Source: Caulobacteraceae bacterium PMMR1 (GTDB taxonomy: Bacteria > Pseudomonadota > Alphaproteobacteria > Caulobacterales > Caulobacteraceae). From it: DNA of 64,000 nucleotides. The translations under genes and the position numbers were made by a program. Location: the NCBI GenBank assembly GCA_000733915.1, contig JPOM01000001.1, positions 62,001 through 126,000 on the forward strand, written 5' to 3'. Shown one piece after another: positions 1-64,000 of this stretch. The notes below the pieces were generated by a model. It was not told the origin of the DNA and did not search any database. It worked only from the letters and a program-made list of their open reading frames with translations. Within the stretch, counting starts at the first letter, position 1. Each line of letters opens with the position of its first letter.

Positions 1-584
1 AGGGTCCAGTTCGGATCGGCGCTGCCCAAGGTGCGCTCGAAGGTCCAGACCTCGGCGGTGCGGCGATCGTCCACGCCTTCGCCCCGCGCGTCCTTGGTCC
101 GCGTGCGCAGTTCCGCCAAGAAGCGCACCTTCACCCGGGCGATGTCGCCCTGGATTTCCGCGCCCTCGGCATCCGCTCGGGGCCCGGAGAGGAGCTCGAC
201 CTGCTCGGTGCGCTGGGCGGCTTCCCGATCCGCGATCGCCCGGTCAAAGGCGCTGAACACGGCCGGCGAGGTGAAGCGCCGAAGGGTCGAGCGGTCTCCG
301 GCGGCGAACGCCTTGACGATCATCTCATAGGCGCCCCGGGCGCCTTCCAGGAAGCGGGCGGGATCAAAGCTCGGCTCCCGCGCTGCGATCGCCTGCAGGC
401 CCGCGCGCTCGGGCGACAGCTCCGCCGCGGGCTCCGCCTTTCGAGCGGCCTGAGTCGCAGGCCGCGCGCGGCCGTCCGGCGGGTCGCCGGGCTGGCGACC
501 GATCCGCTTGCCCAGGATGGCGTAGAACTGGAACAGCAGCACGCCGGCCAGGGCCGCGAAGATCACGAGAATGAACAGCTGCAA
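1..584 (-). CDS. Tim44-like domain protein (3' end outside window)
   Basis: The minus-strand reading begins at a TTG codon (582-584) with a single hydrophobic segment (LQLFILVIFAALAGVLL), followed by a charged linker rich in Arg, Pro and Ala, then a Tim44/TimA-like region containing FDPARFLEGARGAYEMIV, LRRFTSPAVFSAFDRAI and a long AEIQGDIARVKVRF strand region. The family consists of membrane-anchored proteins of unclear bacterial function, commonly found divergent from secB near the origin in Caulobacterales. No ATG is available in frame, so the TTG start, which puts the membrane segment at residue 1, is the best choice. The C-terminus lies beyond base 1. About 194 codons are visible. Confidence 0.75.
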   Translation of the reverse strand, partial: MQLFILVIFAALAGVLLFQFYAILGKRIGRQPGDPPDGRARPATQAARKAEPAAELSPERAGLQAIAAREPSFDPARFLEGARGAYEMIVKAFAAGDRSTLRRFTSPAVFSAFDRAIADREAAQRTEQVELLSGPRADAEGAEIQGDIARVKVRFLAELRTRTKDARGEGVDDRRTAEVWTFERTLGSADPNWT

Positions 585-765
585 GGCGGACCACCGATAA
601 GCGTCGGCGCGCGGCAGGGCGCCGCGCCCGGGGGCAATATAGGCCCCTTGCGGCGAATCGACAGCCCCGCGCCTGCCCGGCGCTGCGGGACCTGCGCAGG
701 TTGCTAGGCGCCCGCCCCGCGTGTTAGCCCGCCCGCCTGTCTCCCTGGAAAGCTATAGCCCTCCC

Positions 766-1254
766 ATGACCGACACCGGCGCTGCCGAAACCCAGACTCC
801 CGAGGCGGCGCCCGCCATCCGCGTCCTGGCCCAATTCGTCCGCGACTTCTCCTTCGAGAACCCGCGCGCGCCGGACAGCCTGCGCCTGACCTCGCAGCCC
901 TCCATCGAGCTCGGGGTGGAGCTCAGCGCCCGCGGGCGCCCGGACGGTCTGTTCGAGCTGGACCTGAAGATGTCGGCCACCGCCAAGACCGACACCGACA
1001 CCCAGTTCCAGGCGGAGCTGGTCTATGGCGGCCTATTCGAAATCCAGGGCGTCCCGGAGGAGCAGATCGAGCCGATGCTGATGGTGGAGTGCCCGCGGTT
1101 CCTCTTCCCGTTCGCCCGCCGGATCATCGCGGACGCGACCGTCGAGGGCGGCTTCCCGCCTCTGATGCTGGAGCCGATCGATTTCGGGGCGCTCTACATG
1201 GCCCAACTGCAGCAGCGCGAGCAGGGCGTCGCGCCGCCCTCGGCGCTGAACTGA
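766..1254 (+). CDS. secB: Protein-export chaperone SecB
   Basis: 162 aa. SecB is the tetrameric cytoplasmic chaperone that holds preproteins unfolded and hands them to SecA. The family core is visible: [32 protein letters not shown], the [18 protein letters not shown] strand-turn, then [13 protein letters not shown] and LYMAQLQ near the C-terminus. The upstream in-frame GTG (721) would add 15 residues without family resemblance, so the ATG at 766 is preferred. It is divergent from the Tim44-like gene and convergent with dnaQ, matching the order seen beside the Caulobacter origin. Confidence 0.95.
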
Positions 1255-1265
1255 GCGCGACGGCC

Positions 1266-1994
1266 TTAGGGTCTGGCGGGGGTGAGCCGGGCCCAGGCGT
1301 CGGGGGTCCAAAGCGCCTTGTCCTTCAGCACGCTCGTCACGAAGCGGTCGTGCGCCTCGCGCTCGGTCGCAGTCAGGCGGGGCGCGAGTGGTCGCGGGCG
1401 CGGGCCATAGCCGCCGCGGTTCGCCGCCTCGAGCGCCACCGTCGACTCGGCCGGTCCGAGTTCCAGCGCCCGTTCGCGCCCGCCCTGAAGCTCCAGATAG
1501 ACCATGGCGAGCAGGCGCGTGTCGATCAGGGCGCCGTGCTTCTCGCGCTCCGCCAGGCTGATCTTGAAGCGTTTGCAGAGCGCATCCAGGGAGTTGTACA
1601 TGCCCGGAAAGCGCTGCTGCGCCATGACGAGGGTGCAGCGCCAGCGCGGCTCCGGTAGCGGCGCACGCCCGACCCGCTCCAGCTCGTGATTGAGGAAGCC
1701 TCGGTCGAAGGCGGCGTTGTGCGCGATCAGCGGCGCCTCGCCGATGAACTCCAGCAAGCCGTCGCACACGTCAGGGTCGGCGAAAACCGGCTTGTCGGAC
1801 AGGAACTTGCGGGACAGGCCGTGAACCTTCTCCGCCTCGGGGTCGATGTCCCGCTCGGGGTTCACATAGCGATGGAAGTGCCGCCCGGTGGGCAGATAGT
1901 CCTCGATCTCGATGCAGGCGATTTCGATCAGGCGATGCCCGCTGCGGGGGTCGATGCCCGTCGTTTCCGTGTCGAGGACGATCTCGCGCCGCAT
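1266..1994 (-). CDS. dnaQ: DNA polymerase III epsilon subunit (3'-5' exonuclease)
   Basis: 242 aa proofreading exonuclease of the replicative polymerase. The N-terminal ExoI motif DTETTG holds the catalytic Asp and Glu (residues about 8-10); ExoII is at LIAHNAAFDRGFLNHEL, and ExoIII contains the HGALIDTRLLA segment. The C-terminal tail after the exonuclease fold (about residues 175-242) is the usual polymerase-binding extension. It belongs to the leftward run with coaE, aroE, maf and ppsR and reads away from the origin. A gap of 43 bases separates it from coaE. Confidence 0.95.
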   Translation of the reverse strand: MRREIVLDTETTGIDPRSGHRLIEIACIEIEDYLPTGRHFHRYVNPERDIDPEAEKVHGLSRKFLSDKPVFADPDVCDGLLEFIGEAPLIAHNAAFDRGFLNHELERVGRAPLPEPRWRCTLVMAQQRFPGMYNSLDALCKRFKISLAEREKHGALIDTRLLAMVYLELQGGRERALELGPAESTVALEAANRGGYGPRPRPLAPRLTATEREAHDRFVTSVLKDKALWTPDAWARLTPARP

Positions 1995-2037
1995 AGGACT
2001 CTGATTGGCCTGCGTCGGCGCGTCCGTAAAGCGCGCG

Positions 2038-2664
2038 TCAGGTCGCGGCGCGCCGGTCCCGAGGCGGGACCCAGTCGGGCGCGGTCACCTCGGCGAGGAT
2101 CCGGGCCACCTCGGCGCGCACCGGCTCGAGGCCCGCGCCGGTGTCGATGACGTAATCGGCGCGCCCGCGCTTTTCGGCGTCGGCGAGCTGGCGCGCGAGA
2201 AGGGCGTCGAGCGTCTCGGGCGTGATGCCGGGGCGCTCCAGCACCCGGGCGCGCTGGACCGACTCGGGCGCGGAGACGACCACCACCGCATCGACCTGCC
2301 GATCGCCGCCGGTCTCGAACAGCAGCGGCACGTCCAGCACCGCGACCTTGGCCCCCGAGGCGAGCGCCCGGGCGTGGAAGCCGTCCCGCGCCGCGGCGAG
2401 CAGCGGGTGCACGAGGGCTTCGAGCCGCGCCATGGCCGGCGGATCGCCGACAACCCTGGCCGCGAGGCGGGTGCGGTCCACCGCTCCGTCCACCACGACG
2501 CCGGGGAAGGCCGCCTCCACCGGGCCGACCGCCGCCCCGCCCGGACCGTAGAGGGCGTGCACCGCGGCGTCCGCATCGTAGACCGCCGCTCCGGCCTCGG
2601 CGAACAGGCGCGCGGTGGTCGACTTGCCCATGCCGATGGAGCCCGTGAGGCCCAGCACGATCAT
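2038..2664 (-). CDS. coaE: Dephospho-CoA kinase
   Basis: 208 aa. Catalyses the last step of coenzyme A synthesis, ATP-dependent phosphorylation of the 3'-OH of dephospho-CoA. The P-loop [12 protein letters not shown] is at residues 5-16, followed by YDADAAVH (substrate Asp), then DVPLLFETG and VVVSAPE typical of CoaE. Length is normal. Its start codon overlaps the aroE stop by 4 bases, so coaE and aroE are almost certainly co-transcribed and translationally coupled. Confidence 0.95.
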
Positions 2665-3524
2665 GCGGCGGCTTCCAGGGCTTCAAGGCAGAGGGCGCGG
2701 ACGTCGATGACCTCCGGCCCCGGCGGCGCACAGCCGAGCATCGCCTGAAACGACGGGCCCGCCTGGCCGATCAGCATGGCGAGGCCATCGACCGTCGCGA
2801 GCCCGCGCGCCGCCGCCCCCTGCAGGAGCCCGGTGCGGAGCGGGCGGTAGACCATGTCCATCACGACCGCGTCGCCGGGCGCGAGCTCCAGCGGCAGGTC
2901 GAGCTCGGGCGCGCCGTCTAGCCCCAGCGAGGTCGCGTTGACGATCAGGTCCACATCGGCGAGCGCCTCGCCCCAAGCGCCCCAGCCTATGGCGCGCGCG
3001 CGGGCGCCGAACAGGGCGGCCAGCGCCTGGGCGCGCTCCGCGCTGCGGTTGACGATCCGGACCTCTCCCGCGTGGGCCGCGAGCAGGGCCGCGACCGCGC
3101 CCCGCGCAGCGCCGCCCGCGCCCAGCACGCACACCCGAGCTCGAGGAAGGCTCAGGCCGGGCGCCTGCGCCGCGAGGGCCGAGAGCAAGCCCAAGCCATC
3201 GGTATTGCGGGCGACCGCGGCGTTGTCGGGGGTGAACAGCAGGAGGTTCGCCGCCCCGGCCGCCTCCGCCGCCGCGTCGACGCGGTCCGCCAAGCGCAAG
3301 GCAATCTCCTTGAACGGCAAGGTGATGTTCAGCCCAAGGAACACGCCGTCGCGCCCCGCCTCGATCAGGGCGCCGAAGCGGTCAGGCGTCGCGGGCAGGG
3401 CGACATAGACGGCGTCGATCCCCGCCGCCTCCAGCCAGGCGTTGTGGATCAATGGGCTGAGGGAATGGGCCACCGGCTGTCCGATCACGCCGGCCAGACG
3501 GGTCGCGCCCGTGATCCGTCTCAT
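2661..3524 (-). CDS. aroE: Shikimate dehydrogenase (NADP+)
   Basis: 287 aa. Reduces 3-dehydroshikimate to shikimate in aromatic amino-acid synthesis. The N-terminal substrate domain shows [19 protein letters not shown] and LNITLPFKE (catalytic Lys); the NADP domain shows [10 protein letters not shown] and VNRSAERA. A longer frame exists upstream, but the ATG at 3524 fits family length and creates an ATGA overlap with the maf stop. Part of the tightly packed ppsR-maf-aroE-coaE-dnaQ block. Confidence 0.94.
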
Positions 3525-4111
3525 GCGGCAAGCTCTCCCGCGGCGCGCAGCCACGCCATGAGCGGGATCAGGGGCAGGCCCAGGACCGCATGCCAGTCGC
3601 CCTCGACCCGGTCGAACAGCCCCACGCCCCGCCCCTCGATGCGGTAGGCCCCGACGCTGGCTGTCGCCGCCTCGCCCTCGGTGTGCAGATAGGTGTCGAG
3701 CCAGGCCTCGCTGAAGGCCCGAACGGTCAGGCTCACCGTCTCGACGTGCCGCCAGACCGGCTGGCCGCTCCTGGCCGCGACCACCGCGGCGTGCAGCCGG
3801 TGCGTCCGGCCGCGGAGCGCCATCAGCTGCGCCCGCGCATGCGCCACGCTGTGGGGCTTGCTGAGCAGGGCGCCGTCGAGGTCCAGCGTCTGGTCCGATC
3901 CGACCACGAGGGCGGCGGGTTCGCGCACCGACAGCTTCACCGCCTTGGCCTCGGCCAGGGCGTCGGCCACCTCCCTGGGGCCCAGCCCCTCGGCGAGCAG
4001 GCCGGCCTTCAGCGCATCCTCGTCCACTCCGGGCGCCGCGGCGCGGAAGGGCACGCCGGCGGACTCCAGCAAGGCTTTGCGCGTGGGGCTGGTGGACGCC
4101 AGCAGGATCAC
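3521..4111 (-). CDS. maf: Maf-family nucleoside triphosphate pyrophosphatase
   Basis: 196 aa. Maf proteins hydrolyse non-canonical or modified NTPs to monophosphates (house cleaning) and have been linked to division arrest. The opening ASTSPTRKALLESAG is the family signature; VVGSDQTLDLDG and SKPHSVAHARAQL carry the metal/substrate Asp and Lys residues. It overlaps aroE by 4 bases and ppsR by 4 bases, so the three genes form one transcription unit. The exact nucleotide preference (YhdE- or YceF-like) cannot be settled by eye. Confidence 0.92.
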   Translation of the reverse strand: MILLASTSPTRKALLESAGVPFRAAAPGVDEDALKAGLLAEGLGPREVADALAEAKAVKLSVREPAALVVGSDQTLDLDGALLSKPHSVAHARAQLMALRGRTHRLHAAVVAARSGQPVWRHVETVSLTVRAFSEAWLDTYLHTEGEAATASVGAYRIEGRGVGLFDRVEGDWHAVLGLPLIPLMAWLRAAGELAA

Positions 4112-4965
4112 GCCGGCGCCTCGGTCAGGGGCGCGCCGGCGGCCCGCGCGTTCAGGAGCGCGATGATGGCCGCTGCGGTCTCCTCCACCGAGCGGCGGGT
4201 CACGTCGATCACCGGCCAGCCAGCCCGGTCGAACAGGCGACGCGCCTTCACCGTCTCCTCCCGCACGGCGTCCACATCGACATAGGCGCTCTCGCGTTGC
4301 TCGTTCAGCGACAGGAGCCGGTTGCGGCGGATCTGGATCAAGCGGTCCGGCGACACCACGAGGCCCACGATCAAGGGCCGGGTCAGCTCGAACAGCGCGG
4401 CCGGCGGCTCGCGCCCCGGCACCAGCGGCACATTGGCGGCGCGCACGCCGCGGTGGGCGAGATAGATCGAGGTCGGCGTCTTGGAGGTACGGCTGACCCC
4501 GACCAGGATCACGTCCGCAGTCTCCAGGTTCTGCGTGCCCTGGCCGTCGTCATGGCCGATGGCGTAGTTCAGGGCCTCGATGCGGTTGAAGTACTCGGTG
4601 TCGAGCGCATGCTGCGCGCCGACGCGTGTGCTGAGCGACGCCCCGAGGTAGCGTCCAAAGGCCGCCGTCATGGGATCGAGCGCGGCGATGCAGGGGGTGT
4701 CCAGGTCGCGGCAGCCCTGCTCCAGCACGCCGCGCAGCTCCCGATCGATCATGGTGTGCACGACTACGCCCGGTGCGGCCTCCACCTCGCGCAGCACCCG
4801 CTCCAGCTGTCGGGCCGAGCGCACGAGCGGATAGAGGTGCTCGATGGGCAGCACAGCGTCGAACCGGGCGCACACCGCCTTGGTCATGGCGTTCAGGGTC
4901 TCGCCGGTGGAATCGGAGACCAGGTGGACGTGGAAATAGGTCGCGAGGGGGGGGCCGGGCGGCAT
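4108..4965 (-). CDS. ppsR: Pyruvate, water dikinase / PPDK regulatory protein (DUF299)
   Basis: 285 aa from the ATG at 4965. The family are bifunctional ADP-dependent kinases/phosphorylases that switch PEP synthase or pyruvate phosphate dikinase off and on. The N-terminus carries the family signature FHVHLVSDSTGETL, and the P-loop-like GVSRTSKTPTSIYLAHRG lies near residue 155. A longer frame reaches 5157, but the added 64 residues lack family resemblance and would run into the origin. It is the first gene leftward of the putative origin, the same position as in Caulobacter crescentus. Confidence 0.9.
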   Translation of the reverse strand: MPPGPPLATYFHVHLVSDSTGETLNAMTKAVCARFDAVLPIEHLYPLVRSARQLERVLREVEAAPGVVVHTMIDRELRGVLEQGCRDLDTPCIAALDPMTAAFGRYLGASLSTRVGAQHALDTEYFNRIEALNYAIGHDDGQGTQNLETADVILVGVSRTSKTPTSIYLAHRGVRAANVPLVPGREPPAALFELTRPLIVGLVVSPDRLIQIRRNRLLSLNEQRESAYVDVDAVREETVKARRLFDRAGWPVIDVTRRSVEETAAAIIALLNARAAGAPLTEAPA

Positions 4966-5235
4966 GGAAAGCTGGGCTGCGTCAGCGGGCCGCAGCGGCG
5001 GGCTGGGCAGGACGGCGGGGACGAAACGGCATGGCGCGCCTTGGCAGGCTGGGGACGAGGCGGGAGCCCCTGGGGAGAAAAGCCGCTTTCGCCGTCCGCG
5101 CCAAGAGCCGTCTGGAATTGCGGGCGCCGCAGCCGCTTCCCATCGACGCCCGCTCAAGCTTCACCACAGGCGTTCTCGACAGCTGTGCGCGCGCACCCTC
5201 GCAGTCTGCGACCCACCGCGCTCACCGTCCGAAGG

Positions 5236-5251
5236 TTAACGAAATCCTAAC
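5236..5251 (+). promoter_or_regulatory. CtrA-type box in origin (site a)
   Basis: Reads TTAA-N7-CTAAC, one mismatch from the CtrA consensus TTAA-N7-TTAAC. Lies 15 bases before a second such box. In Caulobacter, CtrA bound at the origin blocks replication in swarmer cells; binding here is inferred from the motif only. Confidence 0.65.
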
Positions 5252-5265
5252 GGCCGGTCAGGGTC

Positions 5266-5281
5266 TTAGCGGTTCGTTAAC
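5266..5281 (+). promoter_or_regulatory. CtrA-type box in origin (site b)
   Basis: Reads TTAG-N7-TTAAC, again one mismatch from consensus. Its last base is next to the DnaA-like CCTGTCCACAGG palindrome (5282-5293), so CtrA and DnaA could compete here as they do at the Caulobacter origin. Confidence 0.65.
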
Positions 5282-5546
5282 CCTGTCCACAGGTGCGACA
5301 GTTCCAGCGCGCCCCAAGATCGGAGTCGCACGGCGCCGCCGCATCTCCGCGCAGGGGTGCGACCCGGTCATCCCCACAATCCGCACGCCTTCTTCCTGCT
5401 CCTGACAAGACCAATCTCCCAGACAAGAGAAAGAACAGGCGAGGCCGTGAACCGGGGCGCTTGAGCGATCGCGCCCGGCGGGCTTTAAGGGCGATCATGC
5501 GCCAGACGCCGACGCCGGTCCGACATCCCGCCCAGGAGGGCCGCCG

Positions 5547-6602
5547 TTGAGACTGGCGGTGGTGCTCTTCAACCTGGGCGGACCGGATCGGCCGGAAGCG
5601 GTCAGGCCCTTCCTGTTCAACCTCTTCAACGATCCCGCCATCGTCAGCGCGCCCTGGCCCGTGAGGCCGCTCTTGGCGCGGCTGATCTCCACCACGCGGG
5701 AGAAGCCGGCTCAGGCGAACTACGCCCTGATGGGCGGCCGCTCCCCCCTCTTGCCGGAGACGGAGAGCCAGGCTGTGGCGCTGAAGGCGGCGCTCCAAGC
5801 CCGGCGACTGGGCGACGAGATCGGGGTGTTCGTCGCGATGCGCTACTGGTCGCCCCTGACGCAGGATACGGCGCACCAGGTGGCGGCGTTCCGGCCCGAC
5901 CGGGTTGTGCTGCTGCCGCTCTATCCGCAGTTTTCGACCACCACGACGGGCAGCTCGCGCAAGGCCTGGATCGAAAGCTACCGCGGACCGGGGGAGGTGT
6001 CGGAGATTTGCTGCTACCCCGAGGCCGAGGGCCTGGTGGCGGCCCACGCCGCACGGATCCTGGCGACCTGGACCAAGGCGGGGCGGCCCGGGAACGTGCG
6101 GGTGCTGTTCTCCGCCCACGGCCTGCCCGAGCGGGTGGTCCAGGGCGGCGATCCCTATCAGGACCAGGTCGAGCGCACCTGCCGCGCGGTGGCGCAAGCG
6201 TTGCGAGGCGACTGGGCGGGACCCCTGGACTGGCAGGTCTGCTACCAGAGCCGCGTGGGGCCCCTGAAGTGGATCGGCCCCTCCACGCCCGAGGCGCTGG
6301 AAGGTGCGGCGCGGGACGGCAAAGGGGTGCTGGTCACGCCCATCGCCTTCGTGTCCGAGCACGTGGAGACCCTGGTCGAGCTCGACCACGAATATGCCGC
6401 CATGGCCCGGGACCTGGGCATCGCGCCCTTTCTGCGCGCGCCCGCCCTTGGGGTGGAGCCCGCGTTCATCGACGGCTTGACGGATGCGGTGCAGCACGCC
6501 GCGGCGCGGGGCGGGGTCGGGCCCTTGGGCCGCGCCTGCGACGCCTGCTTCAGCCAGTGCCCCGTGCGCCGGGCCGCTGACCAGGGGAAGCAAGCCGCCT
6601 GA
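5547..6602 (+). CDS. hemH: Ferrochelatase
   Basis: 351 aa. Inserts Fe2+ into protoporphyrin IX, the last step of protoheme synthesis. A strong Shine-Dalgarno AGGAGGG (5534-5540) sits six bases before a TTG start. The family motif VLFSAHGLPERVV with the metal-site His is at about residues 188-200, and the conserved NLGGPDRPEAVRPFL opening is present. The C-terminus GRACDACFSQCP has three clustered Cys, like the [2Fe-2S] ligands reported for Caulobacter ferrochelatase; another candidate Cys is in the EICCYPE segment. The stop overlaps the hemJ ATG by one base. It is directly next to the putative origin, where Caulobacter has hemE. Confidence 0.93.
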   Translation: MRLAVVLFNLGGPDRPEAVRPFLFNLFNDPAIVSAPWPVRPLLARLISTTREKPAQANYALMGGRSPLLPETESQAVALKAALQARRLGDEIGVFVAMRYWSPLTQDTAHQVAAFRPDRVVLLPLYPQFSTTTTGSSRKAWIESYRGPGEVSEICCYPEAEGLVAAHAARILATWTKAGRPGNVRVLFSAHGLPERVVQGGDPYQDQVERTCRAVAQALRGDWAGPLDWQVCYQSRVGPLKWIGPSTPEALEGAARDGKGVLVTPIAFVSEHVETLVELDHEYAAMARDLGIAPFLRAPALGVEPAFIDGLTDAVQHAAARGGVGPLGRACDACFSQCPVRRAADQGKQAA

Positions 6603-7063
6603 TGGGAACCGTCTATGATTGGCTGAGGGGCCTGCACATCTTGGCGGTGATCGCCTGGATGGCCGGCCTGCTCATGCTGCCGCGAGTGTTCGTCTACCAC
6701 ATGAGCGCAGAGCCCGGCTCGCGCATGGACCAGGTGTTCAAGGATGCGGAGCGGCGGATTTTCAGCATCATCCTGAACCCGGCCATGATCCTGTCGCTGG
6801 TTCTGGGCCTGACCCTGATCTGGTACGACGCGACCTATATGCGGCCCGAGGGCTGGGGCTTCCTGAAGAAGCCCTGGATGATCACCAAGCTGGCGGGGGT
6901 TGTGTTCCTGCTGGGGTGGCACCACTTCCTGGGCCGCAGTCGCAAACGCTTCGCTGCGGACGCCAACACGCGATCCGAAAAGTTCTGGCGCCTGACCAAC
7001 GAGCTGCCGTTCATCGCGGCCATCGTCATGGTTTTGGCGGTCACCACCGAGTTCGGGAACTGA
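6602..7063 (+). CDS. hemJ: Protoporphyrinogen IX oxidase HemJ
   Basis: 153 aa integral membrane protein with about four hydrophobic helices. HemJ oxidises protoporphyrinogen IX to protoporphyrin IX, feeding ferrochelatase. Family features seen: a His in the first helix (LRGLHILAVIAWMAGLLMLPR), the YHMSAEPGS loop, the conserved WMITKLAGVVFLLGWHHFLG helix with Lys and His residues, and the RLTNELPFIAAIVMV helix. One-base overlap with hemH indicates translational coupling of the two terminal heme steps. Confidence 0.92.
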   Translation: MGTVYDWLRGLHILAVIAWMAGLLMLPRVFVYHMSAEPGSRMDQVFKDAERRIFSIILNPAMILSLVLGLTLIWYDATYMRPEGWGFLKKPWMITKLAGVVFLLGWHHFLGRSRKRFAADANTRSEKFWRLTNELPFIAAIVMVLAVTTEFGN

Positions 7064-7327
7064 CCCCGCGCTCGGGCGCGCCGTGATCGAACGGGTCGCT
7101 TGACCTTGCGCCGCGCATGTGGTTCCGCTGAGTGCAGTCGGTCGGGCGCGACCGGCTCCCCGCCTCTCCCCGACATCCGACGGCTTTCGCCGCCCTGACG
7201 CACTCAGGGCCGATCGCCCGGCGGCTCTGTCCCATCGCAATCGCTCCCGGCGGCGCCTGGCGTCGCCTTCGGACCGCCCCCCTGGCCCGCCGAGCTCGGC
7301 GCGCGCCAATCGAGCCTGAACACGCCC

Positions 7328-8649
<1,322 letters not shown>

Positions 8650-8656
<7 letters not shown>

Positions 8657-8935
8657 GGCGCCCGGCCCCCCGTGGCAGTTCGAGCAGACCATGTCGAAGT
8701 GCCGGGCCGCCAGCTCCATGCGGCCCTCCGCGTCCAGGTCGTCAAGGGCGTCACCCGGCTCGCGGCGAAGGCTTCGCTGCGCTTGAAGACGAAATGCAGG
8801 AGGTGGGCGATGAGCCAGCTGTCCGGTCGGTCCGCCGACACGTCCACCCGCCCACGCCGACGAACAGCCCCACCGCCAGGGCCAGGATCGCGCCAGCCGC
8901 CAACCGGTCCGGCCGCGGCCAGCGCGCAACGTTTG
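8650..8935 (-). pseudogene. Remnant of a membrane-anchored cytochrome c
   Basis: Three successive minus-strand frames together spell a cytochrome c N-terminal half: a membrane anchor (LAAGAILALAVGLFVGVGG), then DVSADRPDSWLIAHLLHFVFKRSEAFAAS, then DALDDLDAEGRMELAARHFDMVCSNCHGGPG with the heme-binding CxxCH. Each change of frame is explained by one missing base in a GGG run. The similarity stops right after the heme motif, where the frame runs into the convergent 3' end of rho, so the distal axial-ligand Met region is lost. The family (HWP...W.LHFVMRRS...GHF...C..CHG) is familiar from alphaproteobacterial diheme cytochromes. No good start codon is visible. Confidence 0.7.
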
Positions 8936-9008
8936 AACGACGTCGGAGCGGCCCAGCGACGGATCGAGAACCAGCTGAGCCGGGCTTTGTTCCTTTAGGG
9001 CAGCCGCT

Positions 9009-9989
9009 TCAGGGCAGCAGCAGGGTCGAGCCGGTGGTCTCGCGCGCCTCCAGCGCCTCGTGCGCCCGGCGCGCCTCCTCGAGGCGGAAGGTCTGGCCGA
9101 TGTCGATCCTGACCTTGCCGGACGTGACGACCTCGAACAGGGCGCTCGCGCTCTCCTCCAGCTCCGCGCGGGTCGCGACATAGTCGAAGAGCGTGGGCCG
9201 GGTGAGGTAGAGCGAGCCGCCTTGGCTCAGCCGCAGAGGCTGGATCGGCGGGACGGGGCCGGAGGCGTTGCCGAAGCTGACCAGCATGCCGCGCCGCCGC
9301 AGGCTCTTCAGCGATCCGTCGAAGGTCGCGGCGCCGATCCCGTCATAGACGACCGCCACCCCTTCGCCGCCCGTGATCGCCTTCACGCGCTCGGCCACGT
9401 CCTCTTCACGATAGAGGATGAGGTGATCACAGCCGTTCCGCCGGGCCACCTCCGCCTTGGCCTCCGAGCCCACCGTCCCGATGACCTCCGCCCCGAGGGC
9501 CTTGGCCCACTGCGTCATGATCTGGCCGACGCCGCCCGAGGCGGCATGGATCAGCACCGGGTCGCCCGGTCTGACCGGGTAGCACCGGCAAAGCAGGAAC
9601 TCCGCCGTCATGCCCTTCAGCATCATGGCCGCGGCCTTGCGGGCGTCGAGTCCGTCGGGCAGGGCGACGACGCGGTCCTCCGGCGCCACGTGGAACTCGG
9701 CATAGGCGCCTAGGGGCCCGTTTCCGAACGCGACCCGGTCTCCGACCTTGTGCAGCCGCACCCCCGGCCCGACGGCGTCCACGACGCCTGCGCCCTCCAG
9801 GCCCAGCACCGCGGGCATCTTCACTGGGTAAAGACCGGCCCGCTGATAGGTGTCGATATAGTTGAGCCCGATCGCCTCGAGCCGGATGCGGACCTCGCCG
9901 GGGCCGGGCTCAGGGATCGGCCGCTCGACCAGCTCCAGCACCTCCGGCCCGCCGGCCGCCCGCGCCTGCACCGCGCGCATGGTCGTCAT
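9009..9989 (-). CDS. NADPH:quinone oxidoreductase (zinc-independent MDR family)
   Basis: 326 aa. Medium-chain dehydrogenase/reductase of the quinone-reductase branch: GGPEVLELVERPIPEPGPGEV and IGLNYIDTYQRAGLY at the N-terminus, the nucleotide-binding stretch HAASGGVGQIMTQWAKALGAEVIG, and GIGAATFDGSLKSLRRRGMLVSFG. There are no structural-zinc Cys clusters, consistent with a quinone or enone reductase rather than an alcohol dehydrogenase. The ATG at 9989 overlaps the dienelactone hydrolase stop (ATGA), so the two are coupled. A second in-frame ATG at 9980 is possible. The physiological substrate is unknown. Confidence 0.88.
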   Translation of the reverse strand: MTTMRAVQARAAGGPEVLELVERPIPEPGPGEVRIRLEAIGLNYIDTYQRAGLYPVKMPAVLGLEGAGVVDAVGPGVRLHKVGDRVAFGNGPLGAYAEFHVAPEDRVVALPDGLDARKAAAMMLKGMTAEFLLCRCYPVRPGDPVLIHAASGGVGQIMTQWAKALGAEVIGTVGSEAKAEVARRNGCDHLILYREEDVAERVKAITGGEGVAVVYDGIGAATFDGSLKSLRRRGMLVSFGNASGPVPPIQPLRLSQGGSLYLTRPTLFDYVATRAELEESASALFEVVTSGKVRIDIGQTFRLEEARRAHEALEARETTGSTLLLP

Positions 9990-10684
9990 GCCAGGTTCGC
10001 CTTGAAGAAGTCGGACGTGCGCTGATTGGCCAGCTCCGCATCCGCTCGGTCGTAATTCTGGCCGCCCGGACGCGCGAAGGCGTGGTCGCGGCCGGGGTAG
10101 GTGTGCAGGGTCACCTGGCGATGGTCCTTCAGGGCGGCGATGATCCGCGCCTGCGCCGCCTTCGGCACGAAGCCGTCCTCCTCGGCGATGTGCAGCATCA
10201 GAGGCCGCGCCAGGCGCTCGGCCTCGCCGAGGTGGTTCTCGATCCCCACGCCATAGTAGCTGACCGTCGCGTCGCTGTCGGTGCGGGTCGCGGTCAGGAA
10301 GGCCAGCAGGCCGCCCAGGCAATAGCCCACCGCGCCAACCTTGCCGTTGCAGCCCGGGTCGGCCCGCACGGCGGCCAGGGTTGCGGCGATGTCCTCCACG
10401 CCCGTCTCCACGTCGAAGGCGTTGTAGAGCTCAAAGGCGCGCTTCCACTCCGCTTCGGACTGGTCAGTGATGTCGATGCCCGGCTCGATGCGCCAGAAGA
10501 GGTCGGGGGCGACCGCCAGGTAGCCCTCCCCGGCGAGGCGGTCGGCGACCTCGCGCACCACCGCATTCACGCCGAAGATCTCCTGGATCACGACGATCGC
10601 CGGCCCCCGCGCCGCCTTTGGCCGCGCCACATAGGCCTTGAACGCACCGTCCTTCGCAGAAATCGTGAGGCTCTCGCCGGTCAT
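9986..10684 (-). CDS. Dienelactone hydrolase family protein
   Basis: 232 aa alpha/beta hydrolase of the dienelactone-hydrolase family. The Cys nucleophile elbow GYCLGG replaces the usual Ser; the catalytic His lies in [11 protein letters not shown], and the acidic member is expected in [12 protein letters not shown]. The opening [28 protein letters not shown] is typical. In aromatic degradation such enzymes open dienelactones, but many members are general carboxyesterases and no ring-cleavage genes are nearby. It overlaps the downstream quinone reductase by 4 bases. Confidence 0.9.
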
Positions 10685-10759
10685 GCTCTTGCGTCCTTCG
10701 CAGGCGTTGGGGATGGGGAGCCTGCGGGCGCAGGCGCGCGACAACGAGGGCCGAGGGCG

Positions 10760-11020
10760 ATGAAAGTCAAGGTGGAGATCGACTGCACCCCGGTGGAGGC
10801 CCGCACCTTCCTGGGCCTGCCCGATGTGACGGGCCTGAACAGCCATCTGGTGGCGGAGATGACCCGGCGCATGGACGCCAACATGGCCCTGCTGAAGCCC
10901 GAGGAGCTGATGAAGAGCTGGATGGCCTTCGGCGGCCAGGCGCAGGAGCAATTCCGCCAGCTGATGACCGCCGCCGCCGGGGCGGGGCTGGCGGGCGCGG
11001 GACGACCGCCGCGGGAATGA
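10760..11020 (+). CDS. Small DUF6489-like protein
   Basis: 86 aa cytoplasmic protein beginning [27 protein letters not shown], with a helix that ends [18 protein letters not shown] and an Ala/Gly-rich tail. Proteins like this sit directly upstream of mnmE in Caulobacterales and are classed as DUF6489; no function is established. A GAGGG ribosome site precedes the ATG, and the stop overlaps the mnmE start (ATGA), so co-translation with mnmE is expected. Confidence 0.8.
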
Positions 11021-12345
11021 GGGACACCATCCAGGCGCTCGCGACCGCGCCCGGACGCGCAGCGATCGCCGTCGTGCGGGTGTCCGGCCCGCGCACCGCC
11101 GAGGTGCTGAAGGCTCTGGGCGCCGGACCGCCGGCCCCGCGGCGACTGTCGCTGCGGCGCCTGCGCGACCCCGACAGCGGCGCCCTGCTGGACGCCGCCA
11201 TGGCCGTCTACATGCCCGGGCCGAACAGCTTCACCGGCGAGGACGCGGCGGAGCTGCATCTGCATGGGGGCCGGGCGGTGGTCCAGGGCGTCGCCGCGGC
11301 GCTCTCCCGCCTGGGCGTGCGCCTGGCGGAGCCCGGGGAGTTCACGCGCCGGGCCTTCGAGGCGGGGCGGCTGGACCTTACGGAGGCGGAGGCCGTCGCC
11401 GACCTGGTGGACGCCGAAACCGAGGCGCAGCGACGCCAGGCCCTGGCCCAGCTCGCGGGCGGCCTGGCGGCGGCGCAGGCGCGCTGGCGGGACGCCTTGC
11501 TCGACGCCCTGGCCAGCCTGGAGGCGGCGGTCGACTTCCCTGACGAGGATCTGCCGGCCGAGGTCGAGGCCCGGGCGCGCGAGCCGCTAGAGACGCTCCG
11601 GCGCGAGCTCGCCCGCGCGGCCGCCGACACCCGGGGGGACAAGGTCCGCGACGGCCTGCGCGTCGCCCTGATCGGGGCGGCGAACGCGGGCAAGTCGAGC
11701 CTCTTCAACGCGCTTCTGGAGCGCGAGGCGGCGATCGTGACCGCCGAGGCCGGGACGACCCGGGATGTCCTGGAGGCGCCCCTGGACCTGGCCGGCTATC
11801 GCGTATGGCTGGCGGACATGGCGGGCCTGCGCGAGACGGGGCACGCCATCGAGGCCGAGGGGGTCCGCCGGGCGCGGGCCTGGGCCGAGGCGGCGGACCT
11901 GCGGCTCTGGGTGGTGGACGCCAGCGTCTCGTCGGGCGCCTGGCGGGAAGCGGCCGAGCTCGTGCGTCCCGACGACCTCCTGGTGCTGAACAAGGCGGAC
12001 CTGCCGAGGGGACGCGACGCCGAGGCGGCCGCAGCCCTCGGCCTGCAGAAGCTGAGCGTGAGCGCGGTCGACCCCGCCCCGCTGCGCGCCGCGCTGGAGG
12101 CTGAGGCGGTCGCGCGGCTCGGGACCGGCGAGCCCGCCCTCGCCACCCGGGAACGTCACCGGGCGCTGCTGGCCGACGCCGTCGCGCACCTCGACCGCGC
12201 CCGGGAGTCCCTGCGCGAGCAGAGCCCCGAGCTGGCCGCAGAGGATGTGCGCCTCGCCGCTCGGGCGCTGGAGCGGCTGTCTGGGCGCATCGGCCCCGAG
12301 GCTGTGCTGGACCGCATCTTCGGCCGGTTCTGCATCGGCAAATAG
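11017..12345 (+). CDS. mnmE: tRNA uridine-5-carboxymethylaminomethyl modification GTPase MnmE
   Basis: 442 aa. With MnmG it makes the cmnm5 modification at U34 of several tRNAs. N-terminal folate-binding domain ([35 protein letters not shown]), central G domain with [15 protein letters not shown] (G1), TTRDV (G2/G3 area), DMAGLRET (G3) and NKAD (G4), and the C-terminal FCIGK tail whose Cys is essential in the family. Followed by two parS sites and mnmG. Confidence 0.96.
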
Positions 12346-12354
12346 CGTCCGAGA

Positions 12355-12370
12355 TGTTTCACGTGAAACA
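12355..12370 (+). promoter_or_regulatory. parS site 1
   Basis: TGTTTCACGTGAAACA: a perfect 16-base palindrome matching the bacterial parS consensus (TGTTNCACGTGAAACA). ParB loads here and spreads as a CTP-dependent clamp. It lies about 7.1 kb from the putative origin and 2.6 kb upstream of parA. Confidence 0.95.
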
Positions 12371-12404
12371 TGGGCCGGGACCGAGGACCGGCGCTGCGCG
12401 GCCT

Positions 12405-12420
12405 TGTTCCACGTGAAACA
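12405..12420 (+). promoter_or_regulatory. parS site 2
   Basis: TGTTCCACGTGAAACA, consensus parS, start-to-start 50 bases from site 1. Both sites lie in the 123-base mnmE-mnmG gap, so the centromere doubles as the mnmG leader/promoter region. Confidence 0.95.
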
Positions 12421-12468
12421 CAGGGGCGTGCGCTCGACCCTGGGGCCGGGGCGCCCTAGATTACCGGC

Positions 12469-14343
12469 ATGAGGTCCTGGGACGTCATCGTCATCGGCGG
12501 GGGGCACGCCGGCTGCGAGGCCGCGGCGGCCGCGGCGCGCGTGGGCGCTTGCACCCTGCTGCTCACGCACAGGATCGAGACCATCGGCGAGATGTCCTGC
12601 AACCCGGCCATCGGCGGGCTGGGCAAGGGCCACCTCGTGCGCGAAATCGACGCCCTGGACGGCCTGATGGGACGGCTCGCCGATGAGGCCGGCATCCAGT
12701 TCCGCCTGCTGAACCGGTCCAAGGGCCCCGCCGTCCGCGGCCCGCGGGCCCAGATCGACCGGCGTCTCTATCGCGAGGCCATGCAGGCCGAGGTTCTCGC
12801 CTACCCCAATCTCCGGGTCGAGGCCGCGGCCGTGGAGGACCTGATCGTGGAGGGCGGCCGCGTGGCGGGCGTGCTCGCCGGCGACGGCCGGAGCTGGCGC
12901 GCGCCGCGGGTCGTGCTCACCACCGGGACCTTCCTAGACGGCGTGATCCACCGCGGCGAGGCGCGCATCCCGGCGGGGCGGTATGGCGAGGCCCCCGCCA
13001 TCGGCCTCGCCAAGCGCCTCTATTCGGCCGGCTTCGCCATGGGCCGGCTGAAGACAGGCACTCCCGCACGGCTGGATGGCCGCACCATCGACTGGGACCG
13101 CGTGGAGCGGCAGGAGGGCGACGGCGAGCCCACGCCCTTCTCGTTCCTGAGCCCGCCGATCCTCCGGCCCCAGGTCGCGTGCGGCGTCACCCAGACCACC
13201 GAGGCCACCCACCGCATCATCGCCGCCCACCTCGGCGAATCCGCGGTCTACGGCGGTCGGGCGACGGGACGGGGGCCGCGCTACTGCCCCTCCATCGAGG
13301 ACAAGGTCGTCCGCTTCGCCGACAAGACCAGCCACCAGGTGTTCCTGGAGCCCGAGGGCCTGGACGACGACACCGTCTATCCGAACGGCGTCTCAACCTC
13401 GGTCGGCGAGGCGACTCAGCTCGCCTTCCTGCGCACCATCCCGGGGCTGGAGCGGGTGCAGGTGCGCCGCTACGGCTACGCCATCGAGTACGACTACGTC
13501 GATCCGCGCGAGCTCTTTGCGACGCTCGAGACCAAGCGCCTGCCAGGGCTCTACCTCGCCGGCCAGATCAACGGCACCACGGGCTACGAGGAGGCGGCCG
13601 CTCAGGGTCTGGTCGCCGGGCTGAACGCCGCGCGGGCGGCCGGCGGCGGGGAGGGGGCGAGCTTCGGCCGGGACCAGGCCTACATCGGGGTGATGATCGA
13701 CGACCTAGTGACCCGGGGCGTGACCGAGCCCTACCGTATGTTCACGAGCCGGGCGGAGTTCCGCCTGACGCTGCGGGCCGACAACGCCGACCAGCGCCTC
13801 ACCGACATTGGGATCGCCCTCGGCCTGGTCGGGCCGGCGCGAGCGAGGGCCTGGCGCGCCAAGTCGCAAGCCCTATCGGCCGCCCGGGAGCAGGCCCGCG
13901 CGTTCAGCCTCACCCCGGCCGAAGCCGCCCGCGCCGGCCTGCCGGTCCGCGCCGACGGCCAGCGCCGGAACGTGATGCAGCTCCTCGCCTTCCCGACCAT
14001 CAACTTCGCCCAGCTCGCCGCGATTTGGCCCGAGCTCGGCCAGTGGTCGCCAGAGGTGCGCGAGCAGGTCGAGATCGATGCGGCCTACTGCGGCTACCTC
14101 GACCGCCAGGCGGCGGACGCCGAGGCGTTCCGGCGCGATGAGGACCTGCGGCTGCCGCCCGATCTCGACTATGCGAGCATCGGCGGTCTCTCCAAGGAGT
14201 GCCAGGAAAAGCTGGCGGCGGTGCGACCGCTTACCCTCGGCCAGGCCGGGCGGATCGAAGGCGTCACCCCCGGCGCACTCACCGCGCTTCTGGCGCACGT
14301 GCGACGGCCGGCGGCGGTGCGGTCCGCGCCCTCCGCCGCGTGA
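12469..14343 (+). CDS. mnmG: tRNA uridine-5-carboxymethylaminomethyl modification enzyme MnmG (GidA)
   Basis: 624 aa FAD protein, partner of MnmE. The FAD-binding [18 protein letters not shown] is at residues 8-25, then [42 protein letters not shown] with the GTPAR core, and [15 protein letters not shown]. The C-terminal helical domain ends with [18 protein letters not shown], the MnmE-binding region. Stop overlaps the rsmG GTG start (GTGA). Confidence 0.97.
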
Positions 14344-14969
14344 TCCCGCCCGACGATGCGGACGCCTTCGCCGCCGCGACCGGGGCGACGCCCGTCCAGA
14401 TGGCGGACCTACTGCGCTACCGGGAGCTGCTGCAGGACTGGAACGGCCGCATGAACCTGGTCGGCCCCTCGGCCCTGGCGAGCTTTTGGCCCCGTCACGC
14501 CTATGACAGCGCGCAGCTGCTCGGCCTGGCCCCCGACGCGCGGGTGTGGGCCGACCTCGGCACGGGCGCGGGCCTGCCGGGCGTCGTGCTCGCCATCCTG
14601 CTCAAGGGCCGCGAGGGCGCGCGCGTGCACCTGGTCGAGAGCCTCGCCAAGCGCTGCCGCTTCCTGGGCGAGGTCGTCGCCGCGCTCGACCTCCCCGCAG
14701 AGGTCCACAACGCCCGCGCCGAAGCGGTGATGATCCCAGAGCCGGTGGACATTGTGACCGCGCGCGCCCTGGCGCCCTTCGCCCGACTTCTGGGCTATGC
14801 TTTCCCCCTGCTGCGGTCGGGCGCGACCGGCTTGTTCCTGAAAGGCCAGGGCGTGGACGAGGAGATCACCGAGGCGCGGCGCAGCTGGCGGTTCCAGGCC
14901 GAACTCCTGCCAAGCGCGTCCAGCGACACAGGGCGGATCGTGAAGGTGACGGGGCTCGCCCGTGCCTGA
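14340..14969 (+). CDS. rsmG: 16S rRNA (guanine527-N7)-methyltransferase RsmG (GidB)
   Basis: 209 aa from the GTG at 14340, which overlaps the mnmG stop. SAM-dependent methylation of G527 of 16S rRNA. Motifs: [20 protein letters not shown], the SAM site [33 protein letters not shown], and [20 protein letters not shown]. The usual mnmG-rsmG-parA-parB order supports this. The 3' end overlaps parA by 8 bases. Confidence 0.95.
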
Positions 14970-15780
14970 GCCGACGTCGCCGCCGCCTCCCCGCGTCCTC
15001 GCCATCGCCAATCAGAAGGGCGGCGTGGGCAAGACCACGACGGCGATCAATCTCGCCACCGCCCTAGCCGCCATCGGCGAGCGCACCCTGATCCTGGACG
15101 TGGACCCGCAGGGCAACGCCTCGACGGGCCTGGGCGTGCCCCGGACAGCGCGCAAGCGGACGATCTACGACGTGCTGGTGGAGGGCGAGACCCTGCCCGC
15201 CGCCATCGTCCCCACCGCCGTGCCGGGCCTGGACCTGGTGCCGGCCGACCCGGAGCTCTCGGGCGTGGAGGTCGAGCTCGCCCAGCAGCCCCGCCGCTCC
15301 TATCGCCTGCGCGACGCCCTAGCGGGGCTCGCCGAGGTCCGCCCGCCCTACGCCTATGTGCTGGTGGACTGCCCGCCGTCGCTGAACCTGCTCACCGTCA
15401 ACGCCATGACGGCGGCGGACGCGGTGCTGGTGCCGCTCCAGACCGAGTTCTTCGCGCTCGAGGGGCTGAGCCAGCTCATGCGCACGGTGGACCTGGTCCG
15501 GCAGAGCCTGAACCCGCGGCTGACCATCCAGGGCGTGGTGCTGACCATGTACGACCGGCGCAACAGCCTATCCGACCAGGTGGCGAGGGACGTGCGCGCC
15601 CACTTCGGCGACACGGTCTATGAGACGGTGATCCCTCGGAACGTGCGGGTCTCCGAGGCGCCGTCCTTCGGCAAGCCGGCGCTGATCTACGATCTGAAGT
15701 GCGCCGGCAGCCAGGCCTATCTGAAGCTGGCGCGGGAGCTGGTCGCCCGGGAGCGGGCGCGGAAGAAGGCGGCGGCATAG
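14962..15780 (+). CDS. parA: Chromosome partitioning ATPase ParA
   Basis: 272 aa Walker-type ATPase that drives segregation of ParB-parS complexes toward the pole. The deviant Walker A KGGVGKTTTAINLATALA with the signature Lys is at about residues 19-36; DVDPQGNASTGLG, LVDCPPSLNLLTVNAM and the FFALEGLSQL region follow. GTG start overlapping rsmG; parB starts immediately after its stop. Short N-terminal extension ([11 protein letters not shown]). Orphan MinD or plasmid ParA is unlikely because parB and parS are adjacent. Confidence 0.96.
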   Translation: MPEPTSPPPPRVLAIANQKGGVGKTTTAINLATALAAIGERTLILDVDPQGNASTGLGVPRTARKRTIYDVLVEGETLPAAIVPTAVPGLDLVPADPELSGVEVELAQQPRRSYRLRDALAGLAEVRPPYAYVLVDCPPSLNLLTVNAMTAADAVLVPLQTEFFALEGLSQLMRTVDLVRQSLNPRLTIQGVVLTMYDRRNSLSDQVARDVRAHFGDTVYETVIPRNVRVSEAPSFGKPALIYDLKCAGSQAYLKLARELVARERARKKAAA

Positions 15781-16674
15781 GTGGCGGAACGGCAACGAGG
15801 TCTGGGGCGGGGGCTGGCGGCCCTGCTGGGCGAGGCGGACGCTGCGGCGGTGGAGGCGACGGGCGTCGCCGCGCCGGCGCCCGCGGGCGTGCGCGAGATC
15901 CCCATCGAGCTGATCCGGCGCAACGCCGACCAGCCGCGCCGCACCTTCGACGAAGCGGAGCTGGAGGAGCTGGCGAGCTCGGTCCGGGAGCGCGGCGTCC
16001 TGCAGCCCATCCTGGTGCGGCCCGCCCCGGGCGCGGACGGCGAGTACCAGATCGTCGCCGGCGAGCGACGCTGGCGCGCGGCGCAGCGGGCGGGCATGCG
16101 CGCGGTGCCCGCGGTCGTGCGCACGCTGGATGACATCGAGGTGCTGGAGATCGGCATCATTGAGAACGTCCAGCGCGCCGACCTCAATCCCCTCGAAGAG
16201 GCGCAGGCCTATAGGGCGCTGATCGATCGCTTCGGGCGCACCCAGGACGCGGTGGCCCAGACCGTGGGCAAGAGCCGCAGCCACGTGGCCAATGCGCTTC
16301 GCCTGCTGGCCCTGCCCCAAACCGTGCGCGAGCACCTGGCCGCCGGGCGTCTCAGCGCCGGCCATGCCCGCGCCATCGCCGCCGCCCCCGATCCGGAGCG
16401 CCTGGCCCAGCGGATCGTGGAGCGCGGCCTGTCGGTGCGCGACGCCGAGGCCCTCGCCCGCGAGAGCGTCCGCTCGCCCTCGCCCGACGCCCCCGCCCGC
16501 GCGCCGTCGATTCCCAAGAGGTCGCCGGACACCGCTGCGCTCGAAAGCGACCTTTCCGACCTGCTGGGCCTGAAGGTCGAGATCCTCGACCGCCGCGGCC
16601 GGGGCGAGGTCCGCGTCCACTACGGCTCCCTGGAGCAGCTGGACGAGGTCTGCCGGCGTCTCAGCGGCGGCTGA
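15781..16674 (+). CDS. parB: Chromosome partitioning protein ParB (CTPase clamp)
   Basis: 297 aa. The N-terminus RQRGLGRGLAALLGEA contains the ParA-stimulating Arg region; the CTP-binding domain shows PRRTFDEAELEELASSVRERGVLQPILVRP and GERRWRAAQRAGM (GERR motif, about residues 94-97), then ENVQRADLNPLEEA and the helix-turn-helix GKSRSHVANALRLLALP that reads parS. The C-terminal dimerisation domain follows a short linker (residues about 235-297). GTG start, no gap to parA. Convergent with holA, eight bases apart. Confidence 0.96.
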   Translation: MAERQRGLGRGLAALLGEADAAAVEATGVAAPAPAGVREIPIELIRRNADQPRRTFDEAELEELASSVRERGVLQPILVRPAPGADGEYQIVAGERRWRAAQRAGMRAVPAVVRTLDDIEVLEIGIIENVQRADLNPLEEAQAYRALIDRFGRTQDAVAQTVGKSRSHVANALRLLALPQTVREHLAAGRLSAGHARAIAAAPDPERLAQRIVERGLSVRDAEALARESVRSPSPDAPARAPSIPKRSPDTAALESDLSDLLGLKVEILDRRGRGEVRVHYGSLEQLDEVCRRLSGG

Positions 16675-16682
16675 TCCGGCCC

Positions 16683-17738
16683 CTAAAGGCCAAGACGCCT
16701 GGCGCGGGCCGCGATGGCGAGCGCCAACCGCTCCGCGATCAGGTGGTCAGGGGCGCCGGACGATTTGCAAGCGCGGTCGGCCTCCAGGACCTCGGGCTGC
16801 ACGACATCCAGCGCGCTAAGCGTCCAGCGCGTCATCTGCCGCAAGAACTCGCGCTCCTGTTTCCAGAACACGCCGCAGGCCTTGGCCGCCTCCTGTGCGC
16901 CGGCGCCCGAGCCGGTCAGCACGGCGGCGCGCCTGAGCTTTTGCAGGTGCAGCCCCAGCATCCGCACGGCCGCCGGCCCGCTCTCGCCCTCGGCGCGGGC
17001 GCGGCGGAGCTGGGCGTAGGCGTCCGCCGTGCGGCCGCCGAAGGCGTCGAGCGCCGCGTCGGCGAGGGACGACTCCGGCTCGACGCCCAGAAAGTCGCGC
17101 AGCGCCCCCTCGTCCGCGCTGGCCCCTGACCCGGGCCCGAGATAAAGCGCCAACCGCTCGATCTCCTGGCGCGCCACGGCCCGTTCCTTGGGCAGGCGGG
17201 AGACGAAGAGCTGCAGGGCGTCGTTGCTGAGGGACAGTCGGTCGGCGGTCAGGGCCTCGCGGACCATGCGCACAAGGTCGCCCGCCTCGTCCTCATAGAC
17301 GGGAATCGCCACCGCGCCGCTCTTGGCGCCCTCCGCCGCCTTGCGCAGCGGCGAGGCTCGGTCGAGCGCCCCCGCCTCCACCAGCAGGAAAGCCTCGGGG
17401 TTGAAGCGGCCCTCGACGTGGGCGGTCAGGGCTTCCGCCGCGGCCTTGTCCGGACCGGCGCGCTCGCCCGTCAGCCGCAGGCGCACCAGCCGGCGCCCGC
17501 CCATCATGGAGATGGCGGTCAGTTCGTCGGCCAGGCGGGCAGGGTCGTTGTCGAGGTCCGTCTCGGTCAGGAGGGCGACGTCGAAGGGGTCGTCCGGGCG
17601 GGCGGTGGTCCGCGCGGCCAGGGCGTCGGCGCGCTCGCGGACGCCGGACCGGTCGCGTCCATAGATCAGGGCGGCGCGGATGTCCGGCGGCGGCGAGGTC
17701 AGGAACCGCTCGGCGTCCGCACGCTTGCTCAGGATCAC
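16683..17738 (-). CDS. holA: DNA polymerase III delta subunit
   Basis: 351 aa clamp-loader subunit that opens the sliding clamp. Sequence features of the family: LIYGRDRSGVRERADAL near the N-terminus, ISMMGGRRLVRLR, FLLVEAGALDRASPLRKAAE, and LFVSRLPKERAVARQEIERLALYLG, with a C-terminal helical domain (AYAQLRRARAEGESGPAAVRMLGLHLQKLRRA). GTG start. Lies between parB and lptE as in Caulobacter; probably co-transcribed with lptE and leuS. Confidence 0.92.
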   Translation of the reverse strand: MILSKRADAERFLTSPPPDIRAALIYGRDRSGVRERADALAARTTARPDDPFDVALLTETDLDNDPARLADELTAISMMGGRRLVRLRLTGERAGPDKAAAEALTAHVEGRFNPEAFLLVEAGALDRASPLRKAAEGAKSGAVAIPVYEDEAGDLVRMVREALTADRLSLSNDALQLFVSRLPKERAVARQEIERLALYLGPGSGASADEGALRDFLGVEPESSLADAALDAFGGRTADAYAQLRRARAEGESGPAAVRMLGLHLQKLRRAAVLTGSGAGAQEAAKACGVFWKQEREFLRQMTRWTLSALDVVQPEVLEADRACKSSGAPDHLIAERLALAIAARARRLGL

Positions 17739-17754
17739 CCGGCCCGTGCCCGCA

Positions 17755-18246
17755 TCACACGCCGGGGTGGGCGGCGAACCAGCGCGACAGCTCCAGGCGC
17801 AGCTGGACGGCGGCCTGGGTCGCGGCGCGCTCCTCCGCGTCCTGCTCGGCCTGCAGCCCGGCGTAGGGCGGATCGGCGGAGGCGTAGGACACCTGAACCA
17901 GGGTCGAGCCCTGGGTCGCCACCCGGTTCGTGGCCGCCTCGGTCAGGGTGTAGCCCACCGTCACGTCGAGCTCGTAGCGGGAGGCGACGTTGTTCACGCG
18001 TACGCCGCGCGCCGCCCGCACGACCCGCGTCGTCACCGACAGGCGATAGCGCGCGGGCGCGTCGGAGCGGGCGAACGCGTTCCCGAGCTGCTCGCGCATC
18101 AGGAAACCCAGCCGGGTCTGGGGCGTGTCGGCCACCTGCACGGCGCTGAGCGCCGGTCCGACGCCGGTCCTCTCGGCATAGAGGGGCTCGAAACCGCAGG
18201 CCGCCAGGAGCGGGACCATCGCCAGCAGGGGGAGGGCGGCCCGCAT
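17755..18246 (-). CDS. lptE: LPS-assembly lipoprotein LptE
   Basis: 163 aa. A signal peptide with lipobox (LLAACGFEPLYAERTG) directs it to the outer membrane, where LptE plugs the LptD barrel for lipopolysaccharide insertion. The GFEPLY start is a hallmark of alphaproteobacterial LptE; the QTRLGFLMREQLGNAF and YELDVTVGYTLTEAATN segments fit the family. Start overlaps the leuS stop (TGATG), so leuS-lptE-holA is an operon. Confidence 0.9.
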   Translation of the reverse strand: MRAALPLLAMVPLLAACGFEPLYAERTGVGPALSAVQVADTPQTRLGFLMREQLGNAFARSDAPARYRLSVTTRVVRAARGVRVNNVASRYELDVTVGYTLTEAATNRVATQGSTLVQVSYASADPPYAGLQAEQDAEERAATQAAVQLRLELSRWFAAHPGV

Positions 18247-20810
18247 CAGGCGGCCACGATGTTGACGATGCGATCTTGCACCACGATCACCTTGCGCACG
18301 TTCAGGCCCTCAAGATGCCGCCGAACGTCGGCGTCCGCCAGGGCGATCGCTTCCACCTCGGCGCTGGCGGCGCCCTGAGGCGCGCGCACCTCGCCCCGGC
18401 GCTTGCCGTTCACCTGCACCGGCAGCACCACCTCCTCGTCGCGCGCGAGCGCGGGATCGAACGCCGGCCAGGCCGCGTCCACGACGAGCCCTTGCCCGCC
18501 GAGCCGCGCCCAGGCCTCTTCCGCCAGGTGGGGCGTGAACGGCGCGATCAGGCGCACGAAGGCCATCAGGGCCTCGCGACGGGCCGCCCCCGAGGCGCCG
18601 CTGAGGCCTCGCAGCGTGTTCAGGAAGGCATAGAACTGAGCGATCACGGCGTTGAACTTGAAGCCGTCCAGGCCCTCGGTCGCCGCCTTGATCAGCTTGT
18701 GGGTCGCGCGGGCAAGCATCTGGTCGGCCTCGGCCTGGCCGGGCGCGTCGCCGGCGTCCGCGACCTGCTCGACCTCCGCCCAGACCCGGTTCACGAAGCG
18801 CCCCGAGCCTTCGACCCCGGCGGTGGTCCACTGCACGTCGCGCTCAGGAGGCGAGTCTGAAAGCACGAATAGCCGCGCGGCGTCCACGCCATAGGCGTCG
18901 AAGATGTCCTCCGGCGCGACCACGTTCTTCTTGGACTTCGACATCTTCTCGACGCCGCCAAGCTCCACGTCGAAGCCGGTCGCGGCCTCGATCAGCCGGC
19001 CGTCGCGAGTCTCGACCTCCGCGGGGCTGAGCCAGCGCCCGTCCGGGGCGGCGCGATAGGTCTCGTGGGTGACCATGCCCTGGGTGAACAGGCCGGCGAA
19101 CGGCTCCTGCACCGACAGCATGCCCGCATCGGCCAGAGCCCGGGTGATGAAGCGCGCATAGAGCAGGTGCAGTACCGCGTGCTCGACGCCGCCGATGTAC
19201 TGGTCCACCGGCAGCCAGTAGTCCGCGGCGGCCTTGTCGACGGGCTCGGGCGCGGTCGGATCGGCGAAGCGGGCGAAGTACCAGCTGGAATCCACGAAGG
19301 TGTCCAGGGTGTCGGTCTCGCGCAGGCCGGGGCCGCCGCAGGAGGGGCAGTCCACCGAGCGCCAGGTCGGGTGGCGGAGCAGGGGATTGCCGGGCACGTC
19401 GAAGCTGACGTCCTCGGGCAGGACCACCGGCAGCTGAGCGTCAGGCACGGGGACCACGCCGCACGCCTCGCAATGGATCACCGGGATGGGGCAACCCCAG
19501 TAGCGCTGGCGCGAGACGCCCCAGTCGCGCAGGCGATAGACGGTGGCGCCCTCGCCCTGGCCCTGCGCCTCGATCCGCGCGATCGCCGCCGCCTTGGCCG
19601 CCTCGATGTCAAGTCCGTCGAGGAACTGCGAGTTGTAGATGCGACCCGGCCCCGTATAGGCCTCGTCCACGACCTTGAAGTCGGCGGCGCTCGCGTTGGG
19701 CGGCAGCACCACCGGCCGGATCGGCAGGCCGTACTTGGTCGCGAACTCGAAGTCGCGCTGGTCGTGCGCGGGGCAGCCGAAGATCGCGCCCGCGCCATAG
19801 TCCATCAGGATGAAATTCGCGATCCAGACCGGCAGGCGCCAGTCCGGGTCGAACGGGTGGGCGACGGTCAGTCCCGTGTCGAAGCCGAGCTTCTCGGCCG
19901 CCTCGATCTCGGCCTCCGACGCGCCGCCCCGCCGGCACTCCGCGATAAAGGCCTCGATCTCCGGCCGGCCCTCGGCGAGGCGCGCGGCCAGGGGGTGGTC
20001 GGGCGCGAGGCCGACGAAGCTGGCGCCGAACAGGGTGTCGGGCCGGGTGGTGTAGACCTCCACGCCGGTGAAGCCGTCCGGCGCACCCCTGAGATCGCCG
20101 AAGGTGAAGCGCAGGCCCTGGCTCCGGCCGATCCAGTTGTCCTGCATCAGCCGAACCTTGTCGGGCCAGCGGTCCAGCGTCTGCAGCCCCTCGATGAGGC
20201 GGTCGGCGTAGTCGGTGATGCGCAGGAACCACTGGGTCAGCTTGCGCTTCTCGACCGGCGCGCCCGAACGCCAGCCCCGCCCGTCGACGACCTGCTCGTT
20301 GGCCAGCACCGTCTGGTCGACCGGGTCCCAGTTGACCACGCCCACCTTGCGATAGACCAGGCCCCGCCGGTAGAGCTCCAGGAACCACCGCTGCTGCTGG
20401 CCATAGTAGTCCGGGTCGCAGGTGGCGAACTCGCGGCTCCAGTCGATGGTCGTGCCCAGCCGCTTCAGCTGCTCGCGCATCGCCGCGATGTTGTCGTAGG
20501 TCCAGCGTCTGGGGTGCACGCCGCGCTCGATGGCGGCGTTCTCGGCCGGCAGACCGAAGGCGTCCCAGCCCATGGGGTGCAGCACGTTGAAGCCCTGCGC
20601 GCGCTTGAAGCGCGCCACCACGTCGCCCATCGCATAGTTGCGCACGTGGCCCATGTGGATGCGCCCCGAGGGGTAGGGGAACATCTCAAGAACATAGTAC
20701 TTCGGCTTGCCCCGGGCCTCCTCGGGCGCGCGGGTCCGGAACGCGCTCGCGGCGTCCCAGGCGGCGCGCCATCGCGGCTCGGCGGTCTTCGGATCGTAGC
20801 GCGTGGCCAT
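18246..20810 (-). CDS. leuS: Leucyl-tRNA synthetase
   Basis: 854 aa class I synthetase. HIGH-type motif [18 protein letters not shown] (about residues 41-58), inserted editing domain with [14 protein letters not shown], zinc-like Cys cluster [11 protein letters not shown] / [11 protein letters not shown], and [10 protein letters not shown] for the KMSKS loop. The ATG at 20810 ([14 protein letters not shown]) is chosen; the open frame continues upstream only because the 12-base tandem repeat encodes GATL units. First gene of the leuS-lptE-holA operon. Confidence 0.96.
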
Positions 20811-20850
20811 GGGGGAGCGATTAGCGGCCTGGCTCGCCCCTGTCAGCCCC

Positions 20851-20898
20851 AAGGTCGCGCCCAAGGTTGCGCCCAAGGTTGCGCCCAAGGTTGCGCCC
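20851..20898 (+). repeat. Four tandem 12-base repeats upstream of leuS
   Basis: Unit AAGGTTGCGCCC repeated four times without interruption (the first copy has one C for T). The unit length is a multiple of three, so on the leuS strand it adds open GATL repeats ahead of the real start. It sits 41 bases upstream of the leuS ATG, in its promoter/leader region. Confidence 0.9.
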
Positions 20899-20989
20899 GG
20901 CGTCTGGCGGCGAACTGCGGGGCGCGGCGTTCATGGGGCGCTGTCGCCTTGGTCCGGAACGCCGCATGCCCTTCGACGCCGCCGAAGAC

Positions 20990-21247
20990 ACCCGCGCGAC
21001 TGGGCGCTGGCCGCGGCGGGCAAGCTCGCGCCCGAGGGGCGGCTGATCCTCTACACCGGCTTGGCGATCGTCGAGGGGCGCGACGGCGTGGCGGCGGCGC
21101 TGCGGGCCGGAAGCGATCCGGAGAGGTTCGAGCTGCGCTACCGCGAGCTCGACCCGGATATCTTCGGCGAGGAGCTGTCCCGGCCGGCCTATGCCGACGT
21201 CGAACGGATCGCGGCGGTGGGGGTCGTCCTCACCCGCAAGCCTAGCG
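20990..21247 (+). pseudogene. C-terminal fragment of a SAM-dependent methyltransferase
   Basis: An 85-codon plus-strand segment reads like the C-terminus of a class I methyltransferase: WALAAAGKLAPEGRLILYTG, then IVEGRDGVAAALRAGSD, then YRELDPDIFGEELSRPAYADVERIAAVGVVLTRKP. The N-terminal SAM-binding glycine loop and any plausible start codon are missing; upstream are only the 12-base repeats and the leuS start. The frame is not closed by a stop at the expected place (a one-base loss before CCTAG would do it). Best read as a decayed gene whose 5' part was removed, perhaps at the repeat. Confidence 0.6.
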
Positions 21248-21255
21248 CCCCCGCC

Positions 21256-22407
21256 CTAGCGTCCCCGGCCTCTGGCCGAGACCGGCCAGATGTCGACCAA
21301 GGTGTCGCCGCGGACCACGTGATAGGCGGCGTAGAGATTGACCGTCGGATCGCAGTGCGGCGGACTCAGGCGCACCAGGTCGCCGATTCTGAGGCGCGCC
21401 TCGATGTCCGGGGCGATCACGGCGCAGTGTTCGTCGCCCATGAAGACGACTCTGGCGTCCTGCGGCGCGCCGGCGGCGATCCGGGGCGGCTTGCCCTCGG
21501 TCGCAAACGCCTTCAGCCCGCCGTCGACCGTGACCAGCCCCGACGTGTTGGCGCTGACCACGCGGGTGTCCACGAACAGGCTGCGCTCGAAGGGCGCGGC
21601 GGCGCCTTCCGCCAGCTCGCAGTCGCCGTACTGGTCGTCCATGAAGACGTAGGAGCCGGGCTGCAGCTCGGTCATGACCCCGAGCTCCAGGTCGATACGA
21701 TGGGCGCCGGTGCCTGAGCCCGTGACCAGGGGCGGCTCCAGTCCCGCGGCCCTCAGCGCCTCGACAACGCTCGCCAGGTAGGCGGTGCGCTCCGCCATGG
21801 CGGCACGGCGCTCGGCGTAGCCGGCGATGTGCTGGTGCGCGCCGCAGTAGAACTGCACCCCCGCATAGCGCAGGGCAGCGCTCTCTGCGATCTGGCGGGC
21901 CAGGGCGACCGCGGCCTCCGGCGAGGTCACGCCGGTGCGGTGAAGGCCGGGGTCCACGTCCACGACGACCTGCAGCGGGCGCTCGGGGGAGGCGGCGCGG
22001 GCAAGGTCGGCGACGTTGTCGGGGCTGTCGGCCACCACTGACAGGTCATCGCTCGTTCCGTTCAGGGCGATCAGCCGCGCGATGGCCGGCGCCGAGACGA
22101 CGGGCGAGGTGATGTGCAGACCCGACACGCCGCCGTCTGCGAGCGCCTCGGCCTCGCCGAGCTTGGCGCAGCACTGCCCCGCCGCCCCGGCCGCCACCTG
22201 GCGGCGGGCGATCTCCACGCATTTGTGGGTCTTGGCGTGGGGCTTCAGGCGCACGCCCCGACCCCGCACCGTCTCGGCCATGGCCACGATGTTGCGCTCC
22301 AGCGCGTCGAGGTCGAGCACCAGCACGGGCGTGTTCAGGTCCGCACGCGAGCCCTGGCGCCCGATCAGGTGGGCGTGGAGGCGGCGGTCGAAATTCAGCT
22401 CGTCCAT
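21256..22407 (-). CDS. DSD1-family PLP-dependent D-amino-acid enzyme (D-threonine aldolase / D-serine dehydratase-like)
   Basis: 383 aa, alanine-racemase fold type III. The PLP Lys lies in RLKPHAKTHK near residue 57; LHITSPVV, VVVDVDPGLHRTGV and VQFYCGAHQHIAGY line the barrel. The C-terminal LSPPHCDPTVNLY has the paired His-Cys that bind metal in DSD1 and D-threonine aldolases. The product would cleave or dehydrate a D-hydroxy amino acid such as D-threonine or D-serine; the sequence alone does not choose. Followed directly by the FAD oxidase gene, nine bases away on the same strand. Confidence 0.87.
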   Translation of the reverse strand: MDELNFDRRLHAHLIGRQGSRADLNTPVLVLDLDALERNIVAMAETVRGRGVRLKPHAKTHKCVEIARRQVAAGAAGQCCAKLGEAEALADGGVSGLHITSPVVSAPAIARLIALNGTSDDLSVVADSPDNVADLARAASPERPLQVVVDVDPGLHRTGVTSPEAAVALARQIAESAALRYAGVQFYCGAHQHIAGYAERRAAMAERTAYLASVVEALRAAGLEPPLVTGSGTGAHRIDLELGVMTELQPGSYVFMDDQYGDCELAEGAAAPFERSLFVDTRVVSANTSGLVTVDGGLKAFATEGKPPRIAAGAPQDARVVFMGDEHCAVIAPDIEARLRIGDLVRLSPPHCDPTVNLYAAYHVVRGDTLVDIWPVSARGRGR

Positions 22408-22416
22408 GGGATGGGC

Positions 22417-23679
22417 CTACTCGAAGAGGGCGGCCAGGTGGCCGTTCAGGAACTTGCCGGAGGGGTCGACGCGGCGGCGCTGGGCGCGGAAGCGCTCGGC
22501 CGCGGGGTAAAGAGCGTCCACCTCGGCGCGGCTCAGGGTGTGGCGCTTGGCCCAGTGCGGCCGCCCGCCGTGGTCGCGGAAGATCGCCTCGGCCTCGGCG
22601 AACAGCTCGCGCCAGGGCATGGGCGCATACTGGTGCATGGACACCGACGCGCCCGGCCCGCGGTTGAATGGGCTTAGCCAGATGTCGTCGCCCGCGCACC
22701 AGCGGAACTCGAAGGGGAAGGCGACCGGCAAGCGGCGCCTGCGAATCCAATCGGTCACGGCCTTAAGCGCCTCCAGGCCCGCGGCGCGGGGCACCTCGTA
22801 CTCCATCTCCTCGAAGCGGACGTTGCGCTCCGATGGGAAGACGCGCCACGCCGGCCCGATCCGGTGCTGGGGCGAGGCGGCCCGGGTCATGATCCGCTGC
22901 AGGCTCGGGATCAGCACCGGCGCCCGGGCCCCGAGGTCGCACAGGGCCTGGAAGATCGCCTCCTCGTTGGAGGGCTTGGCCGGGCGGGGCGTGTCCTCCG
23001 CCTCGATGGGGTGGAGGGTCTTCAGGATCGCCTGGTCAGCATAGGGGAAGACGAAGAACTCCACATGCCGGTGCGAGGCCGCAAGCGCGTCGAAGGTCTC
23101 CATCACCTCGGCCAGGGGGCGCTTGACGATGCGCTCTTCCAGCTTGAAGGCGGGCAGGACGTCGATGCGCGCCGCGGTGACCACGCCCAGCAGGCCGAGC
23201 GCCAGGCGCTGGGCCTCGAAGAGCTCGGGGTCGCGCCCCCGGTCCACCTCCACCGCCGACCCGTCGGCCAGCACAAGGCGGTAGGCGTGGGCGAAGGTGG
23301 AGAGGCTGCCGAGGTCCCGCCCCGTGCCGTGCGTCCCGGTCGCCAGCGCCCCGGCCAGGGCCTGCGGGTTCACGTCGCCCTGGTTGGGCAGCGACAGCCC
23401 GAGGTCCCAGAGCGCTCGCGTCAGGCGCTTCAGGCTCCAGCCGGCGGGCGCCCAGGCGGTCTTGCGGTCGGGGGCGACCTCGATGTCGCCCTCCAGCGCG
23501 GACAGGTCCAGCAGTAGCCCGTCGGTTTCGCACAGCGGCATGAAGGAGTGCCCCGCGCCGGCGACGCGGACCTTGTCCGCCTCCACGACCCGGCGCTGCA
23601 GCGCCTGCAGCGTCTCCGGCCGGGCGATCTTGCGGGGCGCGGCCTGCACGCTTGCCGACCAGTTGCTCCAGGCGGCCAT
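22417..23679 (-). CDS. D-arabinono-1,4-lactone oxidase-type FAD enzyme
   Basis: 420 aa. FAD-binding type 4 domain with VAGAGHSFMPLC (near residue 40), LSLPNQGDVNPQALAGALATGTHGTG, and LGVVTAARIDVLP; the C-terminal ALO domain has EEMEYEVPRAAGLEALKAV, PFEFRWCAGDDIWLSPFNRG and the closing RVDPSGKFLNGHL. Members oxidise sugar lactones or polyols (L-gulono-lactone, alditols) with O2 or a dehydrogenase acceptor. The ATG at 23679 starts with an aromatic-rich NWSASVQAAP typical of the family. Same strand as, and likely co-transcribed with, the DSD1 gene. Confidence 0.88.
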   Translation of the reverse strand: MAAWSNWSASVQAAPRKIARPETLQALQRRVVEADKVRVAGAGHSFMPLCETDGLLLDLSALEGDIEVAPDRKTAWAPAGWSLKRLTRALWDLGLSLPNQGDVNPQALAGALATGTHGTGRDLGSLSTFAHAYRLVLADGSAVEVDRGRDPELFEAQRLALGLLGVVTAARIDVLPAFKLEERIVKRPLAEVMETFDALAASHRHVEFFVFPYADQAILKTLHPIEAEDTPRPAKPSNEEAIFQALCDLGARAPVLIPSLQRIMTRAASPQHRIGPAWRVFPSERNVRFEEMEYEVPRAAGLEALKAVTDWIRRRRLPVAFPFEFRWCAGDDIWLSPFNRGPGASVSMHQYAPMPWRELFAEAEAIFRDHGGRPHWAKRHTLSRAEVDALYPAAERFRAQRRRVDPSGKFLNGHLAALFE

Positions 23680-23753
23680 GCCGGTTCCCGCTCCGCTGCG
23701 AAAGGTCAGGCTAGGCGCAAGCGCAGGGCCGGGCAAATGGCGCCGGGCGGGGT

Positions 23754-24694
23754 CTAGGCCGGCCCGAGCGGGCTCTCCACGCCGCGGATCAGGCACGCCG
23801 CGGTCACGGTGTTCCTGAGCAGGCAGGCGATGGTCATCGGCCCTACGCCTCCGGGCGCCGGCGTGATCCAGCCCGCCACGCCCAGCGCCTCCTCGAAGGC
23901 GACGTCGCCGACCACGCGCGTCTTGCCCTGGGCCGCCTTCTGCGGGTCGCGCGAGGGCACGCGGTTGATGCCGACGTCGATCACCGCCGCCCCCGGCTTG
24001 ATCCAGTCGCCCCGCACCATCTCGGGGCGGCCGACCGCCGCGACCAGGATCTCCGCCCGGCGACAAACCTCGGGCAGGTCGCGGGTGCGCGAATGCGCCA
24101 CCGTCACCGTGCAGTCCGCCTGGAGCAGCAGCTGGGCCAGGGGCTTGCCCACGATGTTGGAGCGCCCGACCACCACAGCCTCCCGGCCCGCAGCTCCCCC
24201 AGCGTCCGCCGCAGCAGGATCAGGCAGCCCAGGGGCGTGCACGAGACCAGCCCCGCCTGGCCCGTCGCCAGCCGCCCGGCGTTGACGACGTGGAAGCCGT
24301 CGACGTCCTTGTCGGGGCTGATCGCGGCCAGCACCGCGGCGCTGTCGATCTGGGGCGGCAGCGGAAGCTGGACCAGGATGCCGTGGATGCTCGGATCGTC
24401 GTTCAGCTGCTCCACCAACGCCAGGAGCTCCGCCTCGGTGGCGCTCTCCGGCAGCCGGTGCGTGAGCGACAGCATGCCGGCCTCGCGCGAACGCTCGCCC
24501 TTGTTGCGCACATAGATCTGCGAGGCCGGGTCCTCGCCCACGATCACCACCGCCAGCCCCGGCGTCAGGTCGTGCCGGGCCTTCAGCGTCGCCACCGCGG
24601 CCGCCACCTCGGCGGTCAGCCGCGCCGCCTCGGCCTTGCCGTCGATGCGCCGCGCCTGTCCGCCGGAAGAGAGGATGTCGCGCGTCGTGACCAT
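23754..24694 (-). CDS. folD: Methylenetetrahydrofolate dehydrogenase/cyclohydrolase FolD, frameshifted
   Basis: Bifunctional one-carbon enzyme interconverting methylene- and formyl-THF. The N-terminal frame from the ATG at 24694 gives [21 protein letters not shown] (catalytic Lys), [30 protein letters not shown] and [17 protein letters not shown]. The remainder, [31 protein letters not shown] and [18 protein letters not shown], is in a different frame. The span is 941 bases, one short of 314 codons; the shift lies in 24178-24201, next to a run of five C (24196-24200) on the plus strand. Since FolD is normally needed, a base-calling error is the simplest reading; a real null allele is the alternative. 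Confidence 0.85.
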
Positions 24695-24781
24695 GGCGCG
24701 CGATTGGACCGGGCGGGCTCTTGCGTCAATGTCGCGAAGCCGCCATGCCGGACCCTGTTCCCACGCTCCGTTCCCAAGCTC

Positions 24782-26308
24782 ATGGCGGCTGTCTCGCAAC
24801 ACGTGATCGAAGACGCCGCGCGCCTGAGCGAGCGGCTGTTTCGGCGCAGCATCCTGATCGCCCTGACGGTCGGGCTGGGCGGCCTCTTGCTGATGACCGC
24901 CGCGGTCGGCTGGCTGGTGGCCCGCAACAGCGCCGACAGCGCCTGGGTCGAACACACCTATCAGGTCGTGGGCTCGATCCAGCGGCTCGAAACCGTCGTG
25001 GAGCGCTCCGAGACCGCGCGCCGCGGCCTGCTGCTGGGCGACGACGCGAGCTATGCCGCAACCTACCGCGAGAGCATGGCCGAGGTTCCGGCGCTCCTCG
25101 GCCGCCTCACGCGCCTGACGCAGGACAACCCCGTGCAGCAGGCCGCCCTGGCCCGGCTCCGCCCCATACTGGACCGGCGGCGCGCCAACGCCGATGCGAC
25201 CCTGGCCCTGGTCGAGCACGGCGACCGCGCCGGGGCCCAGGCGCTGTTCCGCCGGCTCGCGCTCCAGCGGCTGACCCAGCGGTCGCGCGACGTCCTGGAG
25301 GACATGGCCAGGGAGGAGCGCCGCCTGCTGGTCCGCCGCCGGGCGGAGGCGAGCGGGACCTCGCGCATCCTGTTCCTTACCGTGCTCGCGGCGGCGGGCC
25401 TGGTCGCGGGCGTCTCGGTGATCTCGCTCCTGCTCACCCGTCGCTATGCGTCCGACCTGCGCCGCTCCGAGAACGAGCTGCGGCGGTTGAACGAAGGGCT
25501 GGACGCGGCCGTCCGCGACCGCACCGCGGACCTGACCCGGGCCAACCAGGAGATCCAGCGCTTCGCCTACATCGTCAGCCATGACCTGCGCGCGCCCCTC
25601 GTCAATGTCATGGGCTTCACCAGCGAGCTCGAGGCCGCGATGAAGGCCCTGACGGAGCAGTTCGCCGACCCGGCCTTTCGCCAGTCGGGGCTGATGACGC
25701 CCGCGGCGGACGTCGCCATCCGGGAGGACCTGCCCGAGGCGATCGCCTTCATCCGCAGCTCCACGCGCAAGATGGACGGGCTGATCAAGGCCATACTGGA
25801 GCTCTCGCGCCGGGGGCGTCGCACCCTCAGGCCCGAGCCCCTGGCCATGGAGCCGCTTCTGCGCGCCCTCGCCGACACCGTGCGGCATCTGGCCCAGGAC
25901 CGGGGGGCGGAGGTGGTCTTGGAGACCCCCCTGCCCGACATCGTCAGCGACCGCCTGGCGATAGAGCAGGTGTTCGGCAACCTGATCGACAATGCGGTCA
26001 AGTACCTCAAGCCGGGGCGGCCCGGGCGGATCGTGGTGCGCGGGGCCGAGCGCTTGGGCCGCGCCGTCTTCGAGGTGGAGGACAACGGACGGGGCATCGC
26101 GCCCAAGGACCACGAACGCATCTTCGAGCTGTTCCGCAGGTCCGGGACCCAGGACCAGCCCGGCGAGGGCATCGGCCTCGCCCACGTGCGGGCCCTTGTC
26201 TATCGTCTTGGCGGAACCATAGAAGTGGTGTCGGAGCTTGACCGGGGCGCTTTGTTCCGCGTCTCCCTTCCCCTGACCCTGGCCCGCGAGGAGGCCGCCG
26301 CAGAGTGA
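24782..26308 (+). CDS. CHASE3-domain sensor histidine kinase
   Basis: 508 aa. Membrane helix at about residues 23-47, a helical periplasmic sensor of CHASE3 type (about 48-190, with [19 protein letters not shown]), second helix 196-218, a coiled linker, HisKA with [13 protein letters not shown] (His at about 267), and HATPase with [32 protein letters not shown] and [13 protein letters not shown]. The trailing GTGA overlap couples it to a single-domain receiver. No PAS or HAMP is obvious. The signal is unknown. Confidence 0.9.
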
Positions 26309-26745
26309 TCGAGCATCAGCCCGTGACGATCATCATGATCGAGGACGACGAGGGCCATGCGCGCCTGATCGATCGCAACATCCGTCGTGCGGGAATTTTC
26401 AACGACATCAAGCACTTCGCCGAGGGCACGGCGGCGCTGCAGTTCATCCTGACCAATCCGGAGGGTCCCGCGGGCAATGGGCCGGCGCTGATCCTGCTCG
26501 ACCTGAACCTGCCTGACATGAGCGGCACCGACATCTTGGCCGCGATCAAGAACGAGCCGAAGCTGAAGCGCACGCCCGTCATCGTGCTGACCACCACCGA
26601 CGACAAGCTCGAGATCGAGCGCTGCTACGACCTCGGCTGCAACGTCTACATCACCAAGCCGGTGAACTATGAGAGCTTCGCCGACGCCATCCGCCAGCTC
26701 GGCCTGTTCCTGTCGGTCATCCAGGTGCCGGAGGGCGCCGCCTGA
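26305..26745 (+). CDS. Single-domain response regulator
   Basis: 146 aa, receiver domain only. Acidic pocket IEDDE (residues 12-16), phospho-acceptor Asp66 in [12 protein letters not shown], Thr switch region VLTTTDD and Lys118 in [11 protein letters not shown] are all present. It resembles the Rcp1/CheY-like receivers paired with CHASE3 or phytochrome kinases. GTG start inside the kinase stop; three bases before the next gene. It has no output domain, so it probably passes phosphate on or sequesters it. Confidence 0.93.
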
Positions 26746-26747
26746 GC

Positions 26748-27800
26748 ATGGCCGAAGAGGCGCCGACGCGGCTGCTCTACGTCGACGACGACGAGGCCTT
26801 CTGCGCCCTTGTGCGCCGGAGCCTCAGGCGGCGCGGCTTCGACGTGACCTGCGCCCACGACGGCGCGTCCGGCGTCTCGCTCGCCCGGGACAGCGTCTTC
26901 GACGTCATCGCCGTGGACCACTACATGCCCGGCCAGGACGGGCTGCAGACCCTGTCCGAGATGCTCCAGCGCGAGGATCCCCCGCCGATCGTCTTCGTCA
27001 GCGGCAACGACGACAGCCGCGTGGCGGTGGCGGCGCTGAAGAGCGGCGCGGCGGACTACGTCGTGAAATCGAGCTCCGAGGAGTTCCTGGACCTCCTGGC
27101 CGCCGCCCTGGGCGGCGCGGTGGAGCAGGTGCGGCTGAGGCGCGCGCGCGATGCGGCGGAACAAGCGCTGCGCCAGGCCAACAGCCAGCTCGAGCAGGTC
27201 GTGGCGCGCCAGACCGCGCTGCTGCGCGAGGTGAACCACCGCGTAGCCAACAGCCTGCAGCTGGTCTCCTCCCTCGTCCACCTCCAGGCCGGCGCCCTGA
27301 AGGACGGCCCAGCGCGGGAGGCGCTGCGCGACACCCAGGCGCGGCTGGACGCCATCATGCAGGTGCACCGGCGTCTCTACACCTCCGAGGATGTGGAGAC
27401 CGTCGAGGTCGACGAATATCTGCGGGGTCTCGTGGCGGAGCTGGAGCAGTCGATCTCGCCCGCCCGCTCGATCCGCCTGGAGGTCGATCCCTTAAGGCTC
27501 GCTACGGACAAGGCCGTCTCGCTGGGCGTGATCGTCAACGAGCTGATCACCAACGCGGTGAAATACGCCTACGACCCTGGCCAGGCGGGCGAGGTGCGCA
27601 TCGGCCTCTGGAAGCGCGGCGACCGTCTGGAGCTGCGCGTGGAGGACGACGGCCGCGGCCTGCCGGAGGGCGGGGCGGCGCCCAAGGGCACGGGCCTCGG
27701 CCAGCGCGTGATCGCCGCCATGGCCAAGAGCCTCGGCTCCCAGGTGCGCTACGAGGCCTTGCAACCCGGCGTCAGCGCCCGCCTACTGTTCCGGCCCTGA
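26748..27800 (+). CDS. Receiver-HisKA_2 hybrid histidine kinase
   Basis: 350 aa soluble protein. N-terminal receiver with YVDDDEAF, Asp57 in IAVDHYMPGQDG and Lys107 in YVVKSSSEE; a coiled coil (about 125-158); a HisKA_2 dimerisation region with LLREVNHRVANSLQLVSSLVHLQ (His164); and an HATPase with GVIVNELITNAVKYAYD and EDDGRGLPEG. HisKA_2/HWE-type kinases in alphaproteobacteria often feed the PhyR general stress response, but no phyR/nepR is in this window. Order of phosphate flow is likely CHASE3 kinase to receiver to this protein; that is inference. Confidence 0.9.
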   Translation: MAEEAPTRLLYVDDDEAFCALVRRSLRRRGFDVTCAHDGASGVSLARDSVFDVIAVDHYMPGQDGLQTLSEMLQREDPPPIVFVSGNDDSRVAVAALKSGAADYVVKSSSEEFLDLLAAALGGAVEQVRLRRARDAAEQALRQANSQLEQVVARQTALLREVNHRVANSLQLVSSLVHLQAGALKDGPAREALRDTQARLDAIMQVHRRLYTSEDVETVEVDEYLRGLVAELEQSISPARSIRLEVDPLRLATDKAVSLGVIVNELITNAVKYAYDPGQAGEVRIGLWKRGDRLELRVEDDGRGLPEGGAAPKGTGLGQRVIAAMAKSLGSQVRYEALQPGVSARLLFRP

Positions 27801-27878
27801 GGCCTTGCCGCGTTGCAGCCCCCGGCCCGGCCGTATAGGCGTCCTCCCTCGACGTGACGTGACGAAGGCTCAGGCGCG

Positions 27879-29183
27879 ATGAACGTGGTGATGGTCGGCA
27901 CGGGCTATGTGGGCCTGGTGTCGGGGGCGTGCTTTTCCGACTTCGGCCACCGCGTCACCTGCATCGACAAGGACGTGTCCAAGATCGAGCGGCTGAAGCG
28001 GGGCGAGATCCCGATCTTCGAGCCTGGGCTGGATCAGCTCGTCGCGACCAATGTGCGCGAGGGGCGGCTGTTCTTCGAGACCGACCCCAGGGCGGCCGTG
28101 CGCGACGCCGACGCGGTGTTCATCGCGGTGGGCACGCCCTCGCGGCGGGGCGACGGCCATGCGGACCTGTCCTTCGTCTATGCCGCCGCCGAGGAGATCG
28201 CCGGCCTGATCGACGGCTTCACGGTCCTGGTCACCAAGTCCACCGTTCCCGTGGGCACCGGCGACGAGATCGAGGCCATCGTGCGCCGGGTGCGCCCGGA
28301 CGCCGAGGTCGAGGTCGTCTCCAACCCGGAGTTCCTGCGCGAGGGCGCGGCGATCAACGACTTCAAGCGGCCCGACCGCGTGGTGGTGGGCACGGAGGAC
28401 GAGCGCGCGCGCGAGGTGATGCGCGAGCTCTACCGCCCGCTGTTTCTGAACGAGACGCCGATCCTGTTCACCAGCCGGCGCACATCGGAGCTGATCAAGT
28501 ACGCGGCCAACGCCTTCCTGGCCATGAAGATCACCTTCATCAACGAGATGGCCGACCTCTGCGAGGCGGTGGGCGCGGACGTGCAGCAGGTCAGCCGCGG
28601 CATCGGGCTGGACAACCGCATCGGGGCCAAGTTCCTCCACGCCGGGCCGGGCTATGGCGGCTCCTGCTTCCCCAAGGACACCCTGGCGCTGGTGCGCACC
28701 GCCGCGGACTCCGGCGCGCCCACGCGCCTGATCGAGACCACGGTGCAGGTGAACGACGCGCGAAAGCGCCGCATGGCCGACAAGGTGGTCGCGGCGCTGG
28801 GCGGCGAGGTGGCCGGCAAGACGGTGGCGGTGCTGGGGCTGACCTTCAAGCCGAACACCGACGACATGCGCGACGCGCCCTCCTTGGCGATCATCCCGCG
28901 CCTGCAGGCGCTCGGCGCGCAGGTCCGCGCCTATGATCCCGAGGGCATGGGCGAGGCGCGCCGCCTGCTGCAGGACGTCGCCTTCACCTCCGGCCCCTAC
29001 GATGCGGCGGAGGGCGCCGACGTGGTCGTCTTCGTCACCGAGTGGGATCAGTTTCGCGCGCTGGACCTGGACCGGCTGAAGCTGGTCATGCGCAAGCCGG
29101 CGATCGTGGACCTGCGCAACATCTACCGCCCCTCCGAGATGGCCGCGCGCGGCTTCGCCTACGCCTCGATCGGCCGGCCGTAG
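27879..29183 (+). CDS. ugd: UDP-glucose 6-dehydrogenase
   Basis: 434 aa. Oxidises UDP-glucose to UDP-glucuronate with 2 NAD+. N-terminal Rossmann motif MVGTGYVGLVSGACFSDFGH, VAVGTPSRRGDGHADLSFV, KSTVPVGTG, ELIKYAANAFLAMKITFINE, and the catalytic Cys in GGSCFPKDTLA; second Rossmann VLGLTFKPNTDDMRDAPSL. The adjacent remnant of UDP-glucuronate decarboxylase, 3'-overlapping by about 25 bases, suggests an earlier UDP-xylose pathway. Confidence 0.95.
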   Translation: MNVVMVGTGYVGLVSGACFSDFGHRVTCIDKDVSKIERLKRGEIPIFEPGLDQLVATNVREGRLFFETDPRAAVRDADAVFIAVGTPSRRGDGHADLSFVYAAAEEIAGLIDGFTVLVTKSTVPVGTGDEIEAIVRRVRPDAEVEVVSNPEFLREGAAINDFKRPDRVVVGTEDERAREVMRELYRPLFLNETPILFTSRRTSELIKYAANAFLAMKITFINEMADLCEAVGADVQQVSRGIGLDNRIGAKFLHAGPGYGGSCFPKDTLALVRTAADSGAPTRLIETTVQVNDARKRRMADKVVAALGGEVAGKTVAVLGLTFKPNTDDMRDAPSLAIIPRLQALGAQVRAYDPEGMGEARRLLQDVAFTSGPYDAAEGADVVVFVTEWDQFRALDLDRLKLVMRKPAIVDLRNIYRPSEMAARGFAYASIGRP

Positions 29184-29734
29184 CGGCCCTCCTCCAGGGC
29201 GCGGGCCAGGGCCGGCGACTTCTGGAATAGGAGATCGTCGAAGCAGGCGATGGTCCGCTCCAGCCCGACCTTCAGCGGCGTGCGCGGGGCCCAGCCCAGC
29301 AGCTCGTCGGCGCGGCTGATGTCGGGGCGGCGCTGGCGGAGGTCGTCCTCGGGCAGCGCTTGCCCTCGTCGTAGCACGAGCGGCTGCCGATCGGACTGAC
29401 GTTGCCCCAATGGTCCTCGCGCTGAGGGTGGACCGCCGGGTCGCCGTACACCTCCGATGTGGACGCCTGCAGCAGCTTGGCTTTCGCCCGCTTGGCCAGG
29501 CCCAGCATGTTGATCGCCCCGTGCACGCTGGTCTTCACCGTCTGCACGGGGTCGTGCTGATCGTGCACGGGCGAGGCGGGACAGGCCAGGGTGTAGATCT
29601 GGTCCACCCAGCTCGAATCGATGACTGTCGAGCCGGCTCTAGACGTCCTTTCGCCGGCCTGTATAGAAGTTGTCGACGCAGAGCACGTCCGCGCCGCTCG
29701 CGACCAGGCGCTCGCATAGGTGAGACCCGCGGCG
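29159..29734 (-). pseudogene. UDP-glucuronate decarboxylase (UXS-type) with internal deletion
   Basis: Minus-strand fragments in family order: [28 protein letters not shown] followed at once by a TAG stop, then [53 protein letters not shown] and YDEGKRC, and then [29 protein letters not shown] of the C-terminus. The N-terminal glycine loop, about 12 residues before VDQIY, and roughly 120 residues between YDEGKR and LPEDD are missing. The main deletion joins in a CGCTGCCCGAG stretch that suits both ends, suggesting microhomology-mediated loss. The active-site Ser/Tyr region survives but the protein cannot be made. Normal enzymes make UDP-xylose from the ugd product. Confidence 0.85.
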
Positions 29735-29767
29735 GATCCAATTGTGACGGAAGCCTCACGATCCGCC

Positions 29768-30379
29768 TCAGCGGGCGTGGGCGCGCGGGTCGAGCTTCTC
29801 GGCGGGAGCCAGGCGCATGACCTCGGTCTGATAGGCCTCGTCCCGCCGCTCGAGCAGGATCGGGAGCGCGTCGGCCAGGGCGCCCAGGAGGGTCTCCACC
29901 CAGGGCCTCTCGGCCCTGTGGAAGTCGGATAGGACGTGGCGCATGACCAGGTCCTTGTGGCCGGGATGGCCCACCCCGATCCGCGCGCGGCGGAACTCCG
30001 GCCCGATGGCGGCGGCGATGGAGCGGACGCCGTTGTTGCCGGCCGCGCCCCCGCCCGTCTTCATGCGGAAGCGCCCAGGCGCGAGGTCGATCTCGTCGTA
30101 GAAGACCACCACGTCGGCGGGCGGCAGCTTGTAGAACCTGCAGGCCTGGGACACCGCGCGGCCGCTGTCGTTGTAGAAGGTCTGGGGCTTCAGGAGCAGG
30201 ACGCGTTCGCCGCCCCGATCGGTCGGGACCTCGCCCTCGGCCGCCTGACCCTCGAACCGGCGCCGGAACGGGCCGATGCGCCAGCGATCGGCGAGGGCGT
30301 CCATGGCCATGAAGCCGGTGTTGTGCCGGTTGCCGGCGTACTGGCTCTCAGGATTGCCGAGCCCGACGAGGAGGTGCAC
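29768..30379 (-). CDS. pth: Peptidyl-tRNA hydrolase
   Basis: 203 aa. Recycles tRNA from peptidyl-tRNA dropped by ribosomes. Signature [25 protein letters not shown] with catalytic His near residue 20, [48 protein letters not shown] (catalytic Asp and Asn), and [13 protein letters not shown]. Lies just after rplY, the usual bacterial pair, 33 bases apart. Confidence 0.95.
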
Positions 30380-30412
30380 GGCTCAACGCCCGGCCGGCGC
30401 GCGCGGGGGGAT

Positions 30413-31024
30413 CTAGCCCTCGGCGGCGGCGGCGTCCTCGGTGTTCTCGGCCGAGGCGGAGGCCGAGCTGCCGCCCAGCGTCGCGATCACGAAGTCTCGC
30501 CCGCTGATCGCCGGCTCCACGCCCTCGGGCAGTTTGGCGGCGGAGATGCGGATGGTGTCGCCGATGTCCAGGCCGGTCAGGTCGAACACCAGCTCCTCCG
30601 GGATCTGGTCTGCGGGGGCCCACAGCTCGACCTCGTGGCGCGCGACGGTCAGGGCGCCGCCGCGCTTCAGGCCCGGCGCGGCCTCGTGATTGATGAAGTG
30701 CACCGGCACGGCGATCTTGACCAGCTGGTGCTCATCCACGCGATAAAGGTCGAAGTGCACCGGGCGGTCGCTGACCGGGTGAAACTGGATGTCCTTGGCG
30801 ATGACCGGCTGGCTCTCCTCGCCGTACTTCAGCGTGACGAGGTGGCCGAGCAGCTTGCCGGTGTAGAGCGCCTTCTTGAAGGCGTTCTCGTTCACCGCGA
30901 TCGGCACCGGACCGCGCGGGCCGCCGTAGAGCACGCCGGGCACCTTGCCCTCGCGCCGCGCCAGGCGGGCGCCGCCGGTGCCCGTACGCTCGCGCACTTC
31001 TACGTTCAGGACGATCTCGGCCAT
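30413..31024 (-). CDS. rplY: 50S ribosomal protein L25/general stress protein Ctc
   Basis: 203 aa, the long form with L25 domain (VLNVEVRERTGTGGARLARREGKVPGVLYGG, IQFHPVSDRPVHFDLYRV) plus the C-terminal TL5 domain (VPVHFINHEAAPGLKRGGAL, HEVELWAPADQIPEELVFDLTGLDIGDTIRISAAKLP) and a short Ala/Ser-rich tail. Binds 5S rRNA. ATG at 31024 matches family N-termini. Divergent from metK across 238 bases. Confidence 0.94.
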   Translation of the reverse strand: MAEIVLNVEVRERTGTGGARLARREGKVPGVLYGGPRGPVPIAVNENAFKKALYTGKLLGHLVTLKYGEESQPVIAKDIQFHPVSDRPVHFDLYRVDEHQLVKIAVPVHFINHEAAPGLKRGGALTVARHEVELWAPADQIPEELVFDLTGLDIGDTIRISAAKLPEGVEPAISGRDFVIATLGGSSASASAENTEDAAAAEG

Positions 31025-31212
31025 GGCCTTCAGCCTCGGAAAACAAAACCGCCGCGCGGGCGCGCCCGGCGCGGCGACGGGTGTTCGGAAAATCGAGCGC
31101 GCGTCTTTACACAGATCGGGGCCCGCATGCAACGCCCTGACCGTGACGCTTGCGCGCCCGTTCGCCTGGCGGGCCGGAGCCGGCGAACTCCGGCCGCCGC
31201 TCGCTTGCGGAC

Positions 31213-31228
31213 ATAAAGATATCTTTAT
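31213..31228 (+). promoter_or_regulatory. Perfect palindromic operator in front of metK
   Basis: ATAAAGATATCTTTAT, a perfect 16-base palindrome 34 bases before the metK start, the most AT-rich point of the rplY-metK gap. This type of site in front of methionine-cycle genes is attributed to ArsR-family SAH-responsive repressors (SahR) in alphaproteobacteria; the assignment here is inference. No riboswitch fold was recognised. Confidence 0.6.
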
Positions 31229-31262
31229 ATAGCCGTCGCCTCGCTTCAGGAGCAAGGCTCGC

Positions 31263-32429
31263 GTGATCCGTCCGTCCTACATCTTTACCAGCGAAAGCGT
31301 CTCCGAGGGCCATCCCGACAAGGTCGCCGACCGAATCTCCGACACGGTGGTGGACGCCTATCTGGCGGCCGATCCCTATGCCCGCGTGGCCTGCGAGACC
31401 CTGGTCACCACCAACCGCATCGTCCTGGCCGGCGAGGTGCGCGGGCCCGAGGCGGTGGTCGGGGGCCTGGAGGAGAAGGTCCGGGCGGCCGTCGCCGACA
31501 TCGGCTACGACCAGGCGGGCTTTTCCTGGCGCGACGCCGACTTCGCCTGCCACCTGCACGCCCAGAGCGCCGATATCGCCATGGGCGTGGACGCGTCCGG
31601 CAACAAGGACGAGGGCGCGGGCGACCAGGGGATCATGTTCGGCTACGCCACGAACGAGACTCCGCAGCTGATGCCGGCGCCCCTGCAGTACAGCCACGAC
31701 ATCCTGCGCACCCTGGCCGCGGCCCGCCACTCCGGCGAGCGCCCGGAGCTGGAGCCCGACGCCAAGAGTCAGGTGACGGTGGTCTACGAGAACGGCCGGC
31801 CGGTGCGCGCGGCCTCCATCGTGCTCTCCACCCAGCACCGGGAGGGCCTGAGCCCGCAGGACGTCTATGAGCTGGTGAAGCCCTACATCCTGCGCGTGCT
31901 GCCGGACGGCTTCGTCACCGACGACACCGAGTGGTTGGTCAATCCCACAGGCAATTTCGTCATCGGCGGGCCGGACGGCGACGCGGGCCTGACCGGGCGC
32001 AAGATCATCGTGGACACCTACGGCGGCGCAGCGCCCCACGGCGGCGGCGCCTTTTCCGGAAAGGACCCGACGAAGGTGGACCGCTCGGCGGCCTACGCCT
32101 GCCGCTACCTCGCCAAGAACGTCGTGGCCGCCGGCCTGGCGGACAAGTGCACGATCCAGATCAGCTATGCGATCGGCGTCTCCCGGCCCCTGAGCTTCTA
32201 CGTCCACCTGCACGAGAACGGCCGCATCGATCCAGCCAAGCTGGAGCGCGCCCTGCCCGAGATGATGGGGGGCTGCACCCCGCGGGCGATCCGCGAGCAC
32301 CTGGGGCTGAACCGGCCGATCTACGCCCGCACCGCCGCCTACGGCCACTTCGGCCGCACGCCCGAGGCGGACGGCGGCTTCAGCTGGGAGCGGACGGACC
32401 TCGCCGAGGAGCTGCGCGGCCTGGCCTGA
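31263..32429 (+). CDS. metK: S-adenosylmethionine synthetase
   Basis: 388 aa. Makes SAM from methionine and ATP. Motifs: [20 protein letters not shown] (ATP site), [21 protein letters not shown], the [20 protein letters not shown] loop (positions within 32041-32100) and [19 protein letters not shown] start with CAGGAG ribosome site eight to ten bases upstream. The palindrome at 31213 is well placed to repress it. Confidence 0.95.
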
Positions 32430-33119
32430 TCAGGACGCGCCGGGATCCAGCGGGCGTTGCGGGTCCCGCTCGCGGGCCTGCCGCGCCCGAAGCGCCGTGG
32501 AGCTCTGGAAGTTGAACGGGCCGCGGATGATGGTCCAGGCCGGGGCGGGGGTCTGGGGCAGCAGGCGGGATGCTGCGGAGGGGCGGCGATAGCGGGAGAA
32601 GCGCTTGGCGGCGACCGACAGGCGACCCTTCATCGTCGCGGTCGGGCGGGAGACGACGGCCACGGGCGTCTCGTGCAGGATTTGCACCCACCCCTTCCAG
32701 CGGTGGAACTGCGCCAGGTTGTCGCCGCCCATCAGCCAGACGAAATGCACGCCCGGGAAGCGCGCCTTCAGCACCCGCAGGGTGTCCAGGGTATAGCGCG
32801 ACCCGATCCGCGTCTCCGCGTCCGAGACGATCATCCGCTTGCCCCGGGCCATGCGGCGCGCGCTGGCCATGCGTTCGGCGAGGGGTTCGGTCTCCCGCGC
32901 GCTCTTGAGCGGGTTCTGGGGCGAGACGAGCCAGATCACCGCATCGAGCTGCAGCCGGGTCAGAGCGGTCTCGGCCACGTGGGCATGGCCCGTGTGGGCG
33001 GGGTTGAAGCTGCCGCCGAACAGACCCACGCGCATGCCGGGCTTCAGGTCGAAGCCGAGGCGGAGCGCGCCGGGACGGCCGGCCTCAGGGACGCGTCTGG
33101 CCGGTCCCGCGAACCACAT
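32430..33119 (-). CDS. nadD: Nicotinate-nucleotide adenylyltransferase
   Basis: 229 aa from the ATG at 33119. Adenylates nicotinate mononucleotide in NAD synthesis. [22 protein letters not shown] contains the HxGH-type nucleotide site; [11 protein letters not shown] and [18 protein letters not shown] are family segments. Another ATG at 33035 lies just before GLFGG, but the [10 protein letters not shown] stretch upstream of it is conserved in Caulobacterales homologs, favouring the longer start, which overlaps the proA 3' end by 35 bases. Ends next to the metK stop, convergent. Confidence 0.92.
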
Positions 33120-34350
33120 ATTTGAACGTCGTGAGTTGCTCCGCCCCCACGGGCCCGCGGGCGTGCAGGCGGGCGGTGGAGATGCCGATCTCAGCGCCGA
33201 AGCCGAACTCGCCCCCGTCGGCGAACTGGGTGGAGGCGTTGGCCAGGACGATGGCGCTGTCCACCCGCGCCAGGAAGGCCTCCACGGCGGCGGCGTCCTG
33301 CGCCACGATGCCGTCGGTGTGGCCCGAGCCGTAGGCGGCGATGTGATCGGTCGCGGCCTCCAGGCCGTCGACGATGCGGACGCTGAGGATCGGCGCCAGA
33401 TACTCCGTCCGCCAATCCGCCTCGCTCGCAGGCGTCATGTCGGGCACGAGGCTCAAGGCGCGGCGGTCGCCCCGCAGGGCGCATCCCGCCGCGGTGAGCG
33501 CCGCGGCGATCCCGGGCAGCTGGCCCGCGGCCGCCACGTCGACCAGCAGGGTCTCCAGGGCGCCGCAGACCGACACGCGCCGCATCTTGGCGTTCAGCAC
33601 CAGCGCTCGCGCCATCTCGGGATCGGCGGAGGGGTGGATGTAGAGATGGCAGAGCCCCTCCAGGTGCCCGAGCACCGGCACGCGCGCCTCGGCCTGGACG
33701 CGTTCCACCAGGCTGCGGCCGCCGCGCGGGATGACGAGGTCGATGGCGCCGTCCAGGCCGGAGAGCATTGCGCCCACGGCGGCGCGGTCGGCCGTCGGCA
33801 CGATCTGGACGGCGCTGGCGGGCAGCCCGGCGTGCTTCAGCCCCTCGACCAGGGCCGCGTGGATCGTCCGGGAGGAACGCAGGCTCTCCGACCCGCCGCG
33901 CAGGATCACGGCGTTGCCGGAACGGATGCAGAGCGCCGCGGCGTCGGCCGTCACGTTCGGGCGCGCCTCGTAGATCATGCCGATCACGCCGATGGGCGTG
34001 CGCACGCGAGCGATGTCGAGCCCGTTCGGACGCGTCCAGCGGGCGGTCTCCTGCCCGACCGGATCGGGGAGGGCGGAGACGCTCTCCAGGCTCTGGGCGA
34101 CGCCCTCCAGCCGTTCCGGCGTCAGGCGCAGGCGGTCCTGCATCGCCGGCGCGAGGCGCGCGGCGGCCTCCAGGTCGGCGGCGTTGGCGTCCAAGATCGC
34201 GGCCGCATGCCCGCGCACCGCCTGGGCCATGGCGGCGATCGCGGCGGTCCGCGTCGCGCTCGAGGCCAGGCGCAGGGCGTCGAAGCCGGCGCGCGCTGCG
34301 CGGCCGAGGGCGGCCATGTCGAGGGCGAGGTCGCCGCAGGCGTCGTCCAT
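33085..34350 (-). CDS. proA: Glutamate-5-semialdehyde dehydrogenase
   Basis: 421 aa. Reduces gamma-glutamyl phosphate to the semialdehyde in proline synthesis. Characteristic [63 protein letters not shown] and the catalytic Cys in [11 protein letters not shown] are present. proB is not adjacent in the window; nadD follows with an overlap. The proA-nadD pair is common in alphaproteobacteria. Confidence 0.95.
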
Positions 34351-34409
34351 CGCCCCGCTTTCTAGGACGGCACGCTCAAATGCAAGGCGGGAGGCCCGCT
34401 CAGGCGGGG

Positions 34410-35258
34410 TCAGAAGCGCAGGGTCGGCCCGAGGACGGCGGCCTCCACGCCCACCAGCAGCACCGCCGCGGCGATCCAGTCCCAGCGCCGGGGCAGCTCG
34501 AAGGGCGGGGCGTCGCCCGTGCGGGGGGTGCCGGCGCCGATGCTGAACAGCCCCGCGGTTCCCCCGAACGAGGACGCCGCCGCGGACAGGAGCACGATGA
34601 CGAGGCCCTTAGGGTTCAGGAGCCCGATCAGGACCGCGATCGAGCCGCCCGTGAAATAGGCCGTGCGGCCCAGGCTCGACAGGGCGCGCCCGGCCTCCGG
34701 CCCGGCCCCGACCAGACCGACGCCCGCCCGCACCACCCATCGCATGCAGACCCAGACGTACAGCACGCCCCCCGCGAGGCTCAGCGCCGCGCGCCAGGCC
34801 CAGGCGGGCTGAACGCCCTTGAACACGCCTTCGGAGCCCCAGTCTCCCAAGCCCGACAGGCCGGAGAACAGGTAGTATCCCGCCCAGGTGAAGAGGTTGA
34901 TGGCGACCAGCAGCCAGAGGAAGAGGCCGGTGGCGGGACGGGTCCTGGGAACCGTGCGCAGAAGCAGGGTCGCGGCGACGGCCGCGATCAGGTTGGTCGT
35001 GCTGCCGGCCGCCTGCACCACCCGATCCGCCCAGCCCGGCAGGGCGTGGGTGTCGCACTCCACATAGTAGGCGCCCCACTCCGTCAGCCGCCCGCCCACC
35101 GCCAGGCAGGCCCCGCCGTGGCCGAGCCCCTCGTGCAGCTGGGCGGAGACCGCATAGGCCAGGGCGGCCAGACCGATCACGGTGGGGAGATCGCGCCGCG
35201 CCGCGGCCGCGTTCGGCACGCCCGCCCCCTCGCCCTCTCCCTCGATCGCCTGCGTCAT
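34410..35258 (-). CDS. Polytopic membrane protein with an HExxH motif (M50-like)
   Basis: 282 aa with about six to seven hydrophobic helices. The second segment carries LHEGLGHGG, an HExxH zinc-protease motif inside a membrane helix, and about 45 residues later there is [19 protein letters not shown], resembling the GP..N helix of site-2 (M50) proteases. The usual third ligand motif (NPDG/LDG) is not clear; [13 protein letters not shown] is a weak candidate. The ATG at 35258 is preferred over an upstream GTG. Function unknown: either a divergent intramembrane metalloprotease or a family that kept the motif by descent. Stands alone between proA and a DUF1223 gene. Confidence 0.7.
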
Positions 35259-35320
35259 AGGCCCCCCGTGCTGCACGGAGAGCTTTGCACCACAAAGTCA
35301 GGCAGTCAAGCCGTCCAGCG

Positions 35321-36048
35321 TCAAAGCCGCGCGGCGGCCAGGATACGTCCCCCGTCGCGGCCCTGCACGATCACCACGCTCTTCAGGTCTTCCGCGGCGG
35401 GCGGGGGCAGGGCGTAGCGCTTGGCCGTTCCGCGCCAGAGGCCGAGCCGGGTCAGCTCCCGCACCACGTTCGTCTCGGTGACGGTGCGCATCTTCCTGTC
35501 GTCGCCCTTCACCCTGACGCTGTGCGCGCCGGGCTCGTAGCGCACCAGCCAGACCGCCGCCGGGCCGCCCGGGCCCCCCGCGCCCCGACCTCGACCTGCC
35601 GCCCCTTGCGGCGGATCGCGAGCGCGCCCCCTTGCGTGCGTCGCGCCTTGGCGGCGCGGCTGATCAGGGCGTCGACCTTGTCGCCGTCCAGGGCGGCGGT
35701 CTCCCGCTGCCCGTCCACGACAATCTCCGGCGTGTAGATTTCGCGCAGCTTCAGCCGGTCGACATAGGCCTGCTGGCGCTCCGTGAACTCGGGCTTGGCG
35801 AAGGTGTCGGTCCAGCCGGTGTAGTCCCAGTAGTCCACGCTATAGGTCAGGGCGATGACGTCGCCCCGGTCGGACAGCCGCTTCAGGACCGCGTTCGCCG
35901 GGTCGCAGGAGCCGCAGCCCTGGGCCGTGAAGAGCTCGACCACCACCGGCTGGGCGCGCGGGGCGTGGCCGTGGCGGCGGGCGCGCGCCTCGGCCCCGAC
36001 CGGCGCGAGGCACAGCGACGTAAGGAGGACGAGGGTGAGGGCGCGCAT
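35321..36048 (-). CDS. DUF1223 thioredoxin-like exported protein, frameshifted
   Basis: A signal peptide (MRALTLVLLTSLCLAPVGAEA) precedes VVVELFTAQGCGSCDPANAVL with a CxxC pair, SVDYWDYTGWTDTFAKPEFTERQ and YTPEIVVDGQ, all typical of DUF1223, a periplasmic thioredoxin-fold family. The C-terminal third (VRYEPGAHSVRVKG, TETNVVRELTRLGLWRG, YALPPPAAEDLKSVVIVQ) is in another frame. The switch occurs at a run of six C on the plus strand (35574-35579); the whole span is one base short of 243 codons. Probable sequence error; otherwise an inactivated gene. Confidence 0.82.
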
Positions 36049-36460
36049 CGACCGCCGATTAGCCCACCTGGACACGCCTGCGCCGCTCACCTCTGCGTGA
36101 CCCCTGAAGGCGCTGACCGCGCCGGCCGCGCCGCCAGCTTAGAGGCGCCCCGCGCGCCTGCAAAGCCCGAGCGCTTCGAGACTTACGGGGCATTGTGGCG
36201 CGGTTGCGTCAGCTTTGCCAAAGCATTCGCCAAGCTTTCGGGTCCGGTTCCTCACCGCGAACACGGGGCGCCGAACCACATGCGCTGCATCCAACCCGCC
36301 GACCAGGCGTTTGACAGGCCGAGCCGGCGATGAGGCCTGGCTCTGTTGCAAGCTGAACGGTAGAGAATTTCCCGGACAACCGCGAACCCCGAGACGACGT
36401 CGACCGCTTGATCCGAAACGGTCCGCTCGTCCTTCACTCCACTAGACGAGGACCTCGACA
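36049..36460. other. 412-base gap without a recognised gene
   Basis: Both strands lack a convincing coding sequence. A TTGACA hexamer at 36311-36316 could be a -35 element for the following exported protein, but no matching -10 was found at 16-18 bases. Nothing else seen. Confidence 0.4.
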
Positions 36461-37150
36461 ATGCGCACCACCCTGATTGCGAGCGCGCTCGCGCTCTCCG
36501 CCCTGATCCCCTCCATCGCCCAGGCGCAGACGGGCTGCCAAAGCCAGAATTCCAACAACCGGACGACCGGCACGGTCGTGGGGGCTATCGCCGGCGGCCT
36601 GCTCGGCAGCGCCGTCGCCGGCCGGCATGACCGCGGAACCGGCGCCGTGATCGGCGGCGTCGGCGGCGCGATCGTCGGCAACCAGCTCGCCCGCTCCGGC
36701 AACCAACCCTGCCCCCAGGGCTACTACTCCGCCCAGAGCGGGGGCTATTACGACAGCAACGGCTACTGGCACGCCAACAGCGGCTATGACAGCGCGTCCG
36801 GCTATAATCAGGGCGCGACCGCGGCCACCGGCTACTACGACGGCGACGGGACCTGGCACTATTACGGGTCCGGCTACGCCAGCGGCTCGGACAGCGCCTA
36901 TGGCAGCACTTATGGCTACGGCAACGCCTATGGATCGCCCACCTACGGCGGCGCGTCGAGCAGCTACGGCAACGGCTACTACGACAGCAACGGGACCTGG
37001 CGGAGCTACGACAGCAACGCCTCTAACCGGTCGTACTACGACAATGGGGAGTCGTACGACAACTCCAGCCGCACCTGCACCTGGCGTAAGCGCAGCTATC
37101 GCGACGCCTATGGCAACTGGGTGACCCGGCGCGAGCGCACCTGCCGCTGA
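36461..37150 (+). CDS. Exported Gly-zipper, Gly/Tyr-repeat protein
   Basis: 229 aa. Signal peptide (cleavage after AQA, about residue 23), then a glycine zipper (GAIAGGLLGSAVAG ... GAVIGGVGGAIVGNQLA, about 39-77) as in 17-kDa surface-antigen/YMGG proteins, then a long Gly/Tyr/Ser region with three imperfect repeats built on GYYDxxGxW (about 93, 124 and 172), and a basic C-terminus with two Cys (CTWRKRSYRDAYGNW...RTC). Likely an envelope protein whose zipper packs in or on the outer membrane. Composition differs strongly from neighbours (Tyr, Asn and Ser rich). Followed by a strong terminator. Confidence 0.85.
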   Translation: MRTTLIASALALSALIPSIAQAQTGCQSQNSNNRTTGTVVGAIAGGLLGSAVAGRHDRGTGAVIGGVGGAIVGNQLARSGNQPCPQGYYSAQSGGYYDSNGYWHANSGYDSASGYNQGATAATGYYDGDGTWHYYGSGYASGSDSAYGSTYGYGNAYGSPTYGGASSSYGNGYYDSNGTWRSYDSNASNRSYYDNGESYDNSSRTCTWRKRSYRDAYGNWVTRRERTCR

Positions 37151-37180
37151 CGCCTAGGCCGGATCAGGCCGGCACGAGAG

Positions 37181-37212
37181 GGGCCGCTCCGACGTTCGGG
37201 GCGGCCCTTTTT
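37181..37212 (+). terminator. Rho-independent terminator
   Basis: Perfect 7-base stem GGGCCGC / GCGGCCC (37181-37187 and 37201-37207) with a 13-base loop, followed by five T. Ends the Gly-zipper gene 30 bases after its stop. Confidence 0.85.
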
Positions 37213-37246
37213 GCATTCCCGCGGCCGGGGTTGCGCCCCTTTAGGG

Positions 37247-37642
37247 TCAGGGCTGCGGGGGCGCAGGGCTCGGCGTGGCGGCGCCGGGCGGGACCGGCGT
37301 GGGCGGCGCAGGCGGCGCGGCGGGTTCATCGGTTGCAGCCTCGTCGGCGGCGTCGGGCGTATCCGTCGGCTTGGGCGTCTTCTTGGGCGCAGGCCGGCTC
37401 GCGACTACAGCGGCGATGGCCTCCTCGTGGGCGATGCGCCGGATAGCGTCTTCGTCCAGCGTCGGCTTGGCGTCCGCGTCCACCGCGGGGACGGGATGGA
37501 TCCCGTTGCCGAGGGCGGCGAGGTCGGGCGCGCGCGATCCGCCCGTCTCCGACCGGGTGTAGCCGGTCCAGAACCCGAGCACGGCCGCGGCGAGCAGGCA
37601 CAGGGCGGCCAGATAGACGGTCCCGGTCGGCACGGACTTCAT
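37247..37642 (-). CDS. Hypothetical single-pass membrane protein with Pro/Ala-rich tail
   Basis: 131 aa. N-terminal membrane helix (VYLAALCLLAAAVLGFWTGY, residues 9-28), a middle part with ALGNGIHPVPAVDADAKPTLDEDAIRRIAHEEAIAAVV, then a low-complexity Pro/Ala/Asp/Glu tail from about residue 84. No recognised domain. Homologous short proteins next to rluC-like genes would help; none is recalled with a function. Convergent with the terminator of the previous gene. Confidence 0.65.
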   Translation of the reverse strand: MKSVPTGTVYLAALCLLAAAVLGFWTGYTRSETGGSRAPDLAALGNGIHPVPAVDADAKPTLDEDAIRRIAHEEAIAAVVASRPAPKKTPKPTDTPDAADEAATDEPAAPPAPPTPVPPGAATPSPAPPQP

Positions 37643-37718
37643 GGGCTTTGTCTAGCTCACGCCCGCCCCAGACGCCAGCGGGCGACGCGCCGGGCGAAAC
37701 GGCCTATAGGGTCGGGCG

Positions 37719-38705
37719 ATGCGGGAAGTGCGGACCCTGACGGTGGGCGAAGCGGAGGCCGGGGTGCGGCTGGACCGCTGGTTCAAGCGGCGCTGGCCGC
37801 ATCTGAACCATATCCAGATCAACAAGCTCGTCCGCTCCGGCCAGGTGCGGGTCGACGGCAGTCGCGCCAAGCCCGACACGCGGCTGGAAGCAGGGGTCCA
37901 GGTGCGCGTGCCGCCCCTGCCCGACGCCCCGCCAGAAGGGGACCGCGAGGGCCTGAACCCGCGGGACCGCGCCTTCGCCTTGTCCCTCGTCCTCTATGAG
38001 GATGAGGAGGTGCTCGCGCTCAACAAGCCGTCGGGCCTGGCGGTCCAGGGCGGCACCAAGACGACCCGGCACATCGACCGCCTGCTCGCCGCCTGGGGCG
38101 AGGGGGTGGACCGGCCGCGCCTGGTGCACCGGCTGGACCGCGACACCTCTGGCGTGCTGCTGCTCGGCAAGACGCCGGCGGCGGCGGCCAAGCTGTCGGG
38201 CGCCTTCGCCAAGCGGCGCGCTGAAAAGACCTACTGGGCGATCGTGGCCGGCAATCCCAAGCCCGCGGACGGCCTGATCGAGGCGCCGCTGATCAAGACC
38301 GGCGTCGGCGATCGCGAGAGGGTCGTACCCGCCGATCCCAAGGCGCCCGGCGCGGACCCGGCTGAGACGGAGTACGTGACCCTCGCGCGCGCCGCCCACC
38401 GCGCGGCCTGGCTGGCGCTCCGGCCGCACACCGGGCGCACCCACCAGCTCCGCGCCCACATGCTGGCCATCGGCCATCCGATCCTGGGCGACCCGAAATA
38501 CACCGACGAGGCCGCCCAAACGCTCTCGGGCGGGCTGAAGCTGCAGCTGCACGCCCGGCGGATCACCGTGCCCCACCCCTCGCGGGGGACCCTGACGCTG
38601 GAGGCGCCGATCAGCCCGGAGCTGAAGGCCGGCTTCGACCGCTTCGGCTTCGACCCGCACGAGGCGGAGCCGGAGCCCTTCGGCCGCCGCCGCCGTCGGC
38701 GCTGA
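37719..38705 (+). CDS. rluC: RluC/RluD-family 23S rRNA pseudouridine synthase
   Basis: 328 aa. N-terminal S4 RNA-binding domain (GVRLDRWFKRRWPHLNHIQINKLVRSGQVRVDG), then the synthase domain with HRLDRDTSGVLLLGKT containing the catalytic Asp, RAAWLALRPHTGRTHQLRAHM and GHPILGDPKY. Basic C-terminal tail (FGRRRRRR). RluC (U955/2504/2580) is favoured over RluD by the S4 and RLVHRLD context, but the target is not certain. Confidence 0.88.
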   Translation: MREVRTLTVGEAEAGVRLDRWFKRRWPHLNHIQINKLVRSGQVRVDGSRAKPDTRLEAGVQVRVPPLPDAPPEGDREGLNPRDRAFALSLVLYEDEEVLALNKPSGLAVQGGTKTTRHIDRLLAAWGEGVDRPRLVHRLDRDTSGVLLLGKTPAAAAKLSGAFAKRRAEKTYWAIVAGNPKPADGLIEAPLIKTGVGDRERVVPADPKAPGADPAETEYVTLARAAHRAAWLALRPHTGRTHQLRAHMLAIGHPILGDPKYTDEAAQTLSGGLKLQLHARRITVPHPSRGTLTLEAPISPELKAGFDRFGFDPHEAEPEPFGRRRRRR

Positions 38706-38714
38706 GCCGCGCGC

Positions 38715-39602
38715 CTACCGGAACTCGCGGGTCTTCCACTCCGGCCAGATGTCGGGGAGGTCGCGTGACACGCGGTTCGGGTAGCGGGGCGTGCGCTTTT
38801 CGAGGAAGGCGGTGACGCCCTCCGCCGCGTCGCCTTGGCGGCCGCGGGCCTGGATGGCGCGGCTGTCGGCCTTGTGCGCCTCCATGGGATGGTCGGCCCC
38901 GGCCATGCGCCAGAGCAGCTGGCGCGTCAGGGCGATGGAGACGGGCGCGGTGTTGTCGGCGATCTCCCGCGCCAGCGCCCGCGCGGCGGGCATCAGGTCC
39001 TCGGGCGAATGCAGCGAGCGGACCAAGCCGCGCGCGGCGGCCTCCTCCGCACCGAACACCCGGCCGGTGTAGCACCACTCCAGCGCCGTCTGCATGCCCA
39101 CGAGCCGCGGCAGGAACCAGCTCGAGGCGGCCTCCGGCGTGATGCCCCGGCGGGCGAAGACGAAGCCGAAGCGCGCGGTGGTGGCGGCCAGGCGGATGTC
39201 CATGGGCAGCTGCATGGTGACGCCCACGCCCACCGCCGCCCCGTTCACCGCCGCGATCACCGGCTTGAGGCTGTCGTAGATGCGCAGCGTCACCCGTCCG
39301 CCGCCGTCGCGGTAGACGTCGCCGACCTTGGCCTCCTCCCGCGCGCTCTCGCCGCGTTCGGCATAGTTGAAGGTGTTTCCCCCCGAGCTTAGGTCCGCCC
39401 CGGCGCAGAAGGCGCGCTCGCCCGCCCCCGTCACGATCACGGCCTTCACCTCGTCGTCCGCGTCGGTGGCGTCGAACGCCGCGATCAGGTCCAGCATCAT
39501 CTGGGACGTGAAGGCGTTCATGCGGTCGGGGCGGTTCAGGGTGATGGTGGCGACGCCGTCCTCGACGGCGTAGAGCAGGGTCTGGAAGGTCGGCTGCGAC
39601 AA
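38715..39602 (-). CDS. Enoyl-CoA hydratase/isomerase family protein
   Basis: 295 aa crotonase fold. [16 protein letters not shown], the oxyanion-hole segments [14 protein letters not shown] and [23 protein letters not shown], and the catalytic-Glu region [19 protein letters not shown] are visible. The short insertion after AGADL ([18 protein letters not shown]) is typical of a subgroup annotated as crotonase or enoyl-CoA hydratase PaaG-like. Substrate not determinable. Divergent from ispG. Confidence 0.9.
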
Positions 39603-39714
39603 GGCGGGTGTCTCCTGCGTGCGCGGGGCGGGCTCAGTTCAGCAAGCCGCCGCTGCGGAAGGCAAGGGCGACCTCGCCATGGCCCGCGGCGCGCGGATCG
39701 CCTATCTTGGGGGC

Positions 39715-40875
39715 ATGAGCGCCGAAGACCACCGCCACCTCCGCCCCTGGCGCATGATACAGCGCCGTCCCAGCCGCAAGATCCGCGTCGGCTCTGTCGA
39801 GGTCGGCGGCGACGCCCCGATCAGCGTTCAGTCGATGACGAACACGGTGACCTCGGATGCGGGCGCCACCATCGACCAGATTCGCCAGCTGGAAGAGGCC
39901 GGGGCGGACATCGTCCGGGTCTCCTGCCCCGATGAGGACTCCACCAAGGCGTTCGCGACCATCGCCCGGGCCGCGCGCGTGCCGCTCGTGGCCGACATCC
40001 ACTTCCACTACCGGCGCGGCATCGAGGCGGCCAAGGCGGGCGCGGCCTGCCTGCGCATCAACCCCGGCAACATCGGCTCGCCCGACCGGGTGCGCGAGGT
40101 GGTCCAGGCGGCGCGGGATCACGGCTGCGCCATCCGCATCGGCGTGAACGCCGGCTCGCTGGAGCGGGAGCTGCTGGAGCGCTACGGCGAGCCCTGCCCC
40201 GAGGCCATGGTGGAGAGCGCGCTCTTCCACGCCCGCCTGCTCCAGGACCTCGATTTCCACGAGTTCAAGATCAGCGTGAAGGCCTCCGACGTCTTCCTGA
40301 CCGTAGCCGCCTATCAGCAGCTGGCGGAGGCCATCGACTGCCCGCTGCACCTGGGCGTCACCGAGGCGGGCGCGCTCCGCACCGGGACGGTGAAGTCCGC
40401 GATCGGCCTGGGCAGCCTGCTCTGGGCCGGCATTGGCGACACCATCCGCGTGAGCCTCGCCGCCGATCCGGTGGAGGAGATCAAGGTCGGCTTCGACATC
40501 CTGAAGTCGCTCGGCCTGCGCCACCGCGGCGTCAACATCATCGCCTGCCCGTCCTGTGCGCGGCAGGGCTTCAACGTCATCGAGACGGTCGCCAAGCTGG
40601 AGGAGCGGCTGGCGCACGTCTCCACGCCGCTTAGCCTGTCGATCATCGGCTGCGTGGTGAACGGCCCGGGCGAGGCCCTGATGACCGACGTCGGCTTCAC
40701 GGGCGGCGGCGCGGGCAAGGCGACCGGCATGGTCTATCTGGCCGGCAAGATCGATCACAAGCTCGGCGCCGAGCAGGACATGGTCGAGCACATCGCCGAG
40801 CTGGTCGAGAAGAAGGCCGCCGAGATCGAGGCCGCCAAGCTCGCCGAGGGCCGTCTGGCGCCCGCGGCCGAATAG
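39715..40875 (+). CDS. ispG: 4-hydroxy-3-methylbut-2-enyl diphosphate synthase (flavodoxin)
   Basis: 386 aa [4Fe-4S] enzyme of the MEP isoprenoid pathway. [51 protein letters not shown], and the cluster Cys in [14 protein letters not shown] and [12 protein letters not shown]. The ATG at 39715 is chosen because the preceding frame has no family resemblance. Confidence 0.95.
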
Positions 40876-40878
40876 CCG

Positions 40879-42852
<1,974 letters not shown>

Positions 42853-42914
42853 GTCCGCTACAGCCTAGCGGCAGAACCCTAATGGGCGCTGAAAGGGCGC
42901 GACCTGTCGCGCCC

Positions 42915-42972
42915 GGCTCGCGCAGCGTCCGGATCGCGCAGCGCCCAGCTCGCGCAGCGCCCAGCTCGCGCG
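42915..42972 (+). repeat. Tandem 16-base repeats
   Basis: About 3.6 copies of a unit close to GGCTCGCGCAGCGCCC (42915-42930, 42931-42946, 42947-42962, partial 42963-42972), with one or two changes per copy. Lies between the hybrid kinase start and the CtrA-like box, so it may be in the promoter region of either gene. Confidence 0.85.
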
Positions 42973-43001
42973 CAAGGCGAAGCTAAAGCCTAGCCTTTGG
43001 G

Positions 43002-43017
43002 TTAAAATTGTGTTTAC
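43002..43017 (+). promoter_or_regulatory. CtrA-like box
   Basis: TTAA-N7-TTTAC, one mismatch from TTAA-N7-TTAAC, in an AT-rich island 57 bases before the start of the 113-aa gene. Suggests cell-cycle control; motif evidence only. Confidence 0.5.
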
Positions 43018-43073
43018 ATCGTTGAGCGGAGAAGCGGCGCGGTAGGGCGTCCGTCCGCTTGGAGGGAGTTGGT

Positions 43074-43415
43074 ATGGAAAAGGCGTTTGTGGCCCAAGGC
43101 GTCGCCACCAAGCTGTTCGACAGCGAGCAGGCGATCGATGCGGCCCTGGTTAAGGCCACCACCCTGCTTCAGGGCATGATCGAAGCCCGCGCGCAGGGCG
43201 GCTATTCGGCGGTCGTCGGCGCCTCCGCCCAGGCCAAGGTCGTGGAAGCCATCGCCGCGCTGAGCGAGGCTCGTTCGGCCATCGTCGCCAGCCATGACGA
43301 ACTCGCCGACCTGAAGCTGCGCCTCGGCATCCGCACCAAGCTGATCGGCGTGACCGACAAGGACCGCAACAACGGCGTTTCTCCCGCGCAGCACCTGCAA
43401 GCTGTTGGTGATTAA
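43074..43415 (+). CDS. Small helical protein of unknown function
   Basis: 113 aa, cytoplasmic and largely helical (AIDAALVKATTLLQGMIEARAQ, KVVEAIAALSEARSAIVASHDELADLKLRLGIRTK). Strong Shine-Dalgarno GGAGGGAG five bases before the ATG; an in-frame TTG at 43059 is less likely. Not recognised. The CtrA-like box upstream and the following membrane protein and degenerate receiver suggest a cell-cycle or developmental role, which is inference. Confidence 0.8.
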   Translation: MEKAFVAQGVATKLFDSEQAIDAALVKATTLLQGMIEARAQGGYSAVVGASAQAKVVEAIAALSEARSAIVASHDELADLKLRLGIRTKLIGVTDKDRNNGVSPAQHLQAVGD

Positions 43416-43464
43416 GCGTTAGCGAAGGCCATGCTATCGCGTCTCTCCTTGCGGGAGGCGCGAT

Positions 43465-43953
43465 ATGCTGTTTGCTGATTGCGTGGCCGTCTTCAGCGTG
43501 GCGATACTCGCCGCGACGGTTCGGTTCGCCTGGACGTCTGGAGACAGGGCTGAAAAGCAGGCCGCCACGCTCGCGGGCGGCCTGTGGCTTTTGATCTTGA
43601 TCCTGAGCCTTGTTCCCAACAAGGCGTTCATTCGCGACCAGCTGCCCGGCATCTTCGTCTTCGCCGATTTCCTGCTGGCGGCGGGCCTGCTCGTCATCGC
43701 CCTGCGCGACAGCAAGATCTGGCTCGGCGCCGCCATGGTCGCCCAGAGCATCGCGCTTCTGCTCCAGACCAATTTCCTGGGCGGCGACGCCGTCGACGTG
43801 CGCATCTTCAAGGTCGCGTCGAACTACCTGAGCTTCGTCGTGCTGGCCTGCATCGCGGCGGGGACCTATGTGTCCAGGCGCCGTCGCCAGCGCGAAGCGG
43901 CGCGCGGGTCCGAAGACGCCGGCCCCCTCCTGCCCACAGTCACCGCCCGTTAG
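43465..43953 (+). CDS. Hypothetical polytopic membrane protein
   Basis: 162 aa with about four to five hydrophobic helices (residues 3-22, 36-50, 60-80, 88-102, 117-133) and a cytoplasmic Arg-rich tail (SRRRRQREAARG). The arrangement resembles small inner-membrane proteins found widely in Caulobacterales and Sphingomonadales, without known function. GGGAGG ribosome site before the ATG. In line with the genes on both sides. Confidence 0.8.
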   Translation: MLFADCVAVFSVAILAATVRFAWTSGDRAEKQAATLAGGLWLLILILSLVPNKAFIRDQLPGIFVFADFLLAAGLLVIALRDSKIWLGAAMVAQSIALLLQTNFLGGDAVDVRIFKVASNYLSFVVLACIAAGTYVSRRRRQREAARGSEDAGPLLPTVTAR

Positions 43954-43997
43954 GACAAGGCCGACAGACTGCGCCGTCCGTTCCTTTCGGAGGCGCC

Positions 43998-44537
43998 ATG
44001 ACGGCCGAGCCGAACTCTTCCGTCCCGGCCATTCCCACCGCCCGGGTGCTTTACGCCGCCGCGGACGCGACCGCCCGCGCCAGCGCCGAGGCGGCCCTGG
44101 CCGAGGCGCGTTTCGCGGTGGAGCCGGCGCACGACAGCGCCTCCGCCCTGGCGCGGGTCGGCGACCGGCTGCTCGACGCCGCTATCCTGGACCTCGGACC
44201 TGAGGGGGTCGAGACCTTGAAGGCGATCCGCGCCGCCGCCCCCGACCTGCCGGTCATGATCGCCCTGGCGCGCGAGGACGTTTCGGCGCTGGAGGCGGCC
44301 CTGCGCTTCGGGGCGAGCTCCTACGCCACCGCGCCGCTCGACTGGCGCGCGGTCCCCGCCCAGCTCCGCTACCTGCTCAGCGCCGCCGAGGCCGAGACCC
44401 TGTTCCGCACCAGCCCCATGCGGCGGGCGAGCGATACCGCCGCCGGAGCCGACAGCTTAAGGCGCCTGGCGGCGGACGCCACCGAGTGGCTTCGTCGCGC
44501 GATGACCGAGCCGGAGCGAGCGCGCCGCCGGGCCTGA
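43998..44537 (+). CDS. Degenerate receiver-domain protein
   Basis: 179 aa with a receiver-like fold: VLYAAADATARASAEAAL, AILDLGPEGVETLKAIRAAAPDLPVMIAL, LRFGASSYATAPLDWRAV. The Asp in ILDLGPEG may be the acceptor, but the N-terminal acidic pair is reduced to AAD and the invariant Lys before Pro is Ala (TAPLD). It is likely a pseudo-receiver that does not use ordinary phosphotransfer. The C-terminal 40 residues (ADSLRRLAADATEWLRRAM) form a separate helix. Third of three same-strand genes. Confidence 0.75.
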   Translation: MTAEPNSSVPAIPTARVLYAAADATARASAEAALAEARFAVEPAHDSASALARVGDRLLDAAILDLGPEGVETLKAIRAAAPDLPVMIALAREDVSALEAALRFGASSYATAPLDWRAVPAQLRYLLSAAEAETLFRTSPMRRASDTAAGADSLRRLAADATEWLRRAMTEPERARRRA

Positions 44538-44557
44538 CCGCGGCCGCGGGCCGCCGG

Positions 44558-44839
44558 CTAGGGCTTGCCCTTCGGGGCGGGCTTCACGCGGGTGACCGCA
44601 GACGCCTTCTGCAGCCCGGCGGGCGCAGCCGCCTGGGCCACAGGCGTCGCCCCGCTGCACTTGGACTTGCACTGGTGCCACGCCGGCAAGCACTTCTCAG
44701 GATTGGCGTTGCCGTTGGAGCAGACCGCATAGGCGTCGTCGCAAACCTTCTTGCACTGGGCGAGGTCGGCGGCGCAAACGGAAGACCCGAACGACGCTGT
44801 GAACAAGGCTGCGGCGGCCGCGAGGACTGCACGCTTCAT
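44558..44839 (-). CDS. Small exported Cys-rich protein A
   Basis: 93 aa. Signal peptide (MKRAVLAAAAALFTASFGSSVCAA), then six Cys spaced C-x3-C-x6-C-x9-C-x6-C-x3-C (QCKKVCDDAYAVC ... CLPAWHQCKSKC), ending in a basic Lys/Pro tail. The arrangement suggests two or three disulfides in a helical hairpin. GGGAGG ribosome site precedes the ATG. A related protein with the same Cys spacing follows upstream on the same strand (44961-45286). Function unknown. Confidence 0.8.
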   Translation of the reverse strand: MKRAVLAAAAALFTASFGSSVCAADLAQCKKVCDDAYAVCSNGNANPEKCLPAWHQCKSKCSGATPVAQAAAPAGLQKASAVTRVKPAPKGKP

Positions 44840-44960
44840 GGGTTCGCCTCCCTGGCGATTTGTGTTTTCGTACAACAAGAAGGATACGCGAATCCCGGCC
44901 GCTTTCCAGCCGCAATTCAGCGACTTGCCCGAAACGAGGATTGGCGGCGGGGCCGGCGGC

Positions 44961-45286
44961 TCAGCGCTGGCAGGCCGTGACGCAGCGGGCCCAGGCGCTG
45001 GCGCAGGCCTCGGCCTCGCCCGTCTGGACGCAGCGCAGGCGGCGCGTGGCGCATCCCGTGCGACACTGAGGCGCGGGGTCGGTGCGGTCCGCCAGCCCCA
45101 GGCGCCCCACCGCGAGGGGCGAGGGCGGCTTCGGCGGCGGCGGGCGGGGCTCGCCTGGAGCGGCGGGGGCGGCGGCGGCCGCTTGGCGTGGGCGGGCTCG
45201 GCCGCTGCGCTGAGGCTGCAGCCGAGCGCGAGCGCCGCCGTCGTGACGACGACCACGCGCCCGCCGCGCCCGGGGGCGATCCGCAT
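44961..45286 (-). CDS. Small exported Cys-rich protein B, frameshifted
   Basis: The ATG at 45286 begins a signal peptide (VVVVTTAALALGCSLSAAAEPAHA) and a Pro-rich linker; the frame must then shift by one base, near the run of five G at 45165-45169, to give PPPPKPPSPLAVGRLGLADRTDPAPQC and a Cys domain spaced C-x3-C-x6-C-x8-C-x6-C-x3-C that ends VTACQR and a stop. The total is one base short of 109 codons. The Cys pattern matches protein A (44558-44839). Calling it a gene depends on accepting the shift. Confidence 0.6.
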
Positions 45287-45288
45287 GC

Positions 45289-46196
45289 TCAGACGGTGCG
45301 CTGGGCGCGGTCGGCCGCGTTGGTCGCCTGGATCGCCTCGCGGGCGCGCCGCCAGGCCTCGTCGTCCCAGGCGGTCAGGGCGGAGAAGTTGCCGCCCGTC
45401 GCCTGCCAGGCCCCGCCGTCGATGGCGATGGTCTGGCCGTTCACGTACTCCGATCCCGGCGCCATCAGATAGACCGCGAGATTGGCGAGCTCGGGCATGC
45501 GCCCGGCCCGGTGCAGGGGGTTGTGCGCCATCTCCCCGCCATAGCCCGCCTGGCCGGGGTTCAGCCGCGCCGACATTCCCTCGGTCGGGAAGGGCCCGGG
45601 CGCGATGGCGTTGAAGCGGATCCCCTTGTGGCCCCACTCCACGGCGAGGGACTGGGTCATGGCGTTCAGCCCTGCCTTGGACATGGCCGAGGGCACGGTG
45701 AAGGGCGAGCCGTTCCAGACCCAGGTGGTCAGGATGGAGAGCACGCTGGCCTTTCGGCCCTCCTTGATCCAGCGCTTGCCGCAGTCGAGGGTGGTGAAGA
45801 ACGAGCCCCGGAACACGATGTTGGCGATGGCGTCAAAGGCGCGCGTCGACAAGTCCTCTGTTCGGCTGATGAAGTTGCCCGCCGCGTTGTTGACCAGCCC
45901 GGTGAGCGCGCCGCCGTCGGACCAGATGCGGTCCACCATGTCGGAGATCGCCTCCGGCACGCGGATGTCGCAGGCCAGGCCTGTCACGCTCCCGCCCGCG
46001 AGCGCTCCGTGCTCGGCGGTGATCTCCGCCGCCGCCGCCTCCACCACGCCGCCCCGCCGCCCGCAGATGTAGACCCGCGCGCCCAGCATGCAGAAGGCCT
46101 CGGCCATGACGCGCCCGAGCCCCGTGCCGCCCCGGTGACCAGGATGCGCTCCCCGCGCATCAGCCCCGGGCGGAACATCAGGTCGTCTAGGGTCAT
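45289..46196 (-). CDS. SDR-family oxidoreductase, frameshifted
   Basis: Short-chain dehydrogenase of about 302 aa. The first 22 residues (MTLDDLMFRPGLMRGERILVTG) are in one frame and the rest (GTGLGRVMAEAFCMLGARVYICGRR, LVNNAAGNFISRTEDLS, SILTTWVWNGSPFTVPSAMSKAG, RFNAIAPGPFPTEGM) in another. One C is missing from the run at 46130-46133, just within the TGxxxGxG dinucleotide loop. In the active-site region SAMSKAG follows, where Tyr would usually be, so the catalytic Tyr is replaced by Met; this occurs in the 2,4-dienoyl-CoA reductase-like branch, which fits. The span is one base short of 303 codons. Confidence 0.82.
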
Positions 46197-46298
46197 GGTC
46201 GTGCGCCCTCGTTAATGAGAAAGGGTCATCTGCCCGCGCCGGGCGGGCGGCTGTCAAGGCGCTTGACGGGGGGCGTTCCCTGGCGCCCAAGCTGGCGC

Positions 46299-47180
46299 GT
46301 GCCCCTCGCCCTGATCGCCTCCAGCTTCGTCGCCGCGTCCCGCGTGGGCGGCCAGGCCCAGGCGCTGGCGCTGCAGTCGTTGGGGATCGAGCCCGTGCTC
46401 GCCCCCACCACCCTGCTCGGCCGCCACCCCGGCTGGGGCCCGCCCGGCGGCGCGGCGGTCGCGCCCGAGGTCTTCGCCGGCGTGCTGCAGGGGATCGCCG
46501 CCCAGGGCCTGCAGGGCCTGGCCGACCTCGTGATCACCGGCTACTTCGTCCACCCCGACCAGGTGCAGGCGGCGGCGGCGGCCATCGACGCCGTGCGCGC
46601 CGCGCCGCGGGCCGGCGCCGCTCACCCCCGCCCGCGCGTGATCGTCGACACGGTGCTGGGCGACGACCAGGGCGGGCTCTATGTGAGCCAGGCGGTGGCC
46701 GCGGCGGTGCGCGAGGTGCTGCTCCCCCGGGCCGACTGGCTGCGGATGAACCTTTGGGAGCTCGGCTGGCTCTCCGGCCGGGGCGCGCCCGCCGACCTCG
46801 CCGCCGCCGACCTCGACGCCGCCGACCTCGACGCCGTTCGGGCCGCCGCCCGGGGCCTGCAGACGCCCTGCGTCGTGTCCTCCGTCCCCGCCGGCCCGGG
46901 TGAGATCGGCGTGCTGATGGTCACGCCCGACCGGGCCTGGCTCGCGGTCCACGCGCGCCAGCCCCGCGCGCCCAAGGGGACCGGCGACCTCCTGACGGCG
47001 CTCTTCGGCGCAGCCCTTCTGAGCGAGCCCTCGCCTGAGGCCGCCCTCGCCCGCGCCTGCGCCGGGACCGCAGAGGCTGTGGCCTGCGCCCACGCCGGAA
47101 GCGCGCCGGAGCTGCCCCTGGCCGCCCTCGGTCCCCGGCTCGCCGCCCCGCAAGCGGCCGTGCGCCTGGAGGCGCTCTGA
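46299..47180 (+). CDS. pdxY: Pyridoxal/pyridoxine kinase-like PfkB-family kinase
   Basis: 293 aa. Ribokinase superfamily: LIASSFVAASRVGGQAQALALQSLGIEPVLAPTTLLGRHPG is the PdxY/PdxK opening, followed by VITGYFVHPDQVQ, VIVDTVLGDDQGGLYV, RADWLRMNLWELGWLSG, and APKGTGDLLTALF with the GTGD catalytic Asp. GTG start. A short ADL repeat (AADLDAADLDAV) is an expansion. Specificity for pyridoxal over other B6 vitamers is not certain. Confidence 0.85.
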   Translation: MPLALIASSFVAASRVGGQAQALALQSLGIEPVLAPTTLLGRHPGWGPPGGAAVAPEVFAGVLQGIAAQGLQGLADLVITGYFVHPDQVQAAAAAIDAVRAAPRAGAAHPRPRVIVDTVLGDDQGGLYVSQAVAAAVREVLLPRADWLRMNLWELGWLSGRGAPADLAAADLDAADLDAVRAAARGLQTPCVVSSVPAGPGEIGVLMVTPDRAWLAVHARQPRAPKGTGDLLTALFGAALLSEPSPEAALARACAGTAEAVACAHAGSAPELPLAALGPRLAAPQAAVRLEAL

Positions 47181-47242
47181 GCGCCGCCTTGCCGAACGCC
47201 CCCCGGGCCGCTATGCAGGCCGCCCTGTCCGACCAGCTTCGG

Positions 47243-47318
47243 GCCGCCTTAGCTCAGCCGGTAGAGCGGCGCATTCGTAATGCGTAGGTCGCGTGTTCGA
47301 GTCACGCAGGCGGCACCA
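47243..47318 (+). tRNA. tRNA-Thr (anticodon CGT)
   Basis: 76 nt cloverleaf: acceptor GCCGCCT pairs with AGGCGGC, discriminator A and encoded CCA (47316-47318). The anticodon stem GCGCA/TGCGT encloses loop TTCGTAA, giving anticodon CGT, which reads the Thr codon ACG. T-loop TTCGAGT is present. Confidence 0.95.
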
Positions 47319-47482
47319 TACCTTTCAATGATACTGCGGGACAGCCTCCGCCGGCCTTGACCTGCCAGCCGCGCCACGCCCCCATGCGGCGCGAAATCAA
47401 GGCGTCGCCTTGCCTTCGCCGCCTTCGCGCGCAAGATCGCGGCCCTAACGCCAAGTCGCGCGACGCGCCCGAGGGGAACAGC

Positions 47483-48466
47483 ATGATCGGCTTCAGGGTC
47501 CGGACGCTCTGCCTGACGGGAGCGGTGCTGGCTGCGCTCAGCGCCGGCGCTCCGGCCGTCCGCGCCCAGGCGACGCCTGACCCCCGGGTGATCCAGCTGG
47601 AGAAGCAGGTGCGCGAGCTGCGCGCCATCGTGTTCCAGGGGCGCGACACCGGCCAGCCCGTGGTCGTCAAGCCCGACGGCCCGGACCCGGCGGTCACGGC
47701 CCTGGCCAGCCGGGTGGACGACCTGGAGCAGACGCTGCGCCGGGCGACCGGCCAGCTGGAGACGCTGCAGCACGACCTCGACGACCTGCGGCGCGCGGAC
47801 CGGGAGGGGCGGGCCGATCGCGACGCCCAGCTGAAGGCGCTGGCCGACCGTATCGGCCGCGTCGAGCAGACGCTGGCCAGCGGCGCTGCGCCGGCACTCG
47901 GCGCGCCGGGCGCGTCTGGCGCAAACCCCGTGATCCCGCCCCCCGCCGACGCCCTGCCCCCGGCGACGGGCGCCCGCGCCCAGGCGCGCGCCGACGCCAC
48001 CGCCCGCGCCCAGGCCGGCGACACCGGGCGGCTGGGCGAGCTGCCGGTCGGCGCCGCGCCCGCCCCGGCCGCCTCGCCCGCGGCGGACTTCAAGCGCGCC
48101 AAGGACCTGCTGGCGGCCGGCGACACGGCCGCGGCGGGCGCGGCCTTCGACGCCTTTGTCGCGGCCTATCCGTCCCATCCGCGCGCGGCCGAGGCGCGCT
48201 ACTGGTCTGCGGAGACCCTCTATGCTCGGGGTCAGTACGCCGACGCGGCGCGGGGCTATGCGACCGCGCTGAAGGGATGGCCGAAGAGCACCTGGGCGCC
48301 GGACGCCCTCGTGAAGCTGTCCCAGTCCCTTTACCAGCTGCAGCGCACGACCCAGGTCTGCGCGGCCCTGGTGGAGTTCGACCGCCGCTACGCCGCCGCC
48401 GCCCTGCCGGCGGTGAAGGCCCGCGCCGAGGGCGTGCGCCAGCGCGCGCAGTGTCCGGCGGGCTGA
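47483..48466 (+). CDS. cpoB: Cell-division coordinator CpoB / tol-pal protein YbgF
   Basis: 327 aa. Signal peptide ending in RAQA, then a YbgF-type coiled coil (VIQLEKQVRELRAIV, VDDLEQTLRRATGQLETLQHDLDDLRRADREGR), an Ala/Pro-rich linker, and three TPR-like repeats (FKRAKDLLAAGDTAAAGAAFDAFVAAYPSHPRAAEARYW ...). CpoB coordinates Tol-Pal constriction and peptidoglycan synthesis. The usual tol-pal genes are not in the window, but the cpoB-tilS-ftsH order is the typical alphaproteobacterial downstream arrangement. 16-base overlap with tilS. Confidence 0.9.
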   Translation: MIGFRVRTLCLTGAVLAALSAGAPAVRAQATPDPRVIQLEKQVRELRAIVFQGRDTGQPVVVKPDGPDPAVTALASRVDDLEQTLRRATGQLETLQHDLDDLRRADREGRADRDAQLKALADRIGRVEQTLASGAAPALGAPGASGANPVIPPPADALPPATGARAQARADATARAQAGDTGRLGELPVGAAPAPAASPAADFKRAKDLLAAGDTAAAGAAFDAFVAAYPSHPRAAEARYWSAETLYARGQYADAARGYATALKGWPKSTWAPDALVKLSQSLYQLQRTTQVCAALVEFDRRYAAAALPAVKARAEGVRQRAQCPAG

Positions 48467-49734
48467 TCGCGCCCCTGCGGGCGGCGCTGACGGCCGCCTT
48501 CGACCGGAGGCTGGACCCGGCCTCGCCCGCGCCGCTGTGCGTGGGACTGTCCGGGGGGAGCGATTCCCTGGCCCTGCTGGTTCTGACGGTGGAGGCCGCG
48601 GCGGCGCGGGGTCGGCCGGTCCTGGCGCTCACCGTCGATCACGGGCTGCACCCCGACAGCGCCGCCTGGACGCAGGCGGCCGGCGCTCAGGCGCGGGCGC
48701 TGGGCGCGGACTGGCGCAGGCTCGCCTGGACGGGGGCGAAGCCGCGGACGGGGCTGCCGGCGGCGGCGCGAGGGGCGCGGCATGACCTCCTGGCCGAGGC
48801 CGTGCGCGCGGCGGGCGCGAGCGTGCTGCTGCTCGGCCATACGGCGGACGACGTGGCGGAGGGCGAAGCGATGCGCCGCGGCGAGGCGCCGGGCCTGGGG
48901 CGGCTGCGGGAATGGTCGCCCTCCCCCGCCTGGCCCGAGGGGCGGGGCGTTTTCCTGTTCAGGCCGCTGCTGGGCGTCTCGCGGGAGACCCTGCGGCGCG
49001 AGGTCCTGCGCGCGAGAGGCCTGGCCTGGCTCGACGATCCCGCCAACGCCGACCTGCGCTTCGCCAGGGCGCGGGCGCGGGCGGGGGCGACGCGCGGGGC
49101 CGGCCCGGGCCTGGACCCTGCGGCGGACTGCGAGGGACGAGAGCCGCTCCCGAGCTTCGGGGAGCGGGAAGGCTGGGAGGACGAAGGCGGGGAGGGCGCG
49201 GCGGGCGTCGTCCGTCTCGACCTCGCCGACCTCGACGGCCCGACGCTCTCAGCGGCGCTGCTGTGCGCCTCGGGGGGCGTGCGGCCGCCGCGGGGCGCCG
49301 CCCTGGCGCGCTTGCTGGCGAGGCTGAGCACCGGGGCGCCCGCGTCCGCCACACTTGCCGGGGCGCGGTCGATCTCGGACGGCGCCCGCGTGCGGATCGT
49401 GCGCGAGCCCGGCCGCGCGGGCCTGCCCGCCCTCCCGCTTCAGGGGCGCACGATCTGGGACGGCCGGTTTGACATCACGCCCGACGTGGGAGGGCTCATG
49501 GTCGCGCCCCTCGCCGGTCGCGCCGCCCGCCTGCCGGCTCGCGATCGCGCCGCGCTCAGCGCCCTGCCCGCCCCGGCCCGGGGCGTCCTGCCCGCGATCC
49601 TGGCGCCCGACGGCGGGGTGCGCCTGCCCCGCCCGTTCGGCCAGGGCCCGGCGCTGGCGCGCAGCCTGGTCCACGCGAGGCTCCGCGCCGCCCTGCACCT
49701 GATCCCCCGGGAGGTCCCCCGAGAGTTCTCCTGA
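48451..49734 (+). CDS. tilS: tRNA(Ile)-lysidine synthetase TilS
   Basis: 427 aa. Converts C34 of tRNA-Ile(CAU) to lysidine. The PP-loop CVGLSGGSDSLALLVL, TVDHGLHPDS, LLGHTADDVAEGEAMR and FLFRPLLGVSRETLR are family motifs. GTG start within the cpoB end. Between the N-terminal and C-terminal domains lies a Gly/Glu-rich stretch (EGREPLPSFGEREGWEDEGGEG) that includes a palindrome at the DNA level and looks inserted. Confidence 0.92.
   Translation: MSGGLIAPLRAALTAAFDRRLDPASPAPLCVGLSGGSDSLALLVLTVEAAAARGRPVLALTVDHGLHPDSAAWTQAAGAQARALGADWRRLAWTGAKPRTGLPAAARGARHDLLAEAVRAAGASVLLLGHTADDVAEGEAMRRGEAPGLGRLREWSPSPAWPEGRGVFLFRPLLGVSRETLRREVLRARGLAWLDDPANADLRFARARARAGATRGAGPGLDPAADCEGREPLPSFGEREGWEDEGGEGAAGVVRLDLADLDGPTLSAALLCASGGVRPPRGAALARLLARLSTGAPASATLAGARSISDGARVRIVREPGRAGLPALPLQGRTIWDGRFDITPDVGGLMVAPLAGRAARLPARDRAALSALPAPARGVLPAILAPDGGVRLPRPFGQGPALARSLVHARLRAALHLIPREVPREFS
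49144..49167 (+). repeat. REP-like palindrome inside tilS
   Basis: A 24-base imperfect hairpin: outer stem CCGCT/AGCGG, inner stem CCCGA/TCGGG around a GCT loop, with a one-base bulge. It encodes a low-complexity in-frame stretch that is not part of the TilS fold, as expected for an intragenic palindromic repeat insertion. Confidence 0.55.
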
Positions 49735-49872
49735 GAGCTTGGCGCAGGCCATTCGCCGCTCGCTCCTGCGGCGGGCGCCGCATTGGCGCCCGACTTGCCC
49801 GGTCCCTATGTTAGGGTCCGAGATTGAAAAGGACCGGCGCGTCCGTGCGCGTCCGTCCAAAGGCCAGGGCCG

Positions 49873-51798
49873 ATGAACTTCAACTTCCGCACCGTTGCGA
49901 TCTGGGGCGTTATCGCGCTTCTGGTGTTCGCCCTCTACAGCGTCATGAACCCCAGCGCCAAAGGCGGCGGGACGGGCGAGATCAGCTATTCGCAGCTGCT
50001 CGCCAAGGTGGACGCCAACGAGATCAAGGACGCCACCTTCCGCGGCGAGGCGGTGCTGGCCCAGGACACTTCCGGCAAGCACTACACGGTGGTGACGCCG
50101 TCCAGCCAGGACGATCTGCTGAAGCGGATGCAACAGCACGGGGTGAACATCCAGGTGCAGTCCGCCCAGGCGCCGGCCTGGTGGGCGGTGCTCTCGGGCC
50201 TGCTGCCGATCCTGCTGATGGTGGGGGTCTGGCTGTTCTTCATGCGCCAGATGCAGGGCGCGGGCCGCGGGGCCATGGGCTTTGGCAAGTCCAAGGCGCG
50301 CCTGCTCACCGAGAACAAGAACCGGGTGACCTTCGACGACGTCGCCGGCGTGGACGAGGCCAAGGAAGAGCTGCAGGAGGTCGTGGAGTTCCTGAAGGAC
50401 CCGGCCAAGTTTCAGCGTCTGGGCGGCAAGATCCCCAAGGGCGCGCTGCTGGTCGGCCCTCCGGGCACGGGCAAGACGCTGATCGCGCGCGCGGTGGCGG
50501 GCGAGGCGGGGGTGCCGTTCTTCTCGATTTCCGGCTCCGACTTCGTGGAGATGTTCGTCGGCGTGGGCGCGAGCCGGGTGCGCGACATGTTCGAGCAGGC
50601 CAAGAAGAACGCGCCCTGCATCATCTTCATCGACGAGATCGACGCGGTGGGCCGCCATCGCGGGGCCGGACTGGGCGGCGGCAACGACGAGCGCGAGCAG
50701 ACGCTGAACCAGCTGCTGGTCGAGATGGACGGCTTCGAGGCGAACGAGGGGATCATCCTGATCGCCGCCACCAACCGTCCCGACGTGCTGGACCCGGCCT
50801 TGCTGCGTCCGGGCCGCTTCGACCGGCAGGTCGTGGTGCCGAACCCCGACATCAACGGTCGCGAGAAGATCCTTCGCGTGCACATGAAGAACGTGCCCCT
50901 GGCGGCCGACGTGGACGTGAAGACCATCTCGCGCGGGACGCCGGGCTTCTCCGGCGCGGACCTGGCGAACCTCGTCAACGAGGCGGCGCTGATGGCCGCG
51001 CGGCGCAACCGTCGCATGGTGACCATGCGCGACTTCGAAGACGCCAAGGACAAGGTCATGATGGGCGCGGAGCGCAAGTCCATGGTCATGACCGAGGACG
51101 AGAAGAAGATGACCGCCTATCACGAGGGCGGCCACGCTCTGGTGGCGCTGAGCGTCCCCAACACCGACCCCGTGCACAAGGCGACGATCATCCCGCGCGG
51201 CCGCGCGCTCGGCATGGTCATGCAGCTGCCCGAGCGGGACAAGCTCAGCATGTCCTACGAGCAGATGACGTCCCGCCTGGCCATCCTGTTCGGCGGCCGG
51301 GTCGCGGAGGAGATCATCTTCGGCAAGGAGAAGGTCACCTCAGGCGCGTCTTCGGACATCAGCCAGGCGACCAAGCTCGCCCGCGCCATGGTCATGAAGT
51401 GGGGCTATTCCGACAAGCTCGGCTTTGTCGAATACGGCGAGAACCAGGACGAGGTCTTCCTGGGCATGTCGGTGCAGCGCACCCAGAACATCTCGGAGGA
51501 GACGTCCAAGATCATCGACGCCGAGATCAAGCGCCTGACCCAGGCCGGCTACGAGGAGGCCAAGCGCATCCTGACCGAGCGGCTGGACGACCTGCACACC
51601 CTGGCCAAGGCCTTGCTCGAATACGAAACCCTGAGCGGCGAAGAGATCGTCAACGTGCTGAAGGGCATACCGCCCAAGCGCGACGATCCGACCGATGTGC
51701 GGCCGACCGGCCCCTCCGTGGCCGTCCCGATCACGCACCCGGCGCCGGAGCCGCGCGGCTCGGAGCCCTTCGGCGGAGCCGCGCCCCAGCCGGCGTAG
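49873..51798 (+). CDS. ftsH: ATP-dependent zinc metalloprotease FtsH
   Basis: 641 aa membrane-bound AAA+ protease. First membrane helix about residues 7-24, periplasmic domain, second helix about 98-123. Walker A GPPGTGKT (about 195-202), Walker [12 protein letters not shown], second region of homology [22 protein letters not shown], and the zinc site HEGGH (about 417-421). Residues 1-3 and the ARLLTEN linker are as in Caulobacter FtsH. Follows tilS by 138 bases with its own likely promoter. Confidence 0.97.
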
Positions 51799-51889
51799 GC
51801 CTCGCAAGCTTCGGGCCGCCATCTGTCGCGCGGGCCGCCGGTGACGCGGTCCGCACGACGCGCTATGAGGCGAGACGCCGGCCGGCCTG

Positions 51890-53254
51890 ATGCGGGGCGG
51901 TCTCCGTATCGCCTTCGGGAGCGACGCCTTGAGCCTCGATACGCCCCAGAGCCTGGCGCGCCAGCAGGCCAACCGGCAGGCCTCCCTCGCCATGGCTCAG
52001 CGGGTACGGCAGCAGATCGCCGCGAACCTGGCTCGCGACGCGGCTGTCGCGAAGGCGCGCTTCGCGTTCCAGGAACGGACCAGCACCCTCATCCTGCACG
52101 GGTTGATCCTCGCGCAGCTGTTTCTGACCATCTTCTTCAACCTGTCGAGCGACGGGTTGCGCCTGGTCTATTCGGGCGTGGTCCTGGCTCTCAGCGTCCC
52201 TTTCGCCTGGTCCGGGTACCAGCAGGCGAGCCCGCTCTTCCGCAACCTTATCGGCCTTTACGCCATCAGTCTGGCGGTCTCCTGGATGGGGGCGTTCTTC
52301 GTCGGCGGCCATGACTCCGAACTGGCCAGCATGGTGAAGGAGATTTCGGTTCTGGTCTGGACGACGGCCCTGATCACCCAGGCGCACCGGACGAACCTGC
52401 ACTTCCTGAAGTGGGCCTGTGTCTCGGTCCTCGCCTATGCGCTGGTCATGATTGCGACGCATCCGTTCGAGCCGGTCGGGGGCATTTTGCGCCCGTACCC
52501 GTTCTCGGGCGGCGGTGCGAACGGACCCCACTCGAGCGCCTACCTGGTCTTCGCTTTCTTGGTGATCACGATCCAGCTGTGGCGGACCGGAACGGTCTCG
52601 CGCACGCTCGGCCTGCTGCTCGGGGGCGGCTTCCTGGCGCTGCTGATTGCCTATCAGGTGCGCACCACCTGGACCATGTCGCTTGTGGCCTTCGTGCTTT
52701 GGCTGTCCCGGGACTTCGCCAAGTTCAAGGGCGGCGGCCGCGTGGTCAGCATCGCCATCCTGGCCGGCGTGGTCCTGCTCATCGTGGGCGTGGTGGCGAG
52801 CGGCGTGGACCTGAACCAGATCAGCAGCGGACGCCTGGACAACTACCAGGACCGCCTGAGCCGCATCACCGACCGGGGACCAGCCGAGATCTTCTTCGGC
52901 ACCGGGGCGGGCTCGGACGTCTTTCGGTCGTCGGTCTGGTGGTGGGAGGCGAAGAACTCCCACAACGACCTGCTTCAGGCCACCATCGAACGCGGCTTCA
53001 TCGGCCTCGTCGGCCTGCTCTGCTTCTTCGCCTCGCTGATCGTCTCCGGACGGGGGCGGGCCATGCCGGCGGCGGCGGCGTGGATTGCGGCCTCGGCGAT
53101 CTCCAACGGTCTCATGGGGCGGCCCAATCCCGCCTTCTGGACGGGCGTCGCGCTGTGTCTGTGCGCCGCGCCCAGCGCGACGACGCTCTTCGCGCAGAAG
53201 CGCCGAGAGGCCCCGTCCCTCGCCGACCTGCGCCTCAGGACCCGCGCCGCCTGA
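51890..53254 (+). CDS. O-antigen ligase-like (Wzy_C) membrane protein
   Basis: 454 aa with about ten membrane helices. The Wzy/WaaL-type loop is identifiable: GTGAGSDVF ... WWEAKNSHNDLLQATIERGFIGLVGLL, with the conserved NSHNDLLQ segment. The N-terminus has a long cytoplasmic stretch (about 65 residues, DTPQSLARQQANRQASLAMAQ) before the first helix. Such proteins polymerise or ligate polysaccharide repeat units. No other polysaccharide genes adjoin, so it is an orphan; whether it is a ligase or a polymerase is open. Followed by folP. Confidence 0.82.
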   Translation: MRGGLRIAFGSDALSLDTPQSLARQQANRQASLAMAQRVRQQIAANLARDAAVAKARFAFQERTSTLILHGLILAQLFLTIFFNLSSDGLRLVYSGVVLALSVPFAWSGYQQASPLFRNLIGLYAISLAVSWMGAFFVGGHDSELASMVKEISVLVWTTALITQAHRTNLHFLKWACVSVLAYALVMIATHPFEPVGGILRPYPFSGGGANGPHSSAYLVFAFLVITIQLWRTGTVSRTLGLLLGGGFLALLIAYQVRTTWTMSLVAFVLWLSRDFAKFKGGGRVVSIAILAGVVLLIVGVVASGVDLNQISSGRLDNYQDRLSRITDRGPAEIFFGTGAGSDVFRSSVWWWEAKNSHNDLLQATIERGFIGLVGLLCFFASLIVSGRGRAMPAAAAWIAASAISNGLMGRPNPAFWTGVALCLCAAPSATTLFAQKRREAPSLADLRLRTRAA

Positions 53255-53289
53255 GCGCGCCGGCCGAGCCCCGTCCCGTCCCCCGGGTC

Positions 53290-54072
53290 ATGGGGGTGGT
53301 GAACGTCACCCCCGACAGCTTTTCCGATGGCGGGCGGTTCCACGACCCGGCCGCCGCCCTCGCCCACGCCCGCAGACTGATCGCAGACGGGGCGGACCTG
53401 CTCGACATCGGCGGCGAGAGCACGCGTCCCGGGGCCGAGCCGGTGTCCGAGCGCGAGGAACTCGCGCGCGTCCTGCCGCTGATCCGGGCGCTCGCGCCTG
53501 AGTGCCCCGTCCCGATCTCGATCGACACCGCCAAGCCCGCCGTGGCCCGGGCGGCGGTCGGCGCCGGCGCCGCGATCTGGAACGACGTTACTGCACTCAG
53601 AGGCGCCCCGGACAGCCTCGACGTCGCCGCCGCGCTCGGCTGCGAGGTCGTGCTGATGCACATGCGGGGCGAGCCCCGGACCATGCAGGACGCTCCCCGC
53701 TACGGCGACGTCGTGGCCGAGGTCGAGGCCTTCCTGCTGGCCCGGGCGGAGGCCGCGATGGCGGCTGGCGTGCGGCGGGAGCGGATCTGGCTCGACCCCG
53801 GCATCGGCTTTGGCAAGACCCTGGCGCACAACCTCGCGCTGATCCGCAACCTCGCCCGGCTGAGGCGCCACGGCTTCTGCGTCCTGCTGGGCGCCAGTCG
53901 CAAGCGGTCCATCGCCGCCCTCGACCCCCGCGCGACCTCGCCCGACGCCCGGCTGGGCGGCTCCCTGGCCTTCGCGCTGAGGGGCGCGGCCGAGGGTGTG
54001 GACGCCGTGCGCGTCCACGACGTCTTCGAAACGGTGCAGGCTCTCAGGGTCTGGTCGGCGCTTCAAGGCTGA
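53290..54072 (+). CDS. folP: Dihydropteroate synthase
   Basis: 260 aa. Condenses 6-hydroxymethyl-dihydropterin diphosphate with p-aminobenzoate. MGVVNVTPDSFSDGGRF, LLDIGGESTRPGAEPVSE, ISIDTAKP, WNDVTALRG, VVLMHMRGEPRTMQ, WLDPGIGFGKTLAHN and LLGASRKRSIAAL are diagnostic. The ATG at 53290 is only a few residues before the first strand, so the real start may be a non-ATG codon near the upstream stop (an in-frame CTG at 53251 is possible). Confidence 0.93.
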   Translation: MGVVNVTPDSFSDGGRFHDPAAALAHARRLIADGADLLDIGGESTRPGAEPVSEREELARVLPLIRALAPECPVPISIDTAKPAVARAAVGAGAAIWNDVTALRGAPDSLDVAAALGCEVVLMHMRGEPRTMQDAPRYGDVVAEVEAFLLARAEAAMAAGVRRERIWLDPGIGFGKTLAHNLALIRNLARLRRHGFCVLLGASRKRSIAALDPRATSPDARLGGSLAFALRGAAEGVDAVRVHDVFETVQALRVWSALQG

Positions 54073-54135
54073 GCGCCCGTTCCGCCTTCGCCAAATCGGA
54101 CCTATGCTCGGCCGAGCGCGGGAGAGGCGGGTTAG

Positions 54136-54512
54136 ATGACCATGGGACTTCTGAAGGCGATGGCTGCGGCGGCGGTCGCGGTCGCAGCGGCGATGGCGGG
54201 GGCCGCCGCCCAGGCGCGGCCCGCGACCTTCACGCCTTCGCCCTGACCGACGACGGCCCGCTCTCTCCGGCCGCGGCGGAGAGGCTTAAGGCGTGCGGCC
54301 AGCGGCACGTAGCGGCGGGCGTTGACCTCAGCCGCTACAACACCGCGGAGGTCGCCCGCGACGTGCAGGACCACGGCGACGGCGCCCGCGCCCTGCCGCG
54401 CGACGTGCACGCCTTCTTGGCCGGGGACTTCAGGGCGCTGGACGCGGAGATCGCCGAGCGCAGCGTCTTTAAGAGCCGCCCGGAGACCTTCGCCTTCACG
54501 CTCACCCCCTGA
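54136..54512 (+). pseudogene. Small exported protein, probable alpha/beta-hydrolase (TAP-type) remnant
   Basis: The ATG at 54136 starts a signal peptide (LLKAMAAAAVAVAAAMAGAAAQA) after a GGGAGAGG ribosome site. A one-base shift at five G (54198-54202) then opens DLHAFALTDDGPLSPAAAERLKACGQRHVAAGVDLSRYNTAEVARDV, which resembles the region before the nucleophile in tripeptidyl-aminopeptidase-type hydrolases; the next part (ARALPRDVHAFLAGDFRALDAEIAERS) resembles their lid. The core with the nucleophile Ser is absent, suggesting internal deletion. An alternative is a small unrelated exported protein with one sequencing error. Confidence 0.45.
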
Positions 54513-54626
54513 GCGGGCACGATCGCGGCCAGGGCGTGTTCGCAATGCGGCACGGCGTGGAACAATCCGGCAAGCGCCGCTGTTGAGCCTGCGTCCGCGG
54601 ACCTGATCCGCGCCGGGAGCGCCGCT

Positions 54627-55430
54627 ATGGCCGATGCGAAGGACGACGCCCAGAAGGACGGCGCCCAGCGGCGCACGCACACCCTCCTGGACCGCCGGAA
54701 GCTCCTGGCCGGGGGCGCTTTGCTGGGGTCGGCCGGCGCGGCGATGGCCGGAGGCGCCGCCGAGGTCCGCGGGACGACGATCCGCAACGGCCAGATCTGG
54801 CGACCTGGCGAGGCGGACTACCCTGAGGACGCCACCGGGGCGAAGGGCTATCGGTTTTTCACCGGCGCGGAGGCGGCGTTCGTGGAGCCCGCCTCGGAGC
54901 GCATGATTCCCTCCGACGACCTCGGCCCCGGCGCCATCGAAGCCGGCGTTCCCGTCTTCATCGACCGTCAGCTGGCCGGTCCCTTCGGTCGCGGCGACCA
55001 CTTCTACCTCGGCGGGCCCTGGCCGCAGGGCCTTGAGACCCAGGGTTATCAGACCCGCTACACCCCGGCGGACCTCTACCGCGCCGCCATCCCGGCCATC
55101 GAGCGCTGGGTGGGCGGCCAGTTCTCCGGGCGCGGCTTCAAGAGCCTCGGCGGGGCGGACCAGGACAAGGTGCTGACGGCCCTGGAAGGCGGCGACGCCA
55201 AGCTCAAGGGCGTCTCCGCCAAGGCGTTCTGGGGCCTGTTCATCGAAAACGTGATCGAAGGCTTCTTCGCCGACCCGATCTATGGCGGCAACCGCGACAT
55301 GGTCGGCTGGAAGCTGATCGGGTTCCCGGGCGCGCGCTACGACTACCGCGAGTGGGTCGGCCGCCACAGCGAGAGGTACCCCCTTCCCCCCGTCGGCCTG
55401 AAGGGCCGCCCCGCCTGGGACCGCGCGTGA
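54627..55430 (+). CDS. Gluconate 2-dehydrogenase-type small (gamma) subunit
   Basis: 267 aa. The N-terminus has a twin-Arg-like export signal (LLDRRKLLAGGALLGSAGAAMAGG), and the body matches the gluconate dehydrogenase subunit 3 family: YRFFTGAEAAFVEPASERMIPSDDLGPGAIEAGV, YLGGPWPQG, GFFADPIYGGNRDMVGWKLIGFPGARYDYREW. This subunit helps fold and export the flavin subunit through Tat. Its stop overlaps the next start (TGATG). Confidence 0.9.
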   Translation: MADAKDDAQKDGAQRRTHTLLDRRKLLAGGALLGSAGAAMAGGAAEVRGTTIRNGQIWRPGEADYPEDATGAKGYRFFTGAEAAFVEPASERMIPSDDLGPGAIEAGVPVFIDRQLAGPFGRGDHFYLGGPWPQGLETQGYQTRYTPADLYRAAIPAIERWVGGQFSGRGFKSLGGADQDKVLTALEGGDAKLKGVSAKAFWGLFIENVIEGFFADPIYGGNRDMVGWKLIGFPGARYDYREWVGRHSERYPLPPVGLKGRPAWDRA

Positions 55431-57211
55431 TGGCGACGAAGCTGCCGGAAGTGGACATCCTACTGGTCGGCTTCGGCTGGACCAGCGCGATCATGGCGCA
55501 GGAGCTGGCCGAGACCGGCCTCAGCATCCTGGCGCTGGAGCGCTCGGCCTGGCGCGATACGCCCGCCGACATGGCCCCGACCTTCGACCAGGACGAGCTG
55601 CGCTACTACTGGCGCCAGCACCTGTTCCAGAACGTCAGCCACGACACCCTGACGATCCGCAACAACACGAGCCAGACGGCCCTGCCCATGCGGCGGTTGG
55701 GCTCGTTCCTGTTGGGCACGGGCGTGGGCGGCGCGGGCGTGCACTGGAACGGCCAGATCTGGCGCTTCCTGCCCTCCGACTTCCTGGCCAAGTCGCACAA
55801 CGCCCAGCGCTATGGCCCGCAGTCGGTGACGCAGTACGACATGACCGTGCAGGACTGGGGCGTGACCTACGAGGAGCTCGAGCCGCACTACGACACGTTC
55901 GACAAGCTCTGCGGCACGGCGGGCAAGGCGGGCAACCTGCGCGGCCAGATCCAGCCGGGGGGCAACCCCTTCGAGGGGCCGCGGCAGAACGAGTTCCCTG
56001 CGCCGCCCCTGCCGATGACCTATGCCCCGACCCTCTTCGCCAAGGCGGCGAGCGAGGTGGGCTACCACCCCTTCCCGCACCCGGCCGGCAATATGAGCCA
56101 GCCCTACCAGAACCCGCTCGGCGCCCAGCTCGGCCAGTGCACCTACTGCGGCTTCTGCGAGAAGTTCGCCTGCGGCAACTATTCCAAGGCCACCCCGCAG
56201 ACGACCCTGTTCCCGAGCCTCTTCACCAAGCCGAACTTCACCCTGAAGACCGGGGCGGAGGTGCTGAAGATCAACCTCGACTCCAACGGCAAGCGGGCGG
56301 TCAGCGTCACCTATGTCGACGGCGAGGGTCGCGAGTGGGAGCAGCCCGCAGGCGCCATCCTGCTCGGCGCCTACATCCTGCACAACGTGCGGCTGCTGCT
56401 CTTGTCCGGCATCGGCAAGCCCTACAATCCCCAGACCGGCGAGGGCGTGGTGGGAAAGAACTACGCCTACCAGATCACCTCCAGCGTCCACGTCTTCTAC
56501 GACGACAAGATCCTGAACCCCTTCATCGGGGCAGGCGCGCTGGGCATGGTCGTGGACGACTTCAACGGCGACAACTTCGACCACTCCGGCAAGGGCTTCA
56601 TCGGCGGGGGCTATATCGCCCTGCTGACCACCAATGGCCGCCCGGTGGAGTGGTACGCCGGCAGCCATATCGTGCCCAAGGACACGCCCAATTGGGGCCC
56701 GAAGTGGAAGGCCGCCGTCGCCAAGAACTATCTGAAGAGCGCGACCCTGGCGACCCACGGGGCGGTGATGAGCCACCGGGGCAACTACCTGGATCTCGAT
56801 CCGACCTACCGCGACATCTACGGGCGGCCGATGCTGCGCATGACGTTCGACTACACCGACAACGAGCACAAGATGTCGGACTTTCTGACCGATCGCGCCA
56901 CCGACATCGCCAAGGCGATGCGTCCGCGCGAGTTCCGGGCCAACCCGCGCAAGGGCAGCTGGAGCGTGGTGCCCTACCAGACCACGCACAACACCGGCGG
57001 TGCGATCATGGGCGCGACCCCGCAGGACAGCGTGGTGAACACCTACATGCAAAGCTGGGACGTGCCGAACCTGTTCGTCATGGGGGCCGGCGCCTTCCCG
57101 CAGAACCCAGGCTACAACCCCACCGCCACCGTCGCCGCCCTGACCTATCGCGCCGCCGCTGCGATCAAGAGCCAGTACCTCAAGGCGCCAGGCGCCCTGG
57201 TGCAGGCCTGA
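55430..57211 (+). CDS. GMC-type FAD dehydrogenase large subunit
   Basis: 593 aa. FAD site LLVGFGWTSAIMAQELAETGLSILALER (a GxGxxS variant of GxGxxG), GTGVGGAGVHWNGQIWRFLPSDF, the Cys-rich QLGQCTYCGFCEKFACGNYSK (four Cys, possible Fe-S ligands as in FAD-glucose dehydrogenase), and the C-terminal GMC active-site region NTGGAIMGATPQDSVVNTYMQSWDVPNLFVMGAGAFPQNPGYNPTATVAALTYR. Oxidises a sugar or sugar acid (gluconate, 2-ketogluconate, glucose or sorbitol) in the periplasm. Substrate cannot be named. Translationally coupled to the small subunit. Confidence 0.92.
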   Translation: MATKLPEVDILLVGFGWTSAIMAQELAETGLSILALERSAWRDTPADMAPTFDQDELRYYWRQHLFQNVSHDTLTIRNNTSQTALPMRRLGSFLLGTGVGGAGVHWNGQIWRFLPSDFLAKSHNAQRYGPQSVTQYDMTVQDWGVTYEELEPHYDTFDKLCGTAGKAGNLRGQIQPGGNPFEGPRQNEFPAPPLPMTYAPTLFAKAASEVGYHPFPHPAGNMSQPYQNPLGAQLGQCTYCGFCEKFACGNYSKATPQTTLFPSLFTKPNFTLKTGAEVLKINLDSNGKRAVSVTYVDGEGREWEQPAGAILLGAYILHNVRLLLLSGIGKPYNPQTGEGVVGKNYAYQITSSVHVFYDDKILNPFIGAGALGMVVDDFNGDNFDHSGKGFIGGGYIALLTTNGRPVEWYAGSHIVPKDTPNWGPKWKAAVAKNYLKSATLATHGAVMSHRGNYLDLDPTYRDIYGRPMLRMTFDYTDNEHKMSDFLTDRATDIAKAMRPREFRANPRKGSWSVVPYQTTHNTGGAIMGATPQDSVVNTYMQSWDVPNLFVMGAGAFPQNPGYNPTATVAALTYRAAAAIKSQYLKAPGALVQA

Positions 57212-57224
57212 GGCGGGCGAGGCC

Positions 57225-58583
57225 ATGACCCGCTCCCGCCTCGCCCTGGCTCTGGTCTGCGCAGCCTTTGCAGGCGGCCTGCTGTTCGCCGGCGCGACGC
57301 TGAGCCAGTCCGCAACGGAGGCCCCGCCCCAGGACGCGGCCGGCCGGGCTGACGGAGGGCTCTCGGTCGAGCAGCTGCTGGCGCGGACGACGCCCCCGAA
57401 CACGCCCAATCGCGATCAGGTCGAGCGCGGGCGCCAGCTCGTCATCGCGGGCGACTGCGCCGCGTGCCACACCAAGGCCGGGGGCGCGCCCTTCGCCGGC
57501 AGCCGGCCGATCCGGACGCCCTTCGGCGTGATCTATTCGCCGAACATCACCTCAGACCACATGAAGCACTGGTCGGCGGATCAGTTCTACCGCGCCCTGC
57601 ACCGAGGGCTCGACGACGACGGACATCACCTCTACCCGGCCTTTCCCTACACCTACTTCGTCCACGTGACGCGGGCCGACAGCGACGCCATGCTGGCCTA
57701 TCTGCGGACCACGCCGGCGGTGGCGGCCAAGCGTCCGGCGAACGCGCTGCCCTTCCCGCTGAACATCCGCGGCGTGCTGGTGGTCTGGAACGCCCTGTTC
57801 TTCCACCCCAAGCCGCTGCAGACGCCGGCGGGCAAGAGCGCGGCGTGGGCCCGGGGCCAATACCTGGTCGAGGGGCCGGGCCACTGCGGGGCCTGCCATA
57901 CGCCCAAGAACATGCTGGGCGCGGACGAGACGTCCAAGGCCTACCAGGGCGGCGTGCTGGACAACTGGGAGGCGCCGAACCTGACCGCCGACGCCCGAAC
58001 CGGGCTGGGCGCCTGGTCGGTGGATGATATCGTGGAGTACCTGAAGACGGGCCGCAACGCCCGGGCCCAGGCCGGCGGGCCGATGGCGGAGGTGGTCTCC
58101 GCCTCCACCTCCATGTTGCCCGACCCGGACCTGCGGGCCATCGCCGTCTATCTGAAGGACCGGCCTGCGGCCGCGCCGAACGCCGGGGGCGATCCCGACC
58201 GCGCCGCCATGGCCCGGGGCGAGGCGATCTGGCAGGATACCTGCTCGGCCTGCCACCTGCAGAGCGGCGAGGGCCAGGCGCGCTTCTTCCCGCCGATGAG
58301 GGGCAACCAGGGGGTCCAGCAGGGCGACCCGACCAATGTCGTCCGCGTGATCCTGGAAGGCGTGCGCACCGCGCCGACGCCGACCCGTCCGACGCCGCTC
58401 TCGATGCCGAGCTACGCCTGGAAGCTGACCGACCGCGAGATCGCCGACGTGGCCACCTATGTCCGCAACGCCTGGGGCAACAAGGCCGCCCCGGTCGGGG
58501 CCGACAAGGTCGCCAGCCTGCGCCGCAAGCTTGACCTGATCCGCCCGCCGCTGTCTTCCTGGAGCAAGGTCGATCAGCGCTGA
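57225..58583 (+). CDS. Triheme cytochrome c subunit of the dehydrogenase
   Basis: 452 aa with signal peptide. Three CxxCH heme sites: GDCAACHTKAGG (about residue 80), GHCGACHTPKNM (about 223) and DTCSACHLQSGEGQ (about 343). Middle motifs (FYRALHRGLDDDGHHLYPAFPYTYFVH, PLNIRGVLVVWNALFF) are typical of the gluconate/alcohol dehydrogenase cytochrome subunit that carries electrons to ubiquinone. Starts 13 bases after the large subunit. Confidence 0.94.
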   Translation: MTRSRLALALVCAAFAGGLLFAGATLSQSATEAPPQDAAGRADGGLSVEQLLARTTPPNTPNRDQVERGRQLVIAGDCAACHTKAGGAPFAGSRPIRTPFGVIYSPNITSDHMKHWSADQFYRALHRGLDDDGHHLYPAFPYTYFVHVTRADSDAMLAYLRTTPAVAAKRPANALPFPLNIRGVLVVWNALFFHPKPLQTPAGKSAAWARGQYLVEGPGHCGACHTPKNMLGADETSKAYQGGVLDNWEAPNLTADARTGLGAWSVDDIVEYLKTGRNARAQAGGPMAEVVSASTSMLPDPDLRAIAVYLKDRPAAAPNAGGDPDRAAMARGEAIWQDTCSACHLQSGEGQARFFPPMRGNQGVQQGDPTNVVRVILEGVRTAPTPTRPTPLSMPSYAWKLTDREIADVATYVRNAWGNKAAPVGADKVASLRRKLDLIRPPLSSWSKVDQR

Positions 58584-58610
58584 GTCGGCCGTCTCGACCG
58601 GGGGCCGCTC

Positions 58611-59063
58611 ATGTCCTGCGACGCCGTCGCCGCCGCCCTGCTCCTGGTGAGCCCGGCGCCCGGCCTGGCCGCCCGCTCCGCCTGGAGCGCGCCGCCGCCG
58701 ATCCGGATCGTCGCGCCCCTTGGCGTCAATCCCCTCGCGCGGGAGCCGCTCTATGCGCGGATCATCGCCGAGGCCAAGGCGCTGCGCCGGCGCGCGGCCT
58801 CCGCCGCCCCTGGCGACCTGGCGCCCGGGATCGCGCGCCTGGCCGAGCTCGACATGCAGGGCCACCTCGACCTCGCCCGGCGGGGGACGGACGGAGACCT
58901 GAAGTGCATCCTGAAGGGCATCAGCCAGGACCTGCCCAGGAAGCTGGCCGAGCTGACGGCCGCCGAGACCCCCGAGGCCCGGGCGCTCGCCCGGCGGGAG
59001 CTGGACGCCCTGCTGCGGGACAATGTGGAGGTGATCACCTCGCCGCCGAAGCCGCCGGTCTGA
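58611..59063 (+). CDS. Hypothetical exported protein
   Basis: 150 aa. Hydrophobic N-terminus (VAAALLLVSPAPGLAARS) probably a signal peptide, then a largely helical body: PLGVNPLAREPLYARIIAEAKALRRRA, ARLAELDMQGHLDLARRGTDGDLKCILKGISQDLPRKLAELTAAETPEARALARRELDALL. Not recognised. Same strand as, and 27 bases after, the cytochrome gene, so it may be the last gene of that operon. Confidence 0.7.
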   Translation: MSCDAVAAALLLVSPAPGLAARSAWSAPPPIRIVAPLGVNPLAREPLYARIIAEAKALRRRAASAAPGDLAPGIARLAELDMQGHLDLARRGTDGDLKCILKGISQDLPRKLAELTAAETPEARALARRELDALLRDNVEVITSPPKPPV

Positions 59064-59066
59064 GGC

Positions 59067-61249
59067 TCAGCCCTTCGCGCCGCCTTCGAGGGCCTCCACC
59101 ACCGCGCCCTCGCTCAGGATCTGCGGCAGCACCCGGGGCTGGGCCTCGCCCGGGCGATAGACGAGGTAGAGCGGCACGCCGGAGCGGCCCTGGGCGCTCA
59201 GCGCCTGGGTGATGCGCGGGTCGTAGCGGGTCCAGTCGGCCTTCAGATAGGCGGCGCCGGTGCGCTTGAAGGCCTTCGCCACCTCCGCCCCGGCCAGGGC
59301 GGTTCGCTCGTTCACCTGGCAGGTGACGCACCAGGCGGCGGTGAAGTCGACGAACACCGGGCGGTGGTCGGCCACAAGCGCTGAGACCCGCTCGGCGGAC
59401 CAGGGCTCGACGGGCAGGGCGCCGGGAGCGGCCTGGGGAGCGGCGGTCTGGGCCGCGGCGGCCTGACCCGTCGCGGTCGTCGTCGGGGGGCTCCGGCCGG
59501 CGCCGAGCGCGATGAGGGGTGCGGCGAGGAGCAGGCCCGCCAGCGCGGCCAGCCGCGGGACGCCTGCGCGCGCGCTCCGCTGGCCCACGCCCCAGGCCCA
59601 GGCCGCGAACCCCAGCGCGATCGCCGCCCCGAACAGGAAGGGCAGGGCGTCCGCCCCGACCTGCTCCACGAACACCCAGGCCAGCCAGGCCGCCGCGCCG
59701 TACATGGGGAAGGCCAGCACCCGGCGCAGGCCCTCCATCCAGGCGCCGGGCCGCGGCAAGCGGCGGAACAGGGCGGGGATGAAGGCGACCAGCACATAGG
59801 GCAGGGCAAGACCGAGGCCGAGCGCGGCGAACACCGACAGCGCCGCCCAGGCGGGCTGAGTCAGGGCCCAGCCGATGGCGCCGGCCATGAAGGGCGCGGT
59901 GCAGGGGGCGGCCACCACCACCGCCAGGGCTCCGGTAAAGAAGGCCCCGCGAGCCCCGGGCGGGCGGCGAGCTCCTGGCCCGCGCCCTGCACCGACAGAC
60001 CGATCTCGAACACGCCGGAAAGGTTCAGCGCCGCCGCCAGCATCACCAACGCCAGAACGGCCACCACGGCGGGGGACTGCAGCTGAAAGCCCCAGCCGAC
60101 CTCCTGCCCGGCGGCCTTGAGCGCGATCAGCAGCGCCGCGAGCGCCACGAAGGTCGCCACGCACCCGGCCAGGAAGGCCAGGCCCTCCGCGCGCGCGGCG
60201 GCGGGCCGGTCGGTGTGACGGACCAGCTGGGCGGCCTTCATCGACAGCACCGGGAACACGCAGGGCATCAGGTTCAGGATCAGCCCGCCCAGGACCGCCG
60301 CGCCCAGGGCGGCCAGAAGGCCCATGCCCGCCGCCGGCGCGCCCTCGCCGGCGCCGGTCTGCGCGCCCCCGCCGCCGGAGGGATCGGTCGCCGCGGGCGC
60401 GGCGGCGCCGGCTGTCCCGGGCAGAGGCGCGCCCGGCTGGGCGTCGAGCTCGTAGGCGCGGCCGGGGCCCAGCGAGAGCACGCCCGCCAGGTGCGTGGGC
60501 GGCTTGCCCTTGGTGAAGGCGTAGCCCGCCGGCAGGGTCAGGGTCAGGCCCTGCTGCCCGGTCTGCACGGCCTGGGACTTGGCGTGGTCGATGACCGTCC
60601 CGTCGTAGGGGTAGAAGTAGGCGCGGCGGGCCGGGGCGCCCTGCACCGCGGCCCCGGCGACCGACAGCCTCACCATCGCGCCCGAAGCGGCGAAGCGCGC
60701 CTTCAGCGCGGCGGGCTTGGGCGACGCCGCCAGAGTCCGGGCGATGGGGCCGCTCCAGCGAGGGTCGGGCTTGGGTGCGCCGGGGGCGACGGTGATCGGC
60801 AGCGTCAAGGACGCCTGCTCGGGCACGCAGACGTCTTTGCAGACCAGCCAGTCGACCTTGGCGCTGAGCGTCGCGGGGCCGGGCTTGGCGCTCGCGGGGA
60901 CGGTGATCGGCACAGGCAGCAGCACCTGGCCGGAGAAGACATAGTTCGCGAGCGGCCCGGTCATCACCCGCTCCGGCGCGGGCCAGACGATGTCGCCCGC
61001 CTGCCAGCCCGGCGGCAGGGTCCAGCTCGCCTGCGTCGGCTCGCCCGCATCGCCGGGGTTGCGCCAGTAGGTGTGCCAGCCGGGGATGATCGCCTGGCGG
61101 ATCGCGACATAGACGGTGGAGCCCGGCGCGACCGTGGCGCTCTCCGCGACGAGCTCGGTCTCCAGGTGCGCCGTCCTGACGGGGGCGGCGCGCGCGGCTC
61201 CGGGGAGGAGCAACAGGGCGAGGAGGGCGATCAGGCGTGGCCGAGGCAT
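59067..61249 (-). CDS. dsbD: DsbD/ScsB-type thiol:disulfide reductase, frameshifted
   Basis: About 727 aa across the shift. Signal peptide, N-terminal domain with VDWLVCKDVCVPEQ Cys pair, membrane core with NLMPCVFPVLSMKAAQLV and AVVVAAPCTAPFMAGAIGW, and C-terminal thioredoxin domain DFTAAWCVTCQVNE. Passes electrons from cytoplasmic thioredoxin to periplasmic substrates. The reading frame changes between GQELAARPG and ARGAFFTGAL, at a run of four C on the plus strand (59954-59957); the span is one base short of 728 codons. Very likely functional in the organism. Confidence 0.85.
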
Positions 61250-61380
61250 GGCCGCAACGTCGGGCTTCCCGGCTCCGCATGCAAGGCATGCAGGACGCGC
61301 AGAGCGCGCCAGGGACCTTGCGCGACCGCCCCGTCCCCGGCAAGGCTGGCAGGGCCTGTCCGCCGGGAGCCCGCCCTCCG

Positions 61381-62079
61381 ATGAGCGACCTTCGCTTCGA
61401 GCCGACCATGGTGCGCGAGCCCAAGACCGCGCGAGAGCTCTTCGAGGCGGTGAAGGCCAACCCCGCCCGGGCGCGGTTCGGCTTCGGCTCCCGGCTGGCG
61501 GTGGTCAATGTCGACCTCCAGCAGGCCTACACCCGGCCCGACCTCTTCCCCAAGACCGCCTACGTCACCGACCCCGACCAGATCGCGCACGTGAATCGCA
61601 TCTCCGCGCTCGCCCGGTCCAAGGACATGCCGGTGATCTGGACCCATGTGGCCTACAAGCCCGACGGAGGGGACGCCGGCGTCTGGGGCACGCGGACGGA
61701 CACGCCGGACAGCCTTCAGAACATCAAGGTCGGCTCCGAGCGCCACGCCTTCGACCCGCGCTGCGAGATCGACGAGGCCCGCGACCTGATCTTCACCAAG
61801 CGCATGCCGAGCGCCTTCTTCGAAACGCCGCTGGCCAGCTATCTGGTCTGGCGCAAGGTCGATACCGTGGTCGTCACCGGCGGATCGACCTCGGGCTGCG
61901 TGCGCGCCACGGCGGTGGACAGCCTCAGCCACGGCTACCGCACCATCGTCCCGGAGCAGTGCGTCGCCGACAAGCACGAGAGCTATCACTTCGCGAACCT
62001 GACCGACCTGCAGCTGAAGTACGCCGACGTGGTCGACGTTCGCGAGGTCGTGGACTGGCTGGAGGGCCGCAACGCATGA
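61381..62079 (+). CDS. Isochorismatase-family hydrolase (N-carbamoylsarcosine amidase-like)
   Basis: 232 aa Cys hydrolase. LAVVNVDLQQAYT (catalytic Asp), VIWTHVAY, DLIFTKRMPSAFFETPL (catalytic Lys), and VVTGGSTSGCVRATAVDS with the nucleophile Cys. The pattern FTKRMPSAFFET with the STSGCVRATA loop places it near N-carbamoylsarcosine amidase. It overlaps the exported VOC protein by ATGA. Confidence 0.88.
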   Translation: MSDLRFEPTMVREPKTARELFEAVKANPARARFGFGSRLAVVNVDLQQAYTRPDLFPKTAYVTDPDQIAHVNRISALARSKDMPVIWTHVAYKPDGGDAGVWGTRTDTPDSLQNIKVGSERHAFDPRCEIDEARDLIFTKRMPSAFFETPLASYLVWRKVDTVVVTGGSTSGCVRATAVDSLSHGYRTIVPEQCVADKHESYHFANLTDLQLKYADVVDVREVVDWLEGRNA

Positions 62080-62651
62080 TCCGGACTTCGCTCGCACTCG
62101 CCCTAGGTTTCACCCTGCTCGCCGGCGCGGTCGCCTCCGCCGCCCCCGTGGGGCCCGCCGCGCGTGTGGGGCTGGACCTGCGCCGCACCACCCTGGTGGT
62201 GGCCGACTTGGACGCGAGCCTGAGGGTCTACCGCGACGCCCTGGGCCTGGTGGTGACCTACGACCACATGATCAACACGCCGCCGGACGCCAAGAGCCTG
62301 GACCAGATGACGAAGTCGCGCCGGCTGGTGCTGATGCGGGCCAACGACGACTTCGTGGGTCAACTCGGCCTCTTGCAATACTTCAAGCCCAAGGTCCCGG
62401 CGCGCCCGGGCAAGACCTCGCCCGAGCTTCAGCCCGGCGACGTGGTCCTGGTCTTCAACACCAAGGACCTGAAGGCAAGGTTCGAAAAGCTTCGCGCGAC
62501 CCCTGGGGTCCGCATCGCCGAGGCGCCGAACCCGGTGACCTACCCGAGCTATGACGGCAAGGGCGTCATTCACGTGATGTTCTCGTCCTTCTACGACCCG
62601 GACGGGAACTATGTGGAGCTGAACGAGGTCCTGGACGACAAGCTGCACTGA
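62076..62651 (+). CDS. Exported VOC-superfamily protein
   Basis: 191 aa with a signal peptide (SLALALGFTLLAGAVASA), then a glyoxalase/bleomycin-resistance fold: LRRTTLVVADLDASLRVYRDALGL, GDVVLVFNTKDLKARFEKLR, VIHVMFSSFYDPDGNYVELNEVLD. The second betaalphabetabetabeta module has the His/Glu metal-ligand positions (DGKGVIHV..., VELNE). VOC proteins with export signals are uncommon. Function unknown; the overlap with the isochorismatase-like gene indicates co-expression. Confidence 0.85.
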   Translation: MIRTSLALALGFTLLAGAVASAAPVGPAARVGLDLRRTTLVVADLDASLRVYRDALGLVVTYDHMINTPPDAKSLDQMTKSRRLVLMRANDDFVGQLGLLQYFKPKVPARPGKTSPELQPGDVVLVFNTKDLKARFEKLRATPGVRIAEAPNPVTYPSYDGKGVIHVMFSSFYDPDGNYVELNEVLDDKLH

Positions 62652-62715
62652 GGCCGCTCGCCCAGAACCCTCCGCCGCCTTGCCGTAGGGGCGCCGCGCC
62701 CCCATAAGCGCGCCC

Positions 62716-64000
62716 ATGCACGACGGCGACCTCTCCCTCAGCCCGCTCACCGCCTGGGACGGGCTCGACGCGCACAAGTTCAGGCCCGAGCGGGAGGCGG
62801 TCGAGGCGCTGCTGAGGGCCGAGCCCCTCTCTGCGGAGGACCGCACCGCGGTGGTCGCCGCCGCCCGGGCCCTTGTCGCGGAAGCGCGCCGCGCGACCCG
62901 CAAGCAGGGCGTGGTCGAGAGCTTCCTGCAGGAGTTCTCGCTCGGCACCCGCGAGGGCCTGGCGCTGATGTGCCTGGCGGAGGCGCTGCTGCGCACGCCC
63001 GACCAGGCCACCCGCGACGCCCTGATCGCGGAGAAGATCGGCTCGGCGGACTGGGCCGCGCACATCGGCCAGTCCGACAGCCTGTTCGTGAACGCCTCCA
63101 CCTGGGGGCTGATGCTGACGGGCAAGCTCGTGGACGTCGACGAGGACGCGCGGCGCGACGTCGGCGGCTTCCTGGCGCGACTGGCCGGGCGGGTGGGTGA
63201 GCCGGTGATCCGCGCCGCTGTGGCCCAGGCCATCCGCATCATGGGCGAGCAGTTCGTGCTGGGCCGCACGATCGAGGCCGGCCTGGCGCGGGCGCGACGG
63301 GAGGGCTTCCTCTGCAGCTTCGACATGCTGGGCGAGGGGGCGCGCACGGCGGCGGACGCGGCGCGCTACGAGGCCTCCTACGCCGCCGCCATCGAGGCGG
63401 TGGGGCGCGCGGCGGCCGGGGCGGGCCCGGAGGCCGGCCACGGCGTCTCGGTGAAGCTCTCCGCGCTTTCGCCCCGCTACGAGGCTGTGCAGGAAGCCCG
63501 CGTCTGGGACGAGCTCTATCCCCGACTGAAGCGGCTGGCGGTCTTGGCCGCGCGCTACGACCTGAACCTCACCCTCGACGCGGAGGAGGCCGACCGCCTG
63601 GTCCTGTCGCTGAAGCTGCTCGACCGCCTGGCGCGGGAGCCCGAGCTCGGCGACTGGCGGGGCCTGGGGCTGGCGGTGCAGGCCTACCAGAAACGCGCGG
63701 TGGAGGTGATCGAGCGGCTCGCGGCCCTGGCGCGCTCGAGCGGGCGACGGCTGATGGTGCGCCTGGTCAAGGGCGCCTACTGGGACAGCGAGATCAAGCG
63801 CGCCCAGATCGCCGGTCGGCCCGACTATCCCGTCTACACCACCAAGGCCGCCACCGACCTCAGCTATCTCGTGGCCGCCCGGACGCTGATCCAGGCTGCG
63901 CCCGATCTTTACGCTCAGTTTGCGACCCACAACGCCCACACGCTGGCGGCGGTGCGGCGGATGGCGGATCGGGCCGGGGTCGTCATCGAGTTCCAGCGCC
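62716..64000 (+). CDS. putA: Bifunctional proline dehydrogenase/P5C dehydrogenase PutA (5' part)
   Basis: At least 428 codons, running off the end. Starts at the ATG 62716 without the N-terminal ribbon-helix-helix repressor domain. The arm region (VVESFLQEFSLGTREGLALMCLAEALLRTPD), then the FAD barrel with GFLCSFDMLGEGART, VSVKLSALSPRYE, LTLDAEEADRLVLSLKLLDRL, LAVQAYQKRAVEVI and LVKGAYWDSEIKRAQ, and ATHNAHTLAAV. PutA oxidises proline to glutamate via P5C. Confidence 0.93.
   Translation, partial: MHDGDLSLSPLTAWDGLDAHKFRPEREAVEALLRAEPLSAEDRTAVVAAARALVAEARRATRKQGVVESFLQEFSLGTREGLALMCLAEALLRTPDQATRDALIAEKIGSADWAAHIGQSDSLFVNASTWGLMLTGKLVDVDEDARRDVGGFLARLAGRVGEPVIRAAVAQAIRIMGEQFVLGRTIEAGLARARREGFLCSFDMLGEGARTAADAARYEASYAAAIEAVGRAAAGAGPEAGHGVSVKLSALSPRYEAVQEARVWDELYPRLKRLAVLAARYDLNLTLDAEEADRLVLSLKLLDRLAREPELGDWRGLGLAVQAYQKRAVEVIERLAALARSSGRRLMVRLVKGAYWDSEIKRAQIAGRPDYPVYTTKAATDLSYLVAARTLIQAAPDLYAQFATHNAHTLAAVRRMADRAGVVIEFQR

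Follow-up and report, generated by a model that had tools for sequence, protein, structure and literature searches.

In this Caulobacteraceae genome, ppsR and hemH are separated by 581 bases, and this gap is very likely the chromosome replication origin, of the type known as Cori in Caulobacter. The original prediction of an origin at this place, read from sequence, is supported by the motifs in the gap, its position, the gene order around it, the neighboring parS sites and parAB genes, and a similar module in relatives; from these we infer origin function. We treat the gap as one that works like, and descends from, a Cori, and the absence of hemE from its side as a derived loss. The window analyzed here is a stretch of 64,000 bases, positions 62001-126000 of a single contig of 2,673,433 bases that is estimated to be 99.91% complete and that was treated as circular. 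Coordinates of single features are those of the window unless the contig is named; the gap lies at 67.2 kb of the contig. The features of the gap and its boundaries are as follows.

4966..5546, no strand: proposed origin (Cori-type), intergenic region of 581 bases from ppsR to hemH
4108..4965, minus strand: ppsR (Kinase-PPPase, PF03618; Pfam, 305 bits)
5547..6602, plus strand: hemH (ferrochelatase), the right boundary gene in place of hemE (PF00762, 344 bits)
5050..5055, minus strand: TCCCCA element (W-box-like), from a motif scan
5071..5076, minus strand: TCCCCA element (W-box-like), from a motif scan
5371..5376, plus strand: TCCCCA element (W-box-like), from a motif scan
5236..5250, no strand: CtrA-like box 1, TTAACGAAATCCTAA, one mismatch to TTAA-N7-TTAA
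5266..5280, no strand: CtrA-like box 2, TTAGCGGTTCGTTAA, one mismatch to TTAA-N7-TTAA
5283..5291, plus strand: DnaA-box-like CTGTCCACA, two mismatches from TTATCCACA, 2 bases past CtrA box 2
5461..5488, plus strand: TTGAG-N18-TTTAA, putative former hemE promoter of the leaderless type, now upstream of hemH
5497..5550, plus strand: mini-ORF of 17 codons, probable remnant of the hemE start and stop, its TGA overlapping the TTG start of hemH

No exact TTAA-N7-TTAA box occurs in the gap. The two boxes with one mismatch each, separated by a spacer of 15 bases, had been predicted in this form, and both reading and a script confirmed them. The three TCCCCA elements (presumably W-box sequences) and a single GANTC site, at 5323, were also found where they had been claimed, and the boundary genes do point outward, ppsR on the minus and hemH on the plus strand. 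For the scoring of CTGTCCACA, we took TTATCCACA to be the DnaA box consensus. The prediction had further placed a DnaA-box-like palindrome next to the CtrA boxes. This interrupted inverted repeat, CCTGTCCACAGG, is present at 5282-5293 and has CTGTCCACA inside it, but as a palindrome it is nothing special: it occurs twice on the plus strand of the 1.264 Mb of the genome that were sampled, and it is not retained across 15 aligned rows of gap sequences. The meaningful element is therefore the DnaA-like box and not the palindrome. The gap has a slightly lower GC content than the window (68.5% vs 71.8%), and its best match to WATCAANNNNTTR, which we take to be the IHF site consensus, has three mismatches. 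A terminator scan gave one hit against 0.7 expected, a scan of 4900-5700 with a simple sigma-70 consensus found no promoter, and the gap had no match in a plasmid collection.

Chance is a poor explanation for the main sites. Two CtrA-like boxes arose in none of 2000 dinucleotide shuffles of the gap, and at least three TCCCCA elements in 4 of 1000; GANTC is not enriched (one seen, 2.2 expected). Genome-wide, 58 places match the CtrA pattern with at most one mismatch, compared with 20 for the pattern read backward as a control. Only two pairs of such places in the whole genome have starts within 45 bases of each other, the pair of the gap (67236/67266 of the contig) and one at 941975/941992, and within the 1.264 Mb sample the gap pair alone of these two has TCCACA beside it. 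A further pair, at 2635487/2635535, has its starts 48 bases apart.

The same module recurs in relatives. A search for ppsR matched 59 of 60 genomes, our own included. The set compared comprised 111 loci with ppsR and the gap, 80 of which are the best 80 of 114 in one search; the remaining 31 are the organism's own locus and those obtained for 30 of the 59 genome matches of the ppsR search. By exact sequence, the 111 loci reduce to 101 distinct gaps, some of them from close relatives. At least one CtrA-like box is present in 98 of these 101 sampled gaps, against a mean of 7.75 in a Markov control, and at least two in 83, against 0.9; the gaps of L114, L115 and L126 are those that have none. In 29 of the 101, a CtrA-like box has TCCACA no more than 25 bases away (0.05 in the control). 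Counted with no control, TCCACA occurs on either strand in 70 of the 101, and TGGGGA in the first 170 bases, on the ppsR side, in 79. Five loci (L067, L079, L087, L095 and L102) share our layout: the starts of two CtrA boxes are 28-30 bases apart, and ATCCACA comes directly after the pair; in L014, TTCACA takes its place.

An alignment of 15 hand-picked gaps, with columns counted by eye, places these elements relative to one another. TCCACA stands at the position of our DnaA-like box in 11 of the 15 rows. A CtrA-like sequence is aligned with box 1 (5236-5250) in most rows and with box 2 (5266-5280) in six: our own, L067, L014, L079, L087 and L102. The TCCCCA of 5371 is exact in six rows and retained as TCCCC in most. 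The elements at 5050 and 5071 are not found in the relatives' columns, where TGGGGA on the ppsR side is spaced otherwise. Our gap resembles the ppsR-hemE gaps of Phenylobacterium and other Caulobacteraceae (for example L067, L079, L087) in the CtrA pair followed by a DnaA-like box, in having TCCCCA elements on both sides and in CTTGAG near the hem gene. Those ppsR-hemE gaps differ in boxes nearer to consensus, in the presence of hemE and in the spacing of the ppsR-side TCCCCA; the origin module in Caulobacteraceae gaps varies among genera. Of 14 loci from other families of the order, 13 allowed both genes to be read, and the gaps of all 13 hold at least one CtrA-like box, a count made without a control in gaps that are mostly AT-richer. 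A review describes CtrA sites as rare outside the origins of freshwater Caulobacter (PMC4468827); the boxes in these 13 gaps run counter to the rarity stated there.

The neighborhood of the gap also points to an origin. Reading leftward, it is followed by ppsR, maf, aroE, coaE, a DnaQ-type exonuclease gene and secB; rightward come hemH, a UPF0093 gene, which we take to be hemJ, and rho. We take ppsR to be COG1806, a boundary gene of Cori-type origins. By their coordinates, compared by eye, ppsR and hemE are less than 0.65 kb apart in 32 of 37 genomes, which makes the gap of the window their syntenic equivalent. The partition genes lie nearby:

12355..12370, no strand: parS, exact TGTTTCACGTGAAACA (0.03 expected at up to three mismatches)
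12405..12420, no strand: parS, one mismatch
14962..15780, plus strand: parA, named from its translation
15781..16674, plus strand: parB, named from its translation

We take TGTTTCACGTGAAACA to be the parS motif. The two sites are 50 bases apart, between mnmE-like and mnmG-like genes (names from translations), and parS and parAB together lie 7-12 kb from the gap. The genome also encodes the presumed regulators. The CtrA gene, at 544941 of the contig, scores 413.5 bits against a cut-off of 350; we note a CtrA-like box at 545826-545840, about 0.2 kb upstream of ctrA (544941-545612, minus strand), as in a self-regulated ctrA promoter. On a circular contig, the single DnaA gene (2589891) would lie some 150 kb away from the gap.

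Strand composition points elsewhere. The prediction had offered cumulative GC skew as a check, with its minimum expected at the gap, and this was not borne out: as estimated from 63 stretches covering 1.264 Mb, or 47% of the genome, raw cumulative skew has its minimum at about 2.245 Mb of the contig, not at 67.2 kb, and its maximum at about 1.295 Mb. A score for gene direction with equal arms peaks at 2.2 Mb, where it reaches 0.086 of coding bases (0.048 at 50 kb). If the origin is set at 67.2 kb, there is almost no excess of genes in either direction (227:212 on the right arm, 160:159 on the left). The polarity of GGGNAGGG, which we take to be the E. coli KOPS motif, places a freely fitted origin at 2.22-2.28 Mb with a score of 127, whereas the best score with the origin fixed at 67.2 kb is 95. 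An 8-mer skew has weak maxima at 1.16-1.28 and 2.46-2.60 Mb and was left out of the verdict. Together, these results raise the possibility that the true origin is at about 2.25 Mb and that the gap is a promoter region controlled by CtrA and DnaA, or a relic origin.

We consider this improbable. GC skew correlates with gene direction (r = -0.50), what remains after that correlation shows no difference between arms (p 0.25), and fourfold sites split by gene strand differ little between them. A relative with a standard ppsR-hemE gap, G018, is equally without GGGNAGGG polarity within 200 kb on each side (18:19 and 25:32) and has no clean skew switch at that gap. Because skew follows gene direction here and does not switch clearly in this relative, it is a poor locator, although we still count it as evidence against an origin at the gap. 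Replication starting at 2.25 Mb and ending at 1.33 Mb would also leave arms of about 66:34, and parS and the module seen in relatives sit at 67 kb. The GGGNAGGG switch itself is sharp at about 1.32-1.34 Mb, a terminus-like position roughly opposite the gap, whose antipode is 1.404 Mb if the contig is circular. The motif is strongly polar in the distal quarters (71:23 and 29:71; Fisher 6e-11) and not polar in the proximal ones (81:74 right, 44:34 left). When equal arms are imposed, GGGNAGGG puts the origin at 25 kb, with a score reached by one of 500 permutations.

Ortholog positions favor the gap over 2.25 Mb as well. Genes flanking the G018 gap have 43 reciprocal-best orthologs (at least 50% identity) outside the syntenic core; 30 of these are no farther than a quarter genome from 67.2 kb, against a background of 52%. 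Their mean distance gives p 0.0076 for 67.2 kb and 0.08 for 2.25 Mb; the best centers are at 0.08-0.22 Mb. Two other centers, 25 kb and 2.46 Mb, beat chance with p 0.017 each, and 0.43 Mb does so with p 0.04. We infer that the left side of the origin has been rearranged, rather than that the origin is at 2.25 Mb. In the 400 kb compared around the G018 gap, gene order is scrambled in our genome beyond about 20 kb, and an inversion as the cause of the skew pattern could not be demonstrated from that synteny. Two dif-type patterns identified no dif-like site: CGCATAA-N6-TTATGT with up to two mismatches matched four places, against two for the reversed control, and a looser pattern on the 47% sample matched three places with three mismatches, none near 1.33 Mb. 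An identical 19-base match from the dif search occurs at 9314 and 2662028 of the contig, about 21 kb apart across its ends, and the stretches 1-20000 and 2406001-2426000 are low in GC (0.637 and 0.531); both observations possibly reflect mobile or repeated DNA.

The sites could instead serve transcription, whether of the hem operon, of ppsR or of an RNA like CcnA, with any origin role secondary. CtrA boxes do also serve promoters, and the two roles are compatible with each other. A primarily transcriptional role is nevertheless very improbable: TCCACA keeps its aligned place in 11 of the 15 rows and lies close to CtrA-like boxes far more often than in the control, parS is nearby, and a search of 4000-7200 against Rfam gave two matches, both far under their gathering scores and so no Rfam RNA above the cut-offs.

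On balance, a Cori-type origin is the best reading of the CtrA pair that shuffling does not reproduce, the module in relatives, the synteny, parS/parAB, and the CtrA and DnaA genes; the GGGNAGGG switch near the antipode and the nearness of the orthologs to 67.2 kb also count for it. Against it we count the skew minimum, the gene direction and the free GGGNAGGG fit, which all fall at about 2.2-2.3 Mb, together with the 8-mer peaks, the lack of polarity in the proximal quarters and the other centers in the ortholog test. The imperfect CtrA and DnaA boxes, two CtrA boxes as against the five of Cori, an IHF match with at least three mismatches, and the failure of the search for a dif-like site are likewise entered on that side.

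The origins of C. crescentus and Rickettsia lie between hemE and COG1806 (PMC1914354). That study gives hemE as one boundary of all origins examined, and its table also has one putative Neorickettsia region without hemE. Cori itself contains five CtrA sites and, besides weak W-boxes, two G-boxes of moderate strength that overlap CtrA sites or lie near them; parS is found within 8 kb of it (PMC4468827). Compared by description, our gap with the genes and sites around it is like Cori in several ways: ppsR/COG1806 bounds one side and a hem gene the other, a moderate DnaA box is overlapped or adjoined by CtrA boxes, weak W-boxes are present, and parS is close by (about 7 kb). It is unlike Cori in its two imperfect CtrA boxes, in hemH for hemE, and in having no IHF site that a simple consensus recognizes. 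Its layout fits a reduced version of the Cori scheme. The origins of Rickettsia and Wolbachia were likewise recognized by boundary genes and by CtrA, DnaA and IHF sites, but here hemE, which is given as one of their boundary genes (PMC1914354), has been lost. In the same family, base 1 of the P. zucineum genome was placed at the putative origin (PMC2529317).

For C. crescentus, steric exclusion of DnaA by CtrA has been put forward as the simplest mechanism (PMC4468827). By analogy, DnaA may open the DNA after loading on the weak TCCCCA boxes and on the box at 5283-5291, and phosphorylated CtrA on the two boxes beside the latter would exclude DnaA in non-replicating cells. Such exclusion is proposed to allow one firing per chromosome per cycle. 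The nearby parS and ParAB would then move the new origin away. Binding, opening and firing at the gap are all read from the arrangement of the sites.

The clearest departure from the mapped Caulobacter origin concerns the hem gene. The gap had been predicted to lie, as that origin does, between ppsR and a hem gene; this holds, but the match with that origin is inexact since the hem gene is hemH and hemE is gone. The gene next to the gap is hemE in 93 of the 101 distinct sampled gaps and hemH in six, and two loci end too soon; hemE is thus absent from six of the 99 gaps with a readable neighbor, our own included. With hemE adjoining 93 gaps and missing from only five others, we treat its absence as a derived loss. 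The five exceptions to the closeness of ppsR and hemE are this genome, G019 (where the two are on different contigs), G015, G020, and G049, in which the contig ends. Two of these would be odd at their origins: these searches found no hemE in G015 and no ppsR in G020, each 98% complete. In G019, a native-type hemE lies near an isocitrate-lyase-like gene (named from its translation).

The sole URO-D (hemE) match in our genome is at 1694942-1695943 of the contig (L152), where it adjoins a DUF3422-like gene and hemC (names from translations). It is 86% identical to the hemE of G026, in which hemC (80%) also adjoins hemE, and 73% identical to that of G020, whereas identity to the native type reaches no more than about 57% among the matches listed. 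A search for a donor in a sample of the class (66 of 86 genomes matched) found none; besides our own genome, the best long matches reach 54% in other families and 56% in the same family (G002), and 60% identity to G083 extends over a piece of 97 residues only. This divergent hemE was possibly acquired from outside the family. We suggest that the hem operon beside the origin lost its hemE, that the divergent copy adjoining hemC at 1.69 Mb would now supply the enzyme, and that the apparent hemE promoter, the start codon and probably the stop codon were left behind and now lead into hemH.

Loss probably occurred more than once. In a tree of 30 rows built on ppsR and HemH, the six hemE-less rows need three changes on the best tree, and the starred branches force two. 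A single loss in the common ancestor of all hemE-less relatives is highly improbable: the six rows do share one neighborhood of ten (85/98 support), but one clade is rejected (AU p 5.6e-57), a single change occurs in 0% of 200 bootstrap trees, and L003, which still has an apparent shortened hemE frame, is sister to the hemE-bearing L056 with support of 100/100. L004, L007, L052 and L054 form a second hemE-less group, with a native-type hemE elsewhere in the genome.

What hemE left behind is recognizable from its counterparts. TTGAG-N18-TTTAA occurs in 81 of the 101 distinct sampled gaps, and its spacing is 18 in all 81 although 15-21 was allowed. Of the 77 hemE-bearing gaps that have the element, 50 show their projected hemE start 7-9 bases past it, and in the window (5461-5488) an ATG follows after 8 bases, at 5497. 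This geometry would be that of a leaderless transcript, and the fixed spacing before hemE suggests that the hemE transcript is leaderless across the family. The mini-ORF at 5497-5550 is probably a leftover of the hemE start and stop, and we make no coding claim for this predicted frame; the overlap of its TGA with the TTG of hemH resembles, by eye, the overlap of the hemE stop with the hemH start in L074, L079 and L087. In L003 (from G026), a short frame between the promoter element and hemH has first and last residues that are hemE-like by eye, as if most of hemE had been deleted in frame.

CTTGAG is present in six of six hemE-less gaps, and the full TTGAG-N18-TTTAA in three (L001, L007, L052). 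Cori gives rise to a noncoding RNA, CcnA, and for C. crescentus a figure legend describes hemE transcription as important to replication (PMC8959179, Fig 3). It is conceivable, if doubtful, that the hem-side promoter is a part of the origin and that CTTGAG is kept because its transcription helps firing, whatever gene is read. The plainer alternative, that the promoter is kept since hemH still needs it, is more likely, and retention of the promoter is for that reason no proof of an origin role.

This is very probably an ordinary Cori-type origin, and its hemE-less form is a modest variant, more noteworthy than the motifs themselves. A literature search by title and abstract, with subscription papers mostly outside its scope (among them the comparative study of Caulobacter origins that PMC4468827 cites), gave no report of hemE loss from an origin of this type; we make no claim of priority. 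This class of origin has been recognized by two landmark genes, of which hemE is one (PMC1914354). The position of hemE can mislead a search, as in the present genome, where the gene lies about 1.0 Mb from the gap around the circle. Lineages that lack hemE at this place yet retain the control module and the promoter element amount to natural deletion experiments. Should the gap indeed be the origin, the hemE gene itself would not be needed there, and the role of its promoter becomes testable.
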